Shown: positions 1-41,500 of the stretch, one piece after another
Position numbering within the stretch: position 1 is the first letter of the stretch
How the letters are laid out: every line of letters starts with the position of its first letter
DNA from: an uncultured Bacteroidales bacterium
Lineage (GTDB): Bacteria > Bacteroidota > Bacteroidia > Bacteroidales > Muribaculaceae
DNA length: 41,500 nucleotides
Assembly (NCBI GenBank): GCA_902772455.1
Contig: CACYAW010000057.1
Span: 1 to 41,500 of the forward strand
Direction of reading: 5' to 3'
Made by a program: the position numbers and the translations under genes
Notes under the pieces: model-generated
Databases searched by the model: none
What the model saw: only the letters and a program-made list of their open reading frames with translations
What the model was told of the DNA's origin: nothing

Positions 1-1701
1 CAAATCCTGGACAGCAATGACCTGGAACGCGAGCGCGGCATCACCATCCTGTCCAAGAACGTGTCCATCTCCTACAACGGCTACAAAATCAACATCATCG
101 ACACCCCGGGTCACAGCGACTTTGGCGGCGAGGTGGAACGCGTGCTCAATATGGCCGACGGTTGCCTGTTGCTGGTGGACGCCTTCGAGGGCCCGATGCC
201 CCAGACCCGTTTCGTGCTGCAGAAGGCCTTGCAGCTGGGTCTCAAGCCCATCGTTGTCATCAACAAGGTGGACAAACCCAACTGCCGTCCCGACGAGGTG
301 CAGGAGATGGTCTTTGACCTGATGTGCAACCTGGACGCCACCGAGGACCAGCTGGACTTCCCCACCGTGTTCGGCTCGGCCAAGCAGGGCTGGATGAGCG
401 AGGACTGGCGCGAGCCCACCGACAACATCACTGCCGTGCTCGATGCCATCATCAAATACATTCCCGAGCCCGAGATGCTCGAGGGTGATGCCCAGATGCT
501 CATCACGTCGCTGGACTACAGCAGCTATGTGGGACGTATCGCCGTGGGCCGTGTGCACCGCGGTACCCTCAAGGACGGCATGGAAGTCGCCCTGTGCAAG
601 CGTGACGGCGAGGTGGTGAAGCAGAAAATCAAGGAGCTTCGCACCTTTGAGGGTATGGGACAGAAACACGTCGAGAGCGTGAGCAGCGGCGACATCTGCG
701 CCATCATCGGCCTGGAAGGCTTTGAGATCGGTGACACCGTCACCCTGCCCACCAACCCCGAGGCACTGCCCCGCATCGCTATTGACGAGCCCACGATGTC
801 GATGCGCTTCTGCATCAACGACTCGCCCTTCTTTGGCAGGGACGGCAAATATGTGACCTCGCGTCACATCTGGGATCGCCTGCAGCGCGAGTTGGACAAG
901 AACCTGGCACTGCGCGTCGAGCGCACCGAGAACGAGGACGCGTGGAATGTGTTTGGCCGCGGCGTGCTGCACCTGTCGGTGCTCATCGAGGAGATGCGCC
1001 GCGAGGGCTATGAGCTCCAGGTGGGCCAGCCCCAGGTTATCATCAAGACCATCGACGGCGTGAAATGCGAGCCCATCGAGGAGCTGAGCATCAACGTGCC
1101 CGAAGAATACTCCAGCAAGATGATTGACATGGTTACCCGCCGCAAGGGCGAAATGACCATGATGGAAACCCAAAACGACCGCATCCACCTCCAGTTCAAG
1201 ATACCATCACGCGGCATCATCGGCCTGCGCACCAACGTGCTGACGGCCAGTGCCGGCGAGGCCATCATGTCGCACCGCTTCCTGGCCTATGAGCCCTGGA
1301 AGGGCGAAATCGCCCGCCGCACTAACGGTTCGCTCGTGGCTATGGAGGGTGGCACGGCCTACGCCTACGCCATCGACAAGCTGCAGGACCGCGGCCGCTT
1401 CTTCATCTTCCCGCAGGAGGACGTCTATGGCGGTCAGGTCGTTGGCGAGCACACCAAGGAGAAAGACCTGGTCATCAACGTCACCAAGTCCAAGAAACTG
1501 ACCAACATGCGCGCCAGCGGTGCCGACGACAAGGTGAAAATCGTTCCGCCCATCGTGTTCAGCCTTGAAGAGGCTCTGGAGTACATCAAGGCCGACGAGT
1601 ATGTGGAAATCACCCCCAACCACATCCGCATGCGCAAGATCATCCTTGACGAACTCGAGCGCAAGCGCATCGCCAAGCAGAACGGACAGGACGAAGATTG
1701 A
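1..1701 (+). CDS. typA: Translational GTPase TypA/BipA (5' end outside window)
   Basis: This is a ribosome-associated GTPase of the EF-G/LepA superfamily, linked to ribosome assembly and stress adaptation. The frame is open at base 1, so the N-terminus with the P-loop (G1) lies outside; 566 residues are visible, against about 600 for the family. The visible motifs are the switch-I RERGITI, DTPGHSDFGGEVER (G3), NKVDK (G4) and GSAKQG (G5). EF-Tu-like domain 2, EF-G domain III/V-like modules and the TypA-specific C-terminal region (SRGIIGLRT, GQVVGEHT, KKLTNMRASGAD) follow, ending in a charged tail. A Met at codon 21 of the visible frame falls inside the GTPase domain and is not the start. The gene looks intact and stands alone, since a terminator lies just downstream. 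Identification is firm. Confidence 0.96.
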   Translation, partial: QILDSNDLERERGITILSKNVSISYNGYKINIIDTPGHSDFGGEVERVLNMADGCLLLVDAFEGPMPQTRFVLQKALQLGLKPIVVINKVDKPNCRPDEVQEMVFDLMCNLDATEDQLDFPTVFGSAKQGWMSEDWREPTDNITAVLDAIIKYIPEPEMLEGDAQMLITSLDYSSYVGRIAVGRVHRGTLKDGMEVALCKRDGEVVKQKIKELRTFEGMGQKHVESVSSGDICAIIGLEGFEIGDTVTLPTNPEALPRIAIDEPTMSMRFCINDSPFFGRDGKYVTSRHIWDRLQRELDKNLALRVERTENEDAWNVFGRGVLHLSVLIEEMRREGYELQVGQPQVIIKTIDGVKCEPIEELSINVPEEYSSKMIDMVTRRKGEMTMMETQNDRIHLQFKIPSRGIIGLRTNVLTASAGEAIMSHRFLAYEPWKGEIARRTNGSLVAMEGGTAYAYAIDKLQDRGRFFIFPQEDVYGGQVVGEHTKEKDLVINVTKSKKLTNMRASGADDKVKIVPPIVFSLEEALEYIKADEYVEITPNHIRMRKIILDELERKRIAKQNGQDED

Positions 1702-1735
1702 CACCACGTCAAGCCATCGCAAGAGAAACATTTAT

Positions 1736-1765
1736 AGGGTCGCTCATCCAGACGGCCCTTTTTTA
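1736..1765 (+). terminator. Rho-independent terminator after typA
   Basis: A 7-bp stem (AGGGTCG with CGGCCCT, one G-T wobble) around a 10-nt loop is followed directly by a run of T residues. It separates typA from the downstream regulatory/NRPS operon. Confidence 0.8.
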
Positions 1766-1822
1766 TTTACAATGTATATTTTTTTAACCCCAAAACACAT
1801 TATATATTTTATCAAAAATTTA

Positions 1823-1830
1823 TACCTTTG
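1823..1830 (+). promoter_or_regulatory. Bacteroidetes -7 element (TACCTTTG) for the NRPS operon
   Basis: TACCTTTG matches the TAnnTTTG consensus of the primary Bacteroidetes sigma factor. It lies 52 nt before the preferred ATG at 1883. I do not see a clear TTTG -33 box at the usual 19-21 nt spacing; the region there is AT-rich. It is the only good promoter match I found between the typA terminator and the PPTase gene, so it probably drives the whole operon. Confidence 0.55.
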
Positions 1831-1882
1831 TACATTCGATGAATAACAGCCTATAACGTTGAATATCTATTCAATACAAGTC

Positions 1883-4096
1883 ATGACGTTCAAGCAACTG
1901 TTTAACAAATTCAATTGGAGCCATTACCGCAAGTCCATATCGGCCATTGCCCTCATCCTGCTTGCCGGTGCACTTATAGAACTCATTTCGCTTGCTCAGT
2001 ACAACTATGCCCACAACATGGTTGAGGAAGGCCTTGATAACCGCGCCGAGAACGAGATGACTTTGAAGGCAGTGGTTGTCAAGAGTATTCTCAAGTCCCA
2101 CAAGGAGATGGTGCGCAACTATCTATGGCCTATCCAACATCAGCTCAAGAATCCCGATGCCATTCCCCGCATCCTCAAACGACTTGTTACGTCCAATCAG
2201 GACGTGATGACTTGTTTTACGGCTTTTACTCCAGAGTATTATCCCAATCGTTCACGGCTGTTTGAGCCAGTGGCCATCCGTAGTGGTGACAGTGTCTATA
2301 CCAAGCAAGTTGCCAATGAGTTGCATGACTACACTCAACGCGAGTTTTACCAGCAAGCCGTCCTGAACAACACTCCCTCGTGGAGCGACCCCTATCTGGA
2401 TGTCGATGGTTGCGGCAAGGTCGTGACGACCTATGCCATGCCCCTCACCGACGAAAACGGCAAAACCGTTGGCACACTCGGTATCGACCTGTCGACCGAG
2501 GGCATCATCGACACCCTGAACACGAGACACAATTACCCATCCACCTTTTTCCTGCTACTCACCGAGGACGGGAAACTTATCTCCAAACCCGATACCAGCC
2601 ATACCCAACAAAGTGATGTGGACGCTGTTGTGGCAATGATAAACGACAGCACCTGCCTGCACGAGCCCAGCCGTTCGGGCCTCAGCAAGGTCGTCACGTT
2701 CAAAAGCAAAGAGAAGGGCACGGGATACGCATACCATGCCTTTATGAAAGGCCAGCCCCACTGGCAGGTGGTGATGGTGTGCTATGACGACGAGGTTTTC
2801 GGCAAACTCTATGATTTGCGCCGTAACATGCTGTTACTCATGCTCGGAGCTTTCACCCTGTTAGGGTTCATTCTGTACCGCGTCAACCAATACGTGAAAC
2901 GGTTGCATGAATCCAGACTGAACAAGGAGCGCACCGACAGTGAGTTACACATTGCCCAAAAGATTCAGAGCGAGATGCTACCCCAGACCGACATTACACG
3001 GCCCGACGTCGAGGTGAGCGGCAAACAAGTCTCGGCGCTGGAAGTGGGTGGCGATCTGTACGACTATTTCATCCGCGACGAGAAACTGTTCTTCTGCATT
3101 GGTGATGTGAGCGGCAAGGGCGTGCCGTCATCGCTGGTGATGGCGGTAGTGCATTCCCAGTTCCGCAGTTTGTCCCGGAACGAGAGCAATCCCTCGCGCA
3201 TCATGCATGCCATCAACGAGGCAGCTTGTGAAGGCAATGATGCCAATATGTTTGTCACCATGTTCATCGGTGTGCTGGACCTGCCCACGGGTCGCCTGCG
3301 CTACTGCAATGCCGGCCATGACGCACCGCTGATTATAGACCATGAGGTAAGAAACCTGAAAGTGAACGCCAACTTGCCATTGGGATTATTCAGCGACACC
3401 ACCTATCTCCTGCAAGAAGAGCAACTACCCCGTGAGTCGTCCTTGCTGCTCTATACCGACGGCTTGACCGAGATGGCTGACACTAACCGAAAACTTTATG
3501 GCTTGCAGCGCATCATTGAAACGGCTCAGACCAGCCTGGAACAAGGCAAGGTTTCCCCGTCACAGCTGATGGAATCCCAGCATGAAGGAGCCTTGCGCTT
3601 TGCCAACGGAGCACAGCAGAGCGATGACCTGACCATGCTTTGTGTCCATTACCACCAGCATGAAGAGCATACCGTGCTCGACGAGACGATTAAATTGAGT
3701 AATGATGTGCATCAAGTTCCTGAACTTAATAATTTCGTCAAATCGGTGTCTGAACGATTAAACCTTGAGTCATCTTTATCGTCACAACTGATGCTGGCTG
3801 TAGAGGAGGCCGTCGTAAACGTGATGAGCTATGCCTATCCCATTGGAACTCAAGGAGATGTCACCGTCACTGCCAAGGGTACCGATAATGGCATCAAGTT
3901 CATCATTATCGACCAGGGTAAGGCCTTTGACCCGACCATGAAGAGTGAAGCCGACACAACGCTCAGCGCCGAGGAGCGTCCCATCGGCGGCTTAGGCATC
4001 CTGCTCGTGCAGTCGCTGATGGACAGCGTCAACTATGAGCGCATCGACGGCAAAAACGTGCTCACGATTATGAAGAATTATAATAACAAACAATGA
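1883..4096 (+). CDS. Membrane Cache-sensor PP2C (SpoIIE/RsbU-type) phosphatase fused to an RsbW-like kinase domain
   Basis: The 737-residue protein is a two-in-one partner-switching regulator. A first membrane helix (about 19-40) and a second (about 315-338) flank a periplasmic dCache-like sensor with the typical WSDPYLDVDG and GKTVGTLGIDLS signatures. The cytoplasmic part has a SpoIIE-type PP2C domain with metal-binding acidic motifs GGDLYDYF (about 389), GDVSGKG, TDGLTE (about 526) and DDLTM (about 581). A GHKL/HATPase domain follows, with EEAVVNV (N box, about 641), DQGKAFDP and GGLGILLV. By family knowledge the phosphatase removes phosphate from a STAS protein and the kinase adds it or binds the STAS partner. 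A STAS gene follows 27 nt later. No sigma factor lies nearby, so the output target is unknown. An in-frame TTG at 1859 exists, but ATG 1883 is preferred. Confidence 0.88.
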   Translation: MTFKQLFNKFNWSHYRKSISAIALILLAGALIELISLAQYNYAHNMVEEGLDNRAENEMTLKAVVVKSILKSHKEMVRNYLWPIQHQLKNPDAIPRILKRLVTSNQDVMTCFTAFTPEYYPNRSRLFEPVAIRSGDSVYTKQVANELHDYTQREFYQQAVLNNTPSWSDPYLDVDGCGKVVTTYAMPLTDENGKTVGTLGIDLSTEGIIDTLNTRHNYPSTFFLLLTEDGKLISKPDTSHTQQSDVDAVVAMINDSTCLHEPSRSGLSKVVTFKSKEKGTGYAYHAFMKGQPHWQVVMVCYDDEVFGKLYDLRRNMLLLMLGAFTLLGFILYRVNQYVKRLHESRLNKERTDSELHIAQKIQSEMLPQTDITRPDVEVSGKQVSALEVGGDLYDYFIRDEKLFFCIGDVSGKGVPSSLVMAVVHSQFRSLSRNESNPSRIMHAINEAACEGNDANMFVTMFIGVLDLPTGRLRYCNAGHDAPLIIDHEVRNLKVNANLPLGLFSDTTYLLQEEQLPRESSLLLYTDGLTEMADTNRKLYGLQRIIETAQTSLEQGKVSPSQLMESQHEGALRFANGAQQSDDLTMLCVHYHQHEEHTVLDETIKLSNDVHQVPELNNFVKSVSERLNLESSLSSQLMLAVEEAVVNVMSYAYPIGTQGDVTVTAKGTDNGIKFIIIDQGKAFDPTMKSEADTTLSAEERPIGGLGILLVQSLMDSVNYERIDGKNVLTIMKNYNNKQ

Positions 4097-4123
4097 TATT
4101 AACCATTTAAAGCTATAAATAAA

Positions 4124-4426
4124 ATGAAAACTACAATTCAAGAATTAGACGAGAAAACGATTATCACGCTGATTGGCTCATTAGATACAGCTGCGGCGAT
4201 GGAGGCAGATGCAACGCTGAAGCCTATCACCGAATCGATCAACAAAGATGTGGTGTTTGAATGTAAAGAACTGGAGTACATCGCATCTAGCGGCCTGCGC
4301 ATCCTGCTCGACGTGCTCAAGAAGACCAAGGCCAAGGGCAAGACCGTCACGCTGCGCAACGTGAACGACGACATCAAGAACGTGTTTCAAATCACTGGGT
4401 TCATCAACTTGTTTGAATTTGAGTGA
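4124..4426 (+). CDS. STAS-domain anti-sigma-factor antagonist (RsbV/SpoIIAA-like)
   Basis: This 100-residue, single-domain STAS protein has the antagonist signature LEYIASSGLRILLDVLKK. The serine just before the glycine (Ser56) aligns with the phosphorylatable Ser58 of SpoIIAA. By family knowledge it cycles between phosphorylated (inactive) and dephosphorylated (partner-binding) forms. The upstream gene encodes both a candidate phosphatase and a candidate kinase domain for it, which makes the pair a compact partner switch. Its stop codon lies 14 nt before the preferred ATG of the barrel gene, and a possible GTG start of that gene overlaps it, so co-expression is likely. It is not long enough to be a transporter STAS tail. 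Confidence 0.88.
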   Translation: MKTTIQELDEKTIITLIGSLDTAAAMEADATLKPITESINKDVVFECKELEYIASSGLRILLDVLKKTKAKGKTVTLRNVNDDIKNVFQITGFINLFEFE

Positions 4427-4440
4427 AACTCTCCTGTAAC

Positions 4441-5793
4441 ATGATACACAACCAAATCAGGCGATGGCTGCTGGCAGTCATAGCCATGCCTGCGCTGCTG
4501 GCAACGGGCCAGCCCTCGACCGATACCATTCCCGTTCCCAAAAACGAGTTTAGCATTGACCTGCAGTTTCTGGGTCGCGGCGAGTCACGATATGGCGGCA
4601 TGCCGTCAGCACCCGTTGAGGATGAGGAAGAAGGTGAGAATGTTGAGGTTCCTAAGTCCAATTTCTTGCTCAGCCGCACACGCTTGCCCATCAACTTCAA
4701 ACGCGACTGGCTCGAAGCCCGCGTCACGCCTCAGCACTCTGGTGTGTGGGGACAGGCGGGCAAAGGAGGCTTCAACCTGCATGAAGCATGGGTGAAGATG
4801 GCCACATATTCCGGCATGTTTGCCCAAGTTGGTCGTGTGGCCCTGAACTATGATGACGAACGCATCATCGGCTCTGATGATTGGGCAATGGCTTCATCTT
4901 CCCACGACGTTTTGCGTCTGGGTTATGAAGGTCACGGCCACAAAGCCCATATCATTCTGGCCTATAACCAGAATGCCAATGTAATGGAAACTGGCGGCTC
5001 CTACTATGTTAACGGCGGTCAGCCCTACAAAACCATGCAAACGGCGTGGTACCACTATGACATGCCGCGTTTGCCGTTGGGAGCTTCACTGCTGTTCATG
5101 AACATCGGCATGCAGAGTGAGCTGAATGACAAGCTTGATAAGACCTGGTTCCAGCATTTGGCAGGTACCTATGTGTCATTCCAGCCCAAACACTGGAAGG
5201 CCGAGGCGTCATACTATAACCAGTTTGGCAAAAATGAGCATGGTGTCAAAATCCAGGCCTGGATGGCCAGTGGAAAAGTCACCTATATGCTGTCACCCAA
5301 GTTCAACTTTACTGCAGGCTATGACTACTTGAGCGGTGACAAATACTTTGCTGTTCCCACCGGGCACAACATTGGTATGGTACATCACGATGTCATTAGA
5401 GGCTTCAGCACAGTCTATGGTTCCCATCACAAGTTCTACGGCGCAATGGACTTCTTCTATGTGAGCGCCTATCATCACGGATTCACTCCTGGCTTGCAGA
5501 ATGCTTATTTAGGAGCCACTTACAGCCCATTGAAGAACTTGATGATCAATGGCAGTTATCACTACTTTGCTACAGCAACCGACCTTGATGACATGGACAA
5601 GACCCTCGGACACGAGATCGAATTCCAGACGGGCTATGCCATTAGCCGCGACGTGAGCGTCGCAGCAGGAGCATCATTCATGTGGGGCGGCGAAACGATG
5701 AAGCGTCTGAAACGCTCCAGCTCAAAGAACAGCCTGCGCTGGGGATACATCACGCTTGTCGTCAACCCGCGCATTTTTACAACCAAATGGTAG
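4441..5793 (+). CDS. Outer-membrane beta-barrel protein (alginate-export/porin-like)
   Basis: The 450-residue protein has a Sec signal peptide (IRRWLLAVIAMPALLATG, likely cut near residue 24). A barrel-like sequence of alternating aromatic and polar strands follows (for example FAQVGRVALNYDDERIIGSD and MLSPKFNFTAGYDYLSGDK), and the chain ends in an aromatic Trp, as outer-membrane barrels often do. It resembles the alginate-export/porin class known in Bacteroidetes, but I cannot name a substrate. A short acidic stretch after the first strand (EDEEEGENVE) probably lies in a loop or plug. It sits between the STAS gene and the NRPS gene with no terminator, so an outer-membrane channel for the NRPS product or its precursors is a reasonable inference. 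A GTG at 4423 is in frame; ATG 4441 gives the better signal peptide. Confidence 0.75.
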   Translation: MIHNQIRRWLLAVIAMPALLATGQPSTDTIPVPKNEFSIDLQFLGRGESRYGGMPSAPVEDEEEGENVEVPKSNFLLSRTRLPINFKRDWLEARVTPQHSGVWGQAGKGGFNLHEAWVKMATYSGMFAQVGRVALNYDDERIIGSDDWAMASSSHDVLRLGYEGHGHKAHIILAYNQNANVMETGGSYYVNGGQPYKTMQTAWYHYDMPRLPLGASLLFMNIGMQSELNDKLDKTWFQHLAGTYVSFQPKHWKAEASYYNQFGKNEHGVKIQAWMASGKVTYMLSPKFNFTAGYDYLSGDKYFAVPTGHNIGMVHHDVIRGFSTVYGSHHKFYGAMDFFYVSAYHHGFTPGLQNAYLGATYSPLKNLMINGSYHYFATATDLDDMDKTLGHEIEFQTGYAISRDVSVAAGASFMWGGETMKRLKRSSSKNSLRWGYITLVVNPRIFTTKW

Positions 5794-5795
5794 GC

Positions 5796-5830
5796 TAGTT
5801 TCTAGTCCTTAGTTTCTAGTTTCTAGCTTC
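5796..5830 (+). repeat. 7-nt tandem tract (five TAGTTTC-like units)
   Basis: The units are TAGTTTC, TAGTCCT, TAGTTTC, TAGTTTC and TAGCTTC, starting 2 nt after the stop codon of the barrel gene and ending 29 nt before the NRPS start. On the minus strand the unit reads as a CTAGAAA rotation, which resembles the tracts at 22859 and 39226. Confidence 0.8.
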
Positions 5831-5859
5831 AACGCCTAAAAACCAAAATTAACCAAAAT

Positions 5860-8800
5860 ATGAAACTTTCAGCACCCTTATCAACCTCCCAGTTCGGAAT
5901 CTATGTGGAATGTGCAAACCACCTGGGAGAGCCATGCTATAATCTGCCTTTCGTTTATGTGCTTGACCGTTCGCTGGATGGCCAACGACTGCTCGAGGCC
6001 GTTAAGACAGCCTTTAAGGCTCACCCCACACTGTTCACCCGCATCGAGTTGGGCGAAGACGGAGAGCCGATACAGACGCTCGACATGGACAATGAGCAAT
6101 GGTCGCCCAGCATTGAAGACATCCAGGACATCGAACAGGAAAAAGCTCAGTTCGTGGAGCCGTTCAACATCTACGGAGACCGACTGTTCCGTTTCAGGCT
6201 GTTGCGCGACAAGGATCATTATTATTTCATGGTCGATTATCACCACATCATCATGGACGGCGCATCGTTCCGGATTCTGATGCAAGAAATCGACAAGGCT
6301 TATCAAGGCGAGCCCCTTGCCCCCGAAGAGTTGACGATGATGGAAGTAGCCACCGACGAAGCAGCCAGACGCAAGACTCCCGCCTATGATGAAGCCAAGA
6401 AGTGGTTTGCCGCCAACTTTGACTGTGGCGACACCTTCACCCAGTTTGTGCCCGATCTGGAGGAGCCCGAGTATCGCGAGGGCCAGTTACTGCGCACCCT
6501 GTCGGTCGACCTGGGCCGCGTTGATGAATACTGCAAAAAGAACGGTGTGTTCAAGAGTACGCTGTTCACCACGGCCTATGCCTTCCTGCTGGCTAAGTTC
6601 AACAATGAGCAGGAGAGTCTGTTCAACACCATCTACAACGGCCGGACTGACAAACGCTTCAGCCGCTCGCTAGGCATGACGGTCAAGACCCTGCCCGTTT
6701 ATGCCAAGTTCACCAACGAAACCACCGTGCTGGAACTGCTGCAACAAGGACAGGAACAGATGGCAGGGTGCCGCGAGCACGATTCATACTCCTATGCCGA
6801 CTTGATGACAGACTTGAACCTGCAGAGCAACTCCATTTTTGCTTGGCACGGCAATGTGCTTGACGTCCAGATGATAGACGGCAAGCCTGTGGAGATGATC
6901 AGAATTGCCAACAACACGCTTGAAGAATCGTTCTACCTGAAAGCCTTCATTAACGACGGCAAGGTAGAAATTGAAGCCGAATATAAAGCCAACGAATACT
7001 CGCAAGAGCTCGTTGCCCAGATTTTAGAGAGCTATGAGGCCGTGCTCGAGGGCTTCATCACCCAGGAATACCTGCGCGACATCGACATTGCCACAGCCGA
7101 CCAGGTGGCAACCCTCGACAGCTTTAATCCTGGAGAACTGGAGTATGATGACAGCCAGACCATCGTCTCGTTGTTCCGCCAGCAGGTCAAGGCCACGCCC
7201 GACGCAACAGCCGTCGTATATATGGACAAGCAGTTCACCTATGCCCAGGTTGATGAAATCAGCGACCGCATTGCCGCCTATATCGTCGGCAAGGGCCTGG
7301 GTGCCGAGGACGTGGTATCTGTCATCATTCCCCGCTGCGAGTGGATGCCTATCGCCTCGATGGGAGCGCTCAAGGCCGGTTGCGGCTATCAGCCGCTCGA
7401 CCCGAGTTATCCCAAGGAGCGCCTGAACTTCATGATGCAGGATGCCAATGCCAAACTGCTGATTGCCGACGAGGAACTGCGTCCCATCGTTGACGAGTAC
7501 CAGGGCGAGGTGCTGCTGACCAAGGACATCATGGGCCTGCCCGCTGCCGCAGCGCCCCAGGTGGACATCAAGCCCGACCAGCTGTTTATCCTGCTTTATA
7601 CGTCGGGTTCGACAGGTGTGCCCAAGGGCTGCCAGCTTATCCACGCCAATCTTGTGGCCTTCTGCCACTGGTACCATCAGATGTTTGACCTCAAGGCAGG
7701 TTGCAAGGTAGCTGCCTATGCCAGCTACGGCTTTGACGCCAACATGATGGACACGTACCCCGCGCTCACCAGCGGAGCAACCGTCTATATCGTTCCTGAG
7801 GAATTGCGTCTGGACCTTATCGCCCTCAACGAGTATTTTGAGCAGAACGGCATCACCCACTCGTTCATGACTACGCAGGTGTGCTACCAGTTTGCGACAA
7901 GTGTCGAGAACCACTCCTTGCATTATCTCTCGACCGGCGGCGAGAAACTGGCATCGATAACGCCCCCGCAGGGCATCAAGTTCTTCAACCTCTACGGTCC
8001 CACCGAGTCAACGGTATTCATCACCTATTATCTGGTGGACAAGAAAATGAAGGAGATTCCCATCGGCAAAGCGCCGAAGAACATACGCCTGTATATCGTC
8101 GATCCGCAGGGACACCGCCTGCCCGTGGGTGCGGCCGGCGAATTGTGGGTAGCAGGCTCCCAGGTGAGCCGCGGTTACCTGAACCGCCCCGAGAAGACTG
8201 CCGAAGTCTTTATTCCCAACCCGTTCACCAGTGAGGAAAAATACAACCGCGTTTATCGCACGGGCGACATCGTCCGTTACTTGCCGTCGGGCGACATCCA
8301 GTTTGTGGGACGCCGTGACGGCCAAGTCAAGATTCGCGGTTTCCGCATCGAGCTCAAGGAGGTCGAGAGCGTTATCCGCGAGTTCCCCGGCATCAAGGAC
8401 GCTACGGTACAGGCCTTTGATGACGAGGGCGGCGGCAAGTTCATCGCTGCCTATATCGTGAGCGATGAAACCATCGACATCGATGCATTGAACAACTTTA
8501 TCATGGACCAAAAGCCGCCTTACATGGTGCCTGCCGTGACCATGCAGATCGACGCCATCCCCTTGAACCAGAACCAGAAGGTGAACAAGCGCGCCCTGCC
8601 CAAGCCCGAAAAGAAGGCTGCTGCCATCGAAGAGAGCAACGTGCCCATGAACGTGCTGGAGCAGGAACTGCACCAGATTGTCGCCGACATCGTCAACAAC
8701 AAGGAATTCGGGGTGACAACCATACTGGGTTATGCCGGACTGACCTCCATCTCGGCCATCAAACTGGCCGTTCAGGTCAACAAACGCTTTGGCGTGACGC

Positions 8801-11800
8801 TCGACTCCAAGAGTCTGGTGAAAACCGGCACTATCCAGTCGATAGAGAACGACATCCTGAGAATGTGGCTCGAGGGCGGCAGCAAACCCGCCGAAGAGAC
8901 CGCTCAAGAAAAAGATACTGCGGCAAAGACCAGCGCACCGCTGTCCTATGCCCAAACAGGTGTCTATTTCGATTGCCTGAAGAATCCCGCTTCGACCATC
9001 TACAATATTCCCTATCTGCTCACCTATCCCGAAGGGACCGACGCCAACCACCTGGCCGACGTCGTGAAGCGCGTGATTGAGGCACATCCCGAACTCAGCG
9101 TCCACTTCACGACTGAGGGCGACACCATCATCCAGACAACAGATGACAGCGTTCCCGTCGAGGTGAACATCACCGAGATGAGCGAAGAGGAACTGGCGAA
9201 ATACAAGAGGGAGTTTGTGCGTCCCTTCAATCTGCAGAAGGCCCCGCTGTACCGCGCCGAAATCGTTAAGACAGCCACAGGACTTCACCTGCTGCTGGAT
9301 ATGCACCACCTGGTATTTGACGGCGGCTCGGCCGATCTGTTCATTCGCCAGCTCAATGCCGCCCTCGAGGGCAAGGCAGTGGAGAATGAATCCTATACCT
9401 ATCTGGACTTCGTCGGCGACCAGAAGGCCGCTGAGGAAACTGACGAATTCAAGGCCTCACAGCAGTTCTTTGCCGAACGGCTGCAGACCTGTGAGGGCGC
9501 CAGCGAGATTCCCGCCGACCTGCCCAAGACCGACGAGCAAGGCTTCATCGGCGAGGCAGTCTGCCCCGTGGACCTTGAACGTGCCGCCGACTTCTGCCGC
9601 CAGGAGGAAATCACGCCAGCCCACCTGTTCCTGGGAGCAACTGCCTATGTGGTATCACGCTACACCAACAACCGCGACGTCTATCTGTGTACCGTGAGCA
9701 GCGGCCGCAGTAACCTCAAGATTGCCGACACGGTGGGTATGTTTGTCAACACGCTCGCCCTGGGCATGAGCATCGACGATGTGACGGTGAGCGAATTCCT
9801 GAAACATGCCAGCGACACGTTTGACCAGACGCTGCGCCACGAGGACTACCCCTTTGCCCGCATCGCAACGGACTATGGTTTCCGTCCCGCGATAGCCTAC
9901 GCTTATCAAGTGGGCGTACTCTCGCAATATACCGTGAACGATAAGCCCATCGGTCAGGAATTGCTGGAATTGAATGTACCCAAGTTCAAAATCAACGTCA
10001 AGATCGAAAACGGCGGCGTTGTCGTCGAGTATGACGACTCGATTTACAGCGAGCGCGTGGGCCGTGGCCTGGCCGAGAGCATCGTGGCCGTGGCCAACAG
10101 GATGATGGAGCAGCCGCAGGCCAAACTGCGCCAGTTGTCGATCGTGAGCGAGAACCAGGAAGAGGAACTGAGCCACCTGCGCCAGACGGCGACGGGTGAT
10201 GCGCCGTTCACCTTCTTCCACGAGTGCATCGGCCACTTTGCCCAAACACAGCCCGACCACGAGGCGCTGGTTGCCATCGACGGCAGGTTCACCTATAAGG
10301 AGATGGACGAAGTGACGACACGCATTGCCGCCGCACTGCAGAACCGTGGCGTGCATGAACGCGACCGCGTGGCCCTGCTGCTGCCGAGGACGAGCCGACT
10401 GATTCTCGCCCTGTTCGGCGTGCTCAAGTCGGGTGCCGCCTATATCCCCTGCGACCCCGAATATCCCGCCGACCGCGTGAAACTCATTCTTGAGGACAGC
10501 GAGGCCCGCTACATCATCACCACCGCCGACCGCATGGACAGCGTACCCGCCGACAAGGCCATCAATGTTGAGGACCTGATTGCCGCCCATGACGACTATC
10601 ACGCTCCCGACATCACCCCCAATGACCTGGCCTACCTGATTTATACCAGCGGTTCGACCGGCCGTCCCAAGGGCGTGATGCTGCATCACCGCGGCATCTG
10701 CAACTACCTGTACGGCCATCCCGCCAATGTGTTTGCCAACGGTGTGTTGACCGATGCCAAGCGCATCATGAGCGTGACGACCATCTCGTTTGACGCTGCC
10801 CTGCAGGACATCGGCACGGCCTACTTCAACGGCAAGACGCTCGTCGTCGCCACCGAGGAACAGGCCAACAACCCGCTCGACCTGGCCCGCCTCATCAACG
10901 AGGAGCACGTCAACATGGTGTCGGGCACCCCGTCGCGCTGGATGACCTGGCTGACGAGCGAGGACTTCTGTGACGCCATCAGCCACATCAACATCGTGCG
11001 CGCCGGCGGCGAGAAATTCTCGGACCAGTTGCTGCAACAGCTGCGCAAGGTGACCAAGGCCCGCATCTTCAACTGCTACGGTCCCACCGAAATCACCGTG
11101 GCATCGAATAACAGCGAATTGACCCACGCCGACATCGTCACCGTGGGCAAGCCGCAGTTGAACGTCATCGAGTATATCGTGGACCAGGACGGCAACGAGC
11201 TGCCCGTGGGCGTCGTGGGCGAACTGTACATCGGCGGCCGCGGCGTGGCCCATGGCTACAACAACCTGGACGAGATGACCCGTGAGCGCTTCGTCGACTA
11301 CCACGGCACCCGCATCTACAAGTCGGGCGACTATGCCAAGTGGCTCCCCGACGGCAATGTCGTGATCTTGGGCCGTACCGACCACCAGATCAAGCTGCGC
11401 GGCCTGCGCATCGAACTGGGCGAGATCGAGAACGTGATGCTCAAGGTCGAGGGGCTGAAGAAGGTGGTTATCCTGATCCGCAAGATCAATGACAAAGAGC
11501 ACCTGTGTGCCTACTATACCGCCGACCATGAGATTGCACCCGATGCACTCAAGGCCGAGATTTCCAAGAGCCTGACGCAATACATGGTGCCCACCGCCTA
11601 CCTGCAGCTCAAGGAGATGCCCATGACGCCCAACGGCAAGACCGACGTCAAGGCCCTGCCCGAGCCCGAATTGGCCATCAGTTCGGCCTATGTGGAGCCC
11701 GCCAACGACACCGAGCGCACCTTCTGCGACATCTTTGCAGGCATCCTGCAGATGGACAAGGTGGGCGCGACCGACAACTTCTTTGAGCTGGGCGGTACCT

Positions 11801-13113
11801 CGCTGGTTGTGACGCGCGTCATCATCGAGGCCGACAAACAAGGGCTGCATGTTGCCTATGGTGACGTGTTTGCCAACCCGACGCCCCGCAAGCTGGCCCG
11901 CCTGATTACCGGCGAAGCCGTCAACGAGGGCGATGCCGAGATCACCGGATTTGACTACACCGCCATCAACAACCTGTTGCAGAGGAACACGTTGAACGTC
12001 TTCCGCAAGGGCGAGCGCCAGCAGTTGGGCAATGTGCTGCTGACAGGTGCCACGGGCTACCTGGGCATCCACATCCTGCGCGAGCTCATCGACTCGGATG
12101 CCGAGAATATCTACTGTCTGGTGCGCGGCAAGGATGAGGAGTCTGCAGCCAACCGTCTGCGCACCCTGCTGTTCTACTACTTCTCGGATGCCTTCAAGGA
12201 CTTGTTCGGCAAGCGCCTGCACATCGTGCTGGGTGACGTGACGAGCGACTTTGCCGAGGGCCTGCAGGTTGACACCATCTTCAACTGCGCGGCCATCGTC
12301 AAGCACTTCAGCGAGGGCACCGAAATCGAGGACGTGAACATTGGCGGCGCACAGCGTTGCGTGGACTACTGCGTCAAGACGGGCGCCAAGCTCGTGCATG
12401 TGTCCACAGCGAGCACACGCGGTCTGTGGGCCGGTGAGATCAAGAGCGAGATCTTTACCGAGCAGCGCCTGTACATGGGCCAGTTCCTGGGCAACAAGTA
12501 CATCTACTCCAAGTTCATGGCCGAGCGCCTGATACTCAACGCTGTAGCCCTGCACGGCCTCAACGCCAAAATCATGCGTGTGGGCAACCTGGCCGCCCGC
12601 TCGACCGACGGCGAGTTCCAGGCCAACTTCGCGACCAACTCGTTTATGGGCCGCATCAAGGTCTATAACATGCTGGGCTGCTGCCCCTACAGCATGCGCA
12701 ACCAACAGGTGGAATTCTCGCCCATCAACGAGGTGGCCCGCGCCATCGTGCTGCTGAGCTCCACTCCCAAGGAGTGCACCGTGTTCCACCCCTATAACAT
12801 CCACGGCCAGTTCCTGGGCGACGTGCTCATGGGACTTGACACCGTCGGCAACGGTGTGCGCTTTGTTGAGCAGGAAGAGTTTGAGGCAGCCATGGAGGAA
12901 GCCAAGAGCGACCCGCAGAAGGCACGCCAGATGTCGTCGCTGCTGGCCTATCAGGACATGGCCCACGGCCAAAAGACCGCCGACGTGAAACGCGACAACA
13001 ACTACACGACCCAAGTGCTCTACCGCTTGGGCTTTGCGTGGTCGCCCACGTCATGGGACTATGTGGAGCGCATGCTCACCGCCATCGGCACACTCGGATT
13101 CTTTGACATGTAA
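5860..13113 (+). CDS. Dimodular non-ribosomal peptide synthetase, C-A-T-C-A-T-R
   Basis: The 2417-residue protein is a complete two-module line. C1 (about 1-435) has HHIIMDG at 128. A1 (about 440-930) has YTSGSTGVPKG at 580 and YGPTE at 712. T1 has its phosphopantetheine Ser at about 963 (GLTSISAIKL). C2 (about 1026-1440) has HHLVFDG at 1149. A2 (about 1450-1910) has YTSGSTGRPKG at 1595 and YGPTE at 1740. T2 has Ser 1981 (FELGGTSL). The terminal thioester reductase has GATGYLG at 2063, Thr 2183 and YIYSK (Tyr 2214, Lys 2218). All core motifs are intact. A leading C domain suggests N-acylation of residue 1, as in ruminopeptin- and fellutamide-type lines. The R domain predicts NAD(P)H release as an aldehyde (or alcohol; a free amine would cyclise to a pyrazinone). 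Hand-aligned codes are D-A-M-F-S-G-L-V-F-K (A1, hydrophobic-looking) and D-A-Q-S-V-A-C-V-A-K (A2, unassigned). Confidence 0.95.
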   Translation: MKLSAPLSTSQFGIYVECANHLGEPCYNLPFVYVLDRSLDGQRLLEAVKTAFKAHPTLFTRIELGEDGEPIQTLDMDNEQWSPSIEDIQDIEQEKAQFVEPFNIYGDRLFRFRLLRDKDHYYFMVDYHHIIMDGASFRILMQEIDKAYQGEPLAPEELTMMEVATDEAARRKTPAYDEAKKWFAANFDCGDTFTQFVPDLEEPEYREGQLLRTLSVDLGRVDEYCKKNGVFKSTLFTTAYAFLLAKFNNEQESLFNTIYNGRTDKRFSRSLGMTVKTLPVYAKFTNETTVLELLQQGQEQMAGCREHDSYSYADLMTDLNLQSNSIFAWHGNVLDVQMIDGKPVEMIRIANNTLEESFYLKAFINDGKVEIEAEYKANEYSQELVAQILESYEAVLEGFITQEYLRDIDIATADQVATLDSFNPGELEYDDSQTIVSLFRQQVKATPDATAVVYMDKQFTYAQVDEISDRIAAYIVGKGLGAEDVVSVIIPRCEWMPIASMGALKAGCGYQPLDPSYPKERLNFMMQDANAKLLIADEELRPIVDEYQGEVLLTKDIMGLPAAAAPQVDIKPDQLFILLYTSGSTGVPKGCQLIHANLVAFCHWYHQMFDLKAGCKVAAYASYGFDANMMDTYPALTSGATVYIVPEELRLDLIALNEYFEQNGITHSFMTTQVCYQFATSVENHSLHYLSTGGEKLASITPPQGIKFFNLYGPTESTVFITYYLVDKKMKEIPIGKAPKNIRLYIVDPQGHRLPVGAAGELWVAGSQVSRGYLNRPEKTAEVFIPNPFTSEEKYNRVYRTGDIVRYLPSGDIQFVGRRDGQVKIRGFRIELKEVESVIREFPGIKDATVQAFDDEGGGKFIAAYIVSDETIDIDALNNFIMDQKPPYMVPAVTMQIDAIPLNQNQKVNKRALPKPEKKAAAIEESNVPMNVLEQELHQIVADIVNNKEFGVTTILGYAGLTSISAIKLAVQVNKRFGVTLDSKSLVKTGTIQSIENDILRMWLEGGSKPAEETAQEKDTAAKTSAPLSYAQTGVYFDCLKNPASTIYNIPYLLTYPEGTDANHLADVVKRVIEAHPELSVHFTTEGDTIIQTTDDSVPVEVNITEMSEEELAKYKREFVRPFNLQKAPLYRAEIVKTATGLHLLLDMHHLVFDGGSADLFIRQLNAALEGKAVENESYTYLDFVGDQKAAEETDEFKASQQFFAERLQTCEGASEIPADLPKTDEQGFIGEAVCPVDLERAADFCRQEEITPAHLFLGATAYVVSRYTNNRDVYLCTVSSGRSNLKIADTVGMFVNTLALGMSIDDVTVSEFLKHASDTFDQTLRHEDYPFARIATDYGFRPAIAYAYQVGVLSQYTVNDKPIGQELLELNVPKFKINVKIENGGVVVEYDDSIYSERVGRGLAESIVAVANRMMEQPQAKLRQLSIVSENQEEELSHLRQTATGDAPFTFFHECIGHFAQTQPDHEALVAIDGRFTYKEMDEVTTRIAAALQNRGVHERDRVALLLPRTSRLILALFGVLKSGAAYIPCDPEYPADRVKLILEDSEARYIITTADRMDSVPADKAINVEDLIAAHDDYHAPDITPNDLAYLIYTSGSTGRPKGVMLHHRGICNYLYGHPANVFANGVLTDAKRIMSVTTISFDAALQDIGTAYFNGKTLVVATEEQANNPLDLARLINEEHVNMVSGTPSRWMTWLTSEDFCDAISHINIVRAGGEKFSDQLLQQLRKVTKARIFNCYGPTEITVASNNSELTHADIVTVGKPQLNVIEYIVDQDGNELPVGVVGELYIGGRGVAHGYNNLDEMTRERFVDYHGTRIYKSGDYAKWLPDGNVVILGRTDHQIKLRGLRIELGEIENVMLKVEGLKKVVILIRKINDKEHLCAYYTADHEIAPDALKAEISKSLTQYMVPTAYLQLKEMPMTPNGKTDVKALPEPELAISSAYVEPANDTERTFCDIFAGILQMDKVGATDNFFELGGTSLVVTRVIIEADKQGLHVAYGDVFANPTPRKLARLITGEAVNEGDAEITGFDYTAINNLLQRNTLNVFRKGERQQLGNVLLTGATGYLGIHILRELIDSDAENIYCLVRGKDEESAANRLRTLLFYYFSDAFKDLFGKRLHIVLGDVTSDFAEGLQVDTIFNCAAIVKHFSEGTEIEDVNIGGAQRCVDYCVKTGAKLVHVSTASTRGLWAGEIKSEIFTEQRLYMGQFLGNKYIYSKFMAERLILNAVALHGLNAKIMRVGNLAARSTDGEFQANFATNSFMGRIKVYNMLGCCPYSMRNQQVEFSPINEVARAIVLLSSTPKECTVFHPYNIHGQFLGDVLMGLDTVGNGVRFVEQEEFEAAMEEAKSDPQKARQMSSLLAYQDMAHGQKTADVKRDNNYTTQVLYRLGFAWSPTSWDYVERMLTAIGTLGFFDM

Positions 13114-13119
13114 TTGACA

Positions 13120-14451
13120 ATGAAACTGCAAGAGCAAGACAACGTCAACGCCCAGTTTTACCGTTATCTGTGGGCCTATATCCTGGTAGCCCTCTCGGGC
13201 TGCCTGGGTACCGTGGTGGACGGTATCATCGTGGGCAATCTCATCAGCGAGGACGGCGTGAGCGCCATCAACCTGTCCACGCCCATCACCCAGTTTATCT
13301 TCACCCTGCACCTGCTCATCAATGCGGGTGCAGGTATGCTGGTGGCTTATGCCCTGGGGCAGAAGAAGACAGATGACGCCCGGCGATTCTTCACCCGCTC
13401 GCTGTCGCTGACCGTGGGGCTGGGTCTGGTGCTGGCTATTGTCGGCGGCCTGATATTCCCGCAGCAGACGGCAAGGATGCTGTGCGATAATGAGCAGATT
13501 CTGCCGCTGGCCCGCAACTACATGCAGGTGCTGCTCATCGGCTGCCCGGTCTTCATTCTCATGTGGGGCCTCTCGACCATGGTGGGTGTTGACGGCAGTC
13601 CGCGGCTGGTGTCGCTAGCGGTGATCGTCGACAATGCCGTGAACCTGTTTCTGGACATCGTCTTCATCCAGTGGTTTGGCTGGGGCATCACGGGTTCGTC
13701 GGCTGCGACTGTCGTGGGACATCTGGTGGGTATCGCCATCCTGCTCTCCCACTGGCGCAAGCCCGAGAACCGCCGTCTTATTCCCGTATTCACTACCGAT
13801 GGGCTGGCTGCTTCCTGGAAACGCATCATCTCGCAGGGAGCGCCGCTGGCTGTGGCCTCGATCTGCCTGACGCTGCTCCTGTTCAGCGCCAACCGCATCG
13901 TGCTGTCCACAACGGGCCGCACGGGTATCTTTGTGTTTGCCCTGTGCATGAACCTCTTGCAGATCTATAACCTGTTCCTGTCGGGCACGTGCCAGACGCT
14001 GCAGTCGCTGGGGGCCATTCAGGTGGGCAAGGAAGACAATCAGGGCGTGCGCACCGTCATCAGGAAAGGTTTCCGCTTCATTTCCTTGGCCATGGCAGTG
14101 ACCTGCCTGCTCGTGTGGATTTACCCGCAGGGCATCGCACGGCTGTTTGGCTGCGACGAGCCCGAAATGCTGGCCCAGAGCAACCAGGCGCTGCGTGTGT
14201 TCGCGTTGAGCTTCATCCCCTTCTGCTACATTTATGTGCTGATGATTGTCTATAAGCTCTATAGCCACCATCACATGGCACTGTTCATCTCATTTGCCTT
14301 GTCGCTCACGGTCATCCCAGTGTTGTGGCTCATGGCGCGGATACTGCCCGAATACATCTGGCACAGCTACCTCATCGCATACGCGATTGAGGCCATAGCC
14401 ATCTATGTCATGCACAAGTCGCTGCACCTGCGCTTTGAGTTGAAACAGTGA
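13120..14451 (+). CDS. MATE-family efflux transporter
   Basis: The 443-residue inner-membrane protein has about 12 hydrophobic segments in the two-bundle MATE arrangement. Family-typical features are TVVDGIIVGNLISEDGVSAINLSTPI in the first bundle and GAPLAVASICLTLLLFSANRIVL at the start of the second. MATE proteins export small organic molecules using Na+ or H+ gradients. The gene starts 6 nt after the NRPS stop and overlaps the PPTase start, so it is almost certainly co-transcribed and is the natural candidate to export the NRPS product or protect the producer. ATG 13120 is chosen; the TTG at 13114 in the same frame adds only two residues. Confidence 0.88.
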   Translation: MKLQEQDNVNAQFYRYLWAYILVALSGCLGTVVDGIIVGNLISEDGVSAINLSTPITQFIFTLHLLINAGAGMLVAYALGQKKTDDARRFFTRSLSLTVGLGLVLAIVGGLIFPQQTARMLCDNEQILPLARNYMQVLLIGCPVFILMWGLSTMVGVDGSPRLVSLAVIVDNAVNLFLDIVFIQWFGWGITGSSAATVVGHLVGIAILLSHWRKPENRRLIPVFTTDGLAASWKRIISQGAPLAVASICLTLLLFSANRIVLSTTGRTGIFVFALCMNLLQIYNLFLSGTCQTLQSLGAIQVGKEDNQGVRTVIRKGFRFISLAMAVTCLLVWIYPQGIARLFGCDEPEMLAQSNQALRVFALSFIPFCYIYVLMIVYKLYSHHHMALFISFALSLTVIPVLWLMARILPEYIWHSYLIAYAIEAIAIYVMHKSLHLRFELKQ

Positions 14452-15014
14452 TCTATATCGACGACCATATCGACGATTTTGACCTGCGGGAGGCACTGGC
14501 GGCAGTGAGTCCCCAGCGGCGTGACTATGCCCTGCGCTACCGCCAGGAGCGTGACCAGCGCCTGTGCCTGGCCGCCTATCGCCTGCTGCAACGCGCCTTG
14601 ATGCAGGAATACGGCATCGACGGGATGCCCGTCTTCGCCTACGACGACAAGGGAAAGCCGCTGCTGCAGGGTCATCCCGATATCCACTTCAGCCTGAGCC
14701 ACTGCCACGAGGCAGTGGCCGTGGCCCTGAGTGACCATCCCGTCGGCATCGACATCGAGACCACCGGGCATTACAGCGTCGAGGTCGCCCGCCGTGTGAT
14801 GAATGATGACGAAATGCGTGAAATCGTGGCCTCGGTGCAGCCCGAGGTCGCCTTCACCCGCCTGTGGACCATGAAGGAGAGCCTTTACAAACTCACGGGC
14901 GACGATCATGACGGCGATATCGCCCAAATGCTCGACAAAGCCCCGCGCTACCGCTTCGCCACTACCGTCCACCCCAGTTACCTCTGCACCGTTTGTTCGC
15001 CCAGGCAATCATAA
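14448..15014 (+). CDS. 4'-phosphopantetheinyl transferase (Sfp-type)
   Basis: The 188-residue enzyme transfers 4'-phosphopantetheine from CoA to carrier-protein serines. It carries the family signatures FSLSHCHEAVAVALSDHPVGIDIE (about 78-101) and FTRLWTMKESLYKLTG (about 137-152). These hold the Mg2+-binding Asp and Glu and the W-x-x-K-E-S/A-x-x-K motif. The GTG start overlaps the MATE stop by 4 nt, indicating translational coupling. As the last gene of the NRPS operon, its obvious targets are Ser963 and Ser1981 of the synthetase. An additional role in activating the fatty-acid acyl carrier protein cannot be excluded. Confidence 0.92.
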   Translation: MIYIDDHIDDFDLREALAAVSPQRRDYALRYRQERDQRLCLAAYRLLQRALMQEYGIDGMPVFAYDDKGKPLLQGHPDIHFSLSHCHEAVAVALSDHPVGIDIETTGHYSVEVARRVMNDDEMREIVASVQPEVAFTRLWTMKESLYKLTGDDHDGDIAQMLDKAPRYRFATTVHPSYLCTVCSPRQS

Positions 15015-15047
15015 GCATAATCAAATAAATAGGGATTATTTTAGCGT

Positions 15048-15075
15048 CTCCGCACCAGAGTTGCGGGGATTTTTT
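15048..15075 (+). terminator. Rho-independent terminator of the NRPS operon
   Basis: A 7-bp hairpin (CTCCGCA with TGCGGGG, one wobble; 7-nt loop) is followed by ATTTTTT. It lies 33 nt after the PPTase stop and marks the 3' end of the regulator/NRPS operon. Confidence 0.82.
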
Positions 15076-15076
15076 G

Positions 15077-15084
15077 TAACTTTG
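15077..15084 (+). promoter_or_regulatory. Probable -7 element (TAACTTTG) for glnS
   Basis: TAACTTTG matches TAnnTTTG and lies 41 nt before the glnS ATG, right after the terminator T-run. No clear -33 TTTG is visible at standard spacing. Confidence 0.55.
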
Positions 15085-15125
15085 CAGTTTAATTAGTAGA
15101 AAACCATTTAAACGAACAAGATAAT

Positions 15126-15929
15126 ATGGCGGAGAATATTGAGAATATCAACGCTGGGGCCGAGGAGAAGAAGCCCTTGAATTTTGTACAGCAGTTTGTC
15201 GCCGAAGACCTGGCGGCCGGTAAGAACGGAGGACGCTTGAACACGCGTTTCCCGCCAGAGCCCAACGGCTATCTGCACATCGGCCATGCCAAGGCCATCT
15301 GCATGGACTTCGGCGTAGCCGAGAAATTTGGCGGAACATGTAACCTGCGCTTCGACGACACCAACCCGCAAAAGGAGGACACCGAGTATGTCGAGGCTAT
15401 CATGCGCGACATCCACTGGCTGGGCTATGACTGGGGCGACCGTCTGTACTATGCCAGCGACTACTTCCCCAAACTGTACGATTTCGCCATCCGCCTGATT
15501 AAGGAGGGCAAGGCATACGTCGATGACCAGACCAGTGAGCAGATTGCCCAGCAGAAGGGCACGCCCACCACACCCGGCACCAACAGCCCCTACCGCGACC
15601 GCAGCGTCGAGGAGAACCTGGACCTGTTTGAGCGCATGAATGCGGGCGAGTTTGAGGAGGGCAGCCATGTGCTGCGCGCCAAGATTGACATGGCGTCGAG
15701 CAACATGCACTTCCGCGACCCCATCATCTACCGCATCATCAAGACGCCGCACTGGCGCACGGGCAACAAGTGGAACGTTTATCCCATGTATGACTTTGCC
15801 CACGGTCAGAGCGACTACTTTGAGGGTGTGACCCACTCGATCTGCACGCTGGAGTTTGTGCCCCACCGTGACCTGTACGACTACTTCGTGCACGAGTTGG
15901 CCGGTGAGAGCGCCAGCGAGTACTGCTGA
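15126..15929 (+). CDS. glnS: Glutaminyl-tRNA synthetase, N-terminal fragment (reading frame broken)
   Basis: This 267-residue fragment is the first half of a class I GlnRS, which charges tRNA-Gln with glutamine. It holds [18 protein letters not shown] (HIGH at 51-54), the FDDTNPQKE motif, and [16 protein letters not shown]. The match to Bacteroidetes GlnRS runs to [19 protein letters not shown] and then hits TGA. In the family a segment of about 14-16 residues (a Q-Y-E-F-A-R-L-N-L-type stretch) should follow, leading into the MSKRK loop. That segment is missing here, and the rest of the protein continues in another frame. A deletion of about 40-45 nt is the simplest reading. The stop and the next ATG overlap as TGATG, which could permit re-initiation, but the missing piece belongs to the catalytic domain. 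Confidence 0.85.
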
Positions 15930-16804
15930 TGAGCAAGCGCAAACTGCTGCAGCTCGTCAAGGAAGGTCTCGTGGCAGGCTGGGACGATCCCCGCATGCCG
16001 ACGCTGTGCGGCCTGCGCCGCCGCGGCTACACCGCCCAGAGCATCAAGAACTTCATCGAGGACATCGGCTATACCAAGTATGAGGCGCTGAACGACATCG
16101 GCCTGCTGGAGCACAATATCCGCGAGGAACTCAACCATCACGCCAACCGCGTGAGCGCCGTGCTCAACCCCGTCAAGGTGGTCATCACCAACTACCCCGA
16201 GGACAAGGTGGAGATGATGGAGATGGACAATAACCCCGAGCAGGAGAATGCCGGCAAGCACCAGATGCCGTTCTCGCGCGAGATCTATATCGAGCGTGAC
16301 GACTTTATGGAAGAGCCTCCCAAGAAGTTCTTCCGCCTCACGCCGGGCAAGGAAGTGCGCCTGAAGGGAGCCTACATCGTCATGTGCACCGGCTGCACCA
16401 AGGATGCCGACGGCAACGTGACCGAAATCCAGTGCACCTATGACCCCGACACGCTGAGCGGCAGCGCCGGCAGTCAGCGCAAGGTGAAAGGTACCCTGCA
16501 CTGGGTGAGCGCCCGCCACTGCGTCGATGCCGAGGTAAGGCTGTATGACCGCCTGTTTGCTGTGGAGAACCCGAGTGCCGACACCGAGCACGACTTCCGC
16601 GAGCTGCTGAATCCCGACTCGCTGCGCGTCATCAACGATGCCAAGATTGAGCCGTTCCTGGCCGAGACCGCCAAGGTGGGCGACACGTTCCAGTTCCAGC
16701 GCATCGGCTACTTCACTGTCGATCAGGACTCGACCGAGGGTCACCTCGTGTTCAACCGCACCATCGGGCTGAAAGACAGCTGGGCCAAACAGCAGACCAA
16801 GTAA
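15929..16804 (+). CDS. glnS: Glutaminyl-tRNA synthetase, C-terminal fragment
   Basis: This 291-residue fragment begins at the KMSKS-equivalent loop ([13 protein letters not shown]). It continues through GWDDPRMPTLCGLRRRGYT, which binds the tRNA acceptor end, and the two anticodon-binding beta-barrel domains (VSAVLNPVKVVITNYPE, KVKGTLHWVSARHCVDAEVRLYDRLF, LVFNRTIGLKDSW). It is in a different frame from the upstream half and overlaps its stop by one base (TGATG). On its own it lacks the HIGH motif and ATP site, so it can only act with the N-terminal half. Because charged Gln-tRNA is essential, either the sequence has an error, the two halves assemble, or a GatCAB route exists elsewhere. Confidence 0.85.
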   Translation: MSKRKLLQLVKEGLVAGWDDPRMPTLCGLRRRGYTAQSIKNFIEDIGYTKYEALNDIGLLEHNIREELNHHANRVSAVLNPVKVVITNYPEDKVEMMEMDNNPEQENAGKHQMPFSREIYIERDDFMEEPPKKFFRLTPGKEVRLKGAYIVMCTGCTKDADGNVTEIQCTYDPDTLSGSAGSQRKVKGTLHWVSARHCVDAEVRLYDRLFAVENPSADTEHDFRELLNPDSLRVINDAKIEPFLAETAKVGDTFQFQRIGYFTVDQDSTEGHLVFNRTIGLKDSWAKQQTK

Positions 16805-16818
16805 GCCTCTAGTTTATC

Positions 16819-16859
16819 AAACAACGTAAACAACTATTTGGTTAAACAACCAAAACAAC
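16819..16859 (+). repeat. AAACAAC short direct repeats
   Basis: AAACAAC occurs four times, at 16819, 16828, 16844 and 16853, giving spacings of 9, 16 and 9 nt. The tract starts 15 nt after the glnS stop. It differs in sequence and period from the 7-nt tracts elsewhere. Confidence 0.7.
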
Positions 16860-16904
16860 TTTTTGCTTTTGGCATCCGCGTCCCTAGGGACTCACGATAA
16901 AACT

Positions 16905-16939
16905 CGAAGCCGCTAAGAAATTAACTCTTAGCGGCTTCG
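16905..16939 (+). terminator. Strong hairpin terminator after glnS
   Basis: A perfect 14-bp inverted repeat (CGAAGCCGCTAAGA and its complement) with a 7-nt loop is followed by a T-rich stretch (TGCCTTTATT...TGTTTTT). Confidence 0.8.
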
Positions 16940-17106
16940 TGCCTTTATTATCTGTTTTTCTTTACGGCCAGGAGCACCTTTTTCTTCAGTCTTGATTCAC
17001 AAAAAATCACTGTTCCCCACCCCGGCACACAATCCTGACCGTTACTGCCTTTTCCCGTGTGATGTGCCCGCGTGGTCACGATTCGGCAAAAAGTCTTGCC
17101 CCACTG

Positions 17107-17137
17107 TTGCAGGAGTTCCAACTTTGCATTATCTTTG
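17107..17137 (+). promoter_or_regulatory. Promoter of the tsaC-like/fmt operon
   Basis: A TTG (-33) at 17107 and TATCTTTG (-7) at 17130-17137 are separated by exactly 20 nt, fitting the Bacteroidetes consensus. The -7 box ends 20 nt before ATG 17158. This rules out the longer upstream start at 17059, which would lie outside the transcript. Confidence 0.75.
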
Positions 17138-17157
17138 CATATTGCAAACCAATCGAA

Positions 17158-17760
17158 ATGAGTTCAAAGAAGGAAGAAATACAGAAAGGCAGGGCACAAC
17201 AGGAGGCGGATATCGTTCAATGCCTCAAGACGTTGAGCGCTGGAGGGTTGATTCTGTACCCGACGGATACGGTGTGGGGAATCGGTTGTGACGCGACCAA
17301 TGCCGAGGCGGTGAAGAAGATCTATCAACTCAAACAGCGCGATGACAGCAAGGCGCTGATTGTGCTCATTGACAGTGCGGACCACCTGGACCACTATGTG
17401 GTGGATGTGCCGATGATTGCCCGCGAACTGATTGATGTGGCCGTGAAGCCCTTGACCATCATCTATGAGGGGGCCTATAACCTGGCGCCCAATGTGCTGG
17501 GGGCCGAAGACAGTGTGGGCATCCGCATCCCCAACGATGAGTTTTGTCACCGCCTGTGTGAGCGTTTCGGCAAGCCCATCGTGTCCACATCGGCCAACGT
17601 GAGCGGCCAACCCACTGCCAAGACATTTTCCGACATCGATGCATCGATCGTCAAGGGTGTGGACTATGCCGTGAAGTACCGCCGTGAAGACGACACACAC
17701 CATCAACCGTCGAACATCATCCTACTGAGCCGGGACGGCACCTTTAAAATCATCAGATAA
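17158..17760 (+). CDS. L-threonylcarbamoyladenylate synthase (Sua5/YciO/YrdC family)
   Basis: The 200-residue YrdC-fold protein has the family motifs GGLILYPTDTVWGIGCDA (about 27-44), KIYQLKQRDDSKAL (nucleotide-binding basic motif) and VSTSANVSGQPTA. The family makes threonylcarbamoyl-AMP from threonine, bicarbonate and ATP for the t6A37 modification of tRNAs. It is the short form without the extra Sua5 domain, and YciO-type paralogues with an unproven role cannot be told apart here. Start ATG 17158 follows from the promoter position. It heads a tightly packed operon, with only 4 nt to the next gene. Confidence 0.85.
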   Translation: MSSKKEEIQKGRAQQEADIVQCLKTLSAGGLILYPTDTVWGIGCDATNAEAVKKIYQLKQRDDSKALIVLIDSADHLDHYVVDVPMIARELIDVAVKPLTIIYEGAYNLAPNVLGAEDSVGIRIPNDEFCHRLCERFGKPIVSTSANVSGQPTAKTFSDIDASIVKGVDYAVKYRREDDTHHQPSNIILLSRDGTFKIIR

Positions 17761-17764
17761 GACT

Positions 17765-19201
17765 ATGAGATTCCGGTTAGACATCAACAATCAGGCACAT
17801 CGACAGCGCATCAAATATGTAGTGGGCGATTTTATGATGTCCAACCTTGCCTGGTTCACCTATAACATCGTGCGTTATCAGATGGGCAATGTTGTGGGAT
17901 GGCCTTACCTGGTGAGCTACCTCAAGAGCGACATGGTGATTGCCGGGCAGATATTCTTCCCGTTGTTGATGATGGTGACCTATATCTTCAGCGGCTATTA
18001 CAATAATGTAGTGCGCAAGTCGCGTGTTCAGGAACTGCTCACCACGGCGACCAGTGCGGTCATCAACACACTGCTCATCTTCTTCCTGGCACTCATCAAC
18101 GACGTGATTGGCGTGCGAGGCAGCGATTATGAGATGATTTTCATCCTTTGGGCTCTGCTGTTCGGGTTTGTGTATCTTGTACGTGCCATTATCACTAATC
18201 ATGCTTCATCGTTGATCAAGTCACGGCGCTGGGCCTTCCCCACCCTGATTGTGGGCAGCGGCTCGGCAGCGCTCAACTATTTCGAAAAGCTGAACCGCCG
18301 CAAGCGATCCACGGGACACGAGGTGCTGGGATTTGTCAACATACCGGGCGAGAATCCCGTGAAAGGCACTAGCCTGCCCCACTATGAGCTGGATGAACTG
18401 CAGGACGTGTGCAAACAATTAGGCATTTGGGAACTGATTGTTGTCCCCTCGCGTGACGACACGACGCAGACCATGAATGCGATCAACCGCTTGTTTGCCC
18501 TGGGCCTGCCCATCATGATTTCGCCCGAGTACTTCAACAAAATGAGGATTCCGGTGACCATCTCGGACATCTATGGCGAGCCGTTGGTCAACATCTCCCG
18601 CAGCAGCATGAGCGACAGCGGCAAGAACATCAAGCGCGCCCTCGATGTGCTGGTGTCGGTCATCGCTCTGATAGTCCTGATGCCCGTGTATGCCATCATA
18701 GCACTCATCATCAAGCGCACCAGCCCGGGGCCCGTATTCTATAAGCAAGAGCGCATCGGCCTGCACAACAAGCCGTTCAATATCATCAAGTTCCGTTCTA
18801 TGGTACAGAATGCCGAGGCTAGCGGCTGCCCGCAGCTGTCGTCGGACGATGACCCGCGCATCACGCCATTCGGACGCTTCATGCGCAAGTACCGCATCGA
18901 CGAACTGCCGCAGTTCTGGAATGTCCTCAAGGGGGATATGTCACTCGTGGGGCCACGTCCCGAACGCAAGTTCTACATTGACCAGATCACGCCCCTGGTG
19001 CCGGCCTACTCGCTGCTGCATCAAGTGCGTCCAGGCATCACCTCGATGGGTATGGTCAAGTTTGGCTATGCCAAGAACCTTGACGAGATGATTGAGCGCG
19101 TTGAGTATGACTTGACCTACTTGAACAACATGTCGCTGCTCAACGACCTGAAGATATTGCTTTACACCATTAAAATCGTCTTAACAGGACGCGGAATGTG
19201 A
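17765..19201 (+). CDS. Exopolysaccharide polyprenyl glycosylphosphotransferase (WcaJ/WbaP-like)
   Basis: The 478-residue membrane enzyme has four to five N-terminal membrane segments (about 20-145), a Rossmann-like CoA-binding-type domain with [16 protein letters not shown] (about 160), and a C-terminal bacterial sugar transferase domain. That domain holds [69 protein letters not shown] and VRPGITSM. The family transfers a sugar-1-phosphate to undecaprenyl phosphate, the first step of capsule, exopolysaccharide or glycan repeat-unit synthesis; the sugar cannot be read from sequence. No other glycan synthesis gene lies nearby. It follows the tsaC-like gene by 4 nt and overlaps the next start by one base (TGATG). 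Confidence 0.9.
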
Positions 19202-21045
19202 TGGCACAGGACTCCGCGACAACTCATAGCACCAAGACCGCCGGCAACATGTCGAGCGAGAACGCCAATTGGTGGATACGCCTGCTCATGTGGCGTGAGC
19301 GCCACTTGCCCGACAAGACCTTCGTCGTGCTGCTTGCCCTTATTGTCGGCGTTGCTGCCGGACTTGCCGCCGTGCTGCTCAAGACCCTGATCGCCCTGAT
19401 CGCCAATTTCTTGACCAGCCGATTCAATGCCGAGCAAGGCAACCTGCTCTACCTTGTTTTCCCCGCTATAGGTATTTTGTTGGCCAGTCTGTATGTCTAT
19501 TACATCGCCCGTGAGCCCATCTCGCATGGTGTGACACGAGTGCTCTATGCCCTGGCGCTGAAGAAAAGCCGCCTCAAGATCCACAACATGTACTCGTCGC
19601 TCATCGCCTCGTCGGTGACGATCGGCTTTGGTGGTTCGGTCGGTGCCGAGGGTCCTATCGTCTTTACCGGAGCAGCCATCGGCAGCAACCTTGGTCAAGC
19701 CTTCAGGCTCACGCCGCAGACGCTGGCCATGCTTGTGGCATGCGGCGCTGCAGCAGGTATCGCGGGCATCTTCAAGGCCCCCATCGCGGGCATGCTGTTC
19801 ACCATCGAGGTGCTCATGCTCGACCTGACTGCAGGCTCTGCCATCCCATTGATCACGGCCTCGGTGGCCGGCGCGACGGTGGCCTATGTGTTCACAGGCT
19901 ATAATGTCGAATTCTTCTTTTCACAGAGCGAGCCGTTCTACGCATCCCGCATCCCGTTTGTGCTGTTGCTGGGGGTATTCTGCGGTTTCGTCTCGCTATA
20001 TTTCATCACCTTGATTGACAGGATTGAGGGGCAGTTCAAGCGGTTGCGCAACCGCTGGGTGCGATTTGCCGTGGGAGGCATCACGCTGAGCCTTCTCATC
20101 TTCGTCATGCCGCCCCTATATGGCGAGGGTTACGAAGGCATCACCCGCCTGATCAACGGCGACGTCACGGGCATTTTCAACAACAGCCTGTTCTATTCCT
20201 ACCGCAACAACACGGTTGCCGTGCTGTTGTTCCTGTTCGCCCTGGGCGCCTTTAAGGTGTTTGCCACAGCAGCGACCAACGGCGGTGGTGGCGTGGGCGG
20301 TACCTTCGCCCCTTCATTGTTCGTTGGCGTGATGAGCGGTGTCTTTTTTGCCTATCTGTTCAACAATCTGGGCCTCATCGACCCCGATATGCCGCTCAGC
20401 ATCAAGAATTTTGCCCTCATGGGCATGGCGGGCGTGATGGCGGGCGTGATGCATGCCCCGTTGATGGCGATCTTCTTGACCGCCGAGATGACCGGCGGCT
20501 ATGAACTGTTCCTGCCGCTGCTCATCGTGTCGGCCAGCAGTTACGGCATCTGCCGCATATTCACGCCCTACGGCATCTATTCCCGCCGCCTTGCCAAGCG
20601 CGGAGAACTGCTCACGCACCAGAAGGACCGCTCGGTCCTCACCCTGCTGAAGATGGACAGCGTCATCGAACGTGATTTCTCCATCGTCCACCCCGACATG
20701 AGCCTCAAGGACATGGTGGACGTGATTGCCCAAAGCCACCGCAACCTGTTCCCCGTCACCGACGATAAGGGCATATTGATTGGCGTGGTTCAGCTCGACG
20801 ATATCCGCAACATCATGTTCCGCCCCGACCTGTACCGCCGCATGCAAGTCAACCGCTTCATGGCCATTCCCCCGGCTAAAGTCATAGTGGGCACCCCGAT
20901 GGAAAAGGTGATGAAGACCTTTGACAACACCGGGGCTTGGAACCTGCCCGTCATTGATGAAGACGGCAAGTACGTGGGCTTCGTTTCCAAGAGCAAGATT
21001 TTCAACAGCTACCGCCAGGTGCTGAAACACTACACATACGATTAA
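19201..21045 (+). CDS. ClC-type chloride channel/antiporter with CBS domains
   Basis: The 614-residue protein has a ClC membrane domain and a C-terminal CBS pair (about 485-610; SIVHPDMSLKDMVDVI and KVIVGTPMEKVMKTF). The gating-glutamate motif is GSVGAEGP (Glu150, equivalent to Glu148 of E. coli ClC-ec1), and the second pore motif is GGVGGTFAPSLFVG. The usual GSGIP loop reads SHGV, with Ser108 retained. At the internal proton-glutamate position (Glu203 in ClC-ec1) the aligned residue is Val204, within FTIEVLML, so coupling to protons may be lost or different. ATG 19201 overlaps the preceding stop (TGATG). It is co-transcribed with envelope and translation genes. Confidence 0.9.
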   Translation: MAQDSATTHSTKTAGNMSSENANWWIRLLMWRERHLPDKTFVVLLALIVGVAAGLAAVLLKTLIALIANFLTSRFNAEQGNLLYLVFPAIGILLASLYVYYIAREPISHGVTRVLYALALKKSRLKIHNMYSSLIASSVTIGFGGSVGAEGPIVFTGAAIGSNLGQAFRLTPQTLAMLVACGAAAGIAGIFKAPIAGMLFTIEVLMLDLTAGSAIPLITASVAGATVAYVFTGYNVEFFFSQSEPFYASRIPFVLLLGVFCGFVSLYFITLIDRIEGQFKRLRNRWVRFAVGGITLSLLIFVMPPLYGEGYEGITRLINGDVTGIFNNSLFYSYRNNTVAVLLFLFALGAFKVFATAATNGGGGVGGTFAPSLFVGVMSGVFFAYLFNNLGLIDPDMPLSIKNFALMGMAGVMAGVMHAPLMAIFLTAEMTGGYELFLPLLIVSASSYGICRIFTPYGIYSRRLAKRGELLTHQKDRSVLTLLKMDSVIERDFSIVHPDMSLKDMVDVIAQSHRNLFPVTDDKGILIGVVQLDDIRNIMFRPDLYRRMQVNRFMAIPPAKVIVGTPMEKVMKTFDNTGAWNLPVIDEDGKYVGFVSKSKIFNSYRQVLKHYTYD

Positions 21046-21062
21046 CGACATTCAATTCCATC

Positions 21063-22859
21063 ATGAAGAAAGTACACTTTGTATTCCTACTGGCTGCCGC
21101 ATTACTGCCATTCATCACCATGGCAACAGAAGTGACTTGTATCACCGACTCGGTCTTCAATGACTCGGCAGCGGTCATTGAAGAGACCACACAAGACGCC
21201 ACCGTTGCCGACGTTCCCGTGAATGCCGTGGACACGGTATCGAAACCGGCTAATGTTGAGTACTTTATGGAAGAGAAAACCACTCTAGGAGATCCCAATA
21301 TGTACCGCAAATACCGCGGAGTGGATTTCCATTTTCTCAAGAACACGACAAACCCGGCGGTTAAGCCCTACACCTTCATGCAGGATCAGACGTGGGTGGG
21401 CATCCCCGTGTTCCTGGCCGGTATGATCGCCAAAAGCGAAAAAGCCGCCTTCCGCCAGGATTACAACAATACTAACACCAAAATACGCCTCATCAAGTAC
21501 AATTTCCATAGCGAGATCGACAACTACACCCAGTTCTCGGGCATCGCCTTGACCGCAGGCTTGAAGATGGCAGGAGTCGAGGGCCGTTCCAGCTGGCCCC
21601 GCCTGTTTGCCTCATCGTTAACCTCCTATGCTATCATGGCAGCCTTTGTCAACAGCATCAAATATACCGCCAGCGAGATGCGTCCCGACGGCTCGACGCG
21701 AAATTCATGGCCCTCGGGGCATACTGCTACGGCTTTTGCCGGTGCAACGATCCTGCACAAGGAATACGGCCTGACGCGTTCGCCATGGTACTCCATCGCA
21801 GGTTACACGGTAGCCACCGCTACGGGCGTCATGCGCGTGCTTAACAACAGGCACTGGATCAGTGACGTGCTATCGGGTGCAGGCATCGGTATTCTCTCGA
21901 CCGAGCTGGCCTACGGTATCTGTGACCTGTTGTTCAAGCAGCGGGGCCTGCTGATGAACGACCTCAGTTACTATTCAGACCTGAGCAAGAATCCATCGTT
22001 CTTCTCCATCTCGATGGGTATCGGCTTGGGTAACAAGAACCTTAACCTGCCACCCTTCGAAATCGACTATGAGTCCATCAAAGAGATCTTTGAAATAGAT
22101 GAAGGCGACGATTTCGGAAAGAGTGAGCCCTTATCATTGCAATTCCGATCGGCCACGGCCGTAGGTGCCGAGGGTGCCTGGTTCTTCAACCCGTATGTGG
22201 GCATTGGCGGCCGATTGCGCGTCAAGAGCACCCCCATCAAGGGATGGAATATTTTCGCCCAAGGAGAGGCGGTGGGCATAAAGGAAATCCTCGACGACCC
22301 ACTTCTGCAGAATTCCATCGATTACATTGACTTGGAAATTCAGAGCGATCACATCACCGAATTTGCTGCCGATGCCGGTATATATTTCAGTCTGCCGTTG
22401 TCTTCACGCTTTGCTATCGGTTCCAAGTTGCTGGTAGGTCGAAGCATCATGGACGACATTGAAGTGGATGCCGAATTTGAAGGCGAAGAGTTGGGATTTG
22501 ATCTTGGAGGTTTGGGGAATGATGATACCTCCATGTTCATCAAGACGGGTAATCCCGTCAAGGGAGATTGGGAATTTGCCAACGTACATGCCTCCAACTC
22601 AATGAAATACGGCACCGGCCTTTCTCTCACTTATTCCTACAAGAACTCTTTCTCATGGCGTCTGTTCTGTGACTATGACTACTGCAAGAAGACCTACACA
22701 GCAAGCTATAGTCCTTTTAAATTCTTTGAGACGGTTAACCCCGACATGACAGATTTGCTGCGGATTTTTAATTTCGACATCGCTCAAACGATGGTTTCCA
22801 GCGCCAGCAAGCATCTGCACCAGTGGGTACTGGGCGGAGCGCTGTGCGTCTCTTTTTAG
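21063..22859 (+). CDS. PAP2-family phosphatase fused to a C-terminal barrel-like domain
   Basis: The 598-residue protein starts with a signal peptide (MKKVHFVFLLAAALLPFITMA). A linker leads to a PAP2 acid-phosphatase domain with all three motifs: K-x6-RP at about 200 (KYTASEMRP), PSGH at about 217, and R-x5-H-x3-D (NNRHWISD, His264, Asp268). PAP2 enzymes remove phosphate from lipids such as undecaprenyl pyrophosphate, phosphatidylglycerol phosphate or lipid A. Residues about 310-598 alternate aromatic and glycine-rich strands (GIGLGNKNLNLPP, YVGIGGRLRVKS, LSLTYSYKNSFSWRLFCDYDY) and end in Phe, like an outer-membrane barrel. The fusion is seen; membrane placement and substrate are inferred. 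It lies 17 nt after the ClC gene. Confidence 0.82.
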   Translation: MKKVHFVFLLAAALLPFITMATEVTCITDSVFNDSAAVIEETTQDATVADVPVNAVDTVSKPANVEYFMEEKTTLGDPNMYRKYRGVDFHFLKNTTNPAVKPYTFMQDQTWVGIPVFLAGMIAKSEKAAFRQDYNNTNTKIRLIKYNFHSEIDNYTQFSGIALTAGLKMAGVEGRSSWPRLFASSLTSYAIMAAFVNSIKYTASEMRPDGSTRNSWPSGHTATAFAGATILHKEYGLTRSPWYSIAGYTVATATGVMRVLNNRHWISDVLSGAGIGILSTELAYGICDLLFKQRGLLMNDLSYYSDLSKNPSFFSISMGIGLGNKNLNLPPFEIDYESIKEIFEIDEGDDFGKSEPLSLQFRSATAVGAEGAWFFNPYVGIGGRLRVKSTPIKGWNIFAQGEAVGIKEILDDPLLQNSIDYIDLEIQSDHITEFAADAGIYFSLPLSSRFAIGSKLLVGRSIMDDIEVDAEFEGEELGFDLGGLGNDDTSMFIKTGNPVKGDWEFANVHASNSMKYGTGLSLTYSYKNSFSWRLFCDYDYCKKTYTASYSPFKFFETVNPDMTDLLRIFNFDIAQTMVSSASKHLHQWVLGGALCVSF

Positions 22860-22884
22860 TTAGAAGTTAGGAGTTAGAAGTTAA
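22859..22884 (+). repeat. 7-nt tandem tract (GTTAGAA units)
   Basis: The units are GTTAGAA, GTTAGGA, GTTAGAA and GTTAA. The first base is the last base of the TAG stop of the phosphatase gene, and the tract ends 10 nt before the fmt ATG. It is related to the tracts at 5796 and 39226. Confidence 0.8.
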
Positions 22885-22894
22885 TATCGTGATT

Positions 22895-23875
22895 ATGACT
22901 AAAGAGGATTTAAGAATAGTTTTTTTCGGCACTCCCGATTTTGCTGTCGAGAGCTTGAGCCGTCTGGTGGACGGCGGCTATAACGTGGCCGCTGTGGTCA
23001 CCATGCCCGACAAGCCTGCCGGACGCGGTCGCCAGTTGCAACAGAGTGACGTGAAGCGTTATGCCGTGGAGCATGACCTGCCCGTACTGCAGCCCGTGAG
23101 CCTCAAGGACGAGGCCTTTATCGAAGAGTTGCGCAGTTTCAATGCCCAGCTGTTTATCGTCATCGCCTTCAGAATGCTGCCCGAGGCCGTATGGCAGATG
23201 CCCCCGCTGGGCACTTTCAACCTGCATGCTTCGCTTTTGCCCCGTTACCGCGGCGCAGCGCCCATCAACTGGGCCGTGATGAACGGCGATACCGAGACGG
23301 GGGTGACCACCTTCTTCCTGAAGCATGAGATCGACACGGGCGACGTGATCCAGCAACGCAGCTGCCCTATCGGCCGCAAGGATAATGTCGAGGTTATCCA
23401 CGACCGCCTGATGGTCATGGGTGCCGATATGGTGCTCGAGACCGTGGACGCCATCATCGCGGGCACCGTCAAGCCCATTCCCCAGGAACAGATGCTTACC
23501 GCCGGCCAGCAGCCCACACCGGCCCCCAAGATTTTCAAGGACACATGCCGCATTGACTGGAGCCGTCCTGCCGAGACCCTCTATAACCACATCCGCGGCC
23601 TCTCACCCTACCCTGCCGCCTGGACGACACTCCAAAATGCCGATGGAAACGAGATGACAACCCTTAAGGTATATGCCACAGGAGAGCCAGAACCTTTTGC
23701 TACGGCAGAAAAGCCCACTCCCGGCACAATCGTTGCCGACCGCAAGACGTTGCGCGTTGCTTGCGGTGACGGTTGGTTGGAACTGCTGTCGCTGCAACAG
23801 TCAGGCAAGAAGAGGATGGATACCGATGCCTTTTTGCGCGGTTACACCATCTCTCCCAGCGATTGCTGCAAGTGA
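22895..23875 (+). CDS. fmt: Methionyl-tRNA formyltransferase
   Basis: The 326-residue enzyme formylates initiator Met-tRNA using 10-formyl-tetrahydrofolate. The N-terminal Rossmann formyltransferase domain shows RIVFFGTPDFAVESL and PAGRGRQL. The catalytic region is SLLPRYRGAAPINWAVMNGDTETGVTTFFLKHEIDTGDVI, including the conserved N-x-H (FNLHAS) and the Asp of the DTGD motif. The C-terminal tRNA-binding barrel (RIDWSRPAETLYNHIRGLSPYPAAWT, GWLELLSLQQSGKKRM) is complete. ATG 22895 is preferred over a GTG at 22889. It is the last gene of the operon starting at 17158, and a bidirectional terminator follows. Confidence 0.95.
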   Translation: MTKEDLRIVFFGTPDFAVESLSRLVDGGYNVAAVVTMPDKPAGRGRQLQQSDVKRYAVEHDLPVLQPVSLKDEAFIEELRSFNAQLFIVIAFRMLPEAVWQMPPLGTFNLHASLLPRYRGAAPINWAVMNGDTETGVTTFFLKHEIDTGDVIQQRSCPIGRKDNVEVIHDRLMVMGADMVLETVDAIIAGTVKPIPQEQMLTAGQQPTPAPKIFKDTCRIDWSRPAETLYNHIRGLSPYPAAWTTLQNADGNEMTTLKVYATGEPEPFATAEKPTPGTIVADRKTLRVACGDGWLELLSLQQSGKKRMDTDAFLRGYTISPSDCCK

Positions 23876-23940
23876 CACAACCACCCGGGATTCAGAACAA
23901 TTCATCTAGACGTGCCTCACGCAATGGGGCTAAGAATAAT

Positions 23941-23972
23941 AAAATAGAGGACCCGAAAGGATCCTCTATTTT
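23941..23972. terminator. Bidirectional terminator between fmt and the first C10 gene
   Basis: A perfect 11-bp inverted repeat (AAAATAGAGGA and its complement) with a small inner CC/GG pairing has A-rich and T-rich flanks on the two sides. It lies between convergent genes and can serve both. Confidence 0.85.
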
Positions 23973-24001
23973 TATGGAGTTCTGTAAGATGATTACATGG
24001 C

Positions 24002-26239
24002 TCAATTACCGCTCAGCAGTTGATCGATGAGTGATGTCGCATCGGCAATGTTGATTTCAAAATCACCATTCACATCACCGCAATCGGTATAGAAACCATC
24101 GCTATTACCCAGCAAATAGTCAATGATCCTGGTCACATCAGCAATGTCCACCGAACCATCGTGGTTCACGTCACCGCTGGCAAATTCAGGACCTGACAGC
24201 AGGGTCACCTGCTCGGTGTTGCTCCATGCGCTCTGGGTACCGTCGTTATACAGGGCCTTCACCTTGTAGGAGTAAACAGCGCCAGCAGTCAGATTCTGCA
24301 GTACGTAATTCTTCTCGGTAATGTTAGGAATGGAAACGGTGTTGCCATCACCCGTGCACTCGAGGGTGTAGCTGGCTACAGCACCGGCATAGGTATTGTC
24401 GGTCCACTCGGCACGGAACGAGGTCCTTGTGACGTAGTCCATGTTGGCAGGCTGCATCACAGGGGTGTACTTCTCCACGTCGGCAGTACCAGTGAGGTTG
24501 ACATAAATCGTGTCAGCGCCAGCGCTGCGCAGCATGACGCGTGCACTGTGGTTGCCAGGAGCCGAGGGGTTGTAAGTTACAGCAACTTCAACGCCATTCA
24601 TTGCGTTATTCTTGGTGACATTAGACTTGTCCACCGAGAAACCACCCGTCGAATTCACCGTCTTCAGGTAAACTGCACCAGTCAGGTTGTAACCCTTGAG
24701 CGTGAAGTTTTGGGTGACAGGCTGTCCAACAGTGGTGTTGAAGTTCATCTCGGAGGGATCAGCCGTGATCGTCGGAACGAGCTGTCCAGAACCGCTAACG
24801 GTGACGGTCAGGTCGGCAGCACCAGGGCTCTTGACATAAATAGTGGCAGTAACATTGCTGCTTGTAGTGGGAGTAAAGGTCACCGTGATGTCGGCACCAT
24901 TCTGTACCTGCTCGACAGTGAGGGTCTCGGGGCTAGCGCTGAAAGCAGCGTTACCACTTCTGGTGACGGTGACATCGGTGAGCAGGTTCATACCCGTTAC
25001 ATGGAAAGTCTGGCTAACGCTCTGACCCACAGTCACTGTTCCAAAGTCGATCGACTCGGTTTCAGTCTCGAGAATAGGATAGGTGACTTCACCGCCGGGA
25101 GGCTGAATGCCGACAATCGCCTGCTGCGTCATGCTGTAGGTCGATCCGTCGCAAGTGAAGGCATTCATTGCACACCAGTTGTTGCCATAACCGCTCCAAC
25201 CAAAGTTCACATGGTACAGACCGTCACTCTCACGATAACCGTCCACGTTGAATGCATGGCCACCGTCAGAAGCAACACCCATATAAACGATGGGACGACT
25301 GAGCTTCATCTCATTTTGGATGATGAGGGCCCAGTTAGCCTCGGAATACTGAGATTTCTTTACTAGACGGGTTGTGCTCTGGTCATAGCCGAACAGCTTG
25401 TACATCGTCACGATTTTACTTGCCTCGGCAGAGCTGATACCGCTGGCGTCAGTACCGTAATCCATCTTCTCGGCCTGGCCGACATAGCGCATGAGCGTAG
25501 CAACGGCATTGGCCTGAGCAGTGTTATAGGTCCTGTAGGTATTCTTCATATTAGCCCAATCAAAGGTGGTTGAAGGCAGCGCAGGAGCGGTAACCCTATA
25601 GTAATCATTCAGATAGAATGAATAAGAGGGAACCGAGGGAGTAGGTGCAGTGGGATATTTCCAGTAGTACATAACCATCGAAGCCGAGGTTGCGGGGCAA
25701 CCGGTCACACACTGATAGGTGTTTCCACTGTAGGTGAATACACACTGGTTGTAGTAAGGAGCGCTCTGATCCCAGTTGCAAGTCAACAGGGGACCATAGG
25801 TTGCAGCCTTGAAAGAGGGCGTTTCGGACACGCTAGGAGTACCCGGATCAACCACGATTCCAGGGTGATTCTGGAGGAACTCCATCTGTTCCTTGTACCA
25901 GTTGAGCATGTAAGTCAAGCCGTCAGGCATTTCATTGCTCATGTCCAGAGGCTGATCACCCACCATGAGGATCTGACGGGCGCGGTCATCACCAGCGACC
26001 ACAAGGAAAGTAGTAGAGGTGTTGTAAATGTAATAAACGGGTTGAGCCAACTTGGTATTACCCATCTCAGCCTTGATCAGCACAGGATTGAGTGCTGCAG
26101 GTGCCATTATCTTGCCGGCATAGAGATTATTGGTTAAGTAGTTTTTGGCAACGCGCATCGCCGTTAATTGGTCAACAGGCGCAGAGGTCAATTGCATCGC
26201 CGCGAGAGCGGCAATCATCAAAAATAGAAATTTTTTCAT
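24002..26239 (-). CDS. C10 family (streptopain-like) cysteine peptidase with Ig-like, FN3 and dockerin tail, copy 1
   Basis: This 745-residue secreted protease looks intact. It has a signal peptide (1-20) and a Spi-type inhibitory propeptide (about 25-145; VYYIYNTSTTFLVVAGDDRAR). The catalytic domain has Cys181 (TGCPATSASMVMYYWKYP), His328 (GGHAFNVDGY) and Trp348 (NFGWSGYG). It is followed by two HYDIN/ASPM-like Ig-type repeats (about 388-575), an FN3-like domain (about 585-680) and a dockerin-type I pair at the C-terminus (DVNHDGSVDIADV and DVNGDFEINIADA). By family knowledge such enzymes are cysteine proteases activated by propeptide removal. No cohesin gene is in the window, so the dockerin partner is unknown. 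It is closest to copy 4 in its N-terminal half. It has its own promoter, and the bidirectional hairpin at 23941 can terminate it. Confidence 0.92.
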   Translation of the reverse strand: MKKFLFLMIAALAAMQLTSAPVDQLTAMRVAKNYLTNNLYAGKIMAPAALNPVLIKAEMGNTKLAQPVYYIYNTSTTFLVVAGDDRARQILMVGDQPLDMSNEMPDGLTYMLNWYKEQMEFLQNHPGIVVDPGTPSVSETPSFKAATYGPLLTCNWDQSAPYYNQCVFTYSGNTYQCVTGCPATSASMVMYYWKYPTAPTPSVPSYSFYLNDYYRVTAPALPSTTFDWANMKNTYRTYNTAQANAVATLMRYVGQAEKMDYGTDASGISSAEASKIVTMYKLFGYDQSTTRLVKKSQYSEANWALIIQNEMKLSRPIVYMGVASDGGHAFNVDGYRESDGLYHVNFGWSGYGNNWCAMNAFTCDGSTYSMTQQAIVGIQPPGGEVTYPILETETESIDFGTVTVGQSVSQTFHVTGMNLLTDVTVTRSGNAAFSASPETLTVEQVQNGADITVTFTPTTSSNVTATIYVKSPGAADLTVTVSGSGQLVPTITADPSEMNFNTTVGQPVTQNFTLKGYNLTGAVYLKTVNSTGGFSVDKSNVTKNNAMNGVEVAVTYNPSAPGNHSARVMLRSAGADTIYVNLTGTADVEKYTPVMQPANMDYVTRTSFRAEWTDNTYAGAVASYTLECTGDGNTVSIPNITEKNYVLQNLTAGAVYSYKVKALYNDGTQSAWSNTEQVTLLSGPEFASGDVNHDGSVDIADVTRIIDYLLGNSDGFYTDCGDVNGDFEINIADATSLIDQLLSGN

Positions 26240-26284
26240 AAATGTATAAATGTAACTAATTAAATGATTATCTCAAAAAACGTG

Positions 26285-26316
26285 CAAATTTACAACGCCA
26301 CGCTATATTTTCCAAA
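26285..26316 (-). promoter_or_regulatory. Promoter of C10 copy 1
   Basis: On the minus strand, TTTG (26316-26313) and TAAATTTG (26292-26285) are separated by exactly 20 nt. A conserved leader motif (GATAATCATTTAAT, 26272-26259) begins 12 nt after the -7 box. Confidence 0.82.
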
Positions 26317-26421
26317 TTTTTTCTTGCACTTTCACCAAAAAGCTCTCATTTTTCCATCAACACGTTTTTTATTCTGCTCAATCAGGGATAAAAAAACCAC
26401 AAACAATAGTAATAAAATTCT

Positions 26422-26461
26422 AAGCGGGACACCTCCATGCAAAATGGAAGATGTCCCGCTT
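26422..26461 (-). terminator. Terminator of C10 copy 2 (shared GCGGGACA hairpin)
   Basis: A perfect 10-bp stem AAGCGGGACA / TGTCCCGCTT with a further inner CCAT/ATGG pairing lies about 65 nt downstream of the copy 2 stop and is followed on the minus strand by a T-rich stretch. Related hairpins lie at 30192 and 33810. Confidence 0.7.
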
Positions 26462-26526
26462 TAGATTCATCTTGCAGTTACCGAAAACGGCAAACTGGCA
26501 AAATCATTAACTCACTTGCTGATCAA

Positions 26527-28878
26527 TCACTTCAGCATGAGGAAACGATAATTCACGACGTTGCCAGCGCCCAACAGATAGTCGACAAGAGCGGTCACAT
26601 CGGCAATGTCAACCACACCGTCGGCCTTGACGTCGGCACAGATCTCGCAGACGAAAGCATCTCCGCCCAGGAGGTGGTCAATCAAGTCGGTAGTATCCTT
26701 GATGTTCACCTCACCATCGTGGTTCACATCACCCAGCTGGAAGGCATGGCCGTTCTCAAACAGGGTAACCTCCTCGATGTTGCTCCAGTCGCTCTCGGTG
26801 CCGTCGAGGTAGATGGCCTTAACGCGATAGAGGAAGGTGCCCTCGGCAGTCAGGTTCTCAACGGTGTAGAACTTGTCGGTGATCTCGGTAATCAGGCGGT
26901 AGTCTGCATCGCCGGTCTCGGTAGCCATGCGGGCTGCCTGGACAGCAGTGAGGTCACCAGCATAAACCTTAATGCTTCTCAAAGCAAAGTAGTTGGCCGT
27001 ACCTGCAATGGTCACCTGATCACTAGTGGCACAGTCGAGCACGACGGTGTAGGTCATAAAGTCGTCAGTGCCCAGGGTAAGGTCCTGTGAACCGTTGCCC
27101 GTCGATACGCTCAGCTCGGCGGTGCCATAATTGCTGGCATAGTAGGAGTAAGCATCGATAACGACGGTCACCTTGTCATAACCCGTGAGGTCATAAGTCG
27201 GCGAAACGAACGAGCCGTTCTGTCCAGAGATGACATAGCCGTTGTTCACCCACAGATAGTTGTTAACCGTCCAACCCTCGGGAACATACTGTGCATAGTT
27301 GGCAATCTGGTTCGGGAGCTGATTGTTCTCGGTCACAGCGGTCACGTTGCTGAAGTCGATGTTTGCAAGCTCTTGAACCTCGGGGATAACGGGCTTGGGC
27401 GATACCTCAAGGGTGTAGCTGGCCACGTTCTCGTCAGGAGTCTGGTCGGTCCAGTCGGCGCGGAACTGAGTCAGATTGATGTATTCCTCGTTAGCAGGCA
27501 GCATCACGGGAGCTTGTTTGAACAGGTTTGCCGTACCGTTCAGGGCGACTGTCGCATTTTCGGCATCGGCAGTGCTCAGGGTTACCGTAGCGTTGTGATT
27601 GCCAAAGGCCGTAGGAGCATAGGTAACCGTCACGTCCACACCATTCATGGCATCATCAGCACTGATGGTCGTCGGGGTGATGCTGTAAACATCATTAGCA
27701 TCTTCCAATGTCAAGGTCACATCTCCAGTGAGGTAGGCACCCGAAACGTTGAAAGTTGCGGTAGCAGTCTCGCCAGTAAGGGCAGTCATGCTCACTGTAG
27801 CGGGATTGACAGTGATGACAGGGTCGGTATTCTCCAGGAGAGTTACCTGCTCAACGTTGCTGGTACCGATAGCGTCGTTGATGTAGTTGGCCACAACATA
27901 GAAGTTGAAGGTGCCACCCTCGGTGAGACCGGTAACGGTGTAGCTCTTGTCGGTGATACCGGTGATGACACGGTAAGTAGCATCGCCAGTTTCGGTAGAC
28001 TTGAGCTGGGTTGCGGTGAGGTCACCGGCATAAACCTTCACGTACCTCAGGTCGGGCATGCCGCTGCTAGTGAGTGTTACTTGGTCACTGCTAGCGCAAT
28101 CCAGAACGAAGGTGTACCAAGTGAACGAGCTGTTTTTGGGAACAGTCTGGGTTTCGGTGTCAACGCTGGTAGCCACGGTGAGCGTGTTGTCGCTTTGATA
28201 GGGCTGCGAGTAAACCATCACGGTCACCTTATCATAGCCTGTGAGGTCATAGGTTTTGCTCTGCACATATCCGCCATCGCTCAGGTAGCATGCGTTGCTG
28301 CTGGACCAATACTTCAAATTGCTTTGCGTCCAGCCGGTGGGAAGAGTAGCATCCGAGGTCCAGTCGGTGGTATCAAGCAGGGCAACTTCGGGCTTGATGG
28401 GATGAGACTCATCTTGCACATACAGCGTGTAGCTCTGTACGTTAGCGGCGGGAGTAGCGTCAGTCCATGTGGCAGTGAACGAGGTGGTGGTGATATTGGT
28501 TGCAGCAAGCATCACAGGGGGATAAACCTCCAGAGGTGCGGGATCGGCAGTACCATTGAGCTTAACCGTCACATCCTCGGCATCGGTGCTGGTCAAGGTG
28601 ACTGTAGCCTCGTTAGTACCCGTTGCTGAAGGATTATAGGTCACAGTAACAGTCACACCATTCTCGGCCTGAGAAGCACTGATGCTGCTGGTGTTCAGCG
28701 AGAAGGCGTTGTCGCCGCTAACACTCAAAGCCACGTTGCTGGTGAGGTTGGCACCGGTAACGGTGAAGGTTGCGGTCACAGGAGTGCCCACGGTGGTGTT
28801 CATCGTGAGCGTAGCGGGATTAACCGTAATTCTGGGATTAGTAAGGGCACCGGCGGGAGGCTCGATACCGATAATCAT
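26527..28878 (-). pseudogene. C10 peptidase copy 2, C-terminal fragment (Ig-like, FN3, dockerin)
   Basis: This frame encodes the non-catalytic tail of copy 2: the end of the protease domain (IIGIEPPAGALTNP), HYDIN-like Ig repeats, two FN3-like domains with inserted carbohydrate-module-like segments (SYTLYV..., TYDLTGYDKVTVMVYS), and a dockerin pair (GDVNHDGEVNIKD, DVKADGVVDIADV). The open frame extends slightly upstream of the first Met and overlaps the N-terminal fragment by 4 nt, but it is out of frame with it. The protein ends with an extra NVVNYRFLMLK that the other copies lack. Alone it has no signal peptide or catalytic residues. It is best read with the upstream fragment as one frameshifted gene (26527-30008). 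Confidence 0.85.
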
Positions 28879-28966
28879 GGCCTCGCCATAGTTGAAGACG
28901 TAAGAGCCGGCCTGACCCGTAGCACCGGTAGCGGTGGTGAAGTTGTGCAGCGTGCAATAGCCGTTG
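28868..28966 (-). repeat. 99-nt exact repeat shared with 32527-32625
   Basis: By base-by-base reading, 28868-28966 and 32527-32625 are identical. Both identities stop at the same base, exactly where each gene lacks the segment following its catalytic histidine. Confidence 0.85.
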
Positions 28967-30008
28967 CGTAGTACTGTCCGCTGGCATTGCAGCCAAACAC
29001 ATTGAATGCGTGTCCCGAAAGCTGGTAGTTGCTGTAGTCATAAGCCAGATACTCGATGGGACGGCCGTTCTGCAGCTCATTCATCATCCATGTGTTCCAC
29101 TGGGTATCGGTGTAATTCTGTGCGCTGTTGGAGTATCCCCAACCAGACGAAGAAACCGTGGTGAGGGTGAGCAGTTGAGCGTCGGTATAACCCATGTTGT
29201 GGCAACCTTCCAGAATCTCGGGGTCATTGGCACCGCTAGCACTGGTACTATACATATAATCGGGAATAGACTGTCCAGCATAGCGCATCAACCATGCAAC
29301 AGCATCAGCTTGAGCCGAGCTATAGGAACTGTTAGTGGGACCGGTGTACTCATCGATGATGTTATTCCAATCGGCAGCACGTTCAGGAAGTGCCGCTACG
29401 CTGAGACCGCCAGAAACCGAACCACTGATGGCAGCTACTGCGGGGAAGGTCTCAGGCCATTTCCACTTGTAGTAGCACATACTCAGCGAGGTAGCCGGGC
29501 AGCCGGTAACGGCGTGCCGACTGCCACTGGTGGGGCACTGATTGTTGTAAGGAGCGCTCTGGTCCCAGTTGGCATTAACCAGGGGCGCAATAGCTGTTGC
29601 GGCAAACTTGGGGACCTTTACCGGCATCAAGGTACCAGCCTTGAGACCGTCAATCTGATATTTGTACTTGTTGAGCAACCACTGCATGGCGGGAGGAATG
29701 TTGTTCATGTCGAGAGAACCCTCCTCACCGTACATCAGAATCTGGGGAGCCTGGTCATCACCAGCAACCACCACATAGGATTTAGCCGAGTTGAAGATGT
29801 AGTAGTCCACTGCTGCAGGCCGGGCTACCGATGCTTCGGCTTTGACGAGCTGGAGGTTGGAAGCGGCAGAGGCTTTAAGATTTCCAGCTTTCACCTGTTT
29901 TTTAAGAAACGAATTGGCTACAGCCTGTGCCTGAGAGACGGACACATCGGCAGCCGACATTTGAAGAGCCGTAAGAATGACTCCTAAAAGAAATACAATT
30001 TTTCTCAT
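28875..30008 (-). pseudogene. C10 peptidase copy 2, N-terminal catalytic fragment (frameshifted)
   Basis: The 377-residue fragment has a signal peptide (about 1-20) and a propeptide with VDYYIFNSAKSYVVVAGDDQAPQ. Its catalytic domain has Cys170 (VTGCPATSLSMCYYKWKWP) and His333 (SGHAFNVFGC). After GCNASGQYYA the frame slips: the last 25 or so residues are out-of-frame noise, and the true continuation (NGYCTLHNFTTATG) is in the next frame. In intact copies an N-x-G-W-S-G strand with the conserved Trp follows the His strand, and it is absent here. This indicates loss of about 30 nt or more with a frame change, not a single-base slip. The product would be an untailed and probably inactive protease. 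Confidence 0.87.
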
Positions 30009-30052
30009 AAAACCACAAATTTATAAATTAAATGATTATCGAAATCTGCTTG

Positions 30053-30083
30053 CAAATATACAATCCAATACCGTTTTTACCAA
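30053..30083 (-). promoter_or_regulatory. Promoter of C10 copy 2
   Basis: Minus-strand TTG (30083-30081) and TATATTTG (30060-30053) are separated by 20 nt. The leader motif GATAATCATTTAAT (30040-30027) begins 12 nt after the -7 box, the same spacing as in copies 1 and 3. Confidence 0.8.
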
Positions 30084-30191
30084 TTTTTTTCTTGCATTTT
30101 CATCGAAAAGGCATCATTTTTCCATCAACACGATTTTTGCTTTGCTTAACTGGAAACAAAAATAACACTATTAATAACAATAAAGCGCCAA

Positions 30192-30227
30192 ACGGGACAC
30201 CTTCCCCCGAAGTGGAAGATGTCCCGT
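30192..30227 (-). terminator. Terminator of C10 copy 3
   Basis: The stem ACGGGACA/TGTCCCGT has an inner CTTCC/GGAAG pairing and lies about 100 nt past the copy 3 stop. It is related to the hairpins at 26422 and 33810. Confidence 0.7.
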
Positions 30228-30327
30228 ATTAGATTCTTCTTGCAGTTACCGATAACGGCAAACCGCCAAAATCCTTAATGACACACTTGGTGACGTATCA
30301 CGCAAGTGGAGTGCAATGAGGATTGGA

Positions 30328-31127
30328 TCAATTGCCTGCGCTCAGCAGATAATCGACAAGAGCGGTCACATCAGAAATGTCAATGATACCATCGGCATGG
30401 AGGTCGGCACAGATCTCGCAGATGCTATTATCTCCGCCCAGCAGACCGTCAATCAAGTCGGTTACATCCTTGATGTCCACATCACCGTCATGGTTCACAT
30501 CACCCAGCTGGAAGGCGTGGCCGTTCTCAAACAGGGTAACTTCCTCGATGTTGCTCCAGTCGCTCTCACTGCCGTCGAGGTACAGAGCCTTCACCTTATA
30601 GAGGAAGGTGCCCTCGGCTGTCAAGTCCTCAACCGTGTAGAACTTATCGGTGATACCCGTGATCAGGCGATAGTTGGCATCACCCTCCTCGGTAGCCATG
30701 CGGGCTGCACGGTTGGATGCGTCACCATAATACACCTCCAGCTTGGCAATGTCAGGCGAGTAGTTGTCATCGGGAGTGGTGATGGTGATCTTCTCACCAG
30801 CGCTTGCTGTTACCACCCAAGCATAAGTCTCGCCGATGTTACCCTTACTGTCGTCGGTATCGCCGGTGGTGACCTTCAACGTGAAGGTGGCATTCTCGTA
30901 ACCTGTGGGTATGGTGTAGGTGATGTTACCATAAGAGCCATCACCGTTGTAATTGCTCCTGAAGTAGATGATTTTGTTCAAGCCACCGCGCACATTCAGG
31001 CCACTCCAAGGAGCGGGCAGCGTGACTGCGTAATAACCGGTTGAACTGCCGGTAAAGTCTGTGCCAAGAACGGTGCTGAGAAGTTCAACCTCGGGCTCAA
31101 CGGGCTTAGCCGATACCTCAAGGGTGA
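30328..31127 (-). pseudogene. C10 peptidase copy 3, C-terminal fragment (FN3 end and dockerin)
   Basis: This is the continuation of copy 3 after a frameshift near 31127. The frame runs from TLEVSAKPVEPEVELLSTVLG through GGLNKIIYFRSNYNGDGS, a TYAWVV module, an FN3-like domain and a dockerin pair (DVNHDGDVDIKD, DLHADGIIDISD). It is nearly the same as the matching part of copy 4, except that 19 residues present there (after DSKGN) are missing in frame. The first Met of this frame is only at 30993, but homology extends up to the break. It has no start or signal of its own. Confidence 0.83.
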
Positions 31128-33626
31128 GTCGGCACGGAACTTGGTGAGATTGATGTAGTCCTCATTGGCAGGCAGCATAACGGGAGCATACTTCACAATA
31201 TCGGCCTGACCGTTCAAGGTGACTGTCACATCCTCGGCATCAGCACTGCTCAGGGTTATCGATGCATTGTTAGTGCCAAAGGTCGTGGGAGCATAGGTAA
31301 CAGTAACACTCTTGCCACTCATGGCATCGGCAGCGCTGATGGTGGTCGGGGTGATCGTGTAAACACCATCGGCATCGGTCAATGTCAGGGTCACATCACC
31401 GGTGAGGTTAGCACCCGAGACATTGAAGGTGGCCGTTGCGGTCTCGCCTACAACAGCATTCATGTTCAGGCTAGTCGGATTCACGGTGAGGACAGGATTG
31501 GTATTCTCGGCGAGGGTGACTTGCTCAACGTTGCTGGCGCCGATACCGCCATTGATGTAGTTGGCCTCAACATAGAAGTTGAACGTGCCACCCGGGGTAA
31601 GACCGGTAACGGTGTAGTTCTTGTCGGTGATACCGGTAATGACACGATAAGTCTCATCGCCGCTCTCTGAGGCCTTGAGTTGCGGAGCGGTAACTTCACC
31701 TGCATAAACCTTCACATACCTCATGTCGGGCATACCGCTGGAGGTAATCTTCACATTGTCGCTGCTAGCGCAATTCACAACAATAGTGTACCAGGCGAAC
31801 GAGGCACCGTTCGGGAGAGAAACGCTCTTGTTGTCGACACTGGTGGTCACGGTGAGGGTATTGTTGCTGTTATAGGGCTCAGAATAAATCATGACAGTCA
31901 TCTTGTCATAACCGGTGAGGTCATAAGTTCCACTCTGGACATAACCACCTGAGCTCAAGTATGATGCGCTATTGGAGCCATAATAGGTCAGGCCGTAGGA
32001 AGACCAGCTTGAGGGAATCGCATTGGACTGGGTCCAGTCGATAGAATCGAGCAGGGCAACAGCGGGCTTGAACGGCTTGTCGCTCACATACAGGGTGTAG
32101 CTCTCCACGTTAGCCGCAGGAGTCTCATCGGTCCAGGCTGCGGTAAACGAGGTGGAAGTGATATTGCGTGCGTCGAGCATCACAGGCTCATAGGTCTCCA
32201 GGTCGGCTGTACCGTTAATCTTGACCGTCACGGTTTCGGCATCGGTGCTGGTCAAGGTAACTGTTGCCTCATTGGAACCGATTTGAGTGGGATTATAGGT
32301 CACAGTAACGTTCACACCATTCTCGGCCTGGGCGGCGCTGATGCTGCTGGTGTTCAGCGAGAAGACGTTGTCGCCGCTGAGGGCCAAGCTCACATTGCTG
32401 GTGAGGTTGGCACCGGTAACCTTGAACGTAGCGGTCACGGGTTTGCCCACAACAGAGTTCATCGTGAGCGTTGCGGGGTTAACCGTGATTCTGGGATTGG
32501 TAAGAGCACCTGCAGGGGGCTCGATGCCGATAATCATGGCCTCGCCATAGTTGAAGACGTAAGAGCCGGCCTGACCCGTAGCACCGGTAGCGGTGGTGAA
32601 GTTGTGCAGCGTGCAATAGCCGTTGAACGCATGACCTGAAACGCTGTAACCGCCACTGACGTCATAGGCCAGATACTCGATGGGACGGCCGTTGTGCAGT
32701 TCGTTCAGCATGAATTCGTTCCACTCAGCATCGGTGTACTGCTGCGGGCCATTGGTGTAGGTCCAGCCTGATGACACGAGCTCGGTGAGCAAGAGGTATT
32801 GGGCGTCGGTATAACCCATGTTGAGGCAACCCTGGTAGATTTCGGGGTCATTGGCGCCACTGGCACTGGTGCTATACTGATAACCGGGAATTGCCTGACC
32901 TGCATAGCGCATCAGCCATGCCACGGCATCGGCCTGTTCGGACGTGTAGCTATAGTTGGTCGGGCCGGTGTATTCGTCAATGATGTTATCCCAGTCTGCA
33001 GCACGTTCAGGAAGTGCAGCAGCGCTGAGACCGCCAGTATTAGAGAGGGCAGCTACTGCAGGGTAGGTCTCGGGCCATTTCCACTTGTAGTAGCACATAC
33101 TCAGCGAGGTAGCCGGGCAGCCGGTGACGGCGTGCCGACCGCCGCTGGTGGGGCACTGATTGTTGTAAGGAGCGCTCTGGTCCCAGTTGGCAGTTACCAG
33201 CGGAGCAACGGGTGTGGTGGCAAACTTGGGGAGTTTCACCGGCACCATAGTACCTGCCTTGAGGCCGTCGATCTGATATTTGTACTTGTTGAGCAACCAC
33301 TGCATGGCGGGAGGAATGTTGTTCACGTCGAGAGAGCCTTCCTCACCGTACATCAGGATCTGGGGTGCCAGGTCATCACCGGAAACCACTACATAGGATT
33401 TAGCCGAGTTGAAGATGTAGTAGTCCACAGCTGCGGGTCTGGCTACCGATGCTTCGGCTTTGGCAAGCTGGAGGTTGGAAGCGGCAGAGGCTTTAAGACG
33501 TCCAGCATTCACTTGTTTTTTTAGAAACGTGTTGGCTACAGCCTGTGCCTGGGACATTGACACATCGGCGGCCGACATTTGAAGAGCCGTAAGAACGGCT
33601 ACGACAAGAAATAAAACTTTTTTCAT
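31127..33626 (-). pseudogene. C10 peptidase copy 3, N-terminal part (in-frame loss at active site, later frameshift)
   Basis: The preferred start is ATG 33626 (MKKVLFLVVAVLTALQMSAA signal peptide); a longer frame to 33650 adds residues before the signal peptide. It has the propeptide, then a catalytic domain with Cys (VTGCPATSLSM) and SGHAFN. It then jumps directly to NGYCTLHNF, so about 20 residues that carry the conserved Trp strand in intact copies are gone without a frame change. Ig-like and FN3-like domains follow. Near 31127 about 37 nt present in copy 2 are missing, which shifts the frame; out-of-frame residues continue to a stop at 30996. The N-terminal half is copy 2-like and the C-terminal part copy 4-like, so the gene is a mosaic. 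Confidence 0.85.
32527..32625 (-). repeat. 99-nt exact repeat shared with 28868-28966
   Basis: This is the partner of the tract in copy 2. It lies inside copy 3 just after the segment lost behind the catalytic His. Confidence 0.85.
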
Positions 33627-33679
33627 AAACGTAAAAAAATGTATTAACACAAAAATTAATGATTATCATAAATTGCAGG

Positions 33680-33712
33680 CAAATTTACGAAAAATGCATT
33701 GTGTTTTCCAAA
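33680..33712 (-). promoter_or_regulatory. Promoter of C10 copy 3
   Basis: Minus-strand TTTG (33712-33709) and TAAATTTG (33687-33680) are separated by 21 nt. The leader motif (33667-33655, one A shorter than in copies 1 and 2) begins 12 nt after the -7 box. Confidence 0.8.
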
Positions 33713-33809
33713 CTTTTCTTGTGCTTTCGCCAATAAAGACCCTATTTTTCTATTAATTTGTTTTTATGCTTTTCAATAAAGTTCAAAAAAAAACACAAAC
33801 AATGCCAAA

Positions 33810-33843
33810 CGGGACACCTCCACTCGATGTGGCAGGTGTCCCG
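33810..33843 (-). terminator. Terminator of C10 copy 4
   Basis: A 10-bp stem CGGGACACCT/AGGTGTCCCG with inner CAC/GTG lies about 100 nt past the copy 4 stop and is followed on the minus strand by T-rich sequence including a run of eight or more T. Confidence 0.75.
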
Positions 33844-33944
33844 CTTTAGATTCTTCTAACGGTTACCTATAACGGCAAACCGCCAAGATTCTTAATGACG
33901 CACTTGATGACGAATCACGCAAGTGGAGTGCAATGAGGATTGGA

Positions 33945-36900
33945 TCAATTGCCTCCGTTCAGCAGATAATCGACAAGAGCGGTCACATCGGCAATGTCAA
34001 CCTCACCATCGGCTTTGACGTCGGCACAGATCTCGCAGATGAAATTCGTACCGCCCAAGAGGTGGTCGATCAAATCGGTAGCATCCTTGATGTTCACCTC
34101 ATTGTCGTGGTTCACGTCACCCAGCTGGAAGGCGTGGCCGTTCTCGAACAGGGTAACTTCCTCGATGTTGCTCCACTCGCTCTCACTGCCGTCGAGGTAC
34201 AGAGCCTTCACCTTGTAGAGGAAGGTGCCCTCGGCTGTCAGGTCCTCAACCGTGTAGAACTTGTTGGTGATACCCGTGATCAGGCGATAGTTGGCATCAC
34301 CCTCCTCGGTAGCCATGAGGGTAGCACGGTTGGTCGCGTCACCATAATATACCTCCAACTTGGCAATGTCAGGCGAGTAGTTGTCATCGGGAGTGGTGAT
34401 GGTGATCTTCTCACCAGCGCTTGCTGTTACCACCCAAGCATAAGTCTCGCCGATGTTGCCGATGTTGAAGTAGTGGTTGACAGCGGACGTCTGCGGCGTG
34501 GCAACGGTGAGGTTACCCTTACTATCATTGGTGTCGCTGGTGGTGATCTTCAACGTGAAGGTGGCATTCTCGTAACCGGCGGGGATGGTGTAGGTAATGT
34601 TACCATAGGAACCATCACCGTTGTAATTGCTCCTGAAGTAGATGATCTTGTTCAAGCCACCGCGCACATTCAGGCCACCCCAGGGAGCGGGCAATGTGAT
34701 GGCGTAATAACCGGTTGAACTGCCGGTAAAGTCTGTGCCAAGAACGGTGCTGAGAAGTTCAACCTCGGGCTCAACGGGCTTAGCCGATACCTCAAGGGTG
34801 GCCACGTTCTCGTCAAGAGTCTGGTCGGTCCAGTCGGCACGGAACTTGGTCAGATTGATGTAGTCCTCGTTGGCAGGCAGCATGACGGGAGCATACTTCA
34901 CCAGATCGGCCTGGCCATTCAATGCAACAGTGACTGTGGGTGCATTGGGGCTGGTGATGGTCACGGTTCCAGTGTGGGTGCCAAATGCCGTCGGCGTGTA
35001 GGTCACATTGATAGCGGCATTGTTGGCTGCGCTGGGGATAATGTCAGTCTTGTCGATAGCAAACTCGTCGCCCTGGACTGCCAGAGTAACATTGCCCTCG
35101 AGGTTGGCAGCGCTCAGGGTGAATACCTTGATCACCGGTGTGCCAACGGTGGTCTGGAAGTTCAGTGCAGCGGGATTGGCGGCAAGGGTGGGAGTCGTGG
35201 TTGCAATACCCGTGAGCGACACGTTAACCTGCTGGGCACCAGTACTTGTCAAGGTAACGGTACCCGTATGGGTTCCACCAGTCGTGGGCTTATAGGTCAC
35301 GGTAACGGTTGCGCCGTTAGTCGCCTGATTCTTGTTGATGCTGGTCTTGTCGATGGTAAAGCCAGTGCCCGTCACGCCAAGATATACCGTACCCGTCAGG
35401 TCATTACCCGTGACGGTGAAGGTCTTGGTTACCGTCTCGCCAACGGTAGCGTTGAACGACAACGAAGTGGGATTGGCGGTAATTGTGGGCGTTCCCACAG
35501 CAGTACCGTTCAGGCTAACGGTAACAGCTTCGGCACCCGTGCTGGTCAAGGTCACAGTACCCGTGTGAGTACCCGTAGCTGTCGGGTTATAGGTCACCGT
35601 GATGGTGGCACCCTGGCTAGCTGCTGATCTAGTGATATTGTTCTTGTCAATCGAGAAGCCAGTGCCACTGCATGACAGATAAACAGTACCTGTCAGATTG
35701 GTGCCTGTTACGGTAAACGTCTGGGTCACGGGAGTGCCCACGGTGGTGCTCATGCTCAGCGAGGTGGGATTAACCGTGATCTTGGGTGTTGTCGTTGCTG
35801 TACCCGACACATTCACGGTCTTGCTCTCGGCGCCACTGCTTGCGACAGTGATTGTACCGGTCTGTGTGCCGCTATAGGTGGGTTTATAGGTCACGGTGAT
35901 GGTAGCACCAGCCTCGGCCTGAGCGGCAGTCAGGGTCGAGGGAGAAACAGTGAACGAGGTGTTGGACGAAGAAATCGTCACATTGCCACGCAGGTCGGTA
36001 CCGCTCACGGTAAAGGTCTTGGTATAGGTCTCACCCGTCGAGCAGCCGGTATAGGTCAGCGAGGTGGGATTAACGGTCAGCACGGGAGTGGTTGTCGTGC
36101 CATTACCAGGCTGAATACCGATCACCATCTGCTGATACTGGTTGAAAGTATAGCTGTACCATCCTGAAGAATAGCCGAAAGAGTTCAACGAGCACCAGGC
36201 ATTGCCTTCTCCGCTCCAACCGAAGTTACAGTGGTACTTATTGGTGCTGCTGTTGTAACCGTCAACATTGAAGGCATGGCCACCGGCACTGCTGCTCACT
36301 GCCATGAACACGATGGGACGGCCGGCAGCCATCTCGGTCTGAATCAACGAAGCCCACTGGCTATCGGAATACAGGGTTGCGCCAGTGTTGAGGTTGGTCT
36401 TCAAGACAAGACGCGTTGTGCTGGCATCGTAGCCGTAGAATATGAACATGTCAGCAACATTCTGTGCATCATAGACACTGATACCGCTACCATCGGTACC
36501 ATAAGCCATTTTTTCGGCCTGGCCCACATAGCGCATCAGCGTTGCCACGGCATTGCCCTGAGCGGTCGTATAGCTGCTGTAGGAGTTCTTCATGTTGTTC
36601 CAGTCGAAGGTAACAGAAGGCAGCGCAGCCACGTTGACCGAGTAACTATCGTTCAAAGTCATCGTGTAGGCCGGAACCTCGGGTGTGGCAGCCGTCGGAT
36701 ACTTCCAGTAGTACATGACCATCGATGCCGAAGTGGCGGGGCAACCGGTCAAGCACTGGTAGCTTTTGTTGTTATAGGTGAACTTGCACTGGCCCCAATA
36801 AGGTGCCTCCTGGTCCCAGTTGCAATCCAGCAGATAGGTACCACCCGAATCGCTGCCACGCAGCGACGGGTCATTCTGGGGACTGACAATGGGGTCAACC

Positions 36901-37283
36901 TGCAGTCCCGGATGCTCCTGGAGGTACGTGATCTCATTCTTGTACTGGAGCAGCATGTCCTGAAGGCCAGGTGCCAGGTTGTTGATGTCCTTCAAGGGAC
37001 GATCACCCACCATGAGGATTTCCTCGGCCCGGTCATCACCAGCAACCACGACAAAGGTTGTCGAGGTATTGTAGATGTAGTACACTGGCTGACTGATTTT
37101 CACATTGCCCATTTCAGCCTTGAGCAGTACGGGATTGAGTGCAGCCGGAGCCATCAGTTTACCCGCATAATAGTTTGTCAAAAAGCTTTGTGCTTTTTTC
37201 TGGGCTGTGACCTGATCGACAGGGGCAGCCATCATTGACACTGCTGTTAGTGCAGCAGCCAAACAGAATAACAATTTTTTCAT
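33945..37283 (-). CDS. C10 family cysteine peptidase with four Ig-like repeats, FN3 and dockerin tail, copy 4
   Basis: This 1112-residue secreted protease is the largest and an intact copy. It has a signal peptide (1-20) and a Spi-type propeptide (VYYIYNTSTTFVVVAGDDRAEE). Its catalytic residues are Cys181 (TGCPATSASM) and His336 (GGHAFNVDGY), with NFGWSGEGNAWC after. About residues 395-795 are four tandem HYDIN/ASPM-like repeats of roughly 98 residues, each opening with a NPTSL/NPAAL motif and ending in a G-T-A or G-Q-A turn. An FN3-like region, a GGLNKIIYFRSNYNG module and a dockerin pair (DVNHDNEVNIKD, DVKADGEVDIADV) follow. Compared with copy 2 it lacks two residues in ENVA-TLEV. It is probably cell-surface or secreted. 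The role could be degradation of dietary or host protein; the substrate is not readable. Confidence 0.93.
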   Translation of the reverse strand: MKKLLFCLAAALTAVSMMAAPVDQVTAQKKAQSFLTNYYAGKLMAPAALNPVLLKAEMGNVKISQPVYYIYNTSTTFVVVAGDDRAEEILMVGDRPLKDINNLAPGLQDMLLQYKNEITYLQEHPGLQVDPIVSPQNDPSLRGSDSGGTYLLDCNWDQEAPYWGQCKFTYNNKSYQCLTGCPATSASMVMYYWKYPTAATPEVPAYTMTLNDSYSVNVAALPSVTFDWNNMKNSYSSYTTAQGNAVATLMRYVGQAEKMAYGTDGSGISVYDAQNVADMFIFYGYDASTTRLVLKTNLNTGATLYSDSQWASLIQTEMAAGRPIVFMAVSSSAGGHAFNVDGYNSSTNKYHCNFGWSGEGNAWCSLNSFGYSSGWYSYTFNQYQQMVIGIQPGNGTTTTPVLTVNPTSLTYTGCSTGETYTKTFTVSGTDLRGNVTISSSNTSFTVSPSTLTAAQAEAGATITVTYKPTYSGTQTGTITVASSGAESKTVNVSGTATTTPKITVNPTSLSMSTTVGTPVTQTFTVTGTNLTGTVYLSCSGTGFSIDKNNITRSAASQGATITVTYNPTATGTHTGTVTLTSTGAEAVTVSLNGTAVGTPTITANPTSLSFNATVGETVTKTFTVTGNDLTGTVYLGVTGTGFTIDKTSINKNQATNGATVTVTYKPTTGGTHTGTVTLTSTGAQQVNVSLTGIATTTPTLAANPAALNFQTTVGTPVIKVFTLSAANLEGNVTLAVQGDEFAIDKTDIIPSAANNAAINVTYTPTAFGTHTGTVTITSPNAPTVTVALNGQADLVKYAPVMLPANEDYINLTKFRADWTDQTLDENVATLEVSAKPVEPEVELLSTVLGTDFTGSSTGYYAITLPAPWGGLNVRGGLNKIIYFRSNYNGDGSYGNITYTIPAGYENATFTLKITTSDTNDSKGNLTVATPQTSAVNHYFNIGNIGETYAWVVTASAGEKITITTPDDNYSPDIAKLEVYYGDATNRATLMATEEGDANYRLITGITNKFYTVEDLTAEGTFLYKVKALYLDGSESEWSNIEEVTLFENGHAFQLGDVNHDNEVNIKDATDLIDHLLGGTNFICEICADVKADGEVDIADVTALVDYLLNGGN
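34906..36090 (-). repeat. Four tandem coding repeats (Ig/HYDIN-like) in C10 copy 4
   Basis: Four units of roughly 297 nt encode domains opening with TVNPTSLTYT, TVNPTSLSMS, TANPTSLSFN and AANPAALNFQ. Units two and three are the most alike (FTVTG, LTGTVYL, GTHTGTVTLTSTGA shared), suggesting recent duplication. Confidence 0.85.
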
Positions 37284-37375
37284 AAGCGAATCATTTAATT
37301 AGGTATAATTAGTTGAAAAAAAAGGTCGCTTTTGTTTTATGCTCACCCAAATGACATGTTTTTGGTTACAACACG

Positions 37376-37408
37376 CAAAGATACATAAATCAAAAGTAAA
37401 ACTCCAAA
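37376..37408 (-). promoter_or_regulatory. Promoter of C10 copy 4
   Basis: Minus-strand TTTG (37408-37405) and TATCTTTG (37383-37376) are separated by 21 nt, with a leader of about 90 nt. The leader lacks the GATAATCATTTAAT motif of the other three copies. Confidence 0.75.
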
Positions 37409-37562
37409 TATTTTATAATATTTATCACAAACAACCCCTAATAATTAAGAATTAGATAAATCCGTATTTCGAGATTCGTTATAAAAATCGGCCTTTTCAC
37501 AGTTTAAATCGGGCACATTATAAAATTTAGTTAATTACTGTGCCACAATGGCGGGATTTAAG

Positions 37563-37570
37563 TAATTTTG
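37563..37570 (+). promoter_or_regulatory. -7 element (TAATTTTG) for the CDF gene
   Basis: TAATTTTG matches TAnnTTTG and ends 11 nt before ATG 37582. It supports that start over an in-frame codon at 37540. A -33 box is weak. Confidence 0.55.
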
Positions 37571-37581
37571 TGCCCATAGAA

Positions 37582-38514
37582 ATGAAACAAGAGAAAGACA
37601 TCATACAACGGCGCAACAGTGAGGAGAAACGGTGTACGCTGGTGGGCATGACAAGTGATGTGGCCCTGTCGGGACTGAAAATCGCCACGGGAATCGTGGG
37701 GCGTTCCAGTGCCATCCTGGCCGACGGCATCCACTCGATCAGCGACACGGTGACCGATGCGTTGGTCTATGCGATGGTGCGACTGTCGGGCAAAGGTGTC
37801 GATGAACGCTACCGTTACGGCAGGGGCAAGTTTGAGACTCTCGCCGCTTTCCTCATCAGCATTTTACTGGTTGTTGTAGCCCTGGGCCTGATGACCGAAG
37901 GGGCAAAAGATATATGGGCCTCACTTCATGGCGAGACCCTGGAACGGCCCCATACCATCGCGCTTGTTGTGGGAATCATTGCCGTGATTGTCAAGGAAGG
38001 CCTGTATCATTACACCCGCCTCAAGGGCCGCAAGACCGACAGCAACGCACTCAAGGCATACGCCTGGCACCACCGCGCCGATGCCTTGTCCACCGCGGCG
38101 ACCCTGCTGGGCGTGGCAGGAGCGATGTTCCTGGGTGAGCGCTGGAGAATCCTCGACCCGCTGGCAGCAATTGCCGTGAGTGTGCTCATTCTCGTACTCG
38201 CCTATCGCATGGGACGCCCTGCTGTCGAAGAACTGCTCGAGGTGGCACTGCCCAGCAAGGAGCAGGACCAGATAGCCGCCATTGTCAGCGCCACACCTGG
38301 GGTGAAGGCATTTCACAACCTGCGCACTCGCCGCAACGGCAATCTGCGCGTGGTGGACATCCACGTCAAGGTGGATGGCGACATGAGCGTCTCGCAGTCT
38401 CACGACATCACCCGCATGATAGAGCAACAGCTGGGCGACAAACTGGGCCAGGTGATGACCAACATCCACGTCGAGCCCTACCATGGGCATAACCATTGTG
38501 AGAAAAACGCTTGA
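37582..38514 (+). CDS. Cation diffusion facilitator (CDF) family transporter
   Basis: The 310-residue inner-membrane divalent-metal exporter (Zn2+, Fe2+, Mn2+ or Co2+ by family) has six membrane segments. The two metal-site motifs are LADGIHSISD (helix 2) and HHRADALST (helix 5), both with the expected His and Asp. A cytoplasmic C-terminal domain follows (LRTRRNGNLRVVDIHVKVDGDMSVSQSHDI, then NIHVEPYHGHNH). The His-rich tail may bind metal. The start is set by the -7 element. It is transcribed away from the C10 array and is followed 51 nt later by an ABC ATPase gene. Confidence 0.92.
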   Translation: MKQEKDIIQRRNSEEKRCTLVGMTSDVALSGLKIATGIVGRSSAILADGIHSISDTVTDALVYAMVRLSGKGVDERYRYGRGKFETLAAFLISILLVVVALGLMTEGAKDIWASLHGETLERPHTIALVVGIIAVIVKEGLYHYTRLKGRKTDSNALKAYAWHHRADALSTAATLLGVAGAMFLGERWRILDPLAAIAVSVLILVLAYRMGRPAVEELLEVALPSKEQDQIAAIVSATPGVKAFHNLRTRRNGNLRVVDIHVKVDGDMSVSQSHDITRMIEQQLGDKLGQVMTNIHVEPYHGHNHCEKNA

Positions 38515-38565
38515 CCAACGGGGGCCAACCCAAAAATAACAAATGACTAAAACAGACAACTGAAT

Positions 38566-39210
38566 TTGAAACAGATTGCATTAAATAACACCCTGCCACG
38601 CGTGTTTGCGGGCCATGAAGGAATCCACAGCGAAGTGTGGCAACAAGACATCACCTTGGAACGCGGCAAGCGCTACCTCATCAGCGCCGAGAGCGGCACG
38701 GGCAAGTCATCGATGTGCAGCTACATCTACGGTTACCGTCAGGACTATAGCGGCATGATCACCTTTGACGGGCAAGATATCCGCTCATTGACGGTCGCCC
38801 AATGGTGCGATGTGAGACAACGTCACATCGCCTATCTGCCTCAGGACATGCGCCTGTTTGGCGAACTCACCGCCATGGAGAACGTTGAGCTGAAGAACCG
38901 CCTGACGAACTTCAAGACACGTGAAGAAATCCTTCAACTATTTGAGGTCCTGGGTATTGCCGACAAAACAGACAGCCTAGCCAGCAAACTGTCCATTGGC
39001 CAGCAACAGCGTGTCGCCATCATCCGCACGCTGTGTCAACCGTGCGATTTCATCCTGCTCGACGAGCCGGTGAGTCACCTCGATGAAGAGAACAACCGCC
39101 TCGTTGCCCGCCTCATCACCCAGGAGGCGCAACGGCAAGGGGCCGGCGTGATAGCCACATCGGTGGGCTATCACCTCAAGATCGAAGGAGCACAAACCAT
39201 CAGCCTCTAG
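38566..39210 (+). CDS. ABC transporter ATP-binding protein (LolD/FtsE-like)
   Basis: The 214-residue nucleotide-binding subunit has a Walker A-like SAESGTGKSS (the usual first Gly is Ala), Q-loop YLPQD, signature LSIGQQQRVAI and Walker B FILLDEPVSHLD. Its size and helical-domain length fit the MacB/LolD/FtsE group that works with FtsX-like permeases, and such a permease follows 50 nt downstream. The start is TTG 38566: the conserved N-terminal strand begins right there and the only nearby ATG (38543) runs into a stop. Substrate unknown; lipoprotein release or envelope remodelling are family possibilities. Confidence 0.87.
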   Translation: MKQIALNNTLPRVFAGHEGIHSEVWQQDITLERGKRYLISAESGTGKSSMCSYIYGYRQDYSGMITFDGQDIRSLTVAQWCDVRQRHIAYLPQDMRLFGELTAMENVELKNRLTNFKTREEILQLFEVLGIADKTDSLASKLSIGQQQRVAIIRTLCQPCDFILLDEPVSHLDEENNRLVARLITQEAQRQGAGVIATSVGYHLKIEGAQTISL

Positions 39211-39225
39211 GCTATCGATGCCCTT

Positions 39226-39253
39226 CTCTAAACTCTAAACACTAAATTCTAAA
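39226..39253 (+). repeat. 7-nt tandem tract (CTCTAAA units)
   Basis: CTCTAAA, CTCTAAA, CACTAAA, TTCTAAA and a degenerate last unit lie 15 nt after the ATPase stop, ending 7 nt before the permease ATG. The reverse complement (TTTAGAG/TTTAGAA) resembles the tract at 22859. Confidence 0.8.
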
Positions 39254-39260
39254 CTTAATA

Positions 39261-40457
39261 ATGAACGATATCATCTGGAAACTGCTGCGGCAGCACATCA
39301 GCAGGGGACAACTCATCGGTTTCGCCATCGCCAACCTCATCGGACTGACCATTGTCCTGCTCGCCGTACAGTTCTACCGTGACGTGAGGCCCGTATTCAG
39401 TGACGAAGAAAGTTTCATCAGCAAGGATTACCTGATTATTACCCGTGCCGTGACGGGCGCCGGGGCCATGATGGGCAGCAATGGCGAATTCAGCGACGGC
39501 GACATCCAGGACCTGACCGATCAACCATGGTGTCGGCAGGTGGGACAGTTCATCAACAGTGACTTTGCCATCGACGCGCAATTGGGTGTGGGCAGTGGAC
39601 ACGCCATGCACACCCAGTTCTTCTTCGAAGCCATCCCCGATGAATTCATCGACATCGATCCCGCACAGTGGGGATTCACACCAGGCAAGCCCAAAGTGCC
39701 CGTGGTCATCTCACGCGATTATCTGTCACTGTACAACTTCGGCTTCGCGGCCACTCACGGCATGCCCAAAATCAGCGAAGGGCAAGCCGAGATGCTGCCG
39801 TTGGAGTTCACCCTGAGCGGCAATGGCCTGCGACAGGTGATGCCCGGACGCATCGTGGGCTTCTCCAACCGCCTCAACACCGTTATCGTGCCGCAGGAAT
39901 TCATGGAATGGGCCAACCAAAAGTTTGGTACTGGCGAGGAGCAACATCCTCAACGCCTGATTCTTGAAGTGAGCAGCCCCGGTGATGTCAAAATCGAACA
40001 ATACATGGACGAGCACCACTACGAGGTGGCGGGCGACAAGATGTCGTCGAGCAAGGCGAACTACTTCCTCACCGTCATCAGCGGCATCGTCATTGCAGTG
40101 GGAATTCTCATCAGCCTGCTGTCATTCTTTGTGCTCATGCTGAGCATCTACCTGCTGCTGCAGAAAAACACCCAGAAGATTCAGGACCTGTTGCTGCTGG
40201 GCTACTCGCCCAACCAGGTTTCCAAGCACTATATTATGCTCGTCGTGGGCCTTAATGCTGTTGTGCTCGTGCTAGCCATCGTGCTGATGCTCATCGGACG
40301 ACTGGCCTATATGGACATGATTCACGCCTTCGGCGTCAGCGGCGCCAGCGTGTGGGTCGCCATCCTTGTCGGCATCCTTATCATGGGAGCCATCACCGCC
40401 GGCAACATCCGCGCCATCCGCCGCAAGGTCGCCTCCCTCTGGCTCCACGAAAAATAA
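39261..40457 (+). CDS. FtsX/MacB-like ABC transporter permease
   Basis: The 398-residue protein has one N-terminal membrane helix (about 19-38), a large extracytoplasmic MacB-PCD-like domain (about 40-265), then three C-terminal helices (about 270-300, 320-345, 365-385) and a short basic tail (IRAIRRKVASLW). This is the classic FtsX/LolC/MacB type VII layout. It pairs with the preceding ATPase. These systems do mechanical work in the periplasm rather than classic import. No membrane-fusion or outer-membrane partner is adjacent. A 7-nt repeat tract separates it from the ATPase, but no terminator, so an operon is likely. Confidence 0.85.
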   Translation: MNDIIWKLLRQHISRGQLIGFAIANLIGLTIVLLAVQFYRDVRPVFSDEESFISKDYLIITRAVTGAGAMMGSNGEFSDGDIQDLTDQPWCRQVGQFINSDFAIDAQLGVGSGHAMHTQFFFEAIPDEFIDIDPAQWGFTPGKPKVPVVISRDYLSLYNFGFAATHGMPKISEGQAEMLPLEFTLSGNGLRQVMPGRIVGFSNRLNTVIVPQEFMEWANQKFGTGEEQHPQRLILEVSSPGDVKIEQYMDEHHYEVAGDKMSSSKANYFLTVISGIVIAVGILISLLSFFVLMLSIYLLLQKNTQKIQDLLLLGYSPNQVSKHYIMLVVGLNAVVLVLAIVLMLIGRLAYMDMIHAFGVSGASVWVAILVGILIMGAITAGNIRAIRRKVASLWLHEK

Positions 40458-40490
40458 TCCCGTGTGATCCATCGCTGAGATGTGAGCACC

Positions 40491-40513
40491 TTTAATGTTA
40501 TATTTACATTAAA
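40491..40513. promoter_or_regulatory. AT-rich inverted repeat upstream of the formimidoyltransferase promoter
   Basis: TTTAATGT - 7 nt - ACATTAAA is a perfect 8-bp inverted repeat lying 25 nt upstream of the -33 box. It has no T-run and is weak as a terminator; an operator is possible. Confidence 0.35.
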
Positions 40514-40537
40514 ACACACAAGTTCGGAGGGGAAAAA

Positions 40538-40569
40538 TTTGTTCAATAATATATAATGTAGTACTTTTG
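40538..40569 (+). promoter_or_regulatory. Promoter of the formimidoyltransferase gene
   Basis: TTTG (40538-40541) and TACTTTTG (40562-40569) are separated by exactly 20 nt. The -7 box ends 53 nt before ATG 40623. Confidence 0.82.
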
Positions 40570-40622
40570 TTGCAAAATTAACCTACTAACATAAAACAAC
40601 AACTTAAACTACTGATTATCAA

Positions 40623-41500
40623 ATGGCCATTATCAAACAAATCACCGATGAGATTGAACGTGTCAAGGGCGTGAAGCTGCTCGACGTGGACCCGGGCGAA
40701 GCAACCAACCGTACGGTTGTGACCTTTGTGGGCGAACCCGACGCAGTGCTCGAGGCTGCCTTCCAGGCAGTTGGCAAGGCTGGTCAGCTCATCGACATGC
40801 GTGGTCACCATGGTGCCCACCCCCGCATGGGTGCCACCGACGTGTGCCCGCTTATCCCCGTGGCCGGCATCACCCTGGAGGAGTGTGCCGAACTGGCCCA
40901 CAAACTGGCTGAGCGCATTGCCCGCGAACACAATATCCCCTGCTACTGCTATGAGGCTGCTGCCATGAAGCCCGGCCGCCAGAACCTGGCCGTGTGCCGC
41001 GCTGGCGAGTATGAGGCACTGCCCGAGAAGATGGGTAACCCCGAGAAGGGTCCCGACTTTGGCGACCGTCCCTTTGACGAGGGCGTAGCCCGCACGGGCT
41101 GCACCGCAGTGGGTGCCCGCGACTTCCTCATCGCAGTGAACTACAACCTGAACACCACCTCGACCCGCAGGGCCAACGCCATCGCCTTTGACGTGCGCGA
41201 GAAAGGCCGCCCCGTGCGTGAGGGCAACCCCATCACCGGCAAGATCGTCAAGGACGAGAACGGCAACAACGTGATGAAGCCAGGTACGCTGAAGGGCACC
41301 AAGGCCATCGGCTGGTACATCGACGAGTACAAGATCGCTCAGGTGTCGATGAACATCACCAATATCAACGTGACGCCGCTGCACGTGGCCTTTGACGAGG
41401 TGTGCCGCTGCGCCCAGAACCGCGGCATCCGCGTGACGGGTACCGAGATCGTGGGTCTGATGCCCAAGCGCTGCCTGATCGAGGCCGGCAAGTACTTCCT
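40623..41500 (+). CDS. ftcD: Glutamate formimidoyltransferase (3' end outside window; N-terminus unusually short)
   Basis: The visible 292 codons match the formiminotransferase N- and C-subdomains: GVKLLDVDPGEATNRTVVTFVG, LIDMRGHHGAHPRMGATDVCPLIPV (with the His catalytic region), GARDFLIAVNYNLNTTSTRRANAIAFDVR, and KAIGWYIDEYKIAQVSMNIT. The enzyme moves a formimino group from N-formiminoglutamate to tetrahydrofolate in histidine degradation. Family members begin with a conserved stretch containing ECVPNFSEGR, about 14-17 residues ahead of the MAIIKQITDEIERV seen here, and it is absent. The upstream codons do not encode it in any form I can find, and a good promoter lies right before. This may be a deletion or an error. 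The C-terminal end, and whether a cyclodeaminase domain is fused, is outside the window. Confidence 0.88.
   Translation, partial: MAIIKQITDEIERVKGVKLLDVDPGEATNRTVVTFVGEPDAVLEAAFQAVGKAGQLIDMRGHHGAHPRMGATDVCPLIPVAGITLEECAELAHKLAERIAREHNIPCYCYEAAAMKPGRQNLAVCRAGEYEALPEKMGNPEKGPDFGDRPFDEGVARTGCTAVGARDFLIAVNYNLNTTSTRRANAIAFDVREKGRPVREGNPITGKIVKDENGNNVMKPGTLKGTKAIGWYIDEYKIAQVSMNITNINVTPLHVAFDEVCRCAQNRGIRVTGTEIVGLMPKRCLIEAGKYF

Follow-up and report, generated by a model that had tools for sequence, protein, structure and literature searches.

The DNA analysed here, a stretch of 41,500 nucleotides referred to below as the window, carries between positions 1883 and 15014 six closely packed genes on the forward strand, in the order SPO, STAS, OMP, NRPS, MATE and PPTase (Table 1). 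We consider it reasonably probable that these genes are inherited together as a single unit for the synthesis, export and regulation of a small reduced peptide: an N-acyl dipeptide aldehyde factory under a partner switch whose output is not a sigma factor. The gene set is conserved in gut bacteria related to those of ruminants, the switch is nearly always present, and the unit probably makes and exports a peptide that blocks proteases.

Table 1. Genes and transcription signals of the six-gene unit, with the evidence for each.
Feature	Position	Strand	Evidence
Terminator of upstream typA	1733..1768	+	RNA folds at -11.7 kcal/mol (z -3.5) ahead of a T-run; missed by simple terminator scan
Bacteroidetes-type -7 box TANNTTTG at head of unit	1823..1830	+	Box search upstream of SPO
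SPO, dCache-like membrane sensor with SpoIIE/PP2C phosphatase and RsbW-like HATPase	1883..4096	+	Pfam
STAS, anti-sigma-antagonist-like, RsbV/SpoIIAA type	4124..4426	+	Pfam STAS 53.7 bits; TIGR00377 above cut-off
OMP, AlgE-like outer-membrane beta-barrel	4423..5793	+	Pfam Alginate_exp 46.8 bits (cut-off 25.2)
NRPS, C-A-T-C-A-T-R, 2417 aa	5860..13113	+	Pfam and NCBIfam
MATE-family exporter	13114..14451	+	Pfam MatE 110.9 bits
PPTase, Sfp/AusB-like phosphopantetheinyl transferase	14448..15014	+	Pfam ACPS; best NCBIfam match AusB, below cut-off
Terminator closing the unit	15044..15077	+	RNA folds at -12.9 kcal/mol (z -2.4) with a T-run; also in simple scan

Organization of the unit

The junctions between the genes are, in order, a 27-nucleotide gap, a 4-nucleotide overlap, a 66-nucleotide gap, direct abutment (0 nucleotides) and a second 4-nucleotide overlap. 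The coordinates and the Pfam assignments thus confirm the sequence-only reading of six same-strand genes with small gaps or overlaps. The SPO frame opens with a TTG at 1859, and the ATG at 1883 agrees with the starts in many relatives. The unit lies between typA upstream and glnS downstream, both on the same strand, and the two terminators proposed to flank it both fold better than shuffled sequences.

The promoter proposed for the head of the unit was borne out only in a different form. An E. coli-type scan gave no forward-strand match there (its total, 11 against 8.6, was at chance), but a box search found TANNTTTG, which corresponds to what we take to be the Bacteroidetes -7 consensus. This box lies within 150 nucleotides upstream of 39 of 96 SPO reading frames, against 314 of 7440 random stretches; for the other genes the figures are STAS 13/72, OMP 12/72, NRPS 9/98, MATE 7/70 and PPTase 9/44. 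An internal promoter or terminator separating the switch and barrel genes from the NRPS would count against a single unit, and a hairpin and promoter-like boxes do occur within it. The gap between OMP and NRPS holds a weak terminator site at 5793–5807 in the simple scan and folds at 5785–5830 with z -2.7, so that partial attenuation may occur here, and the box recurs inside genes of the unit at 3247, 9738 and 13926. Because of the internal hairpin and these boxes there may be a second transcript; the simple terminator scan found 16 sites in total against 14.5 expected, which is not above chance.

Conservation of the gene set

The gene order of the window was found in 32 of 95 distinct NRPS loci and, with one inserted gene, in 4 more, in line with the suggestion of a conserved unit. 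Only exact duplicates were removed, and one species may therefore count twice among the 95. Distant NRPS loci retain the partners in shuffled order. Extended flanking sequence was retrieved for selected loci (29 named, 60, then 20 and 15 more), and in the 72 loci with enough flank the partners present were STAS (67), SPO (63), MATE (61), OMP (50) and PPTase (48), with STAS directly upstream of the NRPS in 17 of the 67 loci that have it. The many loci that lack a nearby OMP or PPTase count against the unit. Since the gene set is conserved across so many genomes, a chance origin of the unit is excluded.

Homologous loci without the switch would have spoken against the unit. Among 101 congeneric genomes, with kinship ignored, 82 have both NRPS and an SPO match, nine have SPO only, ten have neither, and none has the NRPS without an SPO match. 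The switch withstands this test; the nine genomes that keep it in the absence of such an NRPS count against the unit. The SPO match covers the catalytic part only in five of the 82 (G003, G005, G040, G041 and G044) and is of a paralogue type in G062. A reductive NRPS was counted as present when its identity was about 39 percent or more; absence in the other 19 genomes was judged by hand, a separate NRPS of about 1440 aa and one 353-aa edge fragment being scored as absent. In a sample of the family outside the genus, all six genomes with a sensor-covering SPO match (E <= 1e-70) have the NRPS, and three of the four genomes with a catalytic-part-only match are without it.

Both typA and glnS were found in 11 of 15 NRPS-less genomes; they lie far apart on one contig in G004 and on different contigs in the other ten, and none of these genomes therefore yielded an empty site for comparison. 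Carriage on plasmids was rejected: 72,556 plasmids held no close NRPS, all 326 matching records being below 60 percent identity.

NRPS and predicted product

Pfam identifies two Condensation, two AMP-binding and two PP-binding domains and a NAD_binding_4 reductase in the single NRPS protein, and the active-site motifs are in place: HHxxxDG at 6241 and 9304, the carrier serines at 8740 and 11788, and the reductase YxxxK at 12499. Domains, motifs and the conserved gene set all support the proposal that the NRPS ends in a reductase and is served by a PPTase and a MATE of its own. The PPTase would activate both carrier domains. The first condensation domain, with its HHxxxDG, is predicted to add an acyl cap to the first residue; A1 (code DAMFSGLVF) probably loads an aliphatic residue and A2 (code DAQSVACVA) an aromatic one, and the reductase would free the product as an aldehyde. 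The product is most likely an N-acyl dipeptide aldehyde, an inhibitor of cysteine, serine or proteasome-type proteases. Dipeptide aldehydes are described as inhibitors of cathepsins and proteasomes in passages of PMC8518294.

The partner switch

The sensor part of SPO matches MCP-like_PDC_1 (63.6 bits, cut-off 27) and, below its cut-off of 45, dCache_1 (40.2 bits), and it is joined to SpoIIE and HATPase_c_2 domains; the structure model has pLDDT 80.8 and pTM 0.50. Numbered from the TTG at 1859, the phosphatase residues D399, D416, D534, D589 and D590 and the HATPase residues E649, N654, D685, G687, G710, G711 and G713 are invariant in all 21 aligned sequences. Ser55 and Ser56 of STAS are likewise invariant, in all 15 sequences aligned. 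The components of the RsbU/W-RsbV-type switch that had been proposed are thus all present, namely a PP2C phosphatase, an RsbW-like kinase and a STAS protein with conserved serine, but the sigma-B-type output that goes with the name is judged unlikely. No sigma of the SigB/F/G family exceeds the curated cut-off in the genome, which is 87 percent complete (best match 120.3 bits against 234.35), and Pfam finds no sigma factor among the six genes. Given a genome without such a sigma over the cut-off, the output of the switch is probably a component of the peptide system. SPO would sense a periplasmic signal and tip the balance between its own kinase and phosphatase; this balance would set the phosphorylation of STAS at Ser55 or Ser56, and STAS would change partners accordingly. 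The distant kinase-MATE fusions described below suggest that its target is the exporter or the surrounding membrane complex.

Exchange of the exporter and fusions to it

A PaaK-like ligase lies immediately downstream of the NRPS in nine loci. Among the 58 rows of the MATE tree, from which 13 MATE reading frames were left out on length or score (including 11 fusions and the L123 remnant), it accompanies 7 of 12 MATEs of lineage II and none of 46 of lineage I. On the NRPS tree, whose 57 rows include all but one of the 12 lineage-II loci, these loci are dispersed, and the starred branches force at least seven changes. The ligase and the MATE are therefore swapped jointly while the NRPS stays, an observation that is new here. 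Because the ligase travels only with the second MATE lineage and the NRPS is unchanged, the MATE probably exports the NRPS product, which it would carry across the inner membrane. As a separate observation, the ligase in these nine relatives is no more than suggestive of an acyl-capping C1.

In 11 distant loci (four of them scanned with Pfam) the MATE bears a C-terminal RsbW-like HATPase, also reported here for the first time, and in one fusion locus, L076, the switch phosphatase has no HATPase of its own. We rejected the idea that the fusion is a general Bacteroidales pump: full-length matches were confined to NRPS loci, with a single one in the order (295 genomes, E <= 1e-40), in the NRPS locus of G651, and two in the family (297 genomes, E <= 1e-80), in the query genome G283 and in the NRPS locus of G302. 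These cut-offs are strict, and fusions may therefore occur beyond NRPS loci.

What the switch controls

The most plausible alternative, which we regard as quite possible though short of probable, is that the switch controls how the unit is transcribed, in the manner of RsbU-RsbV-RsbW, by way of a factor encoded elsewhere, be it the main sigma, a sigma of ECF type or some other regulator, leaving the exporter untouched and making the MATE-HATPase fusions a side branch. This is the classical role of the three switch domains, and the genome holds one RpoD-like match (120 bits) and six weak ones, in reading frames of 165–197 aa, that may be ECF sigmas; the lack of a SigB/F/G sigma over the cut-off, the lack of a sigma gene in the unit and the fusion of HATPase to exporter in 11 loci argue against it.

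A more specific and rather doubtful proposal is that STAS, set by the membrane phosphatase-kinase, gates the exporter and not a sigma factor. It would do so by binding an RsbW-like domain that is part of the MATE or lies next to it, and release of the peptide aldehyde would thereby depend on a signal in the periplasm, which might be the peptide. Such gating would have left its physical trace in the 11 fusions and in the one locus where the kinase-like domain is found on the pump alone.

Co-variation of distances bears on both. In 36 loci in which tblastn finds all six genes over more than 70 percent of their length, SPO and STAS distances co-vary with r 0.69 once the NRPS and PPTase distance is removed (new here), and with 0.24 given the typA distance (13 loci). 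SPO and PPTase also co-vary given the NRPS (0.62), and shared descent therefore contributes. None of the three settings shows co-variation of MATE with STAS distances (r 0.02, 0.11 and 0.01). Within the genus this counts in favor of regulation through an unlinked factor, and it speaks against the idea that in window-type loci, where the MATE is unfused, STAS touches the pump directly, an idea that we rejected. For MATE and SPO the co-variation is weak and uneven: 0.07, 0.20 (p 0.03) and 0.41 (p 0.008, 13 loci).

The barrel and the sensing module

The AlphaFold2 model of OMP (pLDDT 70.6) has AlgE as its best Foldseek match (3rbh_A, E 5.6e-16, TM 0.59, rmsd 7.1), and a sequence search of the PDB with OMP gave no match. 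Profile and fold together place OMP in the AlgE family, at 13 percent identity to AlgE itself. The claim that the barrel is dedicated to export was weakened: it is near the NRPS in 50 of 72 loci and was not found in most of the distant ones, and it tracks the sensor more than the exporter, adjoining it in 16 of the 17 fetched loci in which sensor and NRPS are separate or the NRPS is absent. OMP belongs to the sensing module at least as much as to export, and may be an outer-membrane gate cooperating with the sensor and switch.

These data raise the possibility that SPO, STAS and OMP are an independent envelope- or nutrient-sensing module with its own AlgE-like porin, which merely adjoins a separate NRPS-MATE-PPTase cluster. 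In its favor, OMP stays with SPO where SPO and NRPS are parted, OMP-SPO-STAS stands alone in four NRPS-less genomes, a fifth has OMP-SPO where a contig breaks off, and four further genomes have lost NRPS and MATE and kept SPO, OMP and PPTase (new here). We nevertheless consider it unlikely, since an SPO match is missing from none of the 82 NRPS-bearing genomes, the sensor-covering matches in the family sample outside the genus all fall in NRPS-bearing genomes (six of six), and 67 of 72 loci include STAS. If the exporter is gated by the switch, genomes that have lost NRPS and pump but keep sensor and barrel would still listen for the peptide after ceasing to produce it.

That the peptide acts in the producer's own physiology, for example by restraining its many C10 cysteine proteases (33 matches in the genome, four of them 9–22 kb downstream in the window), and not on outside targets, would fit the cathepsin and proteasome inhibition noted in parts of PMC8518294 but is very unlikely, as the exporter is dedicated and the four C10 enzymes in the window already have I69 inhibitor-type pro-domains.

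Relation to known systems

The dipeptide-aldehyde NRPSs of the gut, such as that for ruminopeptin, are two-module lines with a terminal reductase. Sections of two papers (PMC12327764, PMC8518294) include N-acyl dipeptide aldehydes among gut NRPS products. Compared by description only, and from partial accounts, ruminopeptin (Ruminococcus bromii) and the Clostridium cluster BGC0001686 resemble the present system in being gut NRPS systems with an N-acyl dipeptide aldehyde product (predicted here); they are from Firmicutes, whereas here a Bacteroidales line is combined with a partner switch, an AlgE-like barrel and an exchangeable MATE and ligase. The best NCBIfam matches of the NRPS and PPTase are AusA and AusB of Staphylococcus (aureusimine), well below the equivalog cut-offs (1161 against 2500 bits and 57.1 against 225 bits). 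AusA begins with an A domain and not a C domain, and leads to pyrazinones. Unlike the context of the alginate exporter AlgE, the six genes of the unit include no alginate gene.

SPO-STAS has the SypE-SypA arrangement of a bifunctional kinase-phosphatase with one STAS partner, of which HsbR-HsbA of Pseudomonas is a further example. In Vibrio fischeri, SypE likewise combines an RsbW-like kinase and a PP2C phosphatase in one protein with SypA as the single STAS partner, and the output runs by a post-transcriptional route described as not identified in portions of PMC12826045. SypE, a regulator of biofilm, contains a REC domain, whereas SPO adjoins an NRPS and has a periplasmic PDC/dCache-like input, with no Pfam match to REC. 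Indigoidine is also made by an NRPS. The same portions of PMC12826045 describe TciR of Vogesella indigofera, an indigoidine regulator with an RsbW-like domain; it is a REC-RsbW response regulator, in a genome without an RsbV homologue.

In the literature, chiefly that which is freely accessible, we found no description of SpoIIE with a nonribosomal peptide synthetase in Bacteroidales and none of a SpoIIE/STAS-domain partner switch in Bacteroidetes. A survey of gene clusters from the rumen, PMC8241843, puts the NRPS clusters of Bacteroidaceae at 934 and, in excerpts, names no unit of this kind.

Implications

If the proposed unit is correct, a common small-molecule pathway, with this or a related NRPS in 82 of the 101 congeneric genomes sampled, would be governed by a phospho-switch whose sensor can be read, and partner switching would gain, in the target of this switch, a new class of output. 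The unit may show how such peptides are turned on or released. Because natural NRPS and MATE deletions, exporter swaps and kinase-pump fusions exist, production, release and listening could be separated by genome comparison and a few gene removals. The products, as likely protease inhibitors, could affect protein breakdown in the rumen.

Organization of the unit

The six genes are flanked by typA and glnS and are spaced by at most a 66-nt gap, down to 4-nt overlaps. RNA folding places hairpins with T-runs at both ends of the unit.

Features of the six-gene unit and its surroundings (window positions)
Feature	Position	Strand	Length	Description
Six-gene unit	1883–15014	+
TANNTTTG box	1823			head of unit
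SPO		+	737 aa	membrane protein; PDC/dCache-like sensor, SpoIIE-type PP2C phosphatase, RsbW-like HATPase
STAS		+	100 aa	RsbV/SpoIIAA-type protein
OMP		+	456 aa	AlgE-like barrel
CTAGTTTCTAG-type repeats	5785–5830			form hairpin in OMP–NRPS gap (z −2.7)
NRPS		+	2417 aa	C-A-T-C-A-T-R synthetase
MATE		+	445 aa	exporter
PPTase		+	188 aa	phosphopantetheinyl transferase
glnS	15126–16804			broken into two frames
C10 peptidases	24002–37283	−		four streptopain-like genes with I69 pro-domains

The NRPS has its catalytic motifs: HHxxxDG in both C domains, the carrier serines, and YxxxK in the reductase. Among 21 aligned SPO proteins, the acidic residues expected to bind metal in the phosphatase are invariant, and so are the kinase-like domain's N, G1 and G2 boxes; Ser55-Ser56 of STAS is likewise invariant in 15/15, at identities down to 46 percent. 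The functions of these motifs are general knowledge for the respective families. glnS is an essential gene; its split, at which the relative L039 (21665–21860) has 43 extra bases, probably reflects an error of assembly or sequencing.

Conservation of the gene set

The search for the NRPS covered 101 genomes from the genus, 347 from the family and 393 from the order. Matches at E ≤ 1e-250 were found in 59 of the family genomes and in five of the order sample, the window's own genome included. The 29 named relatives are all uncultured or metagenome-assembled, and are filed under Muribaculaceae, Prevotellaceae, Bacteroidaceae, Prevotella or Bacteroidales; nine have a ruminant host in the title and 17 more have RUG names, a label of rumen genomes. 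The genus may be Sodaliphilus of the GTDB.

Gene order was taken from 99 loci, 95 of them distinct. The sequence-only reading had proposed a self-contained unit, and conservation bears this out: 32 of the 95 have the order of the window, four more differ in a single extra gene that separates NRPS from MATE, and others retain much of the set in shuffled orders (STAS-OMP-MATE-SPO-NRPS; OMP-SPO-STAS-NRPS-MATE; OMP-NRPS-MATE-SPO-STAS; SPO-OMP-NRPS-MATE-PPT-STAS, where PPT is the PPTase; MATE-NRPS-SPO-STAS-PPT; and others besides). A gene set that persists while its order changes argues more strongly for a working unit than fixed order would.

Partners were counted where a near-full NRPS had no less than 4 kb of sequence upstream and 2.5 kb downstream. 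Across these 72 loci, STAS was present in 67, SPO in 63, MATE in 61, OMP in 50 and PPTase in 48. Both STAS and SPO are missing from five (L144, L145, L062, L103 and L054). L144 and L145 hold remote NRPSs of other families, at about 30 percent identity; SPO lies 52 kb off in L062 and on another contig in L103. In four loci (L090, L093, L095 and L097) STAS adjoins the NRPS and SPO is elsewhere in the genome.

Co-occurrence of the NRPS and the switch

Among the 101 genomes of the genus, 82 have both SPO and an NRPS of this kind, nine have SPO only, none has the NRPS only and ten have neither (Fisher p 5e-9, kinship ignored). The SPO match is restricted to the catalytic part in five of the 82, and is of a paralogue type in genome G062. 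This distribution is consistent with dependence of the NRPS on the switch, and with a switch that can do without the NRPS.

Four of the nine SPO-only genomes have lost NRPS and MATE but retain OMP and PPTase next to SPO. OMP and PPTase are now 17, 53 and 48 nt apart in L122, L124 and L130, and an ORF in L123 joins NRPS residues 1–52 to MATE residues 255–445. STAS was called in three of these four loci, and its region in L123 aligns at the DNA level. Single cases of loss may be assembly errors. In the remaining five genomes OMP-SPO lies away from any such NRPS, with STAS called in four.

Among the family genomes sampled beyond the genus, the NRPS occurs in 11; a sensor-including SPO match (E ≤ 1e-70) occurs in six, all among these 11. 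Four more genomes match only over the catalytic part, and three of these have no NRPS. The other five genomes with the NRPS, which gave no such strong match, have a more divergent SPO at the locus (L071, L078–L081).

A second, longer SPO-like protein (about 800 aa), followed by one of about 398 aa, occurs in the window's genome (G000:C27, L138), in G057:C14 (L139) and in G061:C40 (L140). In L138 the latter is a STAS domain fused to an APH-like phosphotransferase; this is a switch of another kind, and the sequence read around it holds no NRPS.

Pairwise distances were compared over 36 complete loci. With NRPS distance removed, co-variation of SPO with STAS is strong (r 0.78, or 0.69 with PPTase distance also removed), as expected between an enzyme and the protein it acts on. 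SPO–PPTase co-variation of 0.62 under the same correction is a warning that shared descent contributes. With typA as yardstick (13 loci), values were 0.76 for SPO–NRPS, 0.73 for OMP–NRPS and 0.24 for SPO–STAS.

A bifunctional kinase-phosphatase paired with a STAS protein, as in SPO–STAS, is known from SypE–SypA, and TciR, an RsbW-like regulator of indigoidine, was reported in 2025 (PMC12826045). A joint NRPS–switch unit was not found in the literature searched; the earlier statement was that it is not known to be described as a unit.

The barrel

AlphaFold2 predicts OMP to be an AlgE-like barrel (pLDDT 70.6, 22 sequences; best match AlgE 3rbh_A, E 5.6e-16, TM 0.59). OMP lies beside SPO in 16 of 17 fetched loci in which SPO and NRPS are apart or the NRPS is lost (L122–L137, L155); the exception is L134, where SPO is near a contig end. 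In L133 a longer ORF on the opposite strand masks the SPO frame, and SPO was placed from the genome search. OMP was not found beside more divergent SPO genes in fetched stretches lacking an NRPS (L138–L141, L151–L153), or in the majority of distant NRPS loci; among the latter, the barrel of L071 and L072 belongs to a different family, OMP_b-brl_3. Since OMP stays by SPO and was not found in the majority of distant NRPS loci, its closest ally is the sensor. Export across both membranes, suggested earlier, is still possible, but the barrel is less clearly dedicated to it.

Output of the switch

A textbook sigma-B output is unlikely, because no sigma factor of the SigB/F/G family exceeded the cut-off in the window's genome; the best match (120 bits, against 234) is probably the main sigma factor.

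The best pointer to a target comes from fusions of the pump. The MATE protein of 11 relatives, none above 53 percent NRPS identity, has 574–608 aa and a C-terminal RsbW-like HATPase (four scanned with Pfam); in the alignment of these fusions the N-box Glu and Asn are conserved, as is the DxG box. No such fusion at these NRPS loci was found in the literature searched. Seven of the 11 have a HATPase on both SPO and MATE (L068–L070, L079–L081, L143). In L076 SPO stops after the phosphatase, and the pump HATPase is the only one found in the stretch; in L071 SPO is cut at the edge, and L073 and L075 have no SPO in the stretch. Outside the 11, L072 and L074 have SPO without HATPase and no pump in the stretch read. 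Against the pump as target, no setting shows co-variation between STAS and MATE in window-type loci, where the pump is unfused (0.02, 0.11 and 0.01; 36 loci, or 13 with the typA yardstick), and MATE–SPO co-variation is weak and uneven (0.07, 0.20 and 0.41).

One reason for the missing co-variation is exchange of MATE. A PaaK/F390-synthetase-like ligase, below all curated profile cut-offs, lies directly 3′ of the NRPS in nine loci, and between NRPS and MATE in seven of them. Ligase-bearing rows make up 7/12 of lineage II in the MATE tree and 0/46 of lineage I. The bond is one-sided, since the ligase is missing from five loci of lineage II. Lineage-II loci are scattered over the NRPS tree, with eight changes, at least seven forced by starred branches (shuffled labels gave a mean of 10.2, and as few as observed in 25/500 shuffles); L034, with ligase and lineage-II MATE, neighbors L058, with lineage-I MATE and no ligase. 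Ligase and exporter have thus been swapped together under a standing NRPS, as expected if the ligase alters the product (probably at the cap) and this product is the cargo of MATE.

Products

NRPS products of the dipeptide-aldehyde type are already known (PMC12327764 and PMC8518294); those from gut bacteria are inhibitors of cathepsins and proteasomes (PMC8518294).

In the window, some of the four C10 peptidases carry Ig-like and dockerin tails; C10 matches in the genome number 33 in all. A separate NRPS of about 1440 aa with a related terminal reductase occurs in at least 13 of the 101 congeneric genomes, with no SPO or STAS beside it in the two loci read (L146, L147).

Adenylation codes were read by motif position in 94 NRPS rows, exact duplicates included, after the PheA numbering. 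The A1 code starts with DAMFSG in 72 rows and fits DAxF in 88, down to 37 percent identity; we infer that the window's product would be an acyl-aliphatic-aromatic aldehyde. NRPSs of 2977–3012 aa occur in L065, L066, L068–L070 and L143, that of L068 with an extra A-T at the start, and these longer lines have the same predicted switch. The A2 code is DAQS[VCA]ACVA in 67 of the 94 rows, with several other codes in the remainder. The switch thus accompanies a class of reductive NRPSs rather than one product.
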